Virus record (IMG/VR): IMGVR_UViG_3300032156_000018
Span: 1-49,438 of that record
Direction: 5' to 3' (one strand)
From: a virus
Length of the DNA stretch: 49,438 bases
The notes under the pieces were generated by a model. It worked only from the letters and a program-made list of their open reading frames with translations. It was not told the DNA's origin and made no database searches. Numbering within the stretch: position 1 is the stretch's first letter; each line of letters begins with the position of its first letter. A program made the translations under genes and the position numbers. This document shows, one piece after another, positions 1-49,438 of this stretch.

Positions 1-1
1 C

Positions 2-181
2 GATCCTGGATTATATCGGCTGATCATGGCCCGCGACTACGTGAACGGCAGGCAGACGCCGGAAGAGCGCCGGGCGAAGTATGCCCGCGTCTTTAAAGTC
101 ACCCGGAAGTCGGCCCTGGCCCGGCGCTGCCGGGACTGGACAGAAGGCCATATTAACCTCCTTCTGGACGCGCTGCGCTAA
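2..181 (+). CDS. partial hypothetical protein (C-terminal end)
   Basis: An open frame enters from the left edge and stops at TAA 179-181, overlapping the stop of the convergent polymerase gene by a few bases. If the protein is not longer, the first Met codon is at 26 and gives 51 residues. The visible part is basic and helical (TPEERRAKYARVF, then WTEGHINLLLDALR). No family is recognised. Because the frame is open at base 2, the window does not start at a genome end, so any terminal inverted repeat of this virus is not visible. Confidence 0.4.
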   Translation, partial: DPGLYRLIMARDYVNGRQTPEERRAKYARVFKVTRKSALARRCRDWTEGHINLLLDALR

Positions 182-2127
182 ATAAGCCCCTGGCGCAGCG
201 CCAGCTCAGCCTGGTAGTGGCCGACCTGGGCGATATGCTCCTGAAGCCAGTCCCCGGCCTGCGGCCAGCTCAGGATCTGCGAGCTGAGGACGTCCCAGGC
301 AGACCTGAAGCTGCGTTCCCATACTCGCTTTCTGTCCGAGTTCATGGATAGCTGGCGCTGTCGGGCTGCGATCACGTTGAACGCGGCCCAGGCTTCAGGA
401 TCGGCCGATCGTGCGGTCTGCTTCAGTTTCTTCGTCCTGGTCGTTTCCACGCTCATAATCGGCTCTTTGATACCCGGGCCGAATAGGGACTGAAGCGCGA
501 GCAGATTCCGAAGCGGGAGCGCTTTCTGGAAGCCGCGGGCTTTCGCCCTCTGTCCGGCTATCTGATACACTCCCGAGCCGATCACGGACGCGGTCGCGTT
601 GCTGAACTCGCGCTTCCACTCGCCCAGGCCGTCGCCGATCCTCAGCCCCCGGATCGGCGAGTCGGCCAGTATGCCGTCAGTCGCGAACATGATCGCCCGG
701 TCTGGATCGGCTTTCACCGCGTCGTAGAGCTGGCAGCGCGTCCCGGCCGTGATCTCCGAGGCCCAAATAGGATTAAACAGCGTCCCGGCCTTCACGTTGC
801 CCCGGACGACGAAGCGCAGCTCCATGTTTTCCTCGATAAAGTCCACGACCTTATACATCTCTTCCGGCGGGACATGGTCGAGGATTTGCGGCGATTCCGG
901 GATCATCTGGATCGTCTTCCCGTAGAGGCCGTTCAGTATGATCTTCGTCACGTCAGCCATAGCCGGGTTCGATTTCGCCCACTCCTGGCGTTTTTTGTAG
1001 AGCTTCTTGATCCACGGGAAGGCCAGGTCGTAGTCCTTCGGGTGATATGTCCAGCCTTTCACCACTTCCGGCCTCAGCCCGTCCTCCCTGAGCTGAGCCA
1101 GCTCTGACTGGTTCACGTATATATTCGAGAACCGCCCCGTCGGGTAGATCATAAGGCCGTCTTTGAGCTGGACGCGCAGGGGCGAGATCCGGCACTTCGG
1201 GACTTCCGCCTCGATCTTATAGAACCCGTAATGGGCCTCAGGATCGAACGCCCTGACCGCGTCCCACTTCCCTGCGTCGCACGCGATCAGCCCGGCCTCG
1301 ATCGCCGGGTATGCGCTGTTCAGGTCGTAGCCCGTGACGCTATCTTCGAACGTCCCGACCTTAAAGGTTTCGAACCGCCCGCCCTGGTATGCTTTCAGCG
1401 CGAAGTCCAGGACGGCGATCGACGGGAGCGACATGGCCCGCGTCAGGTTCTCCAGCGTGAACTGCTGCGCGAAGCTCGCGCTGGAGGAGAACGCCCTCGG
1501 GCGCATGATCTCCATAGTGTCCTTATACCGCTTTGCGGCGAGCCTCTGGCAGAGGACGGCGTCCCAGATCGCGTAGCGGTCGAGATCCGCCCGGTAGTGG
1601 GGATCGGAATCGTATCGCGTCGCCGAGAGCGTGGCCTTATTATAGGGCAGGGCCAGCTTCCGCTCCTGGAGGTATTTCTGAGCCGCGTCGTCGAGGCCGA
1701 TCGTGCCGTAGAACTGAGCCATGTCGTAGAACGTGACTGTGTGCTTCCCGCGCTTCAGCTTCAGCGCCTTCCGGGGTATATATTGGATCTTCGTCCGCTC
1801 GAACTCGGCTCGGTCTGCGATCGCGAGCCGCTTCAGGACTTCGTGCGGGAGGTGTTTCAGGAGCGCGAAGGTGTCATACTCCAGATTCCAGAAGAAGTTA
1901 TAGCTGCGTTCCATGAATCGGTTATGGAGAAGGTCGATCACGCCGGGCCAGTCCCGGACGCGCTCGGCTGCCGTCCCGCCGCCAGGCCCGGCGATCGTGA
2001 TCAGGAACGCCCGGCCCTGTTCGGTTTCGGTGTCCAGGCCGACCACGGGCCGGACTCGCCAGTTCCGCCGCCTCGGCTTGATCGTCGATCGGAATTCGAC
2101 CTTTGAAATCTCCTTCTCCCTGACCAT
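178..2127 (-). CDS. polB: family B DNA polymerase, protein-primed type
   Basis: Replicative DNA polymerase with 3'-5' proofreading, 649 aa. Exonuclease motifs are visible: ExoI D32-T-E34, ExoII NLEYD at 81-85 and ExoIII YAIWD at 185-189. They are followed by the linker YQGG at 247-250, polymerase motif A DLNSAYP at 268-274, motif B KIILNGLYG at 395-403 and motif C ATDG around 482-485, where the usual DTD is reduced to TD. The compact size, the YxGG linker and the spacing between motifs A and B (room for TPR1/TPR2 insertions) fit protein-primed enzymes of the phi29/His1 type. This implies a linear genome with terminal proteins. The start at 2127 is preceded by a strong purine-rich ribosome site. 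It is probably in one leftward operon with the basic 260-aa protein upstream. Confidence 0.93.
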   Translation of the reverse strand: MVREKEISKVEFRSTIKPRRRNWRVRPVVGLDTETEQGRAFLITIAGPGGGTAAERVRDWPGVIDLLHNRFMERSYNFFWNLEYDTFALLKHLPHEVLKRLAIADRAEFERTKIQYIPRKALKLKRGKHTVTFYDMAQFYGTIGLDDAAQKYLQERKLALPYNKATLSATRYDSDPHYRADLDRYAIWDAVLCQRLAAKRYKDTMEIMRPRAFSSSASFAQQFTLENLTRAMSLPSIAVLDFALKAYQGGRFETFKVGTFEDSVTGYDLNSAYPAIEAGLIACDAGKWDAVRAFDPEAHYGFYKIEAEVPKCRISPLRVQLKDGLMIYPTGRFSNIYVNQSELAQLREDGLRPEVVKGWTYHPKDYDLAFPWIKKLYKKRQEWAKSNPAMADVTKIILNGLYGKTIQMIPESPQILDHVPPEEMYKVVDFIEENMELRFVVRGNVKAGTLFNPIWASEITAGTRCQLYDAVKADPDRAIMFATDGILADSPIRGLRIGDGLGEWKREFSNATASVIGSGVYQIAGQRAKARGFQKALPLRNLLALQSLFGPGIKEPIMSVETTRTKKLKQTARSADPEAWAAFNVIAARQRQLSMNSDRKRVWERSFRSAWDVLSSQILSWPQAGDWLQEHIAQVGHYQAELALRQGLI

Positions 2128-2155
2128 GCTTCTCCCCCTCTTGCCAGGCCCGCCT

Positions 2156-2193
2156 TAAAGTGCCTTTACGCGGATCTTGATAAAGTCACTTTA
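2156..2193. promoter_or_regulatory. paired TAAAGT/ACTTTA dyads upstream of the polymerase gene
   Basis: Two 13-bp dyads lie 25 bp apart: TAAAGTGCCTTTA at 2156-2168 and TAAAGTCACTTTA at 2181-2193. The second is palindromic about its central base and overlaps the stop codon of the upstream gene. The first is the exact reverse complement of 8001-8013, in the other intergenic operator-like site of this virus. This suggests a shared DNA-binding protein; the ribbon-helix-helix protein at 3664-3873 is one candidate. Confidence 0.5.
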
Positions 2194-2973
2194 ACGTGGC
2201 CCGGCGAACCTGTCGCCCCTGAACAGCGGCCTCCCCTTCAGCCGCGTCTTCCCCTTCTTGGACAGCTTGCGGAGCTGCTCGAAGCTTGACCTGAACGCTT
2301 TCGTCCGCGTGGACGTTTCGCGCTCGATCCAGTCCCCGGTGTCGGCCGTGAACAGGCCGATACGGCGGCGTGCGACCATTTCGCGGACAGAGCCGACGGG
2401 CCGCCCCCGGCCCGGGTGTGCCACGCCCGCGCCGTAGCTCAGGACATACGTATAACCGCCCCGGACGATCTCCCATTTAGCCCCGGCCTGGACGCCCCCG
2501 AAGCGGCGCTCGATCGCCTCGGCGATCGTGGCCGTGCCGTTCTCTCTCAGATAGTCGAGCATTTCTTCGCGCAGGGTTTCGACCGGGACATGGCCGGGCA
2601 TGACGCGGTTCGGAGGCCCGCGGACGTCCATTCGGTAGCCTTCGAAATTGATCACGAAAAAGGCATAGGAGAAATAGGTCTGGAAGGTCTTTTCGATCAC
2701 GCTGTCGATCAGGAGCTGGACGCGGACGCGCTGGCCCGGCCTCGGCTTCGGGAGTAATGGAGAGCGTTTAAGAGTCAGGACGACGTAGCGATCCCGGCGC
2801 GTGATCGGGATCGTGATCCCGCGCTTCTTCCCAGGCCAGGAGATCCTGGCATGAGTGGCTATATAGGCTTTGTCGCCGAACGCATGGCGAAGCGCGACGG
2901 CCCTGTTCCCTGTCCGGCCGTAGCGGCCGACAGGGAGAAGAGCCTGGCCGCCTTTAACGGCGAACCTGACCAT
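2191..2973 (-). CDS. basic hypothetical protein, candidate genome terminal protein
   Basis: A 260-aa, strongly basic protein (C-terminal third rich in Arg and Lys, ending RFAGPR) lies immediately upstream of the protein-primed polymerase on the same strand. The middle contains a possible small helical domain (around 130-175) and a Tyr/Gly-rich stretch. Terminal proteins of phi29-like systems have similar length (about 230-270 aa), are basic, are very divergent and are usually encoded next to the polymerase. That role is therefore inferred from position, size and charge only; no motif proves it. It could instead be a DNA-binding or virion protein. The gene is separated from the next leftward gene by 188 bases holding a hairpin and a tRNA-like segment. 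Confidence 0.6.
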   Translation of the reverse strand: MVRFAVKGGQALLPVGRYGRTGNRAVALRHAFGDKAYIATHARISWPGKKRGITIPITRRDRYVVLTLKRSPLLPKPRPGQRVRVQLLIDSVIEKTFQTYFSYAFFVINFEGYRMDVRGPPNRVMPGHVPVETLREEMLDYLRENGTATIAEAIERRFGGVQAGAKWEIVRGGYTYVLSYGAGVAHPGRGRPVGSVREMVARRRIGLFTADTGDWIERETSTRTKAFRSSFEQLRKLSKKGKTRLKGRPLFRGDRFAGPR

Positions 2974-2996
2974 GCGACACTCTCCCCCCTGCCATA

Positions 2997-3066
2997 CGCC
3001 CCGCTGCGGATTCGAACCGCGAGGGCCAGGCTGACGCTCGGAGAGTGAAAAGCCCGCCCACGGGGC
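2997..3066 (-). other. tRNA-like segment (T-arm and acceptor), possible att-site relic
   Basis: Read on the minus strand, this 70-base stretch starts GCCCCGT, which can pair over 7 bp with GCGGGGC near its other end. It contains a T-arm-like block GCGGTTCGAATCCGC in the right place before the acceptor strand. The 38 bases between do not form a convincing D arm or anticodon arm, so it is not called an intact tRNA gene. It may be a tRNA 3'-end fragment of the kind used as viral attachment sites, or simply a palindromic site (GCGGaTTCGAAcCGC). Confidence 0.3.
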
Positions 3067-3122
3067 AGCTCCCTATTTTAGAATGGAACAAAGATAAAAA
3101 CTTATTGGTCTGCCGCGATAGC

Positions 3123-3144
3123 TCCGGGCCTCTGGAGGCCCGGA
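3123..3144. terminator. 9-bp perfect hairpin after the leftward small-gene operon
   Basis: TCCGGGCCT at 3123-3131 pairs perfectly with AGGCCCGGA at 3136-3144 around a 4-base loop. It lies just beyond the stop of the 3162-3548 gene on the minus strand. In the transcript direction a T-rich stretch (opposite 3090-3105) follows about 20 bases later. A transcription terminator or RNA-processing hairpin is the likely role, inferred from position. Confidence 0.45.
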
Positions 3145-3161
3145 ACTGTTCGCGAGTGAAC

Positions 3162-3548
3162 TCACTCTGTCGTCTGCGCCCGGTAGCACTTTGTCGGGCC
3201 GCGCTCAGGCAGATCCACGATCTCGGCGGTGATCACGACGCGAAGCCCTGCCAGGACGGCGAGGTTTCGCTTCTTCGCGATCACGGCCAGGGCGTGCCTC
3301 AGCGTGCGCGGGACGACGATCTGGCCGACCAGGTCGCCCTTCTTCACGGCCATGAAATAGGCCGATCCTTGCGGAAGCTTCTCATGCTCGACCAGCTTCG
3401 GCTCGCCCGTGATCTCCACGGCGAGCTGTTCCTTCAGCTCTGGCAGGTCGAAGGTCTGCTTCCCTTCGAACTCAGCGGCGCGGTTCAGGCCGTCGGCGTC
3501 GAAATCTTCCGCCCATGCGGGTATAGTCGCTTTGCTTCTTTCTCCCAT
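3162..3548 (-). CDS. hypothetical protein
   Basis: A 128-aa protein when started at ATG 3548, which has GGAGG about 11 bases upstream; a longer in-frame extension to 3641 lacks such a site. The N-terminus is polar and acidic (WAEDFDADG), the middle has alternating beta-like strands (QTFDLPELKEQLAVEI), and the C-terminus has hydrophobic strands around VVPRTLRHALAVIAKKR. No family was recognised. Its place in the leftward operon with a ribbon-helix-helix protein and the packaging ATPase suggests an early or replication-linked protein, possibly DNA-binding, but this is inference. Confidence 0.6.
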   Translation of the reverse strand: MGERSKATIPAWAEDFDADGLNRAAEFEGKQTFDLPELKEQLAVEITGEPKLVEHEKLPQGSAYFMAVKKGDLVGQIVVPRTLRHALAVIAKKRNLAVLAGLRVVITAEIVDLPERGPTKCYRAQTTE

Positions 3549-3663
3549 GTTGCTCAGTCCTCCATGTTCTTTTTTAATCACTCGAAGAAAACGCAGGGTG
3601 TCCTGAACAGTAATAGATCCCCTGACTCTCCGAGCTGTCACCCGGGAGAAGGCAGGGCGCGGT

Positions 3664-3873
3664 TTAAGTAGTTTTCGCTTTCGCTGCGAGCTTCAGCGCC
3701 CGGTCTGCCGCGTCCTCGGCCTCGATCCCTGTCCAGGCGATCCTGTTCAGGGTATCGCTAAAACTCTCATGGCTCTGCTGGCGTTTCCGCAGCTCATGGA
3801 TCAGGGCTTCGTCCATGTTCACGCTCTTCTGAGCGCGGGCGAAGACCTCATTTGTGCGGCCGAAGCGCGGCAT
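3664..3873 (-). CDS. ribbon-helix-helix (CopG/Arc-like) regulator
   Basis: A 69-aa protein whose core (residues about 17-50) has the pattern of a short strand SVNMDEAL, a helix IHELRKRQQ, and then HESFSDTLNRIA. The SFSD-x-x-x-R segment is typical of CopG/VapB-type ribbon-helix-helix DNA-binding proteins. Such dimers bind short palindromes, so this is a candidate binder of the TAAAGT dyads at 2156-2193 and 7972-8016 (inference). The gene starts 5 bases after the stop of the upstream 81-aa gene, with GAGGGG as ribosome site, so translation is probably coupled. Confidence 0.65.
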   Translation of the reverse strand: MPRFGRTNEVFARAQKSVNMDEALIHELRKRQQSHESFSDTLNRIAWTGIEAEDAADRALKLAAKAKTT

Positions 3874-3877
3874 GATC

Positions 3878-4123
3878 TCAGCCCCTCACGGCCGCGTCGA
3901 TCCTCGCCAGGGCTTCGTCCGGGACGTAGCCCTCGGCCATGCGTCGCTTCACTCTGCGGGCCAGGTTCATATAGACCAGCTCGGCAGGCCCGGCCAGGTT
4001 CGCCTTCCGCTGCGTCTGGACTAAAAACGCGTTCGCCAGGATCAGGAGATCGTCCAGCTCCAGGCTTTGCGTGAGCTTCAGCACGTTCTCGATCGTTGTC
4101 ACCGCTTCGTCAGATATTGCCAT
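3878..4123 (-). CDS. small helical hypothetical protein
   Basis: An 81-aa all-helical protein (ENVLKLTQSLELDDLLILANAF, then a basic helix ARRVKRRMAEGY and an acidic end). It sits between the packaging ATPase and the ribbon-helix-helix gene in a tightly packed leftward operon. No family was recognised. Helix pattern and size would fit a small DNA- or protein-binding adaptor, but there is no direct evidence. Confidence 0.55.
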   Translation of the reverse strand: MAISDEAVTTIENVLKLTQSLELDDLLILANAFLVQTQRKANLAGPAELVYMNLARRVKRRMAEGYVPDEALARIDAAVRG

Positions 4124-4135
4124 GTCGTCACCTTT

Positions 4136-4795
4136 TTAGCCATAGTGCTTAAACTTCCGCTCCCCGGCCCGGACTCGGCGCAGCTCCCCGGTCTGCGGAC
4201 AGAAATAGATCGCCACGAACTGAGGCAGGGCCGGGAGCTGGTCGATCGGTATCCCGCAGCGCTTCAGGTAGTCGAGCGCGTTCGGTTCGTGGATATTGAA
4301 CAGGATAAAATCGTCAGCCTGGGCGATCAGCGTCTTCGACACTTCGGCAGGCTTCAGGCTGGCAGCGAGAATGTCGATCTTATGCTTCCGGCCCTGGTCG
4401 ATCAGCCGCCGGAAGCCCGGCTTCACCTGTCCGAACTGAGGCGCGAGTTCCTGGACTTCCTCGACCATGACGACGCGGCCGCCCACGTCCAGGATCGCGA
4501 ACATGAGCCGATCGACCTCTTCGGTGAAAACGTCGAACGCGATCATGTCGGGATAGACGACCAGGCCGTGCCAGCGCTCCAGGAGCGCGTGCCAGTTGAT
4601 CCGGCCTATCATGTCGGCCTGGATCGGGAGCAGCCACGCGTTCGGGTGAGCCTTCGCAAAACTGAAATGTTCCTGGCCGTAGTCTATGATCACGAACGGC
4701 TTACTGACGCGCTGCTCCATGTCCGCGCCCATGAGGTAGCTCTTCCCCTGGCCCTTCCGGCCCAGGGTGACGCGGATCTGGCTTCTGAGCGCCAT
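4136..4795 (-). CDS. FtsK/HerA-type (A32-like) genome packaging ATPase
   Basis: A 219-aa P-loop ATPase that should pump viral DNA into preformed, probably membrane-containing capsids. Walker A is GRKGQGKS at 12-19. Walker B is RVVMVEE at 107-113 with the paired acidic residues. A conserved QGRKHKIDILAASLKP block at 135-149 matches the arginine-finger/sensor region. Length and motif spacing fit the compact A32-like ATPases of internal-membrane viruses (PRD1 P9, STIV B204, SH1 ATPase) rather than cellular FtsK or HerA. It lies between a helical protein and a membrane-associated protein in the leftward arm. It is one of the two hallmark genes that define region A as a tail-less virus. Confidence 0.88.
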   Translation of the reverse strand: MALRSQIRVTLGRKGQGKSYLMGADMEQRVSKPFVIIDYGQEHFSFAKAHPNAWLLPIQADMIGRINWHALLERWHGLVVYPDMIAFDVFTEEVDRLMFAILDVGGRVVMVEEVQELAPQFGQVKPGFRRLIDQGRKHKIDILAASLKPAEVSKTLIAQADDFILFNIHEPNALDYLKRCGIPIDQLPALPQFVAIYFCPQTGELRRVRAGERKFKHYG

Positions 4796-4799
4796 GAGA

Positions 4800-5372
4800 T
4801 CACCCGGCGAGTTCCTTCGGCTCTGAAGGCTTCGTATGCTCTCTGTGATATGCTGAGTCCTGCCCTGCGGGTTTTGCTCCTGGCTTCTGCTCTCCTGGCT
4901 TCGCTGCTGGCTTCTGCTCTTCAGCGTTCGGCGCTTCCCCGATCTTCGAGATCACGACAGCGCCGACTCCGATCGAGGCCATGACGAACGGCGGCCAGGG
5001 GCTGCTGGTATCGAGCTGCGGCAGGTAGAAGTCGATCAAATCGACGACAGTCGCGCCCCACTCGATCGCGGCCATGTCTTCGTAAGTCATGCGGAAGCCT
5101 GGGCGTGACTTCCCGACCAGGGCGGTGATCAGGACGCAGCCGAGTTTATCGACGCGTTCGGCGAATTTCTTTTTCAGCTCGGGCGTCATAGGCTTAAACC
5201 CATGCCCGGCTGGCTGGTCGCCCCCTGGAGGCAGCGCTCCGGGCAGCTCTTCCGGCGGATAGTCCAGAAGATCCTCGCCAGACTCAGGCGCTGGCTTCAG
5301 GACTGGCGCACGTTTCAGGTCAGGATCTGCCGGATTCCTGACGCGATCCTTCAGCCGCACGTCGTCCGGCAT
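4800..5372 (-). CDS. hypothetical protein with hydrophobic segments
   Basis: A 190-aa protein started at ATG 5372, which has GGAGAGG a few bases upstream and overlaps the end of the preceding gene by 3 bases. A longer frame upstream is the low-complexity shadow of that gene. The N-terminal third is Pro-rich (LLDYPPEELPGALPPGG). A helix-rich middle contains LGCVLITALVG, followed by a hydrophobic segment WPPFVMASIGVGAVVISKIG (about 140-160) and a charged Lys/Pro tail. The overall shape suggests a membrane-associated virion protein. Position next to the packaging ATPase is consistent with a vertex or membrane role; no family is recognised. Confidence 0.6.
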   Translation of the reverse strand: MPDDVRLKDRVRNPADPDLKRAPVLKPAPESGEDLLDYPPEELPGALPPGGDQPAGHGFKPMTPELKKKFAERVDKLGCVLITALVGKSRPGFRMTYEDMAAIEWGATVVDLIDFYLPQLDTSSPWPPFVMASIGVGAVVISKIGEAPNAEEQKPAAKPGEQKPGAKPAGQDSAYHREHTKPSEPKELAG

Positions 5373-5374
5373 GG

Positions 5375-5626
5375 TCAGCCTCTCCGAACCTGGGGATCTC
5401 TGCGCTGCGCCTGCGCTCCGGCCTTCGCCTGCGCTGCTGCCTGTTTCGCCCGCTGCTGCTCCTGGACGTGGTTCACGTAGTTCTGGATCTCGCCCTGGAT
5501 CACGTTCAGGACAGACTGGACGACCGCCGCGCCCTTCAGGTTCAGGGCCACGCGGGGCGTCTTCTCGCTGTCCTGTTTCACTTCGACGCGGACGCTGTTC
5601 TCTTCCATGCTCAGTTTTAGCTCCAT
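5375..5626 (-). CDS. small hypothetical protein
   Basis: An 83-aa protein. ATG 5626 is preferred over the GTG three codons upstream because AAGGAG lies about 10 bases before the ATG. The N-terminus alternates beta-like (ELKLSMEENSVRVEVKQ). The second half is a Gln/Ala-rich amphipathic helix with coiled-coil potential (VQEQQRAKQAAAQAKAGAQ). It overlaps the following gene by three bases of reading frame, so the two are probably co-translated. Function unknown. Confidence 0.55.
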   Translation of the reverse strand: MELKLSMEENSVRVEVKQDSEKTPRVALNLKGAAVVQSVLNVIQGEIQNYVNHVQEQQRAKQAAAQAKAGAQAQRRDPQVRRG

Positions 5627-5644
5627 AGTCTTCACGCTCCTTAA

Positions 5645-6292
5645 TCACGGCCTCCCTGTCCACGGATCGACGGGCAGATCAGGATCTTCTGTTTTCGAGG
5701 ATACGGCCCGGGCCTGGACTTCGACCACGTCGGCCCTGCGCCGTTTCGAGATCAGGGCGTGGGCGGCGTATGCCAGGCCAGCGGCGAGGATCGCCCCGGC
5801 CAGCAGCCAGACCGCGATCCGGCGTTTCGGCGCTGGCCTGGTCTGGTCTTCGTCCCCGTCTATATTATAGGCGTCGCCAGGTTCGGCGATCTCCAGCTCA
5901 GGGTTCGGCCTGGTTCGCTCGCGCTCTCTCAGGTTCAGGTCGAGGTCGCGGGTGAAATCCTGAAGCTCGGCTTTTTCGTCAGGGATCGCCGGGCTGTCAG
6001 AGGCCGGAGCGGGCGGAAGGGCTGAGGGAGAAGCCAGATCTTCCGCCGCTTCGGGCCTGTCTGGAGGAATAGCCGGGGCGGCGGCAGGCTCAGGTTCGGC
6101 CGTAGCCTGCGCGTCCGCCTCGGGTTCTGCGTAGTTTTCCTTTTCCTTTGCGAGTTTATCGGCTTTCTGCCTGCGTCGGCACGTCTTGGAATCGGTATGC
6201 ATGGCGAAGCTGCCTTCATTCCCGCACGGCAGCCCGCACTTCGGGCATAAGATTTTAACGCGTTTTTCGTCGGATACTTGCGCCTTTCCCAT
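5645..6292 (-). CDS. zinc-finger and single-membrane-span protein
   Basis: A 215-aa protein, first gene of the leftward arm. The N-terminus carries a C2HC-like zinc finger (CPKCGLPCGNEG, then H and C around residues 32-38) followed by a Lys-rich helix. A long Pro/Ala/Glu low-complexity linker occupies about 55-105. A membrane helix IAVWLLAGAILAAGLAYAAH lies near residues 158-180, with a short basic RRR flank. The layout, a nucleic-acid or protein-binding head tethered to a membrane by a flexible linker, would suit a protein that anchors the genome or packaging complex to the virion membrane. That role is inference. Confidence 0.6.
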   Translation of the reverse strand: MGKAQVSDEKRVKILCPKCGLPCGNEGSFAMHTDSKTCRRRQKADKLAKEKENYAEPEADAQATAEPEPAAAPAIPPDRPEAAEDLASPSALPPAPASDSPAIPDEKAELQDFTRDLDLNLRERERTRPNPELEIAEPGDAYNIDGDEDQTRPAPKRRIAVWLLAGAILAAGLAYAAHALISKRRRADVVEVQARAVSSKTEDPDLPVDPWTGRP

Positions 6293-6318
6293 GTTTTCGG
6301 CCTCCCCGGGGGGTATAT

Positions 6319-6340
6319 CTATAAACCTATTTATAAACTT
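6319..6340. promoter_or_regulatory. bidirectional archaeal promoter between the two arms
   Basis: The divergent gap 6293-6387 contains the self-complementary box TTTATAAA at 6330-6337 and a second box CTATAAAC at 6319-6326. Read leftward, the box is preceded by an A-rich BRE-like stretch (GAAAAGTTTATAAATAGG), a good archaeal promoter for the gene starting at 6292. Read rightward it would serve 6388, whose ribosome site GGGGGGTGA lies just upstream of its ATG. Both arms of region A are therefore probably driven from here. Confidence 0.65.
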
Positions 6341-6387
6341 TTCTCCCCCTTAATAGGTCACCCTAAAAAGGGGGGTGAAATAACGAC

Positions 6388-6717
6388 ATGGCAGACCTCA
6401 AAGAGTTGATGAGCGGCGACGCTCTGACTCTCTACGCTGGCGCTGTCCTCGGATTCTACGGCCCGCGAATCGTCCACACCTGGGGAATCGCGAAGATCGT
6501 GGAAGCGGTCTTCAAGCCGAAAGAGGGCGAAGCCAGAAAGGGACTCAGCGATCCCGCGAACTGGACAGAGATCACCGACATAGCCTTCGGCGTCGCGACT
6601 CTTGCAGTAGTCAAGAACGTGACTCTGAAGCGTGGTATGCTCGCAGGCGTCGGCCTGAGCCTCTTCGACCACGTCCTCGCTCGCTTCCCTGACGTGAAAG
6701 CGAAGCTGCCCGGGTGA
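6388..6717 (+). CDS. small membrane-associated virion protein candidate
   Basis: A 109-aa protein and the first gene of the rightward arm, with a strong GGGGGGTGA site before its ATG. Three weakly hydrophobic helices can be seen (TLYAGAVLGFYGPRIV, TDIAFGVATLAVVK and MLAGVGLSLF). In sphaerolipovirus-type genomes a small membrane protein directly precedes the two capsid genes; the same position here makes a virion-membrane role plausible. The stop codon lies 3 bases before the next ATG, in the overlapping ribosome site GGTGATC. Confidence 0.6.
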   Translation: MADLKELMSGDALTLYAGAVLGFYGPRIVHTWGIAKIVEAVFKPKEGEARKGLSDPANWTEITDIAFGVATLAVVKNVTLKRGMLAGVGLSLFDHVLARFPDVKAKLPG

Positions 6718-6722
6718 TCAAC

Positions 6723-7148
6723 ATGGCAATATATGAGATCACGAAAGGCAGCGAAGGCGTGACTCTGACACCGAACACCGCGGGCCAGAGTTCCCCTATC
6801 GTTTCTATCCAGGTTCAGCCGACGAAGAGCTATACAGTCATGCCGAACGCGCTCTTCCAGCTTTTCCTGAAGGACAACGCCCCGGCGAACCTCCCGGACG
6901 ACTCGACCTTCGAAATGTGGGTTGAGGACGTCAGCGGCGACCTCCCTATAAGGCTCAGGTCGTGGGACATGGGAAGGTTCAACAACGCGAACCAGTTCAA
7001 CAGCGACTCGCAGATCAGGCTGGACATAGACAAGCACTACAAGCTCGCCGAGCTGCGGAAGATCATCTTCAAGCTGACCTCGACCGCTGTCGTGGACTGG
7101 ACGCAGGCAGGGACGAAGTTCATGCTCCAGGTCGATCGCCTGGGCTGA
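6723..7148 (+). CDS. small major capsid protein candidate (single jelly-roll)
   Basis: A 141-aa, beta-rich protein without a signal or membrane segment, started at ATG 6723, with GGTGATC six bases upstream. Alternating strands such as SSPIVSIQVQP, FEMWVEDVSG and KIIFKLTSTAVVDW, with few long helices, fit a compact beta-barrel. It is followed after 130 bases by a second, larger beta-rich protein. Adjacent small and large capsid genes next to an A32-like ATPase recall the VP7/VP4 pair of SH1-like viruses. This is an analogy of layout and predicted fold; sequence homology could not be tested. Confidence 0.5.
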   Translation: MAIYEITKGSEGVTLTPNTAGQSSPIVSIQVQPTKSYTVMPNALFQLFLKDNAPANLPDDSTFEMWVEDVSGDLPIRLRSWDMGRFNNANQFNSDSQIRLDIDKHYKLAELRKIIFKLTSTAVVDWTQAGTKFMLQVDRLG

Positions 7149-7278
7149 ACAGAAGACGTTTTTGTTTTTTTCGATCACACCGCGAACCCGGCTTATACCC
7201 GGGCCGCGGTTTCAACCCGACGCACGCGTTCAGCGTTCTCCCGAAGGCTGGAGAGCGTGGTCGTGGGGGGTGAAAGGA

Positions 7279-7944
7279 ATGGCACGGCAGACATTTTTAA
7301 CCCTCGCTTCGGCGAGCGTGACAACGCAGGCGAACGTTCCCGGGATCATGTCCGAGATCGTGGATATTTCTGTTCCGCGCACTCTGGCTTATAGATTCCA
7401 GTATGGGACGCCGATCAAGATGTATCTCATGACGAAGCAGCTCGCGAACGGGAACGGCGCTCCGGCCCAGGACATAGTCCTCAGCAATTACCTCAGACAG
7501 TCGCCTTCCATGAGCGCACAGTCGAACGTCGCGGTCGAGGTCGCAGGCGTCAGGGTATGGAACTATACAGTCGATTTCGCCACTCCGAAGATCACCAGCA
7601 CGGGCGCAGGGTTCGCTTCAGGCACGAACAACGTCGCGATCTTCTACCTGTTCGGCACTTCTGGCGGGGATACTGTCAGGATCAGGGCTGCGGACGCGAA
7701 CAAAGAGCATTTTAACCCGCTCATGAACCGCGACCTGGAGAACTGGGGCGTCAGCGATCAGAATAACGCGAAGGAGCGCCAGGAGCTGAGGAATGACCTC
7801 ACTCTCCCGGAGAAGACTCACTTCCTGATCGAACTCCAGTCCTCGGCTACTGTCGATTTCACCTATTCGCTCCTGGAGATCGCTGTCCAGGAATCGCCAG
7901 TCGCAGGGACAGATCCGGCGACCTTTGTCAAGTTCACCGCATAA
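7279..7944 (+). CDS. large major capsid protein candidate (jelly-roll)
   Basis: A 221-aa beta-rich protein. ATG 7279 is chosen because GGGGGGTGA lies just upstream and the preceding in-frame codons look like untranslated leader. Polar strands dominate (VEVAGVRVWNYTVDF, NNVAIFYLFG, THFLIELQSSATVDFTYSLLEI), with one helical segment around NAKERQELRNDLTLPEK. Size is near the large vertical single-beta-barrel capsid protein of SH1-like viruses (about 230 aa) and below most double jelly-roll proteins (over 260 aa). A separate 130-base leader before it suggests its own strong expression. A capsid role is inferred from fold pattern, position and the neighbouring ATPase arm. Confidence 0.55.
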   Translation: MARQTFLTLASASVTTQANVPGIMSEIVDISVPRTLAYRFQYGTPIKMYLMTKQLANGNGAPAQDIVLSNYLRQSPSMSAQSNVAVEVAGVRVWNYTVDFATPKITSTGAGFASGTNNVAIFYLFGTSGGDTVRIRAADANKEHFNPLMNRDLENWGVSDQNNAKERQELRNDLTLPEKTHFLIELQSSATVDFTYSLLEIAVQESPVAGTDPATFVKFTA

Positions 7945-7971
7945 GCGCAGCCAGGCGGAACTGAAAGAGCT

Positions 7972-8016
7972 GGCTAAAGGATACTTTAGCGAGATCTCGC
8001 TAAAGGCACTTTAGCC
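7972..8016. promoter_or_regulatory. four-half-site CTAAAG palindrome cluster
   Basis: The gap after the larger capsid gene has four alternating half-sites: GCTAAAG at 7973-7979, CTTTAGC at 7984-7990, GCTAAAG at 7999-8005 and CTTTAGC at 8009-8015. The inner pair forms a perfect 22-bp palindrome at 7984-8005 with AGATCT at its centre. The outer right pair gives TAAAGGCACTTTA (8001-8013), the exact reverse complement of 2156-2168. It may be an operator, a recombination site or, in RNA, an attenuating hairpin. Confidence 0.55.
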
Positions 8017-8062
8017 CGGCCCGCAGCTCCTGGCAGACAAAAAGGGACAGGTGAACGACAAC

Positions 8063-8623
8063 ATGGCCGACGAAGTGGTGACAGAGTTCAGCATTTGGTC
8101 GCCGTTCAGGATCGACTGGGCGGCAGCCGGAAACAGGATACTCGCGATCCTGTCGAAGCTCGCTATCCTCACAGTCCCGGCGATCGGCTGGAATCCGATC
8201 AGGGGCGTCCTGACGCCGAAGACAGCGAACAGCGGCACGCTCGCTATAACCTGGCAGGCTGCCGGATCTCCGGCGCTCATGGCCGCGCTGATCCCGCTTC
8301 TGCCTGCGATCTTCTCGATCCTGAAGACGCTCATTATTGGGATCCTGGTCGTCACGGGCATTAAGGCGTTCACGAAGGCGGGCGAAGTCACCGCTGGCGC
8401 GAGCGAAACGAAGGCGAGCGTGATCCAGTCGATCGCGACAGACGACTCCCTGACTGAGCAGACGAAACAGGCCGCGCTCGCTGCCGTGGCAGGGCTGGAA
8501 ACTAAGCCCTCGACTCTGGCAGACGTCCAGGGGATAATCAAGACCGCGGTCGCGGCCGGGGTGATCATAGTCGGGCTGCTCCTGATCCTGGAGATCGCTC
8601 GCGGCATGAGGCGGAGGGGCTGA
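8063..8623 (+). CDS. integral membrane protein, virion membrane candidate
   Basis: A 186-aa protein; ATG 8063 is chosen because GGTGA is 8-10 bases upstream. Two strong membrane segments are visible: a long one at about 73-105 (ALIPLLPAIFSILKTLIIGI) and a C-terminal one at about 160-180 (AGVIIVGLLLILEIARG) followed by a basic RRR end. Between them is a polar Ala/Thr/Lys-rich helical loop. Position right after the capsid pair suggests an internal-membrane virion protein. Function beyond that is unknown. Confidence 0.65.
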   Translation: MADEVVTEFSIWSPFRIDWAAAGNRILAILSKLAILTVPAIGWNPIRGVLTPKTANSGTLAITWQAAGSPALMAALIPLLPAIFSILKTLIIGILVVTGIKAFTKAGEVTAGASETKASVIQSIATDDSLTEQTKQAALAAVAGLETKPSTLADVQGIIKTAVAAGVIIVGLLLILEIARGMRRRG

Positions 8624-8625
8624 AC

Positions 8626-10182
8626 ATGGCAGAGAAGGCGAAAGTCACGATCACCCTGAAAGGGAAGAAGTATCACGTCGAGGTCGAGCGCGATCCTGAC
8701 GGCGGGCGTCATTACGATATAACAGACATGAAAGGCGACTATCTCGAAGACGACGAGATCGAGGACGAGCTGATCGGGATCGTGGACGAGATGAGCCTGA
8801 AATTCAGAAAGAACCCGGGCCGGGAAGTCACGAAGGGCTACGTCCGGGAACGCCTCCAGGATCCTGAAAGGTTCGATCCTGAGAGCTTCCGCACGAAGAA
8901 GATCAGCGAGAAGACGAAGCTGGTCGTGGCCTGCCCGAAAGGGAAGTTTAAACGCGGGCGCTGCCAGGACGGCATGGAAGCCCAGGCGAAGCTGACGAAG
9001 CGCGGGAATCCAGGGATCACCAGCGCACGTGCCGCAAAGCTCGGAGCTGCCGCGTTCAGGGAAGAGCATAACGCAGGCGCTCACTTCGAGAGCGCTGACG
9101 CTGCCCTGAAGCACGCGAACCACGTCCTCGAAGACGCGAAGTATAAAGCTCTCCATAGCGGGCAGCGCCTCGATTTCTCTTATGGTTTCGTCGATGAATG
9201 GAAGCGCTACCACGCGCTCGGGAAGAATCCCGGGAAGGCGGGGAAGAAGGGCCGCGACAACACACTCCTATACCTGGGCGCTGGCCTGGTCATGGCTGGC
9301 GGGATCGCGCTCGCGCTTATGCCGAAAGCAGCGGCAAAGCCGGAAGACTCTGATTCAGGGATACAGCCCGGGCCTGACTTCCCCGAGCCAGGGCCAGAAC
9401 CTGATCCATACAACCCTGGGCCAGGGTATGAGCCTGAGCCGAAGCCTGAGCCACAGCCAGAGCCGAAGCCTCAGCCTGATCCTGGAGTCGATCCAGTCAT
9501 AAAGCCCGAGTATCCGAACCTAAAGATCGCGTTCTCGAAGCCTGGCCTGAGCGCTCTTAAACAGGGCGTGATCCAGAGCTTCCAGATCCAGCTCACGAAC
9601 CAGGGCGAACAGCTCCAGGTTTACGCGATCGACCTGGTAGTGTCCAGCGGCCGCGCTGTCATGGACAGGACGCGGATCGCCACGGGTTCGATCGGGGCGC
9701 ACTCGCTGAAGGTGGCGAGCGCAGAGTATCCGACGGCCTCGCTGGTCGTGGGCGCTTACTATGACGTGCGCGTGGAAGCCTGGTCAGCGAACAGCCTGAT
9801 CGCGACCGCGCTCGGGACTACCTTCCAGGTTCTCGGCGCTGGCGCTGTCACCATGACGCTGGTCAGAGTCGGCTACACCGCGGGCGTCGTGCCTGAAGTC
9901 AAGCGTGCGGCTCTGCTCCAGTTCCAGCCTCGGATCATGTCGAACGTATCGCGCAGCGTGAAAGTCGAGAGCGTCATGGTCGAACGCCTGGGGCGGCCGA
10001 CTGACGAACGCGACCACGGCAATAAATACGTCTATTCCACGTATCCCTGGTCTGAGTTCCTGAGCCAGACAGTCCCGAGCTGGTTCAGCGACGGGACTCA
10101 CACCATAATAATCAGGGCGACCGATCCGCTCAGCGGCGAGCTGCTGGCCGAGTCTGTCGGGACGTTTAAGGTGGTGGGGTGA
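8626..10182 (+). CDS. membrane-anchored stalk/vertex spike protein
   Basis: A 518-aa protein with clear modular layout. The N-terminal 220 residues are charged and basic, with a possible internal zinc or DNA-contact region around CPKGKFKRGRC. One membrane helix follows (TLLYLGAGLVMAGGIALAL). Next is a Pro/Glu/Lys repeat stalk made of PEPKPEPQPEP-like units (about 245-290), then two beta-sandwich-like domains to the C-terminus. Such a layout, inside-membrane-stalk-outside, fits a vertex or spike protein that crosses the virion membrane and projects outward. The gene begins 2 bases after the upstream stop. No specific family was recognised. Confidence 0.6.
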   Translation: MAEKAKVTITLKGKKYHVEVERDPDGGRHYDITDMKGDYLEDDEIEDELIGIVDEMSLKFRKNPGREVTKGYVRERLQDPERFDPESFRTKKISEKTKLVVACPKGKFKRGRCQDGMEAQAKLTKRGNPGITSARAAKLGAAAFREEHNAGAHFESADAALKHANHVLEDAKYKALHSGQRLDFSYGFVDEWKRYHALGKNPGKAGKKGRDNTLLYLGAGLVMAGGIALALMPKAAAKPEDSDSGIQPGPDFPEPGPEPDPYNPGPGYEPEPKPEPQPEPKPQPDPGVDPVIKPEYPNLKIAFSKPGLSALKQGVIQSFQIQLTNQGEQLQVYAIDLVVSSGRAVMDRTRIATGSIGAHSLKVASAEYPTASLVVGAYYDVRVEAWSANSLIATALGTTFQVLGAGAVTMTLVRVGYTAGVVPEVKRAALLQFQPRIMSNVSRSVKVESVMVERLGRPTDERDHGNKYVYSTYPWSEFLSQTVPSWFSDGTHTIIIRATDPLSGELLAESVGTFKVVG

Positions 10183-10186
10183 CTGA

Positions 10187-10315
10187 ATGGCAGCCATGAC
10201 GAAGAAAGCAACGATCACCGAGATCTCCAGCGCTGAGATCAGAGAGAAGATCACGAAGCGGCCGGGCTGGAAGCCCGAGCTGGAGCTGATCCTGAAACTG
10301 AGAGGGGAGCTATGA
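10187..10315 (+). CDS. 42-aa small protein
   Basis: A short polar, helical protein (ATITEISSAEIREKITKR, then PELELILKLRGEL) whose ATG follows a GGGGTGACTGA stop/ribosome-site cassette shared with other junctions. It overlaps the next ATG through ATGA. The codon pattern (ATC, CTG, AAG) matches its neighbours, which supports translation. No function is assigned. Confidence 0.45.
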   Translation: MAAMTKKATITEISSAEIREKITKRPGWKPELELILKLRGEL

Positions 10316-10491
10316 AGATCATGGCAGTTAAATGTCGGAAACGCTGCTGGCTGATCCTGGGAGTCGCGGCAGCCCTGGGAGTGATATACCTCGCGTCAAA
10401 GGCGGCGGCAACGCCGACGGGCGCGGTGACGGGCTACGGCCCGGCCGTGGCCGGGGCTGGCCGGACTGTCGAAGAGATCAGCGGAAGGTGA
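10312..10491 (+). CDS. 59-aa single-span membrane protein
   Basis: Starts in an ATGA overlap with the 42-aa gene and ends in the AGGTGATT ribosome site of the next gene, which argues for real coupled translation. The N-terminus has a basic Cys-containing start followed by a membrane helix (WLILGVAAALGVIYLASK), then an Ala/Gly/Thr-rich tail. A minor virion membrane protein is plausible. Confidence 0.5.
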   Translation: MKIMAVKCRKRCWLILGVAAALGVIYLASKAAATPTGAVTGYGPAVAGAGRTVEEISGR

Positions 10492-10499
10492 TTAAGGAC

Positions 10500-10871
10500 A
10501 TGGCTAAATTCAGCACAACGGACAGCGCGATTCGTGACCTGGCAGAGCGCCAGAGCGTCCAGCAGCCTAAAGAGGGCGACATAGACAGCCTCCAGATGTT
10601 CCAGGAGAGCGTCCCGGGCGGCTCGCGGCTGACGCTGGAGTTCCCGGTCGGCCAGAACTGGCGTATCCACGTCCAGGAGATCGCGGTCGATTTCGCCCTG
10701 AACACTAACTACATATTCCTATTCAACGGCCAGCGGTGGGAGGGCGACAACCTCGCCGCGTTCTCCATGCCGCAGACCGAAGAGGAAAAGGTCACGATCG
10801 TGATCGAGAACTTCAACGCGGCCGCGGTCGTCTATTCCGGCCATATAAAGGCATGGGCCACGCCCAGGTGA
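10500..10871 (+). CDS. beta-rich small virion protein candidate
   Basis: A 123-aa protein; ATG 10500 has AAGGTGATTAAGG upstream. After a polar N-terminal helix (residues 1-30) it shows regular beta strands (SRLTLEFPVGQNWRIHV, EIAVDFALNTNYIFLFNG, KVTIVIENFNAAAVVYSGHI). Strand spacing resembles small jelly-roll virion proteins. It may be a penton, spike-base or minor capsid protein. Gene order (after the stalk protein, before the fibre) supports a vertex role, by inference. Confidence 0.5.
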   Translation: MAKFSTTDSAIRDLAERQSVQQPKEGDIDSLQMFQESVPGGSRLTLEFPVGQNWRIHVQEIAVDFALNTNYIFLFNGQRWEGDNLAAFSMPQTEEEKVTIVIENFNAAAVVYSGHIKAWATPR

Positions 10872-10878
10872 TACGAAC

Positions 10879-11241
10879 ATGAAAGGCTTTACTGACGTCA
10901 GAAAAGTGATCGAGCCGATCAACGCTCAGGTCGATGAGTCCCAGGCTGTCGCGGACGCGCCCGCCGTGATCAACGCGAACGACGCAGGGCCGCAGGCCGT
11001 GACTTATGGCGTCCTGAAGAACGGCTATATAATCCAGAACGCCGGGCCGAAGAGCGCGAAGATCAGGATCAACGGTGACGCCGGACTCGGCGACGGCGAG
11101 TATAACTTCGAGATGTCGGCGCACTCTGTCGTGGCGAAGACAGGGATCGCGCTCGCGAAGATCTCGGCGATCTGCGACGCTGGCCTGACCGCGAAGCTGA
11201 TCATCACCAGCGAAGAGAAGACGATCTATCCCGTGGAGTGA
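10879..11241 (+). CDS. beta-rich hypothetical protein before the fibre
   Basis: A 120-aa protein, 7 bases after its neighbour, with GGTGA just before the start. The middle and C-terminus are alternating strands (VTYGVLKNGYIIQNAG, AKIRINGDAGLGDGEYNFEM, AKLIITSEEKTIYPVE), a pattern compatible with an Ig-like or jelly-roll fold. The stop codon is embedded in the GAGTGATC ribosome site of the fibre gene, so the two are probably co-translated. A spike-base or fibre-adaptor role is possible. Confidence 0.5.
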   Translation: MKGFTDVRKVIEPINAQVDESQAVADAPAVINANDAGPQAVTYGVLKNGYIIQNAGPKSAKIRINGDAGLGDGEYNFEMSAHSVVAKTGIALAKISAICDAGLTAKLIITSEEKTIYPVE

Positions 11242-11246
11242 TCACG

Positions 11247-12935
11247 ATGTTCTTCTATGCCGAGTATAACAGAGTCGATCGCGCCGGGGACAGAATGGAG
11301 GGCGACCTCGACTTCGACATTCACGCTGCGAAGTTCGGGGAACATTCTATCTATCGCAAAGAGTCTTATCAGCTCGGGTTTATCGTCGGCGGGGATACTG
11401 TCGCGCATTTCGGCAATACCAGCACACGGGGGAACAGCTACCTCGCTATGGACGAAGGACTCGGCGATCCTGAGCTGATCTTCGATCAGCAGGGCATAGT
11501 GGACAACGACGCGCTTCTCAGATATAACCGGGCAGCAAAGGAGTTCGAGCTGGTCGCGATCAAAGACGACACAACCACGACTTCGATCGCGAAGATCTCG
11601 GACGGCCTGATCGACATGAGCGGAGGAACTGACGATCTCAGGATACACCCTCCGGCCGATAAAAATGCGAAATTTAATCTGACTGGAGCAGACAACAGGT
11701 TATGGGTGACTGTTGAGCATACTGGCCCTGGAATCATGTTCGAGGGAAGCGATGGCGGAACCGGAACAAGATTCGGAGCGCTCACTTATTATTCAGATGG
11801 TGATACCTTTGAGATCCGTGGAAGCGACGGCTCAAAACCTTTCCTCGGAAGCGAGAATGGCCGACTCGCCCTCTACAAAGACAACGCTCAATTTTTCATG
11901 GTTGAGGACGGCCTGATCGACATGAGCGGCGGGACCGCCGACACCACGCTCAAGATAAAGGGTGGGCAGGCGTTCAAAGTGAACAACGGGACGAATGACC
12001 TAATGAGATTGAATGAGTGGGGATTGTATTTGAGTGATTTGCCTTCTCCGTATCTTGTTTGGGAAGAAGGTGGAAACGAAATCTCATACGGAGTTAATAA
12101 GACTGACCGCCGCCACGAGTGGTATATAGATGGCGGCGAGCCAAAGATGGTGATGAGTAATGAAGGTATTGACTTCCACGGCTGTTCGGGAGTCACCACT
12201 ATTCAATTCAAAAACGGATTCACTCTGAATCTCTATGATGGAGCCACCCATTTCCTTAAATTTAGTGACGGCTTATTTGACACGAGCGAAGCGACAGCCG
12301 ACACTACGCTAAAGATAAAGGGCGGACAGGCGTTCAAACTGAACGACGGCACAGACGATCTGTTCGCCGTGAGTGCAGGAGAAGTGAATATCGCCCCTTC
12401 CGGACAGTATGGAAGATTGACATTCTTTGACAGCGCGAGCGGCCAGGCACACCTCAATTTCTACGAGCCGAACCCTGGCGAGTATGGGTTCGCATTTATG
12501 AGGCCGGACGGGGTGGGCGGTGAAGTCTTTTTCCACCAAATCCTGAAAGCAGAAGGATTCAATACTCTTGTGAGCGACTTTTTTGTCGATGTTGCAGCCG
12601 AGCAAGACTTCGCCATCCGTGTAGAGGACAATACACTCGCCACTCCGACGCACGCGAAACTGACCTATGAGTTCGCCGGAAAAGCCTGGAGCCGCGAAGT
12701 GGACGACGGCGCAGGCGGGCGCACTATGGTTGAGAGAGTCAGCGACGGCGTTCTCGACCTCTCGGGGATGACAATTCCATCAGTCATAAGATTCAAGCAC
12801 TACGCACAGGCAGCGCAGCCAGCGCTCGCCAACAACGGCGAGATGGCCGTATGGGAGGACACGGACGACAGCAACCGGACATACCTGATAGTCAGGACGA
12901 ACGGCGTGGACAGGAAGGTGGAGTTGAGTGCATGA
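11247..12935 (+). CDS. modular receptor-binding fibre/spike (chimeric junction gene)
   Basis: A 562-aa fibre from ATG 11247. The N-terminus has the tail-fibre element RAGDRMEGDLDF. Repeated modules follow, each with a DGLxDMSGG-like turn and a TLKIKGGQAFKLNDGT-like strand (near 11,940 and 12,300). The C-terminus (NNGEMAVWEDTDD to VRTNGVDRKVELSA) resembles the end of the 47791-48201 protein. Codons switch from GATC-rich region A style to AT-richer style near 11,640. Bases 11638-11912 are about 96% identical to 48581-48855, and 12390-12516 match 49312-49438 exactly. The gene as read may therefore join the spike of one virus to the 3' end of a tail fibre of another. Upstream parts most likely belong to the tail-less virus; ownership after 12390 is ambiguous. 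Confidence 0.7.
   Translation: MFFYAEYNRVDRAGDRMEGDLDFDIHAAKFGEHSIYRKESYQLGFIVGGDTVAHFGNTSTRGNSYLAMDEGLGDPELIFDQQGIVDNDALLRYNRAAKEFELVAIKDDTTTTSIAKISDGLIDMSGGTDDLRIHPPADKNAKFNLTGADNRLWVTVEHTGPGIMFEGSDGGTGTRFGALTYYSDGDTFEIRGSDGSKPFLGSENGRLALYKDNAQFFMVEDGLIDMSGGTADTTLKIKGGQAFKVNNGTNDLMRLNEWGLYLSDLPSPYLVWEEGGNEISYGVNKTDRRHEWYIDGGEPKMVMSNEGIDFHGCSGVTTIQFKNGFTLNLYDGATHFLKFSDGLFDTSEATADTTLKIKGGQAFKLNDGTDDLFAVSAGEVNIAPSGQYGRLTFFDSASGQAHLNFYEPNPGEYGFAFMRPDGVGGEVFFHQILKAEGFNTLVSDFFVDVAAEQDFAIRVEDNTLATPTHAKLTYEFAGKAWSREVDDGAGGRTMVERVSDGVLDLSGMTIPSVIRFKHYAQAAQPALANNGEMAVWEDTDDSNRTYLIVRTNGVDRKVELSA
11638..11912 (+). repeat. shared adhesin module, diverged copy (pairs with 48581-48855)
   Basis: A 275-bp gap-free match to 48581-48855 at constant offset 36,943, with about 11 mismatches counted by eye, mostly at third codon positions. 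Both copies are in frame in fibre genes and encode the segment from DKNAKF to MVEDG. It is AT-richer than surrounding sequence of either virus, suggesting a module acquired by both. Confidence 0.9.
12390..12516 (+). repeat. 127-bp exact direct repeat of the window's right end
   Basis: Identical base for base to 49312-49438; the base before it differs (T at 12389, C at 49311) and the window ends at its right edge. A further 84 bp upstream (from 12306) is similar but diverged. An exact overlap of 127 at a contig end is the signature expected from a graph assembly with k of 127. It marks where the circular tailed-virus sequence closes on itself. Confidence 0.9.
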
Positions 12936-13391
12936 ATGGAGATAGCGATAGACGCGGCGGACTTCGCGGAGAAGTTCCAGAGAGCTCTCGAGGACTTTGC
13001 GTTAGCGATGGCGCGAAGGCTTGCGGACGCAGCGCCTGCCGACACGGGCGAGTTGCGGGACATAACTCGCAACGGCTTCAAGGTCACGAGAATATCGGCA
13101 ACCGAATGGGCCGTGGACTTCAACATGCCACCATACGCGGAGTGCATCGAGTTCGGCACGAAACCCCACCTTATCAGGGCGAAGGGAGAGCCGGAAGGCG
13201 CGAACTATCTGAAGTTCGAGCCGGGCAAGAAGGCACGACTCGAGAAGCACGGGCGATTCAAGGAAAGCAGCCTGGTGTTCCGAAAGGAGGTGCATCATCC
13301 GGGCACGGAACCGCACCCGTTCATTCGGCCAACGCTGCACCAGCATCTGGCCGCAGAACTCAACAGGGCGCTCAAGGACCACATGAGGTAG
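12936..13391 (+). CDS. HK97 gp10-like neck/tail-completion protein
   Basis: A 151-aa protein whose start abuts the fibre stop. It shows the gp10 family layout: an N-terminal helix (AEKFQRALEDFALAMARRLA), PADTGELR, then YAECIEFGTKPHLI and a late PHPFIRPTLHQHL segment. Proteins of this family sit at the head-tail joint and complete the tail in HK97-like phages. Its usual position, after connector genes and before the tail terminator and tube genes, holds here only if 49438 is joined to 12517, which supports that closure. Confidence 0.82.
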   Translation: MEIAIDAADFAEKFQRALEDFALAMARRLADAAPADTGELRDITRNGFKVTRISATEWAVDFNMPPYAECIEFGTKPHLIRAKGEPEGANYLKFEPGKKARLEKHGRFKESSLVFRKEVHHPGTEPHPFIRPTLHQHLAAELNRALKDHMR

Positions 13392-13395
13392 CGTC

Positions 13396-14049
13396 ATGGC
13401 GATAGACGTGCTCAAGATCCGCGAGGAGCTCGAGGTGTTCCTGCGCAATGCCGACGTGATGAGCGTGGTCCGGAGGGGCGTGTCGACGTACGTGGACGTT
13501 TTTACTGCCTACGCGGGCCAGACGACCTTCACGCTGACCAAGCCGGGCGTAAAAAACATCAGGCTCGTCAAGAAGAACGGAACTCCAATTCTGCGCTACG
13601 TCCAGTACACGCCCGACTACCACGAGGGCAAGATTGTCCTCTCAACGCCAGCGTCCGTCGGCAACACGATAGAGATCACGTACGACGCCGGTGTTGGCGA
13701 CAAGATTTATTCCGACTTGCCGAGACTGGATATTTCGCTCGACAGCTATCCGCGCGTGGGGTTCGACGACATCAGCCACGCGAACACCGAGCAGGCGCTG
13801 GGCGGTTCGCTCATCCGGACGGACATCCTCATCAGCCTGATCGTGTACGCGGCCACGAAGGAGGAATGCCTGGAAATCTGGCAGTCGTGCAGGGACGCGA
13901 TCCTCGCCAACAAGAAATCGTTCCATTTCTTTCAGTTCATCACGCTCGCCGGGGCGGGACCGATGGCGAAGAGCGCAGGCCGGCACGAGAAGATAGTGCA
14001 GAAAAACCAGGACTTCCGCATCCCGTTCGAGTTCGAGGCAACGACATAA
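13396..14049 (+). CDS. tail terminator-like protein with inserted beta-sandwich
   Basis: A 217-aa protein between the gp10-like and tail tube genes, the standard place of the tail terminator. Residues about 38-95 (GQTTFTLTKPG to NTIEITYDAG) look like an inserted phage beta-sandwich of the kind also present in the hub protein at 17446-19302. The remainder (RTDILISLIVYAATKEECLEIWQSC and QNQDFRIPFEFEATT-like end) has the strand-helix pattern of terminators. Role inferred from position and fold; moderate confidence. Confidence 0.65.
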   Translation: MAIDVLKIREELEVFLRNADVMSVVRRGVSTYVDVFTAYAGQTTFTLTKPGVKNIRLVKKNGTPILRYVQYTPDYHEGKIVLSTPASVGNTIEITYDAGVGDKIYSDLPRLDISLDSYPRVGFDDISHANTEQALGGSLIRTDILISLIVYAATKEECLEIWQSCRDAILANKKSFHFFQFITLAGAGPMAKSAGRHEKIVQKNQDFRIPFEFEATT

Positions 14050-14070
14050 GCAACAGGAGGAGAGACACAC

Positions 14071-15099
14071 ATGGCAGCACAGACATATTACAGGGGCATC
14101 GGGACGTACGTCATCTACGGCGAAGAGACGGGCTACGGCACTGGCGGAGTACCAGCCGGCACGAACAAGCTGGGAAAAATCCGCAGCGTGAGCGTCGCGG
14201 TCAACAACAACCAGTTCCTCGTGCAGGGGCTCGGAGACGGTGCCAACGCGACTGACGCGCTGTTCGGCGCGCTGGACGTCACGGGTTCCGTCGAGTTCCA
14301 GGTGAGCACGTTCGACTTTATCCGGTACGTCGTTGGCGTCCGGACCGGCGCAGGCACGTCGGGCGACAAGTACAAGATCCTCGAGAAGGACATCATAGGC
14401 TACGGCGCCAGCATGACACCAAGCCTCGCGCTCGAGATCGGCGCAGAGGGCGCAGGCGGGGCCGGCGTGGACGACGTGTGGCACCTCAAGGGCGTCGTGT
14501 TCAACACGGCAACCTTGTCCTTCAAGGTGGGCGAAATCGTGACCGCAACCGTGGACTTCACGGCCTCATGGTTCACGATAGGAACGACTCTTGCCAGCGT
14601 GACGCCCGACACCGCGAGCCCGTTCGTATTCACAAACTTGGACGCGCAGCGCGACACGACCGCATGGTTCGGTGTCCAGGAGTTCGGGCTGACGATAGCC
14701 GCGAACCCGTTCCTGTACAGGGACCTGAGCGCTGGCGAGCGGGCGATAAAGCAGCCTGCGCGCGGAATCCGGCGCTACGAGTGGACGATGACGATCAAGA
14801 AGGTGGCGGACGACACGGAAAAAGACTACACGGACGCGAGGGCAGACTTGATGAGCGGCGCGACCTCGCCGACCACAACAGCCGTGCCGACCAAGACGGT
14901 GCTCAAGATCGTGGGTGACCAGGGGTTCGGTTCGGGTGCCAGGCACTTCACGCTCCAGCTGGCCAACAGCACGTTCACCAACATGGACGAAAAAATCGAA
15001 GTCGAGGAGGGCCTCACGGAGGCATCGTTCAAGGGCACGGCCCTGAACGCAGTCGTTGACGGCTCCGACAAGGTGCTGCTCACGTACTACACCGAGTAA
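14071..15099 (+). CDS. major tail tube protein
   Basis: A 342-aa beta-rich protein with AGGAGGAGA just upstream of its ATG. The N-terminal pattern YRGIGTYVIYGEETGYGTGG, where a phage tail tube protein begins by naming an input subject with a structured turn, is common in long-tail tube proteins. The C-terminal half (ANSTFTNMDEKIEVEEGLTE) matches the second tube domain of longer family members. Position between terminator and chaperone genes fixes the role. A non-contractile siphovirus tail is implied, since no sheath gene is seen. Confidence 0.8.
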   Translation: MAAQTYYRGIGTYVIYGEETGYGTGGVPAGTNKLGKIRSVSVAVNNNQFLVQGLGDGANATDALFGALDVTGSVEFQVSTFDFIRYVVGVRTGAGTSGDKYKILEKDIIGYGASMTPSLALEIGAEGAGGAGVDDVWHLKGVVFNTATLSFKVGEIVTATVDFTASWFTIGTTLASVTPDTASPFVFTNLDAQRDTTAWFGVQEFGLTIAANPFLYRDLSAGERAIKQPARGIRRYEWTMTIKKVADDTEKDYTDARADLMSGATSPTTTAVPTKTVLKIVGDQGFGSGARHFTLQLANSTFTNMDEKIEVEEGLTEASFKGTALNAVVDGSDKVLLTYYTE

Positions 15100-15175
15100 G
15101 CAATCGAATGGCGCTCAAGGCGCAAGCGCGCCGAGAGAGGGAAAAACAAACACAAACAAGGAGGCAAGTGCCAAC

Positions 15176-15523
15176 ATGAAAGAAATCGAAGTCGACGTGC
15201 CACCCGACGGTGACAATCCAGGGGGGAAGTTCGTTCTCATGCGGCCCAAGGCTGGCATGCGGAATAAGGCAATCATCACAGCAGAGACGCCGCAGGGCAT
15301 CAAGCAGACGGTGCTCGTCATGGAACTGCTGCCCGTATGCGTCAAGACGCATCCGTGGCGCGACATGTACAGGAGCATCCGCGAGGGTCTGGACGACCTT
15401 GAAATCGCGCAGTACGACGTACTCCTCAAGGCGATGGGCGACCTGGTTCAGCCGCCGGAGGATGCGGAAAAAAAGTCCGTGCAGTCGTCAGGCGGGGAAC
15501 CATCCTCGAGTGCGACCCGCTGA
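15176..15523 (+). CDS. tail assembly chaperone (gpG-like)
   Basis: A 115-aa protein from ATG 15176, with AAGGAGG about 12 bases before it. It lies between the tube and tape-measure genes, where lambda G and GT lie. Sequence: an acidic strand MKEIEVDVPP, a central helix DMYRSIREGLDDLEIAQYDV, and a tail EDAEKKSVQSSGG. The codons for EKK contain the heptamer A AAA AAG, allowing a longer -1 frameshift product. Its role would be to hold the tape measure during tail assembly and not enter the virion, by analogy to lambda. Confidence 0.78.
   Translation: MKEIEVDVPPDGDNPGGKFVLMRPKAGMRNKAIITAETPQGIKQTVLVMELLPVCVKTHPWRDMYRSIREGLDDLEIAQYDVLLKAMGDLVQPPEDAEKKSVQSSGGEPSSSATR
15469..15475 (+). other. -1 ribosomal frameshift slippery heptamer A AAA AAG
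   Basis: In the zero frame the codons are GAA AAA AAG, so the heptamer A AAA AAG lies in the exact register needed for -1 slippage, as in E. coli dnaX. It is 48 bases before the zero-frame stop. The -1 frame is open from here to TGA 15694-15696. No stimulatory structure was worked out. Confidence 0.72.
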
Positions 15524-15696
15524 GGCCCTACTTCGACGCGTACCGGTTCTACCGGGCGTTCGGGGCGGGCAAGGACTACGACGACTTCGACTGCGTGACG
15601 GCGGACATGCTGCTGCTCATCGACAGGGAGATGGACGCCGAGGAAGAGCGACAGATGAAACGAGCAGAGGCGAGGCAACGACAACAACATGGCTGA
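15475..15696 (+). CDS. frameshift extension of the tail chaperone (gpT-like)
   Basis: The -1 frame after the slippery site encodes about 73 more residues: a middle rich in aromatic residues (PLRPYFDAYRFYRAF), an acidic stretch (DYDDFDCVTADMLLLIDREM) and a basic, charged end. The composition is that of a real protein, with biased third positions and no stops. It ends 8 bases inside the tape-measure gene. The predicted fusion product is about 173 aa (100 from the zero frame plus 73), like lambda gpGT. This extension has no good start of its own, which supports frameshifting. Confidence 0.68.
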   Translation, partial: VRAVVRRGTILECDPLRPYFDAYRFYRAFGAGKDYDDFDCVTADMLLLIDREMDAEEERQMKRAEARQRQQHG

Positions 15697-17062
15697 GGAA
15701 CTCATAAAGGCGCGCATCGTGTTCGACACGGGCGCGGTGGAGAGAGCAGCGAGGGGCTTGGGCGCAGGCGGTGCCCGTGGCGGAGCCGCTGCGGGCGGCG
15801 GTGGGTTCTTCGCCGGCGCCGGTGCCATAGCCAAGAACATCGCTCAGATAGCGACGGGCGTCGCGATAGGCAACAAGATAGCGGATACCTTCACGAACCT
15901 CATGAACAAGCTCGTGTCGTCCAGCCCGCTGCTGCAGAACACGGTCAACATCATGCGCAAGAGCATGGAGTTCATGCTGAGGCCGATAGGCGACACGATT
16001 GGCAAGATCCTCAAGCCCGTGGCCATCTGGTGGCTCAAGTACGCGCTCAAGTGGTACAAGGACATAGCCCCCAAGATGGAGGGTTGGTTCGGCAAGCTCA
16101 TAGGCAACACGGAAAAAGAAGGCATGGCACCGCCATTGCTGGCCATCGAGACGGCAGCGGTCACCGAAGCAGCAGGCAAAGTGGTCGAACCGCCTGGCGT
16201 TGAGCAGGTCAGGGAGGTCGGCGCACAGATGGCCGAGGTCGGCAAGTCGTCCGCGAGCTTCTCGGAGAAGCTGGGAAAACTGATACCGCTCGGGCTGCTC
16301 GAAACACTAAAGGCGCTCGGCAGCGTGTTCATGGCGCTGTGGGACGCGCTAAAAGGAATCTTTAGCTTCCTGTGGGAGCTGCTCAAGCCAGTAATCGCGG
16401 TGCTCGGCATCGCGCTCCTGGGCGCGCTCAAACTGCTCACGTTCGCGCTCCTGGGCGTTGCGGCAATCATCGAGTTCGTGGCGCTCTTATTCCGGCTCGC
16501 CGCCCTTGGCATCAAGGCCGTCTGGGAATCCATCGCGATCATTGCGAAGAGGATATGGTCAGACGTCAAAGCCGACTTCCTCGACACGGTCAACAAGCTC
16601 AAGACGTTCTTCACCGAGACGATACCCGCCGCTTGGGAGACGCTCCAAACCAAGATAGGCGAGATTTTAACAGGCATCAAGGACGCAGTCAGCGGCGCCG
16701 TCACGTGGATTCTCGGCAAGCTCGACGCGCTGCTGCACCCGTTCGGCGGCGGCAAAAAAGAGGAAAAAGAAGAAAAAGGCGCCGGCGCAAGCATCGGCGG
16801 AACCGCCAAGGCGGGCACCATTCCCGTGCTTAAAGACTTCATGGTTCGGGGCAACACGGTCATCCCGTTCAGTCCTGCGGACACGATCATCGGCACGAAG
16901 GGCGGGTTTCCAGGCGGAACCACGACCAACGTGACGGTCAACATCAGCGCGCTGGACGCCAGTTCCATCAAGGCGGACACTCTCAGGCTCATCACGGACG
17001 CCATCGACAGGGCGCAGCGGAGGGGCATCATGAGCCGAACCATGCAGGCGGCAGGGAGCTAA
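15689..17062 (+). CDS. tape measure protein
   Basis: A 457-aa protein that would set tail length and act in DNA ejection. A Gly/Ala-rich N-terminus is followed by amphipathic helices, then several strongly hydrophobic helices at about 215-285 (SVFMALWDALKGIFSFLWEL, VLGIALLGALKLLTFALLG). A Lys/Glu-rich segment (GGGKKEEKEEKGAG) precedes a beta-rich C-terminus (TTTNVTVNISALDASSIK). At roughly 1.5 angstrom per residue the tail would be near 65-70 nm, which is short for a siphovirus. It is next to the chaperone pair, as expected. Confidence 0.85.
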   Translation: MAEELIKARIVFDTGAVERAARGLGAGGARGGAAAGGGGFFAGAGAIAKNIAQIATGVAIGNKIADTFTNLMNKLVSSSPLLQNTVNIMRKSMEFMLRPIGDTIGKILKPVAIWWLKYALKWYKDIAPKMEGWFGKLIGNTEKEGMAPPLLAIETAAVTEAAGKVVEPPGVEQVREVGAQMAEVGKSSASFSEKLGKLIPLGLLETLKALGSVFMALWDALKGIFSFLWELLKPVIAVLGIALLGALKLLTFALLGVAAIIEFVALLFRLAALGIKAVWESIAIIAKRIWSDVKADFLDTVNKLKTFFTETIPAAWETLQTKIGEILTGIKDAVSGAVTWILGKLDALLHPFGGGKKEEKEEKGAGASIGGTAKAGTIPVLKDFMVRGNTVIPFSPADTIIGTKGGFPGGTTTNVTVNISALDASSIKADTLRLITDAIDRAQRRGIMSRTMQAAGS

Positions 17063-17063
17063 A

Positions 17064-17438
17064 ATGGGCGGAACACTCGGAACCGTGGCGCTGGACAACA
17101 TCCAAGAGATAAGCCACAGGAAAAGCGGCAACATCATCGTCATACCCATACCCACGAAGGACTCGAAGGACACGGAGACGTTCGACATGGGCGGCAACCA
17201 GGAGGTCGTCACGATAAACGGCTACTACACGAGCACGGCGATAGCCGACACGAAAGCCAAGGCTGACGCACTTCTCGCTCTCATGGACGCCGACCAGGCG
17301 GTCGTTGATTTGACAACGCTCCAGGTCGGGACGCTCAAGGTGCGCGTGACAACCGTCCAGATCACATGGGCATTAGACACGACCGCGACGTCCGTGGTAG
17401 CGTCCTACGTGGTCGAGTGCATCCGGACGAAGGAGTGA
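17064..17438 (+). CDS. minor tail/distal tail protein
   Basis: A 124-aa beta-rich protein following the tape measure by one base. The pattern ISHRKSGNIIVIPIPTKDS, then FDMGGNQEVVTINGYY, and a C-terminal strand VVASYVVECIRTK recalls small baseplate-joining proteins that precede the hub in long-tailed phages. No specific family is named. Position supports a role at the tail tip. Confidence 0.62.
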   Translation: MGGTLGTVALDNIQEISHRKSGNIIVIPIPTKDSKDTETFDMGGNQEVVTINGYYTSTAIADTKAKADALLALMDADQAVVDLTTLQVGTLKVRVTTVQITWALDTTATSVVASYVVECIRTKE

Positions 17439-17445
17439 GGTCAAG

Positions 17446-19302
17446 ATGGCGGAGCGGCTCAAGACTCAGGTGAAGGTCGACGGGATAGACGTCACGACCA
17501 CGGTGGCGAGCTGGTCGGTCGTGTCCACGTTCGGTTGCTCCATCTCGGAATGCACCATCCGCGTCACGGACTCGGTCAAGAAGCTGCTGAATCTTGCCAA
17601 CGGCCAGACGATCACAATCAAGCGCGGGATAACGGGCACTGAGGAGTTTGTGTTCGAGGGCATCGTCGACGAGGTCAGACCCGAGTACCCGCAGGTCATG
17701 ATTCTCGGCAAGGACAGGTTAATCGAGCTGCTGCGCAACGAGGTGACGAAATCGTATGACATTGACATCGACATCCAGGCCGGGATAGGCAGCGAGATAT
17801 TCAAGGATCTCGTGAACACGTACACACCGCTCGTTGCCGACAACACCACGGTCGTGCCGACGCCAGCGGACGCCACGCTCACCAAGTTCATCTGCAACCA
17901 CGTGGACGTGTTCCAGAGGGCGCTCGCATTGGCTGACATCTACGACTGCCAGATCCGGTACAGCGCCGTGACCGGCAAGGTGCACTTCGAGCCGAAGGGC
18001 TTCATTGATGAAACAGGAACACCGCTGCAGGTCGGGGCCAACATCTCGCAGCCGCTCAAGTTCGAGCTCGACAACACGCAGTGCGTGAACGATTTAACCG
18101 TCGAGGGTGCCGTCCAGGACACGGAAGTCGAGGAGAGCTTCGTGGGCGACGGCACAACCGCAGTATTCACGCTGGCGTTCGTTCCGTCAAGTGTGCGCAC
18201 CAAGGTGGCGGGCTCGGACAAGACGCTGGGCGTGCCCGACTCCACGTCCACGTACGACTACTCGGTCGACAAGGACAGCAAGCAAATCAGGTTCGTGACC
18301 GCAAGCATACCCGCGTTCGGCGCAGCCGTGAACGTCACGTACATCACGCCCAAGCCGGTGCCGATCCGCGTCAAGAACAGCGCGAGCATCGGACTCTACG
18401 GAACCTATCGCATGACGAAGCACTTCGAGGACGTGCAGACCGTCACGGACGCGCGCAAGAAGGGCGAGCAGTTTGTGGCTCAGTACGGCGTCCCGTTCGT
18501 CCGGTGCAGGGTTCCGGTCATCGGTGCCATGACGAGCTGCGCTCCGGGCGAGATGCGGCGCGTCATCGACACGCAAAACTCAATCACCGAAGACCTCGTC
18601 GTCACGCAGGTGCAGAAGCGCTGGCCTGAGCACGAGGACCTTGTCAGCGTTGGCAACAAGGAGTACAAGACGCAAGAACACGACACGAAGCTGAGCGAGC
18701 GGATAAAACGGCTCGAGGAGGAGCTCGTGAAGAACCAGGACATACTCATCAGCGTTGAGTCGTTCGATAACGTGCTGCGGGTTCGCAAGCGGTTCGCACG
18801 GCTGCTCAACAAGGACTGGACGGGCACGCCCGTGCTCATCTGGGACCACGCGATATCCGGCAACTGGGATGACCAGGACTGGGGCGAGGACGACGATTCC
18901 GACGAGCCGGCACCGGAGCTCAAGCGGCTCGTGTGGCCTGATTCCACGTTCGAGGAGGAGTTCATCGACACGGAGTTCAAGGATGCGGGCGCAACAACGG
19001 CCACGTGGAACGTGGCAACGCAAACCCTGTCGTTCGCGCCCGGCCAGATCGCACAGAGCACAGTAGTGTACACGAACGACGAGACGTACGTGAGCGCATT
19101 GGTCACCGTCACGTTCGCAGGCGTGCCGGCATTCTTCATCTCATCCGACAGCGGCGCCACGTGGACGGCCTGCGCGGGCCTGACAAGCGGCAAGTCCAAG
19201 ACCATAGCGATAACCAGTACGACGGGCAAGAACCTCAAGTGGAAGGCGACGGGCACGACCGGGGACAGCATCACGAGCATACTCATTACACCGGGGGTGT
19301 GA
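17446..19302 (+). CDS. baseplate/tail hub protein
   Basis: A 618-aa tail-tip protein. The first 200 residues have the strand pattern of gp27/late-control-D-like hub domains (TQVKVDGIDVTTTVASWSVV, then ITIKRGITGTEEFVFEGIVD). Residues about 235-305 form an inserted beta-sandwich (GDGTTAVFTLAFVPSS to NVTYITP), like the one in the tail terminator at 13396. A coiled-coil segment (KLSERIKRLEEELVKNQ) and an acidic loop (WDDQDWGEDDDSDEPAP) lead to C-terminal beta domains probably exposed for receptor contact. It follows the small distal tail gene and precedes fibre genes. Function is assigned by order and fold pattern. Confidence 0.72.
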   Translation: MAERLKTQVKVDGIDVTTTVASWSVVSTFGCSISECTIRVTDSVKKLLNLANGQTITIKRGITGTEEFVFEGIVDEVRPEYPQVMILGKDRLIELLRNEVTKSYDIDIDIQAGIGSEIFKDLVNTYTPLVADNTTVVPTPADATLTKFICNHVDVFQRALALADIYDCQIRYSAVTGKVHFEPKGFIDETGTPLQVGANISQPLKFELDNTQCVNDLTVEGAVQDTEVEESFVGDGTTAVFTLAFVPSSVRTKVAGSDKTLGVPDSTSTYDYSVDKDSKQIRFVTASIPAFGAAVNVTYITPKPVPIRVKNSASIGLYGTYRMTKHFEDVQTVTDARKKGEQFVAQYGVPFVRCRVPVIGAMTSCAPGEMRRVIDTQNSITEDLVVTQVQKRWPEHEDLVSVGNKEYKTQEHDTKLSERIKRLEEELVKNQDILISVESFDNVLRVRKRFARLLNKDWTGTPVLIWDHAISGNWDDQDWGEDDDSDEPAPELKRLVWPDSTFEEEFIDTEFKDAGATTATWNVATQTLSFAPGQIAQSTVVYTNDETYVSALVTVTFAGVPAFFISSDSGATWTACAGLTSGKSKTIAITSTTGKNLKWKATGTTGDSITSILITPGV

Positions 19303-19306
19303 AAAC

Positions 19307-20188
19307 ATGACAGGCAGCACAGGAATCCCGAACGTGGCGATTGACGCCATCATGAAGCGGGCGTACACAACAACCGCGACAGAGCTTCCCCCGAGCAGGT
19401 TCCAGGTCGGCCAGGACGGCACGGCTTTCTCGCCCGCCGACACGGTGCTCTTGGACCCCGTGCCAATCACCGGCACCGAGGTCGTGGACGCGTGCGACGC
19501 GGTCCTCGGGTGGGCCGCAGGCACGGACTCAGCGGTGACTCTCAACACGACGAGCTTCGTGGAGGGCACGGGCTCTCTCTCTCTGGCCAAGAGCGGAACC
19601 ACCGGGACGACGGCCTCGATGGACAAGACAACGCCGAGCCTCAACTTCACGAGCAAAACCTTTTTTTGCTTCGTCAAGATTGTGGCACTGGCGGACCTCA
19701 AGAGCAGCGGCACGGCTCTGAGGGTTCGGTTCGGCAGCGACTCGTCCAACTACTACCAGTACGACGTCGACATCGCGTTCCTCATCGCCGGCTGGAACCT
19801 CATCGCGTTCAAGAGCACGGACGCGGTTGTCATTGGCACGCCGGTAATCGCCGCGTGCGACTACACGTACGTGGCTGTGTTCACGGACGCAGCGGGCGAC
19901 ACGATAGCGGCGGACCGAATCCTGTGGGACGACATGAAGCTGGCAAGCGACGACGACTTCTACAAGGCGCTCGAGCCGGGCTACCCTGCGGTCGACACCG
20001 TGACCGACCAAGTGACATACGAGGGGCGGCTGACAACCACCGAGGCGAACGGCACGCTGATACGGGAGTTCGGCCCGTTCGACGCGAATTCGTCTCCGCT
20101 CCTGTGGAACCGAAGCACGATCAACCCGTTCAGCAAATCTCAGTCGGACGAGGCAATCTTCCAGGAAGTCGTGAGGTTCACGAGGTGA
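19307..20188 (+). CDS. tail-tip protein with beta-sandwich (carbohydrate-binding-like) domain
   Basis: A 293-aa protein. The N-terminus (MTGSTGIPNVAIDAIMKRAY) probably docks to the hub. The middle (about 60-220) has the jelly-roll pattern of phage carbohydrate-binding modules (GTGSLSLAKSGTTGTTASMD, KTFFCFVKIVALADLKSSG, AGWNLIAFKS). The C-terminus (FPFDANSSPLLWNRSTI-like; visible FGPFDANSSPLLWNRSTINP) is typical of tail proteins with a final beta domain. Likely a receptor-binding or fibre-attachment protein. Confidence 0.6.
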   Translation: MTGSTGIPNVAIDAIMKRAYTTTATELPPSRFQVGQDGTAFSPADTVLLDPVPITGTEVVDACDAVLGWAAGTDSAVTLNTTSFVEGTGSLSLAKSGTTGTTASMDKTTPSLNFTSKTFFCFVKIVALADLKSSGTALRVRFGSDSSNYYQYDVDIAFLIAGWNLIAFKSTDAVVIGTPVIAACDYTYVAVFTDAAGDTIAADRILWDDMKLASDDDFYKALEPGYPAVDTVTDQVTYEGRLTTTEANGTLIREFGPFDANSSPLLWNRSTINPFSKSQSDEAIFQEVVRFTR

Positions 20189-20197
20189 TGAGGCAAC

Positions 20198-21133
20198 ATG
20201 GGAATCTTTGATGTGACCAACACGTTCAGCGCAGGAACCAAGGCAAAGGCGAGCGAAGTCAACACGAACTTCGGCGACACAATCAACACCGCCCTGCTCG
20301 TCTCAGCGCTCAGGAAATACTTCGGGAAGGCCCAGTACGTGCATCCGTTCAGCCTCGCGGCAGGGACGTCATCAGTCGACAGCGGGAACGTCTATCTTCT
20401 GAAGAGCCTGACGATGTCCGGCGGCACTCTCACAGTGACACACGATACCTGTTCGAGTTCCACAGTCTCCGTCCAGCTCCCGACAGCGCACTTCCCTGTT
20501 GTGTTCATCGTTGATGGCGATGTCTCCATAACAAGCGGCACGATAGACTTCAAGGGCCAGGGCTACGCTGGAGGCGCAGGAGGGTTGGGCGGGGGGAGCC
20601 CACACTCAGGCGTTAGTGGAAAGGGCTGCGAGGTGAAATGCGGCTACGCAGCAGGAACAACAGGAGGCGGCGGTGGCGCTGTTGGAACTCCAGGCGGCGG
20701 AGCATCCGGCTCAGCAAGCAACGGAACAGCGGGCTCCGGAGGCGGAGGGGCAGCCGGAGTCTATACTGCGTTCAGCGCAGCCGAAATCCCTGATGACTTC
20801 TACAACGCACTCAACATCTTCTCAGGTGCTGGAGGCGGAGGTGGCGGTGGCACCACTTCTTATGACGGTGCCCCTGGTGGAGACGGCGGTCTCTCGCTCA
20901 TCATCATCTGCTCAGGAAACCTTATTTTCACAGGCGGCACGATAGATGTGCGAGGGAATGCTGGAAGTTCTGGATTTGATAAAAGCGGTGGTGGTGGTGC
21001 AGGCGGCGACATCCTGTTCCTCTATCACGGCACATACACCTCTGGCGGAACAACGCTCTGCACAGGCGGCGCAGGCGGCTCTCCTGGCGGCGGTTCAGGC
21101 GGCAACGGCCAACTGAGGGCAGCTTCGTTCTGA
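20198..21133 (+). CDS. glycine-rich tail fibre/adhesin
   Basis: A 311-aa fibre protein. The N-terminal block TFSAGTKAKASEVNTNF is a common phage tail-fibre attachment sequence. The second half has long glycine runs (GGAGGLGGGSP, TTGGGGGAVGTPGGGASG, GAGGGGGGGTTS) separated by short conserved linkers. This is the arrangement of polyglycine-sandwich adhesin tips such as S16 gp38, in which variable loops lie between glycine-rich helices. Position after the hub and tip genes supports a host-recognition role. DNA here is slightly AT-richer than its neighbours. Confidence 0.72.
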   Translation: MGIFDVTNTFSAGTKAKASEVNTNFGDTINTALLVSALRKYFGKAQYVHPFSLAAGTSSVDSGNVYLLKSLTMSGGTLTVTHDTCSSSTVSVQLPTAHFPVVFIVDGDVSITSGTIDFKGQGYAGGAGGLGGGSPHSGVSGKGCEVKCGYAAGTTGGGGGAVGTPGGGASGSASNGTAGSGGGGAAGVYTAFSAAEIPDDFYNALNIFSGAGGGGGGGTTSYDGAPGGDGGLSLIIICSGNLIFTGGTIDVRGNAGSSGFDKSGGGGAGGDILFLYHGTYTSGGTTLCTGGAGGSPGGGSGGNGQLRAASF

Positions 21134-21142
21134 GGCTTTGAG

Positions 21143-22048
21143 ATGGCGCGATTTATGGACTTCATTTGGCGAAAGCTGAAAGAACTCTGCTGCACGTCGG
21201 AACACGGGATCATCCAGTCGCTCGACGCAGACCTCAAGGACACGATGGCCGAGGCTGAGCAGAGCAAGGCGCGCATAACGAGCCTGCAGGCAGAGAACGA
21301 CGAGCTCAAGAAGGCCGCGAGGCCCGTTCCGGAAGCCATAGTCAACAAGGCACGGGACATCCAGGGTTCGTACCCGGCGGCCAACATCGTGTATGCGGGC
21401 TACACGATAAAGCTCAAGAACCGGAACGTGACGCCTGAGATCCGCGTGCAGGACTTCGTCCACGTGCTACCGTCTCACCGGCTCTGGTGCGAGAAGCGAA
21501 ACCTGCTGCTGACCACGTACGTGGAGAACAACCCGGACGCGAACTTTGGCGAGCTCGTCAACGAGCTCATGATGGACATATATCTCGCATGGCTGGGCAG
21601 CAAGACGTACGTGACTGACGCGGAGCTGTATGGCGTCGACGAGCAGTGGGCGCCGGCGCTGGACACGTGGTACGTGCGCACGATGGACTGCGAGAACAGC
21701 ACCCTGGAACTTATGGACTTGTTCGAGGCTGCGGGCCTGACGGGCATCCTCCGCGCGTTCTACTGGAACGTGTGCGGAGCAACATTCTCAGGGTTCGGAC
21801 ACTCGACGCTCAATGCGTACGACTTCCGAGACGACTGCTTCAGGCACATGGAGACGACCGCGACGGTCACGAACCTCAAGACGTTCCACGACCTGCCGCG
21901 CTGGGACAACGCAGCGGACGATAGCAACATCAAGGACGTGTGGTGGAGCTTCAATTCGGAAACCGCGAGGCACACGTTCTCGACGGCAGGCGCGAAAAAG
22001 TCGTACAGCAAGCGAGATAGGTTCCGGAACTTCATCATCAAGAAGTGA
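21143..22048 (+). CDS. transglutaminase-like cysteine peptidase, lysis or wall-degrading candidate
   Basis: A 301-aa protein. An N-terminal coiled coil (about 25-60) is followed by a transglutaminase-like domain: Tyr/Asp/Trp context DEQWAPALDTWYVRTMDCEN with candidate nucleophile C183, LMDLFEAAG helix, GFGHSTLNAY with candidate H220, and HMETTA where E237 sits in place of the usual Asp. The same fold serves the pseudomurein endoisopeptidases of methanogen viruses and various cysteine peptidases. Coming after the fibre genes and before two holin-like membrane proteins, it is the best candidate for the cell-envelope-degrading enzyme. It could instead be a virion-borne tail enzyme. The substrate cannot be read from the sequence. 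Confidence 0.6.
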   Translation: MARFMDFIWRKLKELCCTSEHGIIQSLDADLKDTMAEAEQSKARITSLQAENDELKKAARPVPEAIVNKARDIQGSYPAANIVYAGYTIKLKNRNVTPEIRVQDFVHVLPSHRLWCEKRNLLLTTYVENNPDANFGELVNELMMDIYLAWLGSKTYVTDAELYGVDEQWAPALDTWYVRTMDCENSTLELMDLFEAAGLTGILRAFYWNVCGATFSGFGHSTLNAYDFRDDCFRHMETTATVTNLKTFHDLPRWDNAADDSNIKDVWWSFNSETARHTFSTAGAKKSYSKRDRFRNFIIKK

Positions 22049-22053
22049 CGCGA

Positions 22054-22356
22054 ATGGCACGAACCAACGGCAACGGCTGGAAGTCAAAGACTGACGTGTG
22101 GCAGGGCTACGTGAAGGCAAAGCTCGAGGACATCTACAACGAGCAGAAGGACCTCAAGGCAGCACTGAAAGACCACCGAGACGACACGGACAAAAGATTC
22201 GACAAGCTTGAAACGCGAGTCCACGCGCTCGAGAAGTTCAAGGACAACGTCAAGATGGCGGTAGCTACCATAGCGACAAGCGTGACGATTCTGTTCAACC
22301 TCGTGGTGCTGTTCCTCAAGGACGTGCTTGTTGGCTTGAAGGGCAAGGGTGCGTGA
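22054..22356 (+). CDS. XhlA-like holin/membrane protein
   Basis: A 100-aa protein from ATG 22054. A charged N-terminus leads into a coiled coil (DDTDKRFDKLETRVHALEKF) and one C-terminal membrane helix (ATIATSVTILFNLVVLFLK) with a short basic end. That coil-then-span layout is the one seen in XhlA-type lysis proteins. It directly follows the transglutaminase-like gene and precedes another membrane protein, forming a plausible lysis block. Confidence 0.6.
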   Translation: MARTNGNGWKSKTDVWQGYVKAKLEDIYNEQKDLKAALKDHRDDTDKRFDKLETRVHALEKFKDNVKMAVATIATSVTILFNLVVLFLKDVLVGLKGKGA

Positions 22357-22357
22357 C

Positions 22358-22759
22358 ATGGTGCCCGAATTGTGGCTCAACGCGTGCATCGTGGCCGCAC
22401 TGGCGTTCGTGGCCCTTGGGCTGCTGCTGGAATCGCTCGACAAAAAACGGAGAGGTGAGGGAACAATGAACTGGAAGACAATCAAGCCGTGGGCCGACAA
22501 AGCACTGAACGTACTCGTGCCGGCGGCCTGCACGGGGATCATCGCAGGGGCAACGGTGTACGCGGAGAACCTCGACAAGCCGCTCAACGTGGCGCTCGGT
22601 GCCGCAGGGGTCGCCGCAATCATCGCGTTCGCCGCCGAAGTGCGAAACTACTGGTCAAAACGGAAGGCCGCCACGGGGCGCACAGGGGCTTCAAAAGGCC
22701 GCGTGAAAGGAGCCCCAAAGGGCGGCTGGAACCGCAAGATGCTCCTGTTCCAGCGCTGA
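22358..22759 (+). CDS. holin-like membrane protein with an internal start
   Basis: A 133-aa protein from ATG 22358. It has a first membrane helix (ACIVAALAFVALGLLLESL), then M37 (ATG 22466), and a second hydrophobic pair (LNVLVPAACTGIIAGATVY and LGAAGVAAIIAFAAEV). The C-terminus is very basic (KRKAATGRTGASKGRVKG). The internal ATG 22466 has an excellent ribosome site, GGAGAGGTGAGG, seven bases upstream and is in frame. Translation from it gives a 97-aa form without the first membrane helix, reminiscent of holin/antiholin pairs. Whether the long form, the short form or both are made is open. Confidence 0.58.
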   Translation: MVPELWLNACIVAALAFVALGLLLESLDKKRRGEGTMNWKTIKPWADKALNVLVPAACTGIIAGATVYAENLDKPLNVALGAAGVAAIIAFAAEVRNYWSKRKAATGRTGASKGRVKGAPKGGWNRKMLLFQR

Positions 22760-22773
22760 GTCGTAAATCCTCC

Positions 22774-22792
22774 GAAAGTTTTTTAAATGCAG
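22774..22792 (+). promoter_or_regulatory. archaeal promoter, copy 1 of GAAAGTTTTTTAAATGCAG
   Basis: A BRE/TATA-like element in GC-rich DNA just after the lysis genes, identical over 19 bases to 23761-23779. Expected transcription start is near 22,810, upstream of the small genes at 22857 and 23060, so it probably drives the early region. Confidence 0.72.
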
Positions 22793-22856
22793 AATCACCT
22801 ACGTAGAGGCAGGACGGCACGCCGGCGCCGAGCAGAGGCCGACGGGGGCAACGACT

Positions 22857-23063
22857 ATGACCAACAACCAAGAAACCAAGGACGTCTCCTTCGCATGCCC
22901 AAAGTGCCACGGACAGGGATGCGCGCACTGCAGGTGCGGCGGCAAGATGACATCACGGTCCCGCGCGCCACGCGCGCGAGATAGCGCAACTTCTCCCGGT
23001 TCGGTCTGTAGTCCAGCCGGGCCGGGGGTCGTTGCCCCAATCAACGGAGGTGTGACGAGATGA
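22857..23063 (+). CDS. small cysteine-rich protein
   Basis: 68 aa. The first 31 residues hold a zinc-binding-like pattern (CPKCHGQGCAHCRCGGK). The rest is low-complexity Arg/Ser/Pro/Gly and its codons are less typical of this virus, so the true end is uncertain. A base-pairing stretch at about 23,000-23,025 (CCCGG with CCGGG) lies inside the tail. The stop overlaps the ATG of the next gene, downstream of an ACGGAGGTGTGAC ribosome site. Confidence 0.4.
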   Translation: MTNNQETKDVSFACPKCHGQGCAHCRCGGKMTSRSRAPRARDSATSPGSVCSPAGPGVVAPINGGVTR

Positions 23064-23215
23064 CAGACGAAATGAAGGACGACAAGGAGCAATGGGTGCG
23101 CAAAACCATAGGCGCGTCAAAGGATGCGGACATCACGAGGCTGGCCGTGCAGACGGAGATCGCATGGCAACTCAAGCGCATCGCGGACCGGCTCGACAGG
23201 GGGTTGCCACGATGA
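23060..23215 (+). CDS. 51-aa helical protein
   Basis: ATG 23060 has GGAGGTGTGA in place and the gene ends in an ATGA overlap with the next. The protein is charged and helical (DKEQWVRKTIGASKDADITR, then QLKRIADRLDRGLP). Codon bias matches neighbours. It probably partners the Gp157/Gam-like protein that follows, but this rests on coupling only. Confidence 0.5.
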   Translation: MTDEMKDDKEQWVRKTIGASKDADITRLAVQTEIAWQLKRIADRLDRGLPR

Positions 23216-23790
23216 CCGACGAACCACACTACACGGCAGAAGAACTGGAGGAGATGAAGACCCAATACGAAGCGAGCCAAAAACCCGCCGTGGTGCCAGA
23301 CTTCGACGAGCTCATCAGGCAGTTCGTGCTCATCACGCAGGAACTCGAAGCCGAGGAGGAAAACATCGCGCACGACACGGAGACACTCAAGGCGCAGATA
23401 GGGGTTCTTCGCACACAGCTCGAAGCCGAGCTCGACAAGCACGACGGCAAGCTGACGATACTCGAGCAGCGCCACGAAGCAATCCTCGCAGACCTCATCA
23501 AGTCGTGGGGGCCGCGACCCAAGACGCACGAGCTCGAGACGCACATCGTCCGGCGCCGGGACAGCAGAATCGTGGAGATCCTGAGCAAGGACAAGCTGAT
23601 AGAGGAACTCACGGTCATACGGAAGCTTCCCGAGGCCGTGGCCAAGTTCGACGACAAGGTGCTGATGGGGCTCCTTGAAGTGCACGTGCTGAGCAGCCAG
23701 GCCGCCGAGGTCAAGATGAAAACGACCATCTCGTGCGCGAAGAAGGAAGCGCCCGCAGGGGAAAGTTTTTTAAATGCAGCACCCGATTGA
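23212..23790 (+). CDS. coiled-coil protein resembling Gp157/Gam-type nuclease inhibitors
   Basis: 192 aa from ATG 23212. A long coiled coil (about 30-105, LEAEEENIAHDTETLKAQIG, LRTQLEAELDKHDGKLTILE) is followed by a small alpha/beta end: KTHELETHIVRRRDSRIVE, then IRKLPEAVAKFDDKVLMGLL and VKMKTTISC. That coil-plus-small-domain order is seen in phage Gp157 and in Mu Gam-like proteins, which protect DNA ends or support recombination. The assignment is tentative. The last codons contain the second copy of the promoter at 23761. Confidence 0.5.
   Translation: MTDEPHYTAEELEEMKTQYEASQKPAVVPDFDELIRQFVLITQELEAEEENIAHDTETLKAQIGVLRTQLEAELDKHDGKLTILEQRHEAILADLIKSWGPRPKTHELETHIVRRRDSRIVEILSKDKLIEELTVIRKLPEAVAKFDDKVLMGLLEVHVLSSQAAEVKMKTTISCAKKEAPAGESFLNAAPD
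23761..23779 (+). promoter_or_regulatory. archaeal promoter, copy 2 of GAAAGTTTTTTAAATGCAG
   Basis: Nineteen bases identical to 22774-22792, placed inside the last codons of the coiled-coil gene. Transcription would start near 23,797, giving a leader of about 370 bases before the regulator at 24170 unless the short frame at 23853 is translated. Confidence 0.7.
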
Positions 23791-24169
23791 GAAGAATGCA
23801 CAGTACGCGACCGAGGCCCCGCAAGGGGCTGACGTCGCACGGTAGTGAAACAATGGCAAAGAAGGGGGAACGGCATTTAAACTTAACGGCCAGGGAGCCG
23901 GAAGAATCCCCCACGATTTCTCGCGCTCAAACGCACCCAAATCGCGTAATACACGATTGTAACACACGGGGAGGTCCGCAACAAGGTACTCATCGATTCC
24001 GCTGACGTGTATTCTCCAGACAATAGGTTGGCGACACACATTCCCACACTGGAGATCTGAGATACTCAGAAGGAGAGAGGCGGAAGAGGGCGAGAGGGGA
24101 CACAACGTGTCCCCGAACGCAGGGTGGGGGGCGGGGAGGCCGCGTGATACAAACGCGTAATACACCGAA
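23791..24169. other. 379-base largely non-coding control region with repeats and a hairpin
   Basis: The longest gene-poor stretch of region B. It holds CGCGTAATACAC at 23943-23954, CGCGTGATACAA at 24141-24152 and CGCGTAATACAC at 24154-24165. The last two are 13 bp apart and end 4 bases before the regulator's ATG. A perfect hairpin GGGGACAC/GTGTCCCC lies at 24096-24114. Such direct repeats fit an operator for the ribbon-helix-helix protein that follows, or part of a replication origin. Only one weak open frame (23853-24005) is seen. Confidence 0.55.
23853..24005 (+). CDS. doubtful 50-aa open frame
   Basis: Starts MAKKGERHLNLTARE and ends RGGPQQGTHRFR. Its codon use is unlike neighbours, it has no clear ribosome site and one control repeat lies inside it. 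It may be a leader peptide or no gene at all. Confidence 0.22.
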   Translation: MAKKGERHLNLTAREPEESPTISRAQTHPNRVIHDCNTRGGPQQGTHRFR

Positions 24170-24484
24170 ATGGCACGCAAAAGTGGCACGGCACGGGGAA
24201 GCAAAAAGAAGGAATCGCTGCTGCACGTGCGGCTGGACATGCTGACGCAGATGGTCGTGCAATACTGGCGCAGACAAGGCGTCAACCCGAGCGAAAAAAT
24301 CAGGGCGTACATCAGGCGGCACGCGCTCCCTGCCGACTTGCCGGCCAAGGACCGCGTGGCCTACTACACGTTCCTGAAGCGCGAACTCGCAGCGGAGCTC
24401 GAATCACGGCGCAAGGGCATCGAGGACGAGTACGCGCGCGAGATCGCAATCATAGACCAGAAGCTCAAAGCAGCGAGGGGGTGA
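24170..24484 (+). CDS. ribbon-helix-helix-like DNA-binding regulator
   Basis: 104 aa. A basic N-terminus (ARKSGTARGSKKKES) precedes a strand LLHVRLD and helix MLTQMVVQYWRRQG, then NPSEKIRAYIRRHAL. This matches the strand-helix-helix pattern of small archaeal ribbon-helix-helix proteins. A C-terminal coiled coil follows (RELAAELESRRKGIEDEY). Direct repeats end 4 bases before the ATG, so autoregulation is likely. The gene ends in the cassette GAGGGGGTGACTGA. Confidence 0.58.
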   Translation: MARKSGTARGSKKKESLLHVRLDMLTQMVVQYWRRQGVNPSEKIRAYIRRHALPADLPAKDRVAYYTFLKRELAAELESRRKGIEDEYAREIAIIDQKLKAARG

Positions 24485-24492
24485 CTGAGGCG

Positions 24493-24648
24493 ATGGGATA
24501 CACAACAAAGGGAAGATTATTTCAGATACAGGTGCATCCTGAAACGGAGAAGATGACGGCACAGATAGAAGTAGAACTGGACGAGTGGGCGTTCACGGAT
24601 ATGAGGGAGAAAGTAGGAGAAGAGGTCAAAGTCATAATAGGTGACTGA
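24493..24648 (+). CDS. 51-aa small protein, first of an AT-richer island
   Basis: Begins after the GGGGGTGACTGA cassette. A beta-rich small protein (GRLFQIQVHPETEKMTAQIE, then VGEEVKVIIGD). Codons (AGA, ATA, GGA, GAA) differ sharply from the surrounding GC-rich genes, which suggests recent transfer. It ends GGTGACTGA, again serving as the next ribosome site. Confidence 0.5.
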   Translation: MGYTTKGRLFQIQVHPETEKMTAQIEVELDEWAFTDMREKVGEEVKVIIGD

Positions 24649-24649
24649 G

Positions 24650-24805
24650 ATGGGCGACCTAATAGGTGCTGATAAGAGGCAATACTGGTGCAGCCTCTGC
24701 GGGAGATTCAACTGCAAACTTAGAGAGGTCGAGGATGGGAAGATATGCGAAAACTGCATCAGAAAAGTAAAGCAATTCAGAATCAAGCAGCGAGGGGGTG
24801 ACTGA
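24650..24805 (+). CDS. 51-aa zinc-ribbon mini-protein
   Basis: Two CxxC-type knuckles (CSLCGRFNC and CENC) separated by about 13 residues, with a basic C-terminus (RKVKQFRIKQRGGD), indicate a small zinc-binding, probably nucleic-acid-binding protein. AT-richer than flanks. It is coupled to both neighbours by the TGACTGA cassette. Confidence 0.55.
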   Translation: MGDLIGADKRQYWCSLCGRFNCKLREVEDGKICENCIRKVKQFRIKQRGGD

Positions 24806-24808
24806 GCG

Positions 24809-25531
24809 ATGAAGTATATACTCTCCTACGGCGGTGGTGTGAATAGTTCAGCCCTCTTTTTTTATCTCTTAAATGTTGGCGCACCACTGGACGCAGTGGT
24901 CTTTGCGGACACGCAAGAGGAAACAGAAAGAACCTATGATGCCGTAAGACGCATGGAGGAGATATGCAAACAAAGGGGAATCATGTTTGCGACAGTCAGC
25001 GCAGGGAGCTTATACGACTACTATGAAAAGAAAAGGTGTGTTATGAGCGTTCAGAAAAGGGACTGTACAACTAAGTTCAAGGTAGCCCCAATCAGGAAGT
25101 TCTTGAGACAGAAATACGGAAAGAAGGAGACTTTTACAATGAACATAGGAATCACCTATGACGAAGCCACCAGAATGAAAGACAGCAACGTGAAATACAT
25201 CACAAACAGCTATCCTTTCTGCGACGCAAGAATCTCAAGGCGTGGGAATCTCGACATCCTCAGAGAAGAAGGATTCACAGCGGTAAAGAGTGGGTGCAAA
25301 GGGTGCATCTATACTAAGAAAGTGGAGTGGTTAAAGATGGCAATCGAGAACCCCAAAGAGTTCAAAAGGCATCTTCACCTCGACATGAACAATAGGGGCT
25401 ACCCAAAGGTCACACTTAGTCCAAACTACCCACTTGAAGATATTGCAAGAGCGGCGAAAGGGCAACAATCTTTAAGTTCCTATGCTAACGTTGAACCATC
25501 ATGTGATGCAGCCGGATGGTGTTTCCTATGA
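24809..25531 (+). CDS. PP-loop ATP pyrophosphatase (PAPS reductase/DndC-like family)
   Basis: 240 aa. The N-terminal SYGGGVNSS (6-14) is the PP-loop that binds ATP for adenylation chemistry. VVFADTQEETERTYD follows as the second strand motif. Cysteines recur at DCTTKFK, SGCKGCIYTKK and the C-terminal CDAAGWCFL, compatible with a metal or iron-sulfur site. Viral members are often annotated PAPS reductase but may act in sulfur transfer, tRNA thiolation or DNA modification of the Dnd type. No cysteine desulfurase partner is present here, so the real substrate is unknown. AT-richer than flanks, an apparent acquired gene. Confidence 0.72.
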   Translation: MKYILSYGGGVNSSALFFYLLNVGAPLDAVVFADTQEETERTYDAVRRMEEICKQRGIMFATVSAGSLYDYYEKKRCVMSVQKRDCTTKFKVAPIRKFLRQKYGKKETFTMNIGITYDEATRMKDSNVKYITNSYPFCDARISRRGNLDILREEGFTAVKSGCKGCIYTKKVEWLKMAIENPKEFKRHLHLDMNNRGYPKVTLSPNYPLEDIARAAKGQQSLSSYANVEPSCDAAGWCFL

Positions 25532-25593
25532 GGCAGACAGACGAAGCGGCCCCGCGCCGCGCAGCAACCGACGAAAAGAAAGGGGGTGACTGA
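25528..25593 (+). CDS. possible 21-aa peptide
   Basis: ATG overlaps the stop of the PP-loop gene (ATGA) and the frame ends in the GGGGGTGACTGA cassette. It is polar (MRQTDEAAPRRAATDEK). It may be translated only to couple the genes on either side. Confidence 0.25.
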   Translation: MRQTDEAAPRRAATDEKKGGD

Positions 25594-25594
25594 G

Positions 25595-25756
25595 ATGGCA
25601 CTGACGGAAGGATGGACAGTCGAGAAGGAGATACGATTCATCGAGGCGCAGTTGCGTCATGCCAGACTCGACCTTAAGGATAATCAGGATGAGATTGATT
25701 ACTGGGAGAAGAATCTCGCCAAGGCCAAACTGCGGAAGCAGAAAGCAAGGGGGTGA
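25595..25756 (+). CDS. 53-aa helical/coiled-coil protein
   Basis: Charged helical mini-protein (EKEIRFIEAQLRHARLDLKD, then EIDYWEKNLAKAKLRKQKA) flanked on both sides by the TGACTGA cassette. No family. Confidence 0.45.
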   Translation: MALTEGWTVEKEIRFIEAQLRHARLDLKDNQDEIDYWEKNLAKAKLRKQKARG

Positions 25757-25761
25757 CTGAG

Positions 25762-25977
25762 ATGGCTCCAATCTGTATAGTCTGTAAGAAGCCACTATCG
25801 GAAATTGACCCAGGAAAGATTACGGGGCTTGTCGTTGGTCACGCATCGGATATTCCCATTGGAGAGTATATCCCGCCGGAACCATCGGCATACCACGACA
25901 GATGTGAATTTAAAGCAAGAAAAATCCTTGAGGAGGAAGACATAAAAAGATGGAGGGCGATGGGGGTGATTGATTGA
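25762..25977 (+). CDS. 71-aa zinc-binding small protein
   Basis: From ATG 25762. A CIVCKKPL knuckle near the start and YHDRCEFKAR near residue 50 form a C2HC-type zinc site. The C-terminal helix is charged (ILEEEDIKRWRAM). AT-richer than flanks. The stop overlaps the next ATG (TGATG), so the genes are coupled. Confidence 0.5.
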   Translation: MAPICIVCKKPLSEIDPGKITGLVVGHASDIPIGEYIPPEPSAYHDRCEFKARKILEEEDIKRWRAMGVID

Positions 25978-26279
25978 TGGCAGACGAACCACTGAAGACG
26001 CTGAAGGACATTTATTCGTTCGTTCCAGATGGAGACAACGATACTGAACGCTCAGTTGTGATTTATATGCTCAGAGCCGAGGCGATTCAACTTTTAGGAA
26101 AGAACAAGAATCACCATCTCTTTGAGAAGTTTGCGTATGAGATGGAGAACAACGAAGGCATAGATGTTCTTGATGCCGCTATGGATAGTGAATCGTGGGG
26201 GCCACAACGACTTGCTGAGGAGTATATGAATTGGCTTCTTAAAAGATTCTTCAATCTGGAAGAGAGTGATTTACAATGA
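25977..26279 (+). CDS. 100-aa helical hypothetical protein
   Basis: A helix-rich, acidic protein (TLKDIYSFVPDGDNDTE, HLFEKFAYEMENNEGIDVLD, LAEEYMNWLLKRFFNLEES). It has one of the lowest GC contents of region B and lies within the same accessory island. Starts and ends in overlaps with neighbours. Function unknown; a small inhibitor or host-takeover protein is possible. Confidence 0.45.
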   Translation: MADEPLKTLKDIYSFVPDGDNDTERSVVIYMLRAEAIQLLGKNKNHHLFEKFAYEMENNEGIDVLDAAMDSESWGPQRLAEEYMNWLLKRFFNLEESDLQ

Positions 26280-26383
26280 TGTGCTCTGAATGTCAATCAT
26301 CATTTGATTCAAAGAGAGAAGGACAGAAGTTATGTTTTATATGTCATAAGAAGAGACACCTGACGGAGGAGGACTTGAAATGA
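26276..26383 (+). CDS. 35-aa zinc-ribbon mini-protein
   Basis: Two CxxC pairs (CSEC and CFICH) spaced about 17 residues apart in a tiny protein, with ATGA overlaps at both ends. Translation coupling and conserved cysteines support a real gene. A nucleic-acid-binding zinc ribbon is likely. Confidence 0.48.
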   Translation: MMCSECQSSFDSKREGQKLCFICHKKRHLTEEDLK

Positions 26384-26619
26384 ACGAATCGACGCGACTG
26401 AAGCGGCGGCGCAACGCGTTGTACACCGAACTCGCCGGCGTCAGAGAGTCCATGCGCAGGGCAAAGAACAAGCACGACGCGCTGGCCGTCCGCATAGAAC
26501 GACTCGTCATGGACATCACGGACATCGACGCGAAACTCATGAACATCGAGCTCAAGGCGAAGTGCGCAGCCATGACGAAGAACCGCCTGAAACGCAGCAC
26601 GGAGGCTAAGCGACGATGA
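26380..26619 (+). CDS. 79-aa basic coiled-coil protein
   Basis: GC-rich codon use returns here, marking the end of the AT-richer island. The protein is one long amphipathic, basic helix (RLKRRRNALYTELAGVRESM, then IERLVMDITDIDAKLMNIE). It overlaps both neighbours by 4 bases. No family. Confidence 0.45.
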   Translation: MNESTRLKRRRNALYTELAGVRESMRRAKNKHDALAVRIERLVMDITDIDAKLMNIELKAKCAAMTKNRLKRSTEAKRR

Positions 26620-27407
26620 GCCAGACCGAGGCGCTCCACGTGCTGTTCGAGCGTGCGAAAACCAACGAGCCAGACAGGAATAGCTGGTGGATGACGAGTG
26701 CCGACATCGACGAGATGGTCATCAAGGTATTCGGCGAGCGCCACCACCCGAACCACATCACGCAGAGCCTCGCGCGACTCAAGAAGTTCGGGATAGTAGA
26801 AAAAATCGTGCACACCAAGCGCATCTTCAACCAGACCATATACAAGTGGCGGCTCACGCGCAAGAACTACAACATCTTGAGAAGGGAGGAACGAAAACAT
26901 GAAAACCACGACAACGACAACAGCGAAAGCAACAGCATGCAGGGACGCGCAGGCGGAGATAGATGCAGCGATGGGGATGGCCGACAAGCGGATCCTGAGC
27001 CACACCGAAGTGGGGAAGGTCATCAATGCGCAACGGAAGAGCATGGGCCTGCCCGCATGGACAGCCAAGGAGTTCGAGACGAACATCCTCGAGCCAGCGA
27101 AGCGCGGGAACGAGATGCTTCAGGAAGCCCGCAAGAAGGACGCGGAGCAGAAGATTGCGCAGTTCGAAGCACAGAAGCGCCAGCAGCAGATACGCTCGCT
27201 CGAGGACGAGAAGAAGATACTGCAGTTGCAGGCGGAGGTTGCGAAGCTCAAGGAGCCGAAGTAAAGACCATCGGCACCATCGTCAGGCCGTGCGAGGCGT
27301 GCGGCAAGCCGGCGGTCTGCGACGTGATAGACAGCAACGGCAAGGTCGAGATTCTCTGCCAGGGCTGCGCGGAGGCGAAGCATGGACGCAATAATCCGGA
27401 ACAATAG
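26616..27407 (+). CDS. winged-helix protein with fused/overlapping zinc-finger end
   Basis: A 263-aa frame. Residues 1-92 form a winged helix (LHVLFERAKTNEPDRNSWWM, then HITQSLARLKKFGIVEKIVH and a wing QTIYKWRLTR), a DNA-binding regulator. Residues about 97-215 look like the shadow of the 26899-27264 gene in another frame (Arg/Ser/Gly/Glu-rich, no structure). The last 48 residues again look real: VRPCEACGKPAVCDV and ILCQGCAEAKHG, a zinc ribbon with no start codon of its own. So the frame is stop-free through a complete overlapping gene. Either the long protein is made, or the winged helix once had a stop now lost, or a frameshift joins pieces. Confidence 0.5.
   Translation: MSQTEALHVLFERAKTNEPDRNSWWMTSADIDEMVIKVFGERHHPNHITQSLARLKKFGIVEKIVHTKRIFNQTIYKWRLTRKNYNILRREERKHENHDNDNSESNSMQGRAGGDRCSDGDGRQADPEPHRSGEGHQCATEEHGPARMDSQGVRDEHPRASEARERDASGSPQEGRGAEDCAVRSTEAPAADTLARGREEDTAVAGGGCEAQGAEVKTIGTIVRPCEACGKPAVCDVIDSNGKVEILCQGCAEAKHGRNNPEQ
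26899..27264 (+). CDS. 121-aa protein with coiled-coil C-terminus, nested in another frame
   Basis: ATG 26899 has GGGAGG about 9 bases upstream and codons are typical of this virus. A Thr-rich start, a helical region (LSHTEVGKVINAQRKSMGLP, AKEFETNILEPAKRGNEML) and a coiled coil (QKRQQQIRSLEDEKKILQLQ) are visible. It is wholly inside the 26616-27407 frame. The conserved codon bias in this frame indicates that this is the main product of the overlap. Confidence 0.6.
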   Translation: MKTTTTTTAKATACRDAQAEIDAAMGMADKRILSHTEVGKVINAQRKSMGLPAWTAKEFETNILEPAKRGNEMLQEARKKDAEQKIAQFEAQKRQQQIRSLEDEKKILQLQAEVAKLKEPK

Positions 27408-27678
27408 GGTAGTGCTGTCGGTGAAGTGCCCGGAATGCGGCCTGAAATTATTCGAGCTGCGCGACGGAGACCGGATGTGCATCAAGTGCCAGATCAAGTA
27501 CTCGCCGCCACGCAATGGGTTCGTGCCAGATCCGGAACCGACGACAGATGACAGCAACGACAACAACGGAGGTGTGACAACACATGGAAGGAAAAACAAC
27601 GAGGCCCGTGGAGCGCAAGCTCGCGGGTGTGATAGAGGACTTCGAGGACAAGGGCAAGTACCTGCGTGTGAAGATTAG
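27382..27678 (+). CDS. zinc-ribbon protein running into the next gene
   Basis: 98 aa. Residues 12-45 have a zinc ribbon (VKCPECGLKLFEL, then MCIKCQIKYSPP), followed by an acidic linker. The final 32 residues lie over the start of the OB-fold gene and look like shadow sequence. The embedded ribosome site AACGGAGGTGTGAC is read as NNGGVT. The effective protein may be about 65 aa with a dispensable tail. Confidence 0.48.
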   Translation: MDAIIRNNRVVLSVKCPECGLKLFELRDGDRMCIKCQIKYSPPRNGFVPDPEPTTDDSNDNNGGVTTHGRKNNEARGAQARGCDRGLRGQGQVPACED

Positions 27679-28018
27679 CGGCACGTGGTACTCGTGCTGG
27701 GAGAAGACAGACATACCACTTAAGGTTGGCGATGTCTATGCGTACAACACATACACGACAGAGTCGAAGGACAAGACGTACATCAACTGCCTCGACATGC
27801 TGTTCGTGCCGCAGCAGCCCGCGCAACCAGCAGCGACGCAGCAACAGCTTCCGAGCGGGACCGAGAAGGCGATGGCCGACATGGACGCGCGCGAGAGGCG
27901 CATGGTGCGGCAGACAAGCATCAACGCAGCAGCAACGTTCCTCGCCGGCACGAGTTGCCAAGAGATAAAAGAACTCTTGCGCTGCGCTGAGGAGATCGAG
28001 AAGCACATCAACAGATGA
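27584..28018 (+). CDS. OB-fold, single-stranded DNA-binding protein candidate
   Basis: 144 aa, preceded by the strong site GGAGGTGTGAC. Residues 8-75 show a five-strand OB pattern (KLAGVIEDFEDKGKYLRVKI, then GTWYSCWEKTDIPLKVGDVY and KTYINCLDMLFV). A Pro/Gln linker (QQPAQPAATQQQLPSG) and a C-terminal helical pair follow. The layout recalls viral ssDNA-binding proteins, although no acidic tip is present at the C-terminus. It is one of few candidates for a replication or recombination function in region B. Confidence 0.5.
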   Translation: MEGKTTRPVERKLAGVIEDFEDKGKYLRVKISGTWYSCWEKTDIPLKVGDVYAYNTYTTESKDKTYINCLDMLFVPQQPAQPAATQQQLPSGTEKAMADMDARERRMVRQTSINAAATFLAGTSCQEIKELLRCAEEIEKHINR

Positions 28019-28028
28019 GGTGAACGCA

Positions 28029-28292
28029 ATGGGCAAGACCAACGTGAAGTTCGACGAGATGGAACTGTCGAAGATCGAGAGCACCGTGAGAGAGGACGTC
28101 GAGGGCGACATGGACGTGTTCAAGGCGACGTTCAAGAGGGACTGCAAGGACGCGAGCAAGATCAGCATCATCGTGCAGATCAACCAGCCGGCTGACAAGG
28201 GCGCGAAACGAAAGCCGTTCGTCGGCCTGCTCGTCGGCCAGAAGCACGACATCTCGATAGGCACCGACCAGACGACGCTCAAGATGCCATGA
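28029..28292 (+). CDS. 87-aa hypothetical protein
   Basis: From ATG 28029, with GAGGTGAACGC upstream. A charged helix (EMELSKIESTVREDVEGDMD), strands (FKATFKRDCKDASKISIIVQ) and a hydrophobic GLLVGQKHDISIG end. It lies between the OB-fold and a Cys-rich protein, with an ATGA overlap to the latter. Function unknown. Confidence 0.45.
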   Translation: MGKTNVKFDEMELSKIESTVREDVEGDMDVFKATFKRDCKDASKISIIVQINQPADKGAKRKPFVGLLVGQKHDISIGTDQTTLKMP

Positions 28293-28519
28293 GTTTCTGC
28301 GTCAACGTGACAGGGCTGAGCGACCACGCAATCCAGCTCAGCTTCACGTGCCCCAAGGGGGAGTTCCCGTTTGTGTACACGCGCGCGAACAAGCGATTAA
28401 GTCGCTGCCTGTGCATACACGGGAGCTTCTACCGGGGCAACAAAAAGGAGCTGTGCGTACACGCCCGGCACACCGTCAAGTTTTTAAGCACCGAGTGCGG
28501 TGTGGAGGTCAACCCATGA
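28289..28519 (+). CDS. 76-aa cysteine-containing protein
   Basis: ATG overlaps the upstream stop. Several cysteines and basic residues (FTCPKGEFPFVYTRANKRL, CLCIHGSFYRGNKKELCVHA) suggest a small metal- or nucleic-acid-binding fold. Its last codons contain a TATA-like CAAGTTTTTAAGC, presumed promoter of the next gene, and the stop overlaps that gene's ATG. Confidence 0.42.
   Translation: MSFCVNVTGLSDHAIQLSFTCPKGEFPFVYTRANKRLSRCLCIHGSFYRGNKKELCVHARHTVKFLSTECGVEVNP
28477..28489 (+). promoter_or_regulatory. TATA-like element before the winged-helix/zinc protein
   Basis: CAAGTTTTTAAGC stands out in GC-rich coding DNA, about 30 bases before ATG 28516, a spacing that would give a very short leader carrying GGAGGTC. 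Confidence 0.45.
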
Positions 28520-28863
28520 CGATGAACCGCAACAGGGACGGCAAGGTCCAGCGCATGAAGGAGATCCTGCGGCACAACCCGTTCGCACGCCTGCAGGACG
28601 TGGCAATCGAGATGGGCATCCCGGCCAGCACGGCGTACGACGCGCTCCGGGAACTCAAAGCCAGGTACGACATGCGGCTCACGTTCTTCGAGAAGGCGAC
28701 TCCGATTCCCAAGGCGAAGTGCCCGAAGTGCGGCGACACGCACCTGACCATCGAGACGGAGCACAGGCTCAAGGTCGTAAGATGCGACGGCTGCCACGGG
28801 TCATTTTTAAGGTCGCAACTGTCGAGGAAGCTGTTGAAGCAACTCGAGGAGGGGATGGCATGA
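28516..28863 (+). CDS. winged-helix protein with zinc ribbon
   Basis: 115 aa from ATG 28516 (GGAGG at 28504-28508). Residues 10-55 are a helix-turn-helix (KVQRMKEILRHNPFARLQD, then EMGIPASTAYDALRELKAR). Residues about 70-100 hold a zinc ribbon (KCPKCGDTHLTIETEHRL, then RCDGCHGSF). A transcription regulator or recruiter is likely. The gene overlaps its successor by ATGA. Confidence 0.6.
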   Translation: MTMNRNRDGKVQRMKEILRHNPFARLQDVAIEMGIPASTAYDALRELKARYDMRLTFFEKATPIPKAKCPKCGDTHLTIETEHRLKVVRCDGCHGSFLRSQLSRKLLKQLEEGMA

Positions 28864-29552
28864 GCCCTGGCCACCTGATTCCGCTGAACACCAGGACGCC
28901 GGAGGACCGGCGTCGGATAGCCTCAATGGGCGGCAAGGCGAAAACAGGCGTCATGTACGTCGATAGATGGCGGTGCAAGCGGTGCCAGTTCTTGAGCAAG
29001 TGCCCCGTCGGGCCGACGCAGATGAAAACAGACCCGAAGAGCAAATGCTCGATACCCGAGGCGAAGCGAATCATTCTGGAGAGCGCGCTCGAGCCCACGA
29101 AGCTGCTCGAAATGGTGAAGCACCTGCTCGTCGAGGGCGGACTCAAGGCCACGACCGTGCAGGAGAAGGCAATCATCGCGCGGGAGACGCGAGCGCTGGC
29201 CGCACATCTGGAGCCGCCGGTTCAGCGAACGCTCACGCTCAGCGCGAACATTGACATCCAGGACGCGCTCGACACGGTGTACGGCGTGCTGATGCGCAAG
29301 AAGGACTGGCAGGAAGCCATCGACGCAATCGAGAAGGAGTTTTTAAGGAAGTACGGAGGTGTAACGGATGAAACGGTATTGGATGCACGAGAAATCAGGC
29401 CGCATGAAGAGCATAGTGCTGGGGTTCCTGGAGGGCAGACCCCTGGACCCGGCGGACCTGCGGATCCTCAAGGATTACATGCTCCAGTGGATAGCGCCGC
29501 CAATCAGCCTCCCGGAACTCAACCGGACGGCGTTCGAGAAGCAGATAAATGA
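28860..29552 (+). CDS. zinc-cluster protein, possible small-terminase-like
   Basis: From ATG 28860, 230 aa, but about 60 C-terminal residues overlie the next gene and look like shadow; the effective protein is about 170 aa. N-terminal NTRTPEDRRRIASMGGKAK resembles the RTPEEAREIGRKGG-type start of many phage small terminases and related proteins. A Cys cluster follows (CKRCQFLSKCPVG, then SKCS), then helices (AKRIILESALEPTKLLEMVK, IARETRALAAHLE). It lies far from the large terminase gene, so a packaging role is only suggested. The conserved site TACGGAGGTGTAAC is read as YGGVT at the boundary. Confidence 0.48.
   Translation: MSPGHLIPLNTRTPEDRRRIASMGGKAKTGVMYVDRWRCKRCQFLSKCPVGPTQMKTDPKSKCSIPEAKRIILESALEPTKLLEMVKHLLVEGGLKATTVQEKAIIARETRALAAHLEPPVQRTLTLSANIDIQDALDTVYGVLMRKKDWQEAIDAIEKEFLRKYGGVTDETVLDAREIRPHEEHSAGVPGGQTPGPGGPADPQGLHAPVDSAANQPPGTQPDGVREADK
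29337..29348 (+). promoter_or_regulatory. TATA-like element before the 84-aa gene
   Basis: GAGTTTTTAAGG is about 20-30 bases before ATG 29368, inside the preceding gene. A start site this close would produce a nearly leaderless message, though a GGAGGTG site is also present. Confidence 0.4.
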
Positions 29553-29622
29553 CGCGCCTGATGCGGACGAGTTGCGCAAGGTGAACTACGCGCTGCTGCA
29601 GTTCGGCATCGACCCGTTCTGA
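29368..29622 (+). CDS. 84-aa helical hypothetical protein
   Basis: Starts after GGAGGTGTAACGG. It is helical (KSGRMKSIVLGFLEGRPLD, LRILKDYMLQWIAPPISLPE, ADELRKVNYALLQFGIDPF). Codon bias favours this frame over the overlapping end of the upstream frame. Ends with the GAGGGGGTGACTGA cassette. No function. Confidence 0.52.
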   Translation: MKRYWMHEKSGRMKSIVLGFLEGRPLDPADLRILKDYMLQWIAPPISLPELNRTAFEKQINDAPDADELRKVNYALLQFGIDPF

Positions 29623-29639
29623 GGGGGTGACTGAGGACG

Positions 29640-29738
29640 ATGGCAGACGAACAGCCGCGCCGCTGGTGCGAAACGTGCCACAGCGCACACGCGAAGGGGC
29701 GATGCCCCGAGAGGCAGACGAAACTCATGGAGGACTGA
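29640..29738 (+). CDS. 32-aa zinc-knuckle mini-protein
   Basis: Follows the TGACTGA cassette. One CETCH knuckle and a CPER cysteine (WCETCHSAHAKGRCPER) fit a minimal C2HC zinc site. The small size keeps confidence moderate. Confidence 0.38.
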   Translation: MADEQPRRWCETCHSAHAKGRCPERQTKLMED

Positions 29739-29744
29739 CAACCG

Positions 29745-29918
29745 ATGGGCATCCTGACGGACGCGCAATGGGCCGAGTTCATCCAACATATTAAGAACAC
29801 GCACCACTGGGAAGTCGTATTTATAGGTCTGCCAGCGCTGGCAGCACTCATCGCAATGGCCGTCCTGTTTTGGCTCATCCACAAGGACCTCGGCAGGATC
29901 GCGGGGGCGCTCAAGTGA
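29745..29918 (+). CDS. 57-aa single-span membrane protein
   Basis: Polar N-terminus (TDAQWAEFIQHIKNTHHW) and one membrane helix (FIGLPALAALIAMAVLFWLI) with a basic end. Its stop overlaps the GTG start of the next gene. Possibly a superinfection-exclusion or host-membrane protein; no direct evidence. Confidence 0.45.
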   Translation: MGILTDAQWAEFIQHIKNTHHWEVVFIGLPALAALIAMAVLFWLIHKDLGRIAGALK

Positions 29919-30289
29919 ACAAGCTCGACACGATGCGGCGAAGGAACGACATCGCACGACTCGTCAGAGCGAACAATCGCTGCGGCTCTCACCGGAACTG
30001 CATCAGGATAAACGTCGGCAACACGCTGGCGCACGAGCTCACGAAGTTGGAGATAGCACGGGAACGGATGATCGCAGGCCACGAAATCATCACAGAGGCG
30101 GAGTTCGTGACGGGCGGCAGGGCTGACATCCTCGACCTCGACGAAGCCGAAGTGATAGAGGTGCTGGCCAGCGAGAGCGAACACGAGGCGCTGATAAAGG
30201 CACGCAAGTACCCGCAGCAACTGCGCATCACAACAATGAGGATTAGAAAGGAGGGTGACGCGAATGGAACCAGGAATAGTGAAGCTTGA
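29915..30289 (+). CDS. PD-(D/E)XK-like fold candidate, function unknown
   Basis: 124 aa from GTG 29915, overlapping the preceding stop. Residues about 30-60 are helical with HELTKLEIARERMI. A GGRADILDL segment then leads to VIEVLASESE and a helix HEALIKARKYP. This echoes the D...ExK core of restriction-like nucleases, but Lys is replaced by Leu (IEVL), so it may be an inactive or non-nuclease member. An alternative ATG lies at 29930 without a ribosome site. Confidence 0.42.
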   Translation: MNKLDTMRRRNDIARLVRANNRCGSHRNCIRINVGNTLAHELTKLEIARERMIAGHEIITEAEFVTGGRADILDLDEAEVIEVLASESEHEALIKARKYPQQLRITTMRIRKEGDANGTRNSEA

Positions 30290-30788
30290 AGCACCGAAGG
30301 AACTGACGCCGGACAACGTGGTCTACTGGTGCCGGCACACGAGAGAACTCCAGGGCAGCCAAGTGAAAAAGGCTCAGGAGTTCGTTAGGCACGACTGCGT
30401 CAAGTACCTCGGAAAAGTCCCGCTGTTCGACAGCAACCACACGTTCGTGGTTCTTCCGCTGAACACCAAGCCGGAGCACCGAGTGCTCGTCGACCGCGAC
30501 GAGATGGCCTTCGTCACGCTGCAAAAGATACCGTTCCACAGGGACTACAACGTGAGCGATTACTTAATCTTCAAGCGGCCCGACGGGACGTTCAAATGCA
30601 ACTGCCAGGCGTGGCATACCAAGGAGGCGAGAGGCGAGATCACACCGCAGGGCGCGAACTGCTCCCATGTGCTCGCGCTATTCTTCGCATTCAAAATGAA
30701 GATGTTCGGCAAGGACCAAGGCGCGGAGCCACGACACACGGACATAGACTGGCCCGAGCCGACGAATACGAGCACTGGGAGGTACTAA
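30264..30788 (+). CDS. SWIM-type zinc-finger protein
   Basis: 174 aa from ATG 30264 (GGAGGGTGAC upstream). Residues 112-135 have the SWIM pattern: C112-x-C114, then C133-x-H135 (KCNCQAWHTK then ANCSHVLALF). The N-terminal half is beta-rich (HTFVVLPLNTKPEHRVLV). SWIM domains bind DNA or proteins and occur in recombination factors and transposases. Here it lies in the accessory region before a Cys-rich protein and a methyltransferase. Confidence 0.65.
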   Translation: MEPGIVKLEAPKELTPDNVVYWCRHTRELQGSQVKKAQEFVRHDCVKYLGKVPLFDSNHTFVVLPLNTKPEHRVLVDRDEMAFVTLQKIPFHRDYNVSDYLIFKRPDGTFKCNCQAWHTKEARGEITPQGANCSHVLALFFAFKMKMFGKDQGAEPRHTDIDWPEPTNTSTGRY

Positions 30789-30790
30789 AC

Positions 30791-30964
30791 ATGGGATGCC
30801 CTGACTGCACGCCATGCGGAACAGATTGCCGGGGGCCGCTGGCGAGACACATGAAAGACCCGGAGGACTACGAGCTTGAGTGCGATTGCGACTGCCACAG
30901 ATGCAAATTTTGCGGCAGCCCGTACTGCGAGTGCGTCGGAGGCCGCGAGAAATGCCAGCCATGA
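30791..30964 (+). CDS. 57-aa cysteine-rich zinc protein
   Basis: A dozen cysteines in 57 residues (MGCPDCTPCGTDC, then ECDCDCHRCKFCGSPYCECV) with His, so two or more metals may be bound. It overlaps the methyltransferase start by ATGA. A metal-binding regulator or inhibitor is plausible. Confidence 0.5.
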   Translation: MGCPDCTPCGTDCRGPLARHMKDPEDYELECDCDCHRCKFCGSPYCECVGGREKCQP

Positions 30965-32115
30965 CGCTTGAACTCAACAAGATTCACTGCATGGACTGCC
31001 TTGAAGGTCTGCGGCAGATGGATGAGAACAGCGTAGACTGCTGCATCACATCCCCCCCATATTGGGGCTTGAGGGATTACGGAACGGCCACTTGGGAAGG
31101 CGGGAATCCTGAATGTGACCACATAGAGAAGGAGCAATTAAAACAGGGAAATAGTGGTGGTCTTTCTAATTGCCAACTTGAACGAGGAAAACAACCATCA
31201 ACAAAATCATCAACAATCCAATATAAAGAAGTCTGTGGCAAGTGCGGCGCAAAGCGCATAGATAGGCAGATAGGTCTTGAGAAAACGCCGGAGGAGTATG
31301 TCGCCCACATGGTTGAGGTGTTCCGCGAAGTCCGGCGGGTGCTGAGGAAGGACGGGACGCTGTGGCTGAACCTGGGGGATTCTTATTACAACTATCGGCC
31401 GGGGGCAGGGCAGTCCCTTTGTAAGCAGACCATCGCCAACACAAATCAAGACCACCCGACCAACTGTCCTCGGCGGGCCAACGTCATTGATGGGCTGAAA
31501 GAAAAAGACCTCGTTGGTATCCCCTGGCGTGTGGCCTTCGCACTTCAAGCTGACGGCTGGTATCTCCGCCAAGACATCATCTGGGCAAAACCAAACCCGA
31601 TGCCGGAGAGCGTGACAGACCGTTGCACCAAGAGCCACGAGTATATTTTCCTATTAACCAAGAGCAAGAAGTATTATTTTGATGCGGAGGGCATTAAGGA
31701 GAAGGCAGTTGAATATGGAAAGGATAAACGTAGCGGGAAGGGCAACATCCGATATGAAGGAAAGAGAACAATGGGGGATCAGAAGAGCAACGGACAGGAT
31801 GCCTTCGTTACCATCAACGAAACCCGCAACAAACGCTCAGTCTGGACAGTGAACACCAAACCATTCAAAGAGGCACACTTCGCAACATTTCCACCTGAAC
31901 TTATCGAGCCGATGATACTCGCCGGATGCCCAAAGGGAGGGGTAGTCCTTGACCCTTTTATAGGCGCTGGGACAACAGCGGTAATGGCCAGATACCTCTC
32001 ACGGCAGTTTGTTGGCTTTGACCTGAATTTCACGTATGTCGAGATGGCAGAGAAGAGGGTAAAACCCGTCATGGAGCAGCAGCAGCTCTCAGGCTGGACA
32101 GGAGGGGGTTACTGA
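30961..32115 (+). CDS. DNA methyltransferase (TSPPY type, adenine-N6 or cytosine-N4)
   Basis: 384 aa from ATG 30961. Motif IV TSPPY at 30-34 comes first, followed by a target-recognition region with a CGKCGAKR zinc knuckle, and motif I DPFIGAGTTAV with SAM-binding FxGxG near the C-terminus. That order is the beta class. TSPPYWGLRDYG-type enzymes methylate adenine-N6 or cytosine-N4. There is no restriction partner next to it, so it probably protects viral DNA against host restriction or marks it. The central part is AT-richer than flanks. Confidence 0.85.
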   Translation: MTLELNKIHCMDCLEGLRQMDENSVDCCITSPPYWGLRDYGTATWEGGNPECDHIEKEQLKQGNSGGLSNCQLERGKQPSTKSSTIQYKEVCGKCGAKRIDRQIGLEKTPEEYVAHMVEVFREVRRVLRKDGTLWLNLGDSYYNYRPGAGQSLCKQTIANTNQDHPTNCPRRANVIDGLKEKDLVGIPWRVAFALQADGWYLRQDIIWAKPNPMPESVTDRCTKSHEYIFLLTKSKKYYFDAEGIKEKAVEYGKDKRSGKGNIRYEGKRTMGDQKSNGQDAFVTINETRNKRSVWTVNTKPFKEAHFATFPPELIEPMILAGCPKGGVVLDPFIGAGTTAVMARYLSRQFVGFDLNFTYVEMAEKRVKPVMEQQQLSGWTGGGY

Positions 32116-32366
32116 TGCCCCAAGGCGCGCCCACACAGCCGAAGGCAACGAAGAAGTGCATGGAATGCGGCAATATCCGCGAACCCGGCCAGAAGAAGTA
32201 CTGCATAGCGTGCGCGACAGCCAAGTGGCCGAGCCAGTACGCGCCCAAGAACAGGAGACTTGACACGGGAATCCCGAGGACGTGGATCGTGGGCCCGCAT
32301 ACGCGGTACTTCGCGCCGATCCCGCCGCCGCGCAAGACCGACGACAACACCGAAGGCACGAAGTGA
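32115..32366 (+). CDS. 83-aa zinc-finger protein
   Basis: A CMECGNIREPG knuckle and a CIACATAKW knuckle (around 15-35) form a zinc ribbon, followed by a Pro-rich, basic tail. It overlaps the methyltransferase stop. Similar mini zinc proteins occur repeatedly in this region. Confidence 0.5.
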   Translation: MPQGAPTQPKATKKCMECGNIREPGQKKYCIACATAKWPSQYAPKNRRLDTGIPRTWIVGPHTRYFAPIPPPRKTDDNTEGTK

Positions 32367-33068
32367 ATGGTCATCCAGCGACAGACACGGCTTGCTGAAC
32401 TGAACCCTCCACGAATCATAGGACCACAGATAAACGACCTCTGGCAAGGGATGCAGAGAATAGAGCTCAATCGCGGCTGCAAGCGCGGGTGTCCTTATTG
32501 CCATGCAGACCGCAACTTCCAAGAGTTTCACATGCCGGAGATCACCAAGAAGCTCGTGCTCATCATCGAAGAGGGAATCCTGTACGACTCCAGGCTCCCT
32601 GAATTATTCGACCAGCTCGGTGCCAAAGGCCGGCGCATCGGTCTGAGTAGCGGCATCGACCGGCGGCTCCTGACGCAAGAGATCGCCGAGGCTATGCACC
32701 GTAACCACATTGGCATCATCAACAACAAGGGCAAGTGGTACAATGGCGCGTGGATCTCCTGGGATGGCGGCCTCGACCAACAACAGGACGTCAAGGATGC
32801 CATCGACATCTTGCTCAAAGCAGGGTTCACACGCAAGCACCTTGGCGTATTCGTGCTCGTCAACTGGCTTGTCCCATACGACGTCTGCGAGGAGAAGCGC
32901 AAGAAACTATTCGAATGGGGCGTCAAAATAGGCGACTGCACGTACGACTGCACCAAGAAGAACTTCATCCCACAGCACTGGTCGACCAAGGACTACAAGA
33001 CCTTCCGCAGAGTCTGCCGCCAGCACAACATCGCAGTCAATTTCTCAAAGGACAAACGCAAACCTTAA
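32367..33068 (+). CDS. radical SAM superfamily protein
   Basis: 233 aa. RGCKRGCPYCHADRN places C38, C42 and C45 in the CxxxCxxC motif that binds the 4Fe-4S cluster. Downstream strands and helices (RRIGLSSGIDRRLLTQEIA, HLGVFVLVNWLVPYDVCEE) fit a partial TIM barrel. A GGE-like motif is not obvious. Reaction unknown. Viral radical SAM enzymes include QueE-like and nucleotide-modifying proteins; the flanking methyltransferases suggest DNA or nucleotide modification (inference). Confidence 0.68.
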   Translation: MVIQRQTRLAELNPPRIIGPQINDLWQGMQRIELNRGCKRGCPYCHADRNFQEFHMPEITKKLVLIIEEGILYDSRLPELFDQLGAKGRRIGLSSGIDRRLLTQEIAEAMHRNHIGIINNKGKWYNGAWISWDGGLDQQQDVKDAIDILLKAGFTRKHLGVFVLVNWLVPYDVCEEKRKKLFEWGVKIGDCTYDCTKKNFIPQHWSTKDYKTFRRVCRQHNIAVNFSKDKRKP

Positions 33069-33075
33069 ATACACG
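33061..33075 (+). promoter_or_regulatory. archaeal promoter before the nuclease gene
   Basis: An ACCTTAAATACACGA-like TATA box overlaps the radical-SAM stop, 50-60 bases before the TTG start at 33125, and GGGGTGTGACGCG serves as ribosome site. Confidence 0.5.
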
Positions 33076-33124
33076 AACAATCACGCATCACACCAAGCAA
33101 CACAGCAACAGGGGTGTGACGCGA

Positions 33125-33544
33125 TTGGTGAATTCTAAACACAAGGGCAACGCGAACGAGCTGCGAATCTACAGGCTGCTACGTGACAGCGGAGTCGAAT
33201 GCAAGTGCATCCGGGGCTCGGGCAACCTGCGCGACGAGTCCGGCGACATTCTCGCAAAGGATTCGCGGGGCGTCAAGTGGCTCGTGGAATGCAAGCATTT
33301 CAACAACGCGACAGCAAAGCCGTCCATCGTGGAACAGTGGTGGCAGGGAATCGTCAAGGCCGCGATACTCATGGACTGCCGGCCAGCGCTCCAGATGCGC
33401 GAGAACCGCAGGCCCGACAGGTACCGGCTGAACTTTCCACCGTGCCGACCAAGACGGTGGGCCGTCGACCTCAAGGGCACGTTCTGGGTGGAAGTCAGCG
33501 GGGACACGTTCATGCGCATCCTCAAGGGTGAACTCGCATGGTAG
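33125..33544 (+). CDS. Hjc-like PD-(D/E)XK nuclease
   Basis: 139 aa from a likely TTG start at 33125 (GTG 33128 is an alternative) with a GGGGTGTGAC ribosome site. Core residues are E12 (ANELRIYRLL), D41 (DESGDIL) and E55-C-K57 (LVECKHF), the layout of archaeal Holliday-junction resolvases and related nucleases. It could resolve branched DNA before packaging. Overlaps the next gene by ATGGTAG. Confidence 0.72.
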   Translation: MVNSKHKGNANELRIYRLLRDSGVECKCIRGSGNLRDESGDILAKDSRGVKWLVECKHFNNATAKPSIVEQWWQGIVKAAILMDCRPALQMRENRRPDRYRLNFPPCRPRRWAVDLKGTFWVEVSGDTFMRILKGELAW

Positions 33545-34824
33545 ACATCCCGCCCGAACAACTCGTGCCGATAGAGCAACTCACGGTGGACGGCAAGAAC
33601 CCGAACACGATGACGAAGGAACAGCGCGATGCCCTTAAGCGCAACATCCAGGAATACGGGTTCATTATGCCGGTCATCACCAACAAGGACTTCCTCGTAG
33701 CGGACGGAGAGCACAGGCTTGAGATCGCCAGGGAGCTCGGAATGAAAGACGTGCCCGTGCGAGCGCTGCCAATAACGGACGTCAACCGCAGGATCCTGCG
33801 CCAGGTGCTCAACAAACTGCGCGGTACGCACGACCCGGACAAAGACCTCGAGGAGTACAAGATGCTGATGGACGAGAACGAGTTGCAGCACCTGGCAGAC
33901 TTAACCGCCCAAGACGCCAGCAAGCTGCTCAAGCTCATGGACACGAACGACAACTACGTCGACCAGGCGTTCGACGTGGACGCAGCGTATGACGCGCCCC
34001 CGCTGGCAATAGTTGGCGATGTTTGGCACCTCGGGCAGCACACCCTTATCGTGGGCGACTCGACGCTTGACGCGACGTACGCAACCGTGGGGCATTCCTT
34101 CCACATCACCATGACGGACCCGCCGTACAACGTGAACTACAACAGCGTCGCGCGACATCACCCCACGACTGCGTCGTGCAAGGGGACCATCATGAACGAC
34201 AACCTGCCGGACGCCGCCTACGAAGCCTTTTTAAACGGCATGGCACAGCAGATCCTCAAGCGGACGCTCGGCAGCATTTATGTCTGTATCGGCGCTCAAA
34301 GCCTGCCAGTTCTTATGCGAGAGATGCTTCGGGGGGGGGCCCACTGGAGCACGACAATCATCTGGGCCAAGAACCACTTCACGCTGACAAGGAAAGACTA
34401 CCACTCACAGTACGAGTGCCTGTGGTACGGCTGGAAGGAAGGCAACAAGCACACGTTCTACGCAGGGAGAACCACGAGCGACTTTTGGGAAGAGGAACCA
34501 GAAAAGCGAGGCCGCAAGCCCGGCTCAAGGACCGACATCTGGAGGCACCCGAAACCGAACGCGAGCCCGAACCACCCAACGACCAAGCCGCTGGAACTCT
34601 GTCGGCACGCCATCCTGGACAGCACGACGAAGGGCGAAACCGTGTTCGACCCGTTCCTCGGGTCTGGCAGCACGCTCATAGCGTGCGAGCAAACAGGGCG
34701 CATCTGTTTCGGCATCGAACTCGACACTCGCTACGCGAGCGTGGCAATCAAGCGATGGGAACATTACACTGGCAAACAAGCGGAACGAATCACACAACGG
34801 GGAGGTGCAACGACAGATGGTTGA
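33538..34824 (+). CDS. ParB/Srx domain fused to DNA methyltransferase
   Basis: 428 aa. Residues 8-95 carry a ParB-like nuclease/partition domain with ADGEHRLEIARELG (D56-G-E-H-R60). A helical linker follows. The methyltransferase has TDPPYNV (193-199) and FDPFLGSGST near 375 (motif I). This fusion is known in phages, where it is often a solitary modification enzyme. Along with the TSPPY-type enzyme it gives region B two methyltransferases of different target. Confidence 0.85.
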   Translation: MVDIPPEQLVPIEQLTVDGKNPNTMTKEQRDALKRNIQEYGFIMPVITNKDFLVADGEHRLEIARELGMKDVPVRALPITDVNRRILRQVLNKLRGTHDPDKDLEEYKMLMDENELQHLADLTAQDASKLLKLMDTNDNYVDQAFDVDAAYDAPPLAIVGDVWHLGQHTLIVGDSTLDATYATVGHSFHITMTDPPYNVNYNSVARHHPTTASCKGTIMNDNLPDAAYEAFLNGMAQQILKRTLGSIYVCIGAQSLPVLMREMLRGGAHWSTTIIWAKNHFTLTRKDYHSQYECLWYGWKEGNKHTFYAGRTTSDFWEEEPEKRGRKPGSRTDIWRHPKPNASPNHPTTKPLELCRHAILDSTTKGETVFDPFLGSGSTLIACEQTGRICFGIELDTRYASVAIKRWEHYTGKQAERITQRGGATTDG

Positions 34825-35353
34825 GTTAGTGGACAAGCGACCGGAACACAGGTACGACGCGTACATCGAGGGCGAGCATCTCGTCACAGTGGACGAGATG
34901 GGGCCGCAGCAGCTGGTTTCACCCGACCAGAAGCCGATAGGCCAGCGGACGACGATCATCCACGACCGCGTGGACATGGCTGACAGCAACGAGTTCGTCA
35001 CGATGGTGGCGAAGCAAGTCGAGCAGCTGAACCACGCACGCGTGAAGGCAGCGGAACAGATGGAGGCGCTCAAGAACATAGGCGCGCCAGAAATCGGACC
35101 GAGACTTGACGCGCTGCTGGAACTCGGCCAGAAACTCAGCCCCGGCAAGGCTGGCATGGACAAGCTCGAGCGACTGCTCAAGCGCATCGGGCCTCAGCTC
35201 ACGCAGTGGGCGAATTACAAGCAGGCATCATTCAACCACGACCAGTTGACAGACCAGCACAAGAGAGCATCGGAGCAGCTCAAGCTCATCAGGCACGCGA
35301 TGGAGGCCAAGGATGGGGCGAAGGCCAAGCGTCAGCATCTGGCCACCCGTTGA
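34817..35353 (+). CDS. coiled-coil protein before the large terminase, small-terminase candidate
   Basis: 178 aa from ATG 34817, with GGGGAGGTGCAAC upstream. A beta-like start (VELVDKRPEHRYDAYIEGEH) is followed by long helices with coiled-coil character (VAKQVEQLNHARVKAAEQME, then DKLERLLKRIGPQLTQWAN). Lying 17 bases before the large terminase gene, it is the positional candidate for the small subunit, competing with the 28860 protein. No helix-turn-helix is evident. Confidence 0.45.
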   Translation: MVELVDKRPEHRYDAYIEGEHLVTVDEMGPQQLVSPDQKPIGQRTTIIHDRVDMADSNEFVTMVAKQVEQLNHARVKAAEQMEALKNIGAPEIGPRLDALLELGQKLSPGKAGMDKLERLLKRIGPQLTQWANYKQASFNHDQLTDQHKRASEQLKLIRHAMEAKDGAKAKRQHLATR

Positions 35354-35370
35354 TGGGGTGAAGGGCCGCT

Positions 35371-36984
35371 ATGTGTGCCGCGCCTGCGGAGCTGGCCCGT
35401 TCGGAAGCCCTTCTGCGCTCGCTCTCCACGAGCGAGCCTGCGCCTGGCATTAACAACAGAGCATCACCGCAACTAACCGCCTGGCGGTCGAGCAGGTACC
35501 GGATCGGGAAGCCCGAGTACAACACGTTCATCTCATTCGTGCAGAATGAGTTCGCGTCCCAAATGGACATCGAGCTCGTGCGCGAGGACTTCTACCCGCA
35601 CCTTTGGCACCGCTGGCAGGACAACAAGTACACGATAGACGAAATAGCCAGAGGCCACGGCAAGACCGAATGGGGCATCTGGAACCTCCTGTGGAACGTG
35701 ATACGGCAGCCGCTCAACCGCTGGTGGGACATGCCCGGCATGAAGAGGATCACCGAGCAGCTCATCGTATCGTGCGGCACCACGGAAGTGAACGAGATTG
35801 GCGACCGCATCGAGGACTACGTGTTCGGCAGCGACCTGCTCAACCAACTCGTTCCGCACGGTGCCAGGAAGAACGAGCTCTCGTCCGTGTGGAACAAGAA
35901 AAAGAAGGTGTTCACCAACGGGAGCATCCTGCACTTCAGGCCGGTCAAGTGCAAGAGGGGCCTGCACGTCGACTGGATCTGGCTCGACGACCTCATCACG
36001 GAAAGCAGCACGCTGAGCGACAAGGAGACGGCGCGGTTCGTGCAGGGCGTGATTCTCCCGATGGGCGTGGCGAAGAGGGCGCCGGTCAGGATCACGGGCA
36101 CGCCGCTGCGAGCCACGGACATCATCCACGTGATGGACAAGACGGGCAAGTACGACCACGTGCGATTGCCGGCAATCCTCGACTTCCCGACCAAAGCGCT
36201 GCTGAGCAGGCGGTTCTCGTGGGACAGCCTGATGGGCATCCGGAGCCAGCAGCACCCGGCCAAGTTCGAGGCCGAGTACATGCTGAACGCGCTCGAGGCC
36301 GAGACGGGCGTGATACGGCGCACGTGGGTTGAAAACTCGTTCGACGGCACGTTCGACATCACAAACCCGAGCACGAAGGACTGGCGCAAGCCATACTACG
36401 CGGTCTATGGCGGCGTGGACTTCGCGTTCGCGGACATCCAGACGGCAGACTGGTCGGTATATGCCACGATAGGCGACCGAGGCCCCGAATCGCAGGGCCG
36501 GCGGTTCGACATCCTTGAGCTCGACAGGTTCCAAGGCAAGTCGCTCGGCTGGCAGATGAACTTCCTGCGCGAGTGGCACGACCGCTGGAACCACGACCTG
36601 ATCGGCATGGAGGCCAACTCCATCAGGGGCTCCGTGAAGGAGATCCGCGACCTCGGCATGCCAGTCAAGCTGTTCTGGACGGGCAACCGCGACGAGGAGG
36701 AAAAACTCAGGCCGTCCGAGCAGGAAGAGTACGCGGGCAACATCCACACGGTCAGCAAGCGCAACTTCGCGCTTCGGCAGGGGCTGCAGTACGAGCAGGG
36801 CAAAGTGAGGATACCGTACTCGAGCCAGCGCGCGCGTGACATGGCCGACAGGCTGCTCCTTGAGAGCGTCTCATGGGCGCTCGAGGAGCAGAAGCTGATA
36901 GAGATCGGCGAGCATCCCGACATACCGATAGCGCTCGGGTACGCGCTCGAGGTGGCGCTCGGCCACACGTTCGTGGTCGCGTGA
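35371..36984 (+). CDS. terL: large terminase subunit
   Basis: 537 aa. It cuts and pumps DNA into proheads. Walker A is ARGHGKT at 93-99. Walker B is HVDWIWLDD at 199-207, followed by ITGTPLR (241-247) as the coupling motif. The RNase H-like nuclease shows GVDFAFADIQTAD (348-360, D350), IGMEANSIRG (411-420, E414) and a late HPDIPIALGYALE. The first 40 residues are Ala/Ser/Arg-rich and may not be conserved; an internal start cannot be excluded. The portal gene follows after a promoter. Confidence 0.92.
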   Translation: MCAAPAELARSEALLRSLSTSEPAPGINNRASPQLTAWRSSRYRIGKPEYNTFISFVQNEFASQMDIELVREDFYPHLWHRWQDNKYTIDEIARGHGKTEWGIWNLLWNVIRQPLNRWWDMPGMKRITEQLIVSCGTTEVNEIGDRIEDYVFGSDLLNQLVPHGARKNELSSVWNKKKKVFTNGSILHFRPVKCKRGLHVDWIWLDDLITESSTLSDKETARFVQGVILPMGVAKRAPVRITGTPLRATDIIHVMDKTGKYDHVRLPAILDFPTKALLSRRFSWDSLMGIRSQQHPAKFEAEYMLNALEAETGVIRRTWVENSFDGTFDITNPSTKDWRKPYYAVYGGVDFAFADIQTADWSVYATIGDRGPESQGRRFDILELDRFQGKSLGWQMNFLREWHDRWNHDLIGMEANSIRGSVKEIRDLGMPVKLFWTGNRDEEEKLRPSEQEEYAGNIHTVSKRNFALRQGLQYEQGKVRIPYSSQRARDMADRLLLESVSWALEEQKLIEIGEHPDIPIALGYALEVALGHTFVVA

Positions 36985-36988
36985 CAAT

Positions 36989-37007
36989 CGCAACGCTTAA
37001 AAAGTAC
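36989..37007 (+). promoter_or_regulatory. archaeal promoter, copy 1 of CGCAACGCTTAAAAAGTAC
   Basis: A TATA-like CTTAAAAAG with GC-rich upstream BRE lies about 25-30 bases before ATG 37029, so the portal message is probably leaderless. The same 19 bases recur at 42608-42626 upstream of the protease gene. Together they suggest co-regulated late head genes. Confidence 0.72.
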
Positions 37008-37028
37008 GATTGCCCAAATGAAACCATC

Positions 37029-39233
37029 ATGGGCATTCTGGACGGGCTGAGGCGACAACTCGGCGTTAAAGCAACACTCGCGCACCAATCGCAGGTCGTA
37101 GCCGAGCTGACCTCTACACCCGAGACGGCCATCAGGGCGGCGCAGAACTCTGCGATACTCAAAAGCCCGTCGCCGACATACCTCGTACGGCCCCCGTTCG
37201 GGATACCCCTGAATAAGAACGTCGTGGCCATCCGCAACCTGGCGCGCAACGCGTACGTCTTCTCAGCGGAGCAGACAATCGCGGACGAGATTGCCGCAGC
37301 CGAGTGGGAGATAACGCAGAAGGAAGGCTTTAACGTCTCAGACGTCGACCTGCAGCGGGTGCACACGTTCTTCGAGAACCCGAACGGCAACGACGAGAGC
37401 TTCAACGACATCCTGAGACAACTCGTTCCCGACATCCTCGAGCTGGACGCCGGGGTGATTGTCAAGAGCTTCTCGTTCGAGAAGTACGTGAGCCATTCGA
37501 CGCCCGCCGGAACGGGCAAGCTCACGGGCGGGGCGCTGCAGCAGATATTCGCCAAGGACGGCGGGTCGTTCCTGCTCAACCCCGACTTCTACGGGTACTT
37601 CGGCAACAGGAGCGACTTCATCGCACCGCTGTACGCATCCGGTGATGTGCCGCAGCTTGTCAGGGACCAGCTCAACCAGGCGCTGATGGGCAACCTGCCG
37701 ACGTTCGGCAACCTGAGCGAGCAATATCCGGCGCTGTACCAGCTGTACTCGCAGAAGTTCATGCCGCAAGCGGCCTATTTCCAGTACCCGACGGTCAACG
37801 CACAGCTGCCCGTGCCGTTCGGCAAGCGGGAGATCATCTACATCAAGCGCAACCCGAGGACGCACCAGCACTACGGGTACGGCGCCATCGAGATGATCAC
37901 CGACATCATATTCACGCTCGTGTACGGGAGCAAGTACAACCTCGACTTCTACCTGAACAACAACATGCCGGACGGCGTGGTCGAGATGCTGAGCGCCAAC
38001 AAGAACGACATGCTCGCGTTCAGGGAGCAGTTCCAGAAGGAGTTCCGGGCAACCGACACGTTCGGCAACATCCGCAAGTTTTTCTTCAAGACGCCGATAG
38101 TCTCGACTCCGTTCAAGTTCATCCCGTTCAACTTGCCGCCTGAGCAGATGGACATCATCGGCCAGCAGACGTGGTTCATCAAGCTGCTCTGGGCCTGCAT
38201 GGGCGTCAACGCGGACGAGATGGGTTTCACGGAGGATAGCAACAGGGCCACGGGCCACGCGCAGGCGTCTGCGGTCAAGCGCAAAGTCATCAACCCTATG
38301 CTGCGCAAGCTCCAGTACCACGTCAACATGCAGATCATACCCGAGTTCGGCGTGCCAGGAATCGAGCTCAAGTTCAGGGATTACGACCTCACGGACGAGC
38401 ACTCGAAGGTGGATTTGTACGCCAAGGAAGTGGCGCTCGGGATACGAAGCAAGAGGGACGTCGCCGAGGAGCGCGGCATCGACTACGACAAGCAGCTGGC
38501 CGACATGGAAGCCGACGGCGACATTCCCGAGCCGGAACCCGAACTGACGCCCGAACAACTCACGATGGCACCTATGGCAGCATCAGATTCCACCCCTCAA
38601 CAAGGTGGACCAGACGAGGGGAAACAGCCGGCGGGCTTTCAGGCGTCACACCTCGAGCCCAAGGGCGTTCCCCAAGGCTGGCCAGCGGAGCCTTACTATC
38701 CGCCGCTGACGCGCGCCAAGGGGCGCGTAGCGCGCCACGGGGCACGCCACGGGGCACTCAGGCAGCTCACCGGGGCTGCGCTCGGCGCGCCAGGAACTAC
38801 CAAGGCCCGCCACGGCGAGGACCTCGCGGCAATCGCGCGCGGGTTCGCAACAGAGCGCGCCGAGCACCCGGAATTCAACGACTCCGACGTGCTCAAGATC
38901 GTGCGCGACCACTTGGCCGAGGACTTTGCATACTACGACGCGCCCGAAAGCAAGGCCGCGCTCGACGAGGAAACACAGGCACAGCTCGACATGATGGGCT
39001 TGGTCCGGTACAACAAGCGGTTCAAGGAGCTCGACGAGGACATCCAGAAGGCGTGGATCCGCGACGCGACCACGTTCCCGAAGAGCATCGCGGAAGGCAA
39101 GGCAGCCACGGGCCAGAGCGACGACCTGATTGTTCTCAACAAGGTGTTCCGCGAATGGGAGAAAGAACTGCTCAAGTTCCTGGACGACGGGGAGGCGGGG
39201 AAGAATGCCACGGAGAAACCCGTCACGCCATAG
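37029..39233 (+). CDS. portal protein with long C-terminal extension
   Basis: 734 aa from ATG 37029; an upstream in-frame stretch overlaps the terminase end and is ignored. The first 520 or so residues have portal features: an N-terminal helix-rich start, FGKREIIYIKRNPRTH, YGAIEMITDIIFTLVYG and a helical stem. The extension holds a low-complexity, Arg/His/Gly-rich segment (AKGRVARHGARHGALRQ) and an acidic helical end (FKELDEDIQKAWIRDATTF). A possible role of the extension is contact with the minor head protein that follows. Confidence 0.85.
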   Translation: MGILDGLRRQLGVKATLAHQSQVVAELTSTPETAIRAAQNSAILKSPSPTYLVRPPFGIPLNKNVVAIRNLARNAYVFSAEQTIADEIAAAEWEITQKEGFNVSDVDLQRVHTFFENPNGNDESFNDILRQLVPDILELDAGVIVKSFSFEKYVSHSTPAGTGKLTGGALQQIFAKDGGSFLLNPDFYGYFGNRSDFIAPLYASGDVPQLVRDQLNQALMGNLPTFGNLSEQYPALYQLYSQKFMPQAAYFQYPTVNAQLPVPFGKREIIYIKRNPRTHQHYGYGAIEMITDIIFTLVYGSKYNLDFYLNNNMPDGVVEMLSANKNDMLAFREQFQKEFRATDTFGNIRKFFFKTPIVSTPFKFIPFNLPPEQMDIIGQQTWFIKLLWACMGVNADEMGFTEDSNRATGHAQASAVKRKVINPMLRKLQYHVNMQIIPEFGVPGIELKFRDYDLTDEHSKVDLYAKEVALGIRSKRDVAEERGIDYDKQLADMEADGDIPEPEPELTPEQLTMAPMAASDSTPQQGGPDEGKQPAGFQASHLEPKGVPQGWPAEPYYPPLTRAKGRVARHGARHGALRQLTGAALGAPGTTKARHGEDLAAIARGFATERAEHPEFNDSDVLKIVRDHLAEDFAYYDAPESKAALDEETQAQLDMMGLVRYNKRFKELDEDIQKAWIRDATTFPKSIAEGKAATGQSDDLIVLNKVFREWEKELLKFLDDGEAGKNATEKPVTP

Positions 39234-39888
39234 TGTCGTTGCGAAGGGCCTCGCGGAGGACTTCACGGCAATACTCGAGCGCATCGTGGACTTGCGCACC
39301 ATCAAACTCGTGGTCGACCGGTTCCTCAAGAAGCACTACGACGCCGGCCTGCGCAAGCAATCCGTCACGTACGGCATCAACTTTGTGCGCAACGACGGCA
39401 CGGTCAAGTACCTCCAGGACGCCACATTCGAGCACATCAAGGGAATAACCGACGACATCGGGACGCGGCTCGAGAGCGAACTATCCAAGGCGCTCGCGGC
39501 CAACGAGGACCGGGCGCAGATCCGCAAGCGGATAGCCAACATATTCCGGGGCACCCAGCCGACGCGGATCAACTTCGAGGACCGCATCGAGACGATACGG
39601 CGCACCGAAACAGCGCGAGCCGAGAACTACGCGGCCTTGGACGCCGCCAAGCAGCTCAAGGTGAAAACCAAGAAGCGTGTGGCGATTGTCGCGGACGACC
39701 GGACGAGCGACATCTGCAGGGCTATGGCGCGCAAGTACGGAACAGACGGCCAGGCGATAGACCGCGACGAGCCGTTCGTCGTCACGCTCAAGGTGGGCAA
39801 CAAGACGCAGACGATAACCGAGATGGCCCCGCCGTTTCACGTCAACTGTCGCAGTGCACTCCAACTGGTAGTCGTGAGAGGTGATTGA
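39205..39888 (+). CDS. Mu F-like minor head protein
   Basis: 227 aa from ATG 39205 (GGAGG upstream), overlapping the portal end by 29 bases. It shows family signatures: RIETIRRTETARAENYAALD, then VAIVADDRTSDICRAMARK and APPFHVNCRSALQLV, a metal-binding-like Cys/His end. Proteins of the Mu F/SPP1 gp7 family bind the portal and enter the head with the DNA. Standard position between portal and protease supports this. Confidence 0.85.
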   Translation: MPRRNPSRHSVVAKGLAEDFTAILERIVDLRTIKLVVDRFLKKHYDAGLRKQSVTYGINFVRNDGTVKYLQDATFEHIKGITDDIGTRLESELSKALAANEDRAQIRKRIANIFRGTQPTRINFEDRIETIRRTETARAENYAALDAAKQLKVKTKKRVAIVADDRTSDICRAMARKYGTDGQAIDRDEPFVVTLKVGNKTQTITEMAPPFHVNCRSALQLVVVRGD

Positions 39889-39890
39889 CA

Positions 39891-40262
39891 ATGCTCGTTA
39901 TGGACATAGCGTTCGCACAGATGAGAAGCCTGTTCAGCAGGATCCAGAGCAGCAGGCCGATATACAAACTGGATAGAGGCACGCACTGGGAGTTCTACAT
40001 CGACGTGAGCGAGAACATCGTGCTCAGAAGCCGCAAGGACAAGGAGGGCGCGGAATCCGACGCCATGTTCCTGACGACCCTCCCGGCGGAGAAGATCATC
40101 CCCGTGCGGAGCGTCGTCTGGGGCAAGCACATGGCAGTCACATCGCTGCTGCAGGAGACGCGCGACGAGCCCGGCATGGACGCCGAGCACGACGTGGTTC
40201 CGGACGTGACCGTGAGTCAAGACGTCCAGGAGTACCGAGACGAAGATGAGCCTAACCAATAA
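39891..40262 (+). CDS. 123-aa head-region hypothetical protein
   Basis: From ATG 39891, with GGTGATTG at the preceding stop. Beta-rich middle (HWEFYIDVSENIVLRSRKD, EKIIPVRSVVWGKHM) and an acidic tail (QDVQEYRDEDEPNQ). It overlaps the following virion gene. A head-decoration or assembly role is possible; no family. Confidence 0.45.
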   Translation: MLVMDIAFAQMRSLFSRIQSSRPIYKLDRGTHWEFYIDVSENIVLRSRKDKEGAESDAMFLTTLPAEKIIPVRSVVWGKHMAVTSLLQETRDEPGMDAEHDVVPDVTVSQDVQEYRDEDEPNQ

Positions 40263-41091
40263 GACGCCAGCGGAGGACATCCGGCAACGTACCTTCGACG
40301 AAGTGAATGACGCGTACCGCGTCAACCTCGTGGTCGGAACAATCACGATAGTGTTCCCGACGGACTACCCAGACGCTGGCACGCACACGCGGCTCGACAC
40401 GCTCAACACGAAGGTAGCGACAGAGACGACGCTCAACGGCATCAAATTGCAGACCGACAAGCTCACATTCTCAGGGAACGACCTCAAGGTGACGCTCGAC
40501 AGCGAGACGATAGCAGCCACGCAGAGCGGCACGTGGTCTGTCGGGGTCAACAACTGGCCTGCGGACTTTCCAGACTCTGGTACGCACAGCAGGTTGGACA
40601 CGATAAAGAGCGTGCTCGACACCATCAAGACTGTTCTCGATACCATCTTCACGCGGCTCGCTGACGGCTCGCAGCGCACGAAGCTGACTGACGGCACTAA
40701 CGATGTCTCGGTCACAAACAACCGCCTGGACGTCAACGCCACGATGAGCGGAGGCGGCGGATTCTTCCAGCTGCCGCCGCGCTCGTTCCAGCAGACGTAC
40801 ACAGGCCAGCAGACCAACACGAACCTGATAACGCCCGCGACAGGGAAGAGGATACACGTGTACGGCGTGCTGATAGATTCCAACACTGTAGCGGTCATAA
40901 CAGTGAAGGCCAACTTTGTCAGCAGCGCAGGCGTGCTCATCTGGCAGTGCTTCATGGAGAAACAAAAAGGGCCGTCGAACTGGATGCCCCTAAACAAGCT
41001 GGGCGGAATCAACGAGAGCGTGGTGCTGAACACTACAGGCATTTCCAACTCGACGTCAGTGTTCGTCTCGATAGCTTATGATGAGGTCTGA
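40246..41091 (+). CDS. fibre-like virion protein with internal repeat
   Basis: 281 aa, beta- and Thr-rich. Two copies of a motif (FPTDYPDAGTHTRLDTLN at about 38-55 and WPADFPDSGTHSRLDTIK at about 104-121) frame a coiled segment (SVLDTIKTVLDTIFTRLADG). The C-terminal half (about 165-281) has a regular beta-sandwich pattern. Located among head genes, it may form a head- or neck-attached fibre together with the LamG protein. Confidence 0.55.
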   Translation: MSLTNKTPAEDIRQRTFDEVNDAYRVNLVVGTITIVFPTDYPDAGTHTRLDTLNTKVATETTLNGIKLQTDKLTFSGNDLKVTLDSETIAATQSGTWSVGVNNWPADFPDSGTHSRLDTIKSVLDTIKTVLDTIFTRLADGSQRTKLTDGTNDVSVTNNRLDVNATMSGGGGFFQLPPRSFQQTYTGQQTNTNLITPATGKRIHVYGVLIDSNTVAVITVKANFVSSAGVLIWQCFMEKQKGPSNWMPLNKLGGINESVVLNTTGISNSTSVFVSIAYDEV

Positions 41092-41093
41092 CG

Positions 41094-42464
41094 ATGGTGA
41101 AAGTGCAAGACAAGCTGGACGCGATAAAGCTGCTCACAGGGTACGTTGACAAATCACTGCGCATCATAGAGCACCAGTACGACTTCGTCATCTACGAGTA
41201 CATCATCTGCACAGGGACAGCAGGAAGTTCCAAGAAGGTGATATATGGGTTCACACACGACGACGAGAAGGACATCGAAGACCAGGAGGTCACGTCCGAG
41301 TCGTGCTTCTGCGAAACGGCTACAGCCGTGTCGTTCCCGCCCGAGATGGTCGTGATGAACTCGTTGCGGACGTACCCCATCGAGCGCATCGAAGTCCGGT
41401 GGACGACTGAAACCGATTTCAACAAGGGCACGTTCTCAGACACGCAGGTCATATCGGAATCCGGCGGTGCGGTCACGCTCAAGGGCGGCTCAACAACTGC
41501 TTATGCCTGCTGGCACCTCAACGAAGCAAGCGGCACGAACGCCCCAGACGCGACTGGCAACAACCGGAACGGCACGACTGTCAACTTGCCGCTATGGGTG
41601 CCTGGCCGATTCTACAACTGCCTGCAGTTTGATGGCGTCAATATGTACGTCAACTGCGGCGACATCGCGAACTGGGAGCGCACGAGCAAGTTCTCCGTCG
41701 AATGCTGGTTCAAGACAAATTCGACGGCAACGATGGCACTCATCGCCAGGAGATCCCACATCGGGGTCGCATACGCCGGATGGGAGCTCAACATGAGCAA
41801 CGGCAAGGTCCAGATGATCCTCTGCGCTAATGTCTCGAATGGCTACTACATCGCCAAGACGACAGACCTGCAGTTCAACGACAGCAACTGGCATCACGTC
41901 ATCGCGACGTACAACGGCAACTGCGCGCTTTCAGGGCTGAAAGTCTACATCGATGGGACGCTCGCTTCGACAACAACAAGCGGAACGGTTCTGAGTTACA
42001 GCATCCTCTTCGCAGGGAATTGCCTTGTAGGGATGAGGAACGCCGCAACTGCGCCTTACAACGGCCTCATCGACGAGGCCATCCTTTACGACAAGGAATT
42101 GTCGGAGGCGCAGGTCTTGCAGCGCTACACGGGGGGCGAGTGGGGAGCGGATTACCCGACGTCCGGACTGTACACAAGCAACTCGCACGACAGCAGTTAT
42201 CCGAACAACGACTGGGACAAGGTGTACTTCAACCAGACGCTGCCAGTCGGAACCACTTCGACGTACAAGGTGCGGACGAGCGTGGACGGAATAACTTGGT
42301 CGGAGTGGAGCGCGGCCCTGGCGAACGGCGAAGCCATCACTCTCAACGGCAGGTACATCCAGTGGAAGGCCGACCTGACAACGTCCGATGTCGCGGTGAC
42401 GCCCAAGGTCTACGACCTGAGCCTCACGTACTACGCGAACCCGACAAATACGGTGACACCATGA
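41094..42464 (+). CDS. LamG/concanavalin-like adhesin in the head gene block
   Basis: 456 aa. Residues about 140-345 have a LamG_3-like domain: HLNEASGTNAPDATGNNRNG, FDGVNMYVNCGDIANWERTS, FSVECWFKTN, WHHVIATYNG and YIDGTLASTTTSG, then ELSEAQVLQRYTGG. A C-terminal Fn3/YDG-like domain (VRTSVDGITWSEWSAAL) follows. Such domains bind sugars. Its place between minor head and protease genes points to a capsid- or neck-linked adhesin rather than a tail fibre. It ends 4 bases into the next gene. Confidence 0.7.
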   Translation: MVKVQDKLDAIKLLTGYVDKSLRIIEHQYDFVIYEYIICTGTAGSSKKVIYGFTHDDEKDIEDQEVTSESCFCETATAVSFPPEMVVMNSLRTYPIERIEVRWTTETDFNKGTFSDTQVISESGGAVTLKGGSTTAYACWHLNEASGTNAPDATGNNRNGTTVNLPLWVPGRFYNCLQFDGVNMYVNCGDIANWERTSKFSVECWFKTNSTATMALIARRSHIGVAYAGWELNMSNGKVQMILCANVSNGYYIAKTTDLQFNDSNWHHVIATYNGNCALSGLKVYIDGTLASTTTSGTVLSYSILFAGNCLVGMRNAATAPYNGLIDEAILYDKELSEAQVLQRYTGGEWGADYPTSGLYTSNSHDSSYPNNDWDKVYFNQTLPVGTTSTYKVRTSVDGITWSEWSAALANGEAITLNGRYIQWKADLTTSDVAVTPKVYDLSLTYYANPTNTVTP

Positions 42465-42619
42465 TAAAATCTGAGCACTTGAAGGATGGCAAAGTCAAGG
42501 ACGAGCACCGGAGCAAGTACAGCGTCAGGGAACTGGACGACCTGAGAATCGACGGCCTCACGGAGAAGCAACTCCTGGCAGAAATCCTCAAGGAACTGAA
42601 GAAAAAACGCAACGCTTAA
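42461..42619 (+). CDS. 52-aa small protein
   Basis: ATG overlaps the LamG stop (ATGA). A charged helical protein (KDGKVKDEHRSKYSVREL, then TEKQLLAEILKELKKKRNA). Its stop TAA lies inside the second copy of the late promoter, which supports the gene boundary. Confidence 0.5.
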   Translation: MIKSEHLKDGKVKDEHRSKYSVRELDDLRIDGLTEKQLLAEILKELKKKRNA

Positions 42620-42626
42620 AAAGTAC
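42608..42626 (+). promoter_or_regulatory. archaeal promoter, copy 2 of CGCAACGCTTAAAAAGTAC
   Basis: Nineteen bases identical to 36989-37007, 45 bases before ATG 42671. It probably drives the protease, scaffold and capsid genes. Confidence 0.72.
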
Positions 42627-42670
42627 AGAACCGCAAAAAGAACTCAAGAGTGTGACGCGGAACACCCGAC

Positions 42671-45208
42671 ATGCCTTTTGGCCCATATAAAGATTTTCAA
42701 GATTGTGTTTTGCACAACCGCGACAAGAGAAATCCCGAGGCGTACTGCGGTACAATCCAGCGCGCCATCGAGGGCAAACAGTACCTGACCGAGCAGGACT
42801 GGCAGGGATTCAACCCCCGCGACCGCATGTTCTTCCATTACTTCCCCGTCGAGGCGAAGCCCAAGGTTCAGATCGTCGAGGACGGCAAAGACAAGACGGG
42901 CGAGCTGAACGGCAGCAATAAGGCCAGGGAAGTGGGCGGGTTCGAGTCGCCCGAGCCTGGCGACCTGCCGGACAAAGGCGCGGAGATCCTCGCGCATGCG
43001 TACGCCGAATGCAGGAAGGACGGCGGCGACAAGGAGAAGTGCAGCAAAATCGCATGGGGCGCAGTGCATAGGGCCGGGTTCAAGGGCGGCCCGACGGAAT
43101 CCAAATCGTACACGTTCTACACGAACGGCCTGGGCCACGAGGAGGTTCCGACGCTCAAGGGCAAACAGCCACGGTACTTCGTGACTGGCTATATCTCAAC
43201 CCCGGACATAGACCTCGTGAACGACCTCGTGACCCCGGAGGCCTTGGACGAGATGCTCAACCAGCTGCAGAGCGGTTCGGTTCCGATCAAGCTCGACGTG
43301 GAGCACGAGAGCGTGGACCTAAACAGCGGAGCCATGAAGAACACGATACCTGCGGGCAGGATCGTCGAGGCGCGCAAGGACAACAAAGGCTTGTGGGTTC
43401 GCGGCGAACTCAACGCCGGCGTGGAACGGTTCGGCGACGTTTGGAACTCCGTCAAGTCTGGGTTCCTGGATGCTTTTTCCATCACGTTCAGGGTCAAAGA
43501 CAGGGCGTACCGCATGATAAACGGGATAAAAACGCGCATCATCAACTCGCTCGATTTGCTCAACGTGGCTCTTACCGGCACGCCGGTCAATCCCCAAGCG
43601 ACCATAACCGAAGTGTTCGCCAAGGCGGTCAAGGAGGACAAGAGCGCGAGCATCGAAAGGATACTTGCGAGTGCTCGGCAGATGGCCGAGACAGGCAAGA
43701 CCGAGGACCAGATTTATTCCGAACTCATGAACTCATGGCATAAGGAACTGCACGACGCTGGCTACCAGGACACGGAGATCGAGCAGGCGTTCCGCAGCAT
43801 GGCCAAGGAGAGTTCTCAGATATTCAGCGGCAGCGCCAAGAGCGAGACGTTCCGTGGCGACAAGGTGATTATTGCGCACGGCCCGCTCAAGGGCAAGGAA
43901 GGAACGGTGACAGAGGCCCGCGACTGGGCGGATACGGTGAGCATCATGTTCGACGACGGGAGCGAAGGGACCGCGCACCTGAGCGAGATTCAGCAGAAGG
44001 GCTCGGCAGAACGACACGACGGGAAGCAAGCATACGAAGATGCCATCAGTCAAGGCGTGAAGTTCAAGGACGAGCGCGAAGCCGACCATTATGCTCACGA
44101 ACTGGCGACCAGGTCCACGCCTATGACCGACAAGCAGATCATGGACTTCGTCGACGGATTCCTCCAGGCATTCAACTCCGACATCAACAAGAAGGCCAGC
44201 GAAACCAGCGACGTCGAGACGCAAATCCGGAAGCTCCACAAGGAGGGCAAGACCGACGCGGAGATCGCACAGCTCCTCGGCATCACATTGGCCAGGATAG
44301 AGGAAACGACCGGCTACCTGCAAGCCGAATCCATCAAACAGAAGATGCGCGCGAAGGCCGCAACGAAGGACAACCGACCACCGAAGGCATGGTGGGACGC
44401 ATGCACGAGCCGGGCGGGCTCGTTCGCCGACGACCCGGATAAGTTCTGCGGAGCTTTATGGGCGAACCCGAGCGCGTTCGGTGGCGGAAGAGAGATGCGC
44501 GAGTCGTTCGGCAAGGGTGGAGCGGAGATTAGCGACAACGTGCTCAAGACCGCGTGCACGGCACACAAGGAGATGGCGGACCTGCAGCGGTTCAGGGAAA
44601 AAGCAACGTGCCACGCGAAGCTCAAGGAGAAGATTCACGCTCCTGAGACTGAACAGAAAGGAGGGAACGTCATGGAACAGAAGAAGATGCCGGGCGACGA
44701 AGCGCCCAAGGGGCACGAGCCTGGCCTCGTAAACGAACAGGCCGCGACAACGAAGGTGCCTGCGGTCAACGCACAGGCCGCACAGGGCAAGCCATTCATC
44801 AACGAAGCTGCGGGCAAGAAAGTCTCGTGGAAGTTCGAGATGGACGACGGCACGACGCAGGAGGTCGAGGCCGACGACGAGGACGACGCCGTCAAGAAGG
44901 CGATCGCCAAGGGGATCAACCCCGACAAGGTCAAGCGCGTCATCAGCCCGAAAAGCAAGAAGGCCGACGACAAGGACAAAGACGACGACGAGGAGGACGA
45001 AGAGATGGACGAAGAAACCAAAGCGTCAATCAAGGCGCTCCCCGAGCTGAAGAGCGCGGTGGAGCTCCTAAAGACAGAGAACGAGAGCCTGAAGGCCGAG
45101 CTGAAGGCAGTGAAAGACATGCCTATCTTCAAAGCCGGCGGGCCGAGCAACGAACCTGTGAAGCAGACCGGGGAGAAGAACAAGACACCCCTCGAAATGC
45201 TTCGCTGA
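42671..45208 (+). CDS. prohead maturation protease fused to scaffold
   Basis: 845 aa. Residues 10-34 hold a DxC...YCG motif (FQDCVLHNRD, PEAYCGTIQ). Residues about 103-138 look ChaB-like (GAEILAHAYAEC, IAWGAVHRAGF). The HK97-type protease spans about 168-315: YFVTGYISTPDIDLVNDLV, LDVEHES with H212, GLWVRGEL and FLDAFSITFRV with S270. A spacer and a second copy of the Cys motif (WWDACTSRAG, DKFCGALWANPSAFGG) follow. From M668 an acidic coiled-coil scaffold extends to the end. The fused protein should direct capsid assembly and be removed by self-cleavage. Confidence 0.8.
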   Translation: MPFGPYKDFQDCVLHNRDKRNPEAYCGTIQRAIEGKQYLTEQDWQGFNPRDRMFFHYFPVEAKPKVQIVEDGKDKTGELNGSNKAREVGGFESPEPGDLPDKGAEILAHAYAECRKDGGDKEKCSKIAWGAVHRAGFKGGPTESKSYTFYTNGLGHEEVPTLKGKQPRYFVTGYISTPDIDLVNDLVTPEALDEMLNQLQSGSVPIKLDVEHESVDLNSGAMKNTIPAGRIVEARKDNKGLWVRGELNAGVERFGDVWNSVKSGFLDAFSITFRVKDRAYRMINGIKTRIINSLDLLNVALTGTPVNPQATITEVFAKAVKEDKSASIERILASARQMAETGKTEDQIYSELMNSWHKELHDAGYQDTEIEQAFRSMAKESSQIFSGSAKSETFRGDKVIIAHGPLKGKEGTVTEARDWADTVSIMFDDGSEGTAHLSEIQQKGSAERHDGKQAYEDAISQGVKFKDEREADHYAHELATRSTPMTDKQIMDFVDGFLQAFNSDINKKASETSDVETQIRKLHKEGKTDAEIAQLLGITLARIEETTGYLQAESIKQKMRAKAATKDNRPPKAWWDACTSRAGSFADDPDKFCGALWANPSAFGGGREMRESFGKGGAEISDNVLKTACTAHKEMADLQRFREKATCHAKLKEKIHAPETEQKGGNVMEQKKMPGDEAPKGHEPGLVNEQAATTKVPAVNAQAAQGKPFINEAAGKKVSWKFEMDDGTTQEVEADDEDDAVKKAIAKGINPDKVKRVISPKSKKADDKDKDDDEEDEEMDEETKASIKALPELKSAVELLKTENESLKAELKAVKDMPIFKAGGPSNEPVKQTGEKNKTPLEMLR
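44672..45208 (+). CDS. nested scaffold protein from an internal start
   Basis: ATG 44672 (M668 of the protease) has GAAAGGAGGGAACGTC directly before it, one of the strongest ribosome sites in the window, and is in frame. The 178-aa product is acidic with a Lys/Asp run (KKADDKDKDDDEEDEEMDEE) and a C-terminal coiled coil (VELLKTENESLKAELKAVKD), the composition of scaffolds. The arrangement matches lambda C/Nu3, where scaffold is made alone from inside the protease gene. Confidence 0.65.
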   Translation: MEQKKMPGDEAPKGHEPGLVNEQAATTKVPAVNAQAAQGKPFINEAAGKKVSWKFEMDDGTTQEVEADDEDDAVKKAIAKGINPDKVKRVISPKSKKADDKDKDDDEEDEEMDEETKASIKALPELKSAVELLKTENESLKAELKAVKDMPIFKAGGPSNEPVKQTGEKNKTPLEMLR

Positions 45209-45237
45209 AAAAACAATCTCAAAGGAGGGAGAAAAAA

Positions 45238-46356
45238 ATGGCAGCATTTGGAATAGTGGAAGTGAACGCGAGCGACGTGTACAGCAAGTCGTTCGGGGTA
45301 CTTCCGGACAGGACCTGCTATACAGGTCAGTACATCAACCACGAGATGAAGAGCTCGATTGGCGACATGCGCCCGGCACTTCAGAAGCGGTTCGAGATGG
45401 GCGTCAAGGCCTTCGAGACGACCAGCGGCGGCGCTGGAAGTACTGACAAGGTCATGGTGCCAATCTACCTCGACCCGGTCATCGTGGACGTATCGAGGAA
45501 GTGGACGCCACTCGTGGAGCTCATCCCGCGCGTGACAAACCTCGGTATCACCGCAGACTACAACGTGATAACGGCGAAGGGCGCCGCTGCATGGCTCCCC
45601 GAGGATTCCGTACTCAACGATGCGGACAGCACTCGCGCGAGGCGCAGCAAGCCGATCAAGTACCTGTACTCCGTGGGCCGCGTCACTGGCCAGGCACAGG
45701 CAGCTGTCCCGAGCTTTATGCTCATGGGCTTCCAGCCCACAGGCATAGGCAGTCCAGACATCAACCTGGCGGACGTGTCTGCACCGAACGCAAGACAGCT
45801 CCAGGTCCTCGAGGCGACAAGGGCCATCAAGGAGAAGGAGGAATACACCATCCTCAACGGCTCCATCGCCGTGGATGCGAACTCGTACGACGGGCTGATC
45901 GTGCAGATGACTGGCATCAACGCGGTGGACAAGACGGGCAACGCAATCGCGTTGAACGACATGCACGACGCGGTCCAGAAGGCGTTCGACGGTGGCGGCA
46001 GGCCGAACCTGGCTGTCTCCAACTCGAGGGCCTACACGGACATCCTCAAGCTGTTGAGCACGCAGATCACATATCGTGAAGCAGCGAGGCAGGTCTTCTG
46101 GGGCTTCTCCGCGCTGGTCTTGTACTCCATCGTGGGCGAGATCCCGCTGATTGCGTCCATGTGGATGGACAACACGGCGGACAAGGGGCAGATACTCTTC
46201 CTTGACCTCACGGTCATCGAGATGCGTGTGCTCCAGGACCTCACGTACATGGAGCTCGCCAAGACGAACGACAGCGACAAGTTCTTCCTGAAGATCTACG
46301 AGGTTCTCATCATGAGAGCCCCGACGTTCTGCGCTCAGATCATCAACATCCACTGA
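45238..46356 (+). CDS. HK97-fold major capsid protein
   Basis: 372 aa from ATG 45238 (AAAGGAGGGAG upstream). The sequence has the features of the family: an N-terminal arm, an E-loop region (LGITADYNVITAKGAAAWLP), a spine helix (VLEATRAIKEKEEYTILNG), P-domain strands, and A-domain segments (GRPNLAVSNSRAYTDILKLL, IPLIASMWMDNTADKGQILF). It comes right after scaffold and is followed by a terminator, as expected for the most expressed gene. Assigned by position, length and fold pattern. Confidence 0.85.
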   Translation: MAAFGIVEVNASDVYSKSFGVLPDRTCYTGQYINHEMKSSIGDMRPALQKRFEMGVKAFETTSGGAGSTDKVMVPIYLDPVIVDVSRKWTPLVELIPRVTNLGITADYNVITAKGAAAWLPEDSVLNDADSTRARRSKPIKYLYSVGRVTGQAQAAVPSFMLMGFQPTGIGSPDINLADVSAPNARQLQVLEATRAIKEKEEYTILNGSIAVDANSYDGLIVQMTGINAVDKTGNAIALNDMHDAVQKAFDGGGRPNLAVSNSRAYTDILKLLSTQITYREAARQVFWGFSALVLYSIVGEIPLIASMWMDNTADKGQILFLDLTVIEMRVLQDLTYMELAKTNDSDKFFLKIYEVLIMRAPTFCAQIINIH

Positions 46357-46392
46357 GCCAGACCGCAGGAGCGACGAACAACAATATTTTAA

Positions 46393-46436
46393 GGGCGGCT
46401 CAGCAGACAAGCGGGCCGCCCGCTTTTTTATTTTTC
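46393..46436 (+). terminator. hairpin plus T-run after the capsid gene
   Basis: GGGCGGC at 46393-46399 can pair with GCCGCCC at 46415-46421, and an alternative AGCGGGC/GCCCGCT fold exists just downstream. TTTTTTATTTTT follows at 46424-46435. A strong intrinsic-type terminator for the capsid message, leaving a separate start for the connector genes. Confidence 0.75.
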
Positions 46437-46479
46437 AGAATGTCCGCAAGGGCGGACTCAAACACAAGGAGGCAGTCAA

Positions 46480-47109
46480 GTGGCGCCAACTTACACGACC
46501 GCAGCAGACGTCTACCGGCTATCCGGCATGGACGCGACTCTCATTCCTTCTACGGACATCAACGCGCACATCGAGGACGCGGAGGCGTGGGTTGACGACT
46601 ACCTGCACACGACGTTCAAGGCGGGCGGTCGGAGCGTCACCGAGTACCTCGACGGCACGGGCGACAAGGCCCTGTTCGTATCGTGGTTCGGCAAGGTGTT
46701 CCAGGACGCGCAGCCGACCCTCACGGTCACGAGCCTGGTGGTCGATGGAGTAACGGTCACGCCGAGCAACGTCTACGTGTACCCGTACGCCGGCAAGCTG
46801 TACCTCAAGGACACGGCTGAGGTAGCAAGGTTCACGTTCACGAAACCCCTGTGCGTCACGGTGACGTACACGTACGGCCACACGGCGATACCGAGCGTGA
46901 TAAAACAGCTCACGGGCATCATAGCAGCCATGCAGGCGCTCGCCGAGAAGATGGGCGGGACGTTCAACTCAGTCAACTCATATTCGCTGCCCGAGTACAG
47001 CGTGAACAAGGGCGACCAGACGGGCAAACTCGTGACAACGTTCGAGCACCTCAAGCAGAAGGCCGACTGGATGCTGACCAGGATCACACCGACACCGGTG
47101 TGCGGGTGA
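46480..47109 (+). CDS. head-tail connector (adaptor) protein
   Basis: 209 aa from GTG 46480 with AAGGAGG upstream. The N-terminus (TTAADVYRLSGMDATLIP, then INAHIEDAEAWVDDYLHTTF) matches the gp6/gp15-type connector start: short helix, loop, helix. A beta insertion (about 60-125) is followed by helices (VIKQLTGIIAAMQALAEKM). It would form the ring below the portal. Confidence 0.75.
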   Translation: MAPTYTTAADVYRLSGMDATLIPSTDINAHIEDAEAWVDDYLHTTFKAGGRSVTEYLDGTGDKALFVSWFGKVFQDAQPTLTVTSLVVDGVTVTPSNVYVYPYAGKLYLKDTAEVARFTFTKPLCVTVTYTYGHTAIPSVIKQLTGIIAAMQALAEKMGGTFNSVNSYSLPEYSVNKGDQTGKLVTTFEHLKQKADWMLTRITPTPVCG

Positions 47110-47115
47110 AACCAG

Positions 47116-47637
47116 ATGGTGATAGGCGTACCCAACGACTTCCTCGGCGAGGCGATTGTCCAGCTCGGCAGGACCGTGCGGTACTTCCCCGTGGCCAAGG
47201 TGACGAGCAACATCGAGGGCGACGAGACGATCAATCCCGGTCCGGAGCACGACATCATAGCGGTCTTGTACCCTAAGACTACCAACATGTTCATGCAGGC
47301 GAAAGAAGGGCTGTACCAGGACGGCGACGCGTACATGCTGAGCAAGCCGTCGGACAACGTGCAGAAGAATGACCTCGTCGTGTGGGAGGGGCGGTTCTAC
47401 CGGATAGATGCGGTCGTTCGGAGGTTCTGCGACGAGAACACAAGCACGGCGCTGTACGACTACAGCGTTCTGTTCCTGCACGAGGGCATCCCAATCGGGC
47501 CGGTGCCAGGCACGGGCCGGTTCATCGGCAGCTTCCGGGGCATCCCCGAGAGCGCATCGAAAGGCGACTGGTGGTACGACACGGTCGACAGGCAGTACAA
47601 GGGCCACGACGGCACGGAAGTAATCATCATCGGGTGA
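47116..47637 (+). CDS. head closure/stopper-like protein with C-terminal WWYDT repeat
   Basis: 173 aa. The first 130 residues have the beta-barrel pattern of stopper proteins (GRTVRYFPVAKVTSNIEGDE, KNDLVVWEGRFYRIDAVVRR). The last 40 (SFRGIPESASKGDWWYDTVD) carry a short motif that recurs in the next two genes. That tail might serve to dock the small proteins which follow. Role by position and pattern. Confidence 0.62.
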   Translation: MVIGVPNDFLGEAIVQLGRTVRYFPVAKVTSNIEGDETINPGPEHDIIAVLYPKTTNMFMQAKEGLYQDGDAYMLSKPSDNVQKNDLVVWEGRFYRIDAVVRRFCDENTSTALYDYSVLFLHEGIPIGPVPGTGRFIGSFRGIPESASKGDWWYDTVDRQYKGHDGTEVIIIG

Positions 47638-47643
47638 ATCATC

Positions 47644-47778
47644 ATGGCAACAAGGAGCTCGTTCAGGGGCAACATGGCCGGCGCGCCAACGGACAAGCAG
47701 GCCGGCGACTGGTGGTACGACACCACGGACAACCAGTACAAAGGCTACGACGGGACCAGCATAGTCATACTCGGTTGA
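47644..47778 (+). CDS. 44-aa protein made of a single WWYDT repeat
   Basis: Its whole length corresponds to the C-terminal tail of the preceding protein: SFRGNMAGAPTDKQAGDWWY then DTTDNQYKGYDGTSIVILG. Starts after GGGTGAATC and ends TTGAGG. Probably a free-standing decoration or fibre-docking unit. Short but well supported by the duplication. Confidence 0.6.
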   Translation: MATRSSFRGNMAGAPTDKQAGDWWYDTTDNQYKGYDGTSIVILG

Positions 47779-47790
47779 GGAACGACACAC

Positions 47791-48201
47791 ATGGGCGAAA
47801 AATTCAGGGTTACGGAAGGGGGCCTCGTTCGGCCTGTCGTGCTGTCGACAGATCCAAACGCGCCGCCCGAGGGGTTCTTCTACTACAACACCGTCTCGAA
47901 CATGTACCGGTACTACGACGGCGCGGTGTGGCACGACTTGGGAACCTCAAACCCGAACCTGCAGCAGGTCACGACAACAGGCAACGAGACGACCAACAAC
48001 ATAATCCTCAAGGGTACGGCGAAACTCGACCTATCGCAGACGACCAGCGCGACAATCATCCCCGTCAAGATGTACGAGAGCGAGACTCAGCCAGCCATCG
48101 CCGACGGCGAGGTCGCGTTCTGGTGGAAACCGAGCACGAGCCAACAGCGAATCATCATCAACAAGGGCGGAACAGTACGGAACGTGGAACTCACGGCATG
48201 A
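47791..48201 (+). CDS. small fibre-like virion protein with a third YDG repeat
   Basis: 136 aa. Residues about 25-52 repeat the motif (EGFFYYNTVSNMYRYYDGAV). A linker (TTTGNETTNNIILKGTAKLD) leads to a C-terminal domain (ADGEVAFWWKPSTSQQRIII, then VRNVELTA) that resembles the C-terminus of the large fibre at 11247-12935. A short fibre or fibre base. Confidence 0.6.
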   Translation: MGEKFRVTEGGLVRPVVLSTDPNAPPEGFFYYNTVSNMYRYYDGAVWHDLGTSNPNLQQVTTTGNETTNNIILKGTAKLDLSQTTSATIIPVKMYESETQPAIADGEVAFWWKPSTSQQRIIINKGGTVRNVELTA

Positions 48202-48237
48202 TTGCAACGACCAAGTGACGAGAAAAGGTGAACACAC

Positions 48238-49438
48238 ATGGCACACGACGACAAGCACAGCAGCAAGCACAGCATAGACGCAGAGGACCAGCTCCTTTCG
48301 AGCAACCTCAAGAACGACAGCGCAGTAAGCGGAGCGAGCATCAAGCTGGCCCTGGAGACTCTCAAGGACAGCATCGTGGCGGAGTCCATCTGGAACCACG
48401 CCGCAGGAGTCATCACACCACAGGACGCAGCAGACAAGGTTCTTGACTTCTCCGGCATAGGCGCCAACGACTTCACGCTCAAGATACCGGCGGCGCAGGC
48501 GTTCAAACTGAACGACGGCACCAACGACCTATTCGCTGTAAGCGATAGTAATCTTGACCTGTCAGGTGGAAGTGATGATGTCAGGATACGCCCTCCGGCC
48601 GATAAAAATGCGAAATTCATCCTGACGGGAGCAGACAACAGGTTATGGGTGACTGTTGAGCATACTGGCCCTGGAATCATGTTCGAGGGAAGCGACGGCG
48701 GAACCGGAACAAGATTCGGAGCGCTCACTTATTATTCAGATGGTGATACCTTCGAGATTCGCGGAAGCGACGGCTCAAAACCTTTCCTCGGAAGCGAGAA
48801 TGGCCGACTCGCCCTCTACAAGGACAACGCCCAATTTTTCATGGTTGAGGACGGCTTACTGAACCTTGCGCCCCTTGCAGACGGGACGCAATCAGGCAGC
48901 ATCAGACTGTTCGACGACACCACAATCGTCTCACCCACCGGTATCGCTGCAATCCGCTCAGAGTTTGCCGGAAGCGCTATCGGGCTCTCGGTGCCTGACG
49001 GTGCAGGTGGCTCTAAACTGTCTATCGCAGCCGCTCTCGGACCTCTCGGAAACGGATTCCTCCGTCTTATGGATACCGTGAACCAAAACAACGGCGGCGT
49101 GTCATATCTTGGTGATACCGGCAAGTTCACATTCTTCGGAGCGTCAGGAGCGCCTTTCAATCCCGATGTGGACATCGCATACCTGTCCGACGGGCTCCTG
49201 GACTTCTCGTGCGCCACAGCCGATACCACGCTAAAGATAAAGGGCGGGCAGGCGTTCAAACTGAACGATGGCACAGACGACCTATTTGCCGTGACTGCCG
49301 GAGAAGTGAACATCGCCCCTTCCGGACAGTATGGAAGATTGACATTCTTTGACAGCGCGAGCGGCCAGGCACACCTCAATTTCTACGAGCCGAACCCTGG
49401 CGAGTATGGGTTCGCATTTATGAGGCCGGACGGGGTGG
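48238..49438 (+). CDS. tail/neck fibre, cut by the window end
   Basis: Open from ATG 48238 (AAAAGGTGAACACAC upstream) to the last base, 400 codons with no stop. The N-terminus (HDDKHSSKHSIDAEDQLLSS, then ASIKLALETLKDSIVAES) is helical and probably docks to the virion. Modules of the TLKIKGGQAFKLNDGT kind recur, with the 275-bp module shared with 11638-11912. Joining 49438 to 12517 keeps the frame and gives a complete gene of 1,620 bases (539 aa) ending at 12935. That would place it just before the gp10-like gene, a normal order. Confidence 0.78.
   Translation, partial: MAHDDKHSSKHSIDAEDQLLSSNLKNDSAVSGASIKLALETLKDSIVAESIWNHAAGVITPQDAADKVLDFSGIGANDFTLKIPAAQAFKLNDGTNDLFAVSDSNLDLSGGSDDVRIRPPADKNAKFILTGADNRLWVTVEHTGPGIMFEGSDGGTGTRFGALTYYSDGDTFEIRGSDGSKPFLGSENGRLALYKDNAQFFMVEDGLLNLAPLADGTQSGSIRLFDDTTIVSPTGIAAIRSEFAGSAIGLSVPDGAGGSKLSIAAALGPLGNGFLRLMDTVNQNNGGVSYLGDTGKFTFFGASGAPFNPDVDIAYLSDGLLDFSCATADTTLKIKGGQAFKLNDGTDDLFAVTAGEVNIAPSGQYGRLTFFDSASGQAHLNFYEPNPGEYGFAFMRPDGV
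48581..48855 (+). repeat. shared adhesin module, second copy
   Basis: Partner of 11638-11912 (see there). Here the module sits in a fibre that by neighbours clearly belongs to the tailed virus. Confidence 0.9.
49312..49438 (+). repeat. 127-bp terminal copy of 12390-12516
   Basis: Exact copy ending at the last base of the window; it marks the closure of the region B sequence. Confidence 0.9.

Follow-up and report, generated by a model that had tools for sequence, protein, structure and literature searches.

The window analyzed here is the whole of IMG/VR record IMGVR_UViG_3300032156_000018, 49,438 bases classed as linear, and it holds two copies of a gene for a putative modular adhesin, both on the plus strand. 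One copy begins at position 11,238, and the other, at 48,238–49,438, runs up to the end of the contig. Two modules are shared between them. Module A is found at 11,613–11,912 and again at 48,556–48,855 with 94% ungapped identity over 300 nucleotides, rising to 96.2% in its core (11,652–11,912 and 48,595–48,855); a BLAST search of 11,613–11,912 against the record returned a match at 48,565–48,855 (95% identity, E = 2e-131). Module B occupies 12,291–12,516 and 49,213–49,438 (95% identity), its second copy stopping at the contig end. A preliminary description had placed the near-identical module at 11,638–11,912 and 48,581–48,855, which is correct to within about 25 bases; the further similarity that it noted at 12,306–12,389 is indeed part of a second pair, the extent of which it underestimated. 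It was also right that the module is richer in AT than either genome: module A has a GC content of 0.51–0.53 and a GC3 of 0.50–0.55, below the values of most genes in both parts of the record (GC 0.57–0.64, GC3 mostly 0.70–0.85), and the modules as a group are lower in both measures.

The outer part of each adhesin consists of dissimilar segments with a repeated linker in between, whose consensus is D-G-L-x-D-x-S ... T-L-K-I-x-x-x-Q-A-F-K-L-N-D-G-T-x-D-L. In the left copy, this linker (repeat family D2) lies on the plus strand at 11,907–12,002, where it reads DGLxDxS...TLKIKGGQAFKxNxGTxDL, and again at 12,267–12,362 with 78% identity to the first. The rises and drops in identity between the two copies, and with them the module edges, coincide with the linkers, and the left and right copies have unrelated sequence between modules A and B. 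A C-terminal segment at 12,517–12,935 (plus strand) is present once. No fibre or adhesin family of Pfam, PHROG or PDB rose above noise in either copy, and the protein is provisionally named an adhesin from its position, modularity and linkers. Single-query searches of IMG/VR with module A, and with module B plus the C-terminus, returned no relatives.

To the left of the adhesins, positions 1–11,237 form the genome arm of a sphaerolipovirus-like, putatively tailless virus. A family B DNA polymerase gene of the protein-primed type is encoded on the minus strand at 178–2,127 (PF03175, 6e-18; phrog_11768, 3e-54), and among named relatives it is closest to His1, His2 and some Rhodococcus and Microbacterium phages, at about 25%. 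Also on the minus strand, at 4,136–4,795, lies a packaging ATPase of the Sphaerolipoviridae type (phrog_2666, 3e-22), related to those of SH1, PH1, HCIV-1 and HHIV-2, with a tblastn match to SH1 at 1e-10, coverage of 95–97% and a conserved Walker motif. The arm thereby pairs a protein-primed-type polymerase with a sphaerolipovirus-type ATPase. The plus strand carries a small protein located where VP12, a membrane protein, would be expected (6,388–6,717), a candidate small major capsid protein (MCP) of 144 amino acids (6,714–7,148) and a candidate large MCP of 260 amino acids (7,162–7,944), all three assigned from gene order. A small putative vertex structural protein (10,879–11,241, plus strand), with left-like composition (+0.11 per base), overlaps the adhesin start by 4 bases.

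This arrangement resembles that of Alphasphaerolipovirus (SH1, PH1, HCIV-1 and HHIV-2; order Halopanivirales), in which the ATPase, 26–30% alike, and small genes lie on one strand and VP12, the small and large MCPs, membrane proteins and, last, the spikes are transcribed divergently. The strands and order of ATPase, VP12, small MCP, large MCP and spikes match those of PH1, HHIV-2 and HCIV-1, a correspondence of position only, and the left adhesin occupies the last, or spike, position. In sphaerolipovirus genomes, conservation is lowest in the vertex and spike genes, which are replaceable; HHIV-2, for instance, has distinct VP16/VP17 proteins (PMC5332951). Unlike Alphasphaerolipovirus, the left arm has the polymerase gene, a protein composition that is not halophilic and, where spikes would be encoded, a fibre-like modular adhesin; its MCPs show no detected homology. 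Members of Halopanivirales have two neighboring MCPs, each a single jelly roll, and the two candidates are suitably placed for such a pair. Neither candidate MCP had a profile match, and their predicted structures were too poor for fold searches to be meaningful. A scan of the left-arm proteins revealed no portal or tail family, the sole "terminase" match being the tailless-type ATPase family phrog_2666. The earlier proposal of a tailless left virus agrees with the ATPase, polymerase, gene order and lack of recognized tail genes, although its capsid proteins were not confirmed; judged from sequence features, the virus is likely tailless.

Relatives of this arm are scarce. The candidate large MCP, the polymerase and the ATPase found none as single IMG/VR queries, and these searches together with those of the modules yielded no further contig with the left arm or the modules. 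The candidate large MCP had no match in genome contigs, and a search for the candidate MCP in 34 genomes of one phylum among the labels of metagenome-assembled genomes (MAGs), run without a positive control, was likewise empty. Searches with the ATPase alignment matched haloarchaeal sphaerolipoviruses and one other record only, the structural genes of which are different. The polymerase alignment matched His1/His2, actinophages and other records that share no left-arm structural homologues except the ATPase.

The remainder of the record, 12,936–47,780 on the plus strand, is the genome of a tailed virus, recognized by its PHROG matches and by collinearity with a relative, and contains neck and tail genes, tape measure, methyltransferases, terminase, portal, protease, MCP and connectors. 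Its Caudoviricetes head module (TerL, portal, protease and MCP) is supported by phrog_38 (5e-24), phrog_2662 (1e-27) and phrog_80 (1e-18), and its tail genes include a tape measure (phrog_1272, 2e-11), a neck protein (phrog_5, 5e-8) and a head-tail adaptor (phrog_442, 9e-13). The MCP was identified from homologues and synteny and has 16 relatives in IMG/VR. The collinear relative, IMGVR_UViG_3300031952_000056 (hereafter G001), is a circular tailed virus of 38,117 bases with a 125-base end repeat; it aligns with 12,933–47,780, shares the genome plan at 75–85% nucleotide identity over most structural genes and has one adhesin between its connector and neck genes. That adhesin, 1,095 amino acids long and open across the closure of G001, has the same type of linker and differs in lacking modules A and B. 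Relatives of the tailed MCP also occur in five MAGs labeled Woesearchaeota, Nanoarchaeota, "archaeon" or WOR-3, four of them archaeal by label; bins may contain stray viral contigs, and these labels point to an archaeon as host of the tailed group without naming it.

Several other features of the tailed part deserve mention. Within 24,500–26,300, GC falls to 0.46–0.49 and nucleotide collinearity with G001 is absent; this segment, in which a PAPS-reductase-like gene sits (phrog_424, 24,809–25,531), is likely an insertion. At 30,880–34,824 a radical SAM gene accompanies two DNA methyltransferase genes, one with a fused ParB-like domain. Short tandem C-termini (GDWWYDT...YKG.DGT...ILG) at 47,563–47,637 and 47,704–47,778 are 76% identical, and the second, which does not end any called full-length gene, resembles a remnant or spare. 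The short fibre-like protein at 47,791–48,201 begins with an N-terminus like that of the G001 adhesin and finishes with a C-terminus like that of the adhesin in the present record, as though a single long fibre gene had become split.

Our findings indicate that the two parts belong to different viruses, as the preliminary description had supposed. The last 127 bases of the contig are an exact copy of 12,390–12,516, and 127 is the usual largest k in SPAdes; such an end is expected where a k=127 de Bruijn path runs from a side arm into a circle and forms a "lasso." When the circle is joined at the 127-mer, it measures 36,922 bases, in which 48,238–49,438 followed by 12,517–12,935 form one intact adhesin frame of 539 amino acids, located between connector and neck genes as in G001. 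Tetranucleotide composition separates the parts sharply, the correlation being 0.37 between 1–11,237 and the tailed part, compared with 0.86–0.92 within the tailed part and 0.81–0.91 between the tailed part and G001. The circular relative is collinear with the tailed part only, and nothing in 1–12,932 resembles it apart from a low-complexity match. The contig thus most likely arose when the assembler joined two viruses, which genuine sharing of adhesin modules made possible, since any de Bruijn join requires a common exact k-mer and the join itself presupposes sharing.

To assign each adhesin part to a genome, we used a third-order Markov model of coding sequence with a left-minus-right score, evaluated by leaving out in turn each of 12 left and 17 right genes; every gene was classified correctly (12/12 and 17/17), all those of the left arm apart from the tailed part. 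The left adhesin N-terminus (11,238–11,651, plus strand), a putative virion anchor, scored +33.4, at the 38th percentile of the left windows and thus close to their median; each of the 372 tailed windows scored lower (maximum −19.6). Conversely, the N-terminus of the copy at 48,238–49,438 scored −41.3, under every left window (minimum +10.2). On these scores, each adhesin copy opens with sequence of its own genome and continues into the shared modules. In the left adhesin, modules A and B and the segment between them scored near zero, fitting neither genome well, and 12,517–12,935 leaned toward the tailed part (−21.6); this segment, which continues the open frame of 48,238–49,438, belongs at least to the tailed virus. 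The possibility raised earlier that 11,247–12,389 also derives from a tailed virus was thus answered in part: 11,238–11,651 clearly belongs to the left virus, while 11,652–12,389 is compositionally neutral. The sharing of a module between a tailless and a tailed virus is supported indirectly.

The modules differ in their divergence. In core A, 9 of 10 differences fall at third codon positions (binomial P = 0.0004; dN = 0.005, dS = 0.17), bearing out the suggestion that most are synonymous. The first 99 bases of module B contain 11 differences (dS = 0.58) and the following 127 bases none; third-position differences are unequal between core A and the 5' part of B (P = 0.012) and between the latter and the identical tract (P = 0.0001). 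From this unequal divergence, the modules appear to differ in age, in agreement with multiple exchanges. Less weight attaches to the identical tract, given that the assembly join itself selects for identity.

We consider it probable that a tailless and a tailed virus, between whose lineages adhesin modules have moved, were joined by assembly into this record. Two viruses of one sample would be represented, namely a tailless sphaerolipovirus-like virus (1 to about 12,389, incomplete) and a tailed partner that is circular or circularly permuted (12,390–49,438, 36,922 bases), and an identical tract of at least 127 bases would have led the assembler from one into the other. Each virus would carry a single adhesin gene where its spike or fibre is usually encoded, with an N-terminus that anchors the protein to its own virion. 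Modules A and B would have moved by recombination helped by the conserved linkers, as cassettes exchanged during co-infection, each virus retaining its own anchor, and would have been maintained by purifying selection after transfer. Receptor binding by the adhesin, a common host and the direction of transfer are matters that we infer; the left arm yielded no evidence of a host. Within this explanation, the tailless genome may have a whole adhesin including 12,517–12,935, recently gained from the tailed virus and identical to the stop codon. This variant is possible, if somewhat doubtful: the identity of 12,390–12,516 after 99 bases with 11 differences favors it, as does the lack of any visible alternative branch, but the lasso would conceal such a branch, and the tailed-like score of 12,517–12,935 is expected either way.

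The strongest challenge to exchange between virus groups is that the left adhesin beyond about 11,652 comes from a second strain of the tailed virus, introduced by a previous misjoin or through a chimeric read. In its favor, a chimeric junction is already present at 12,390–12,516, the neutral score of 11,652–12,389 is not left-like, and the linker type occurs in the tailed relative as well. Against this, the left-like 11,238–11,651 lies in one open frame with the modules, the whole left copy being free of frame breaks, and a de Bruijn misjoin at or after 11,652 would need a shared exact 127-mer, which is itself sharing, unless a chimeric molecule had arisen during library preparation; we regard this account as unlikely. 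Still more improbable, by a wide measure, is a single real genome that encodes two adhesins, or a pair of neighboring proviruses, one tailless and one tailed. The presence of both parts in a single contig speaks for it, and we rejected it on the exact lasso, which closes at the right gene, on the circular relative, which lacks the left arm, and on the sharply different composition. Returning to the chimera with exchanged modules, a broader reading is tentative, with our confidence falling a little short of even: viruses of two realms infecting one archaeon, one kind tailless with an internal membrane and the other tailed, would share a pool of linker-bounded adhesin cassettes, exchanged recently and repeatedly, so that receptor choice evolves across groups and not inside single lineages.

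Exchange of tail-fibre modules among distantly related tailed phages is established, for instance in Alteromonas phages A5 and V22 (PMC10579305), where homologous host-recognition modules likewise occur within otherwise unrelated genomes. Those phages are all Caudoviricetes and share the fibre along with a chaperone, whereas in the present case one partner appears to be tailless and of another realm. A limited search of open papers found no report of a tailless virus exchanging such parts with a tailed one, a result that argues only weakly that none exists.

These findings have consequences for the use of such data. The public record mixes two viruses, so that a taxonomic label, host or completeness value given to it will combine the two; more generally, shared modules at least one k-mer long yield chimeric records that resemble new hybrid viruses. 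For the viruses themselves, our analysis suggests that unrelated viruses swap attachment parts. If this is true, viruses whose capsids are unrelated exchange the parts that recognize a host, which implies that they co-infect one host and use a common receptor, and shared adhesin cassettes could link uncultured tailless and tailed archaeal viruses.
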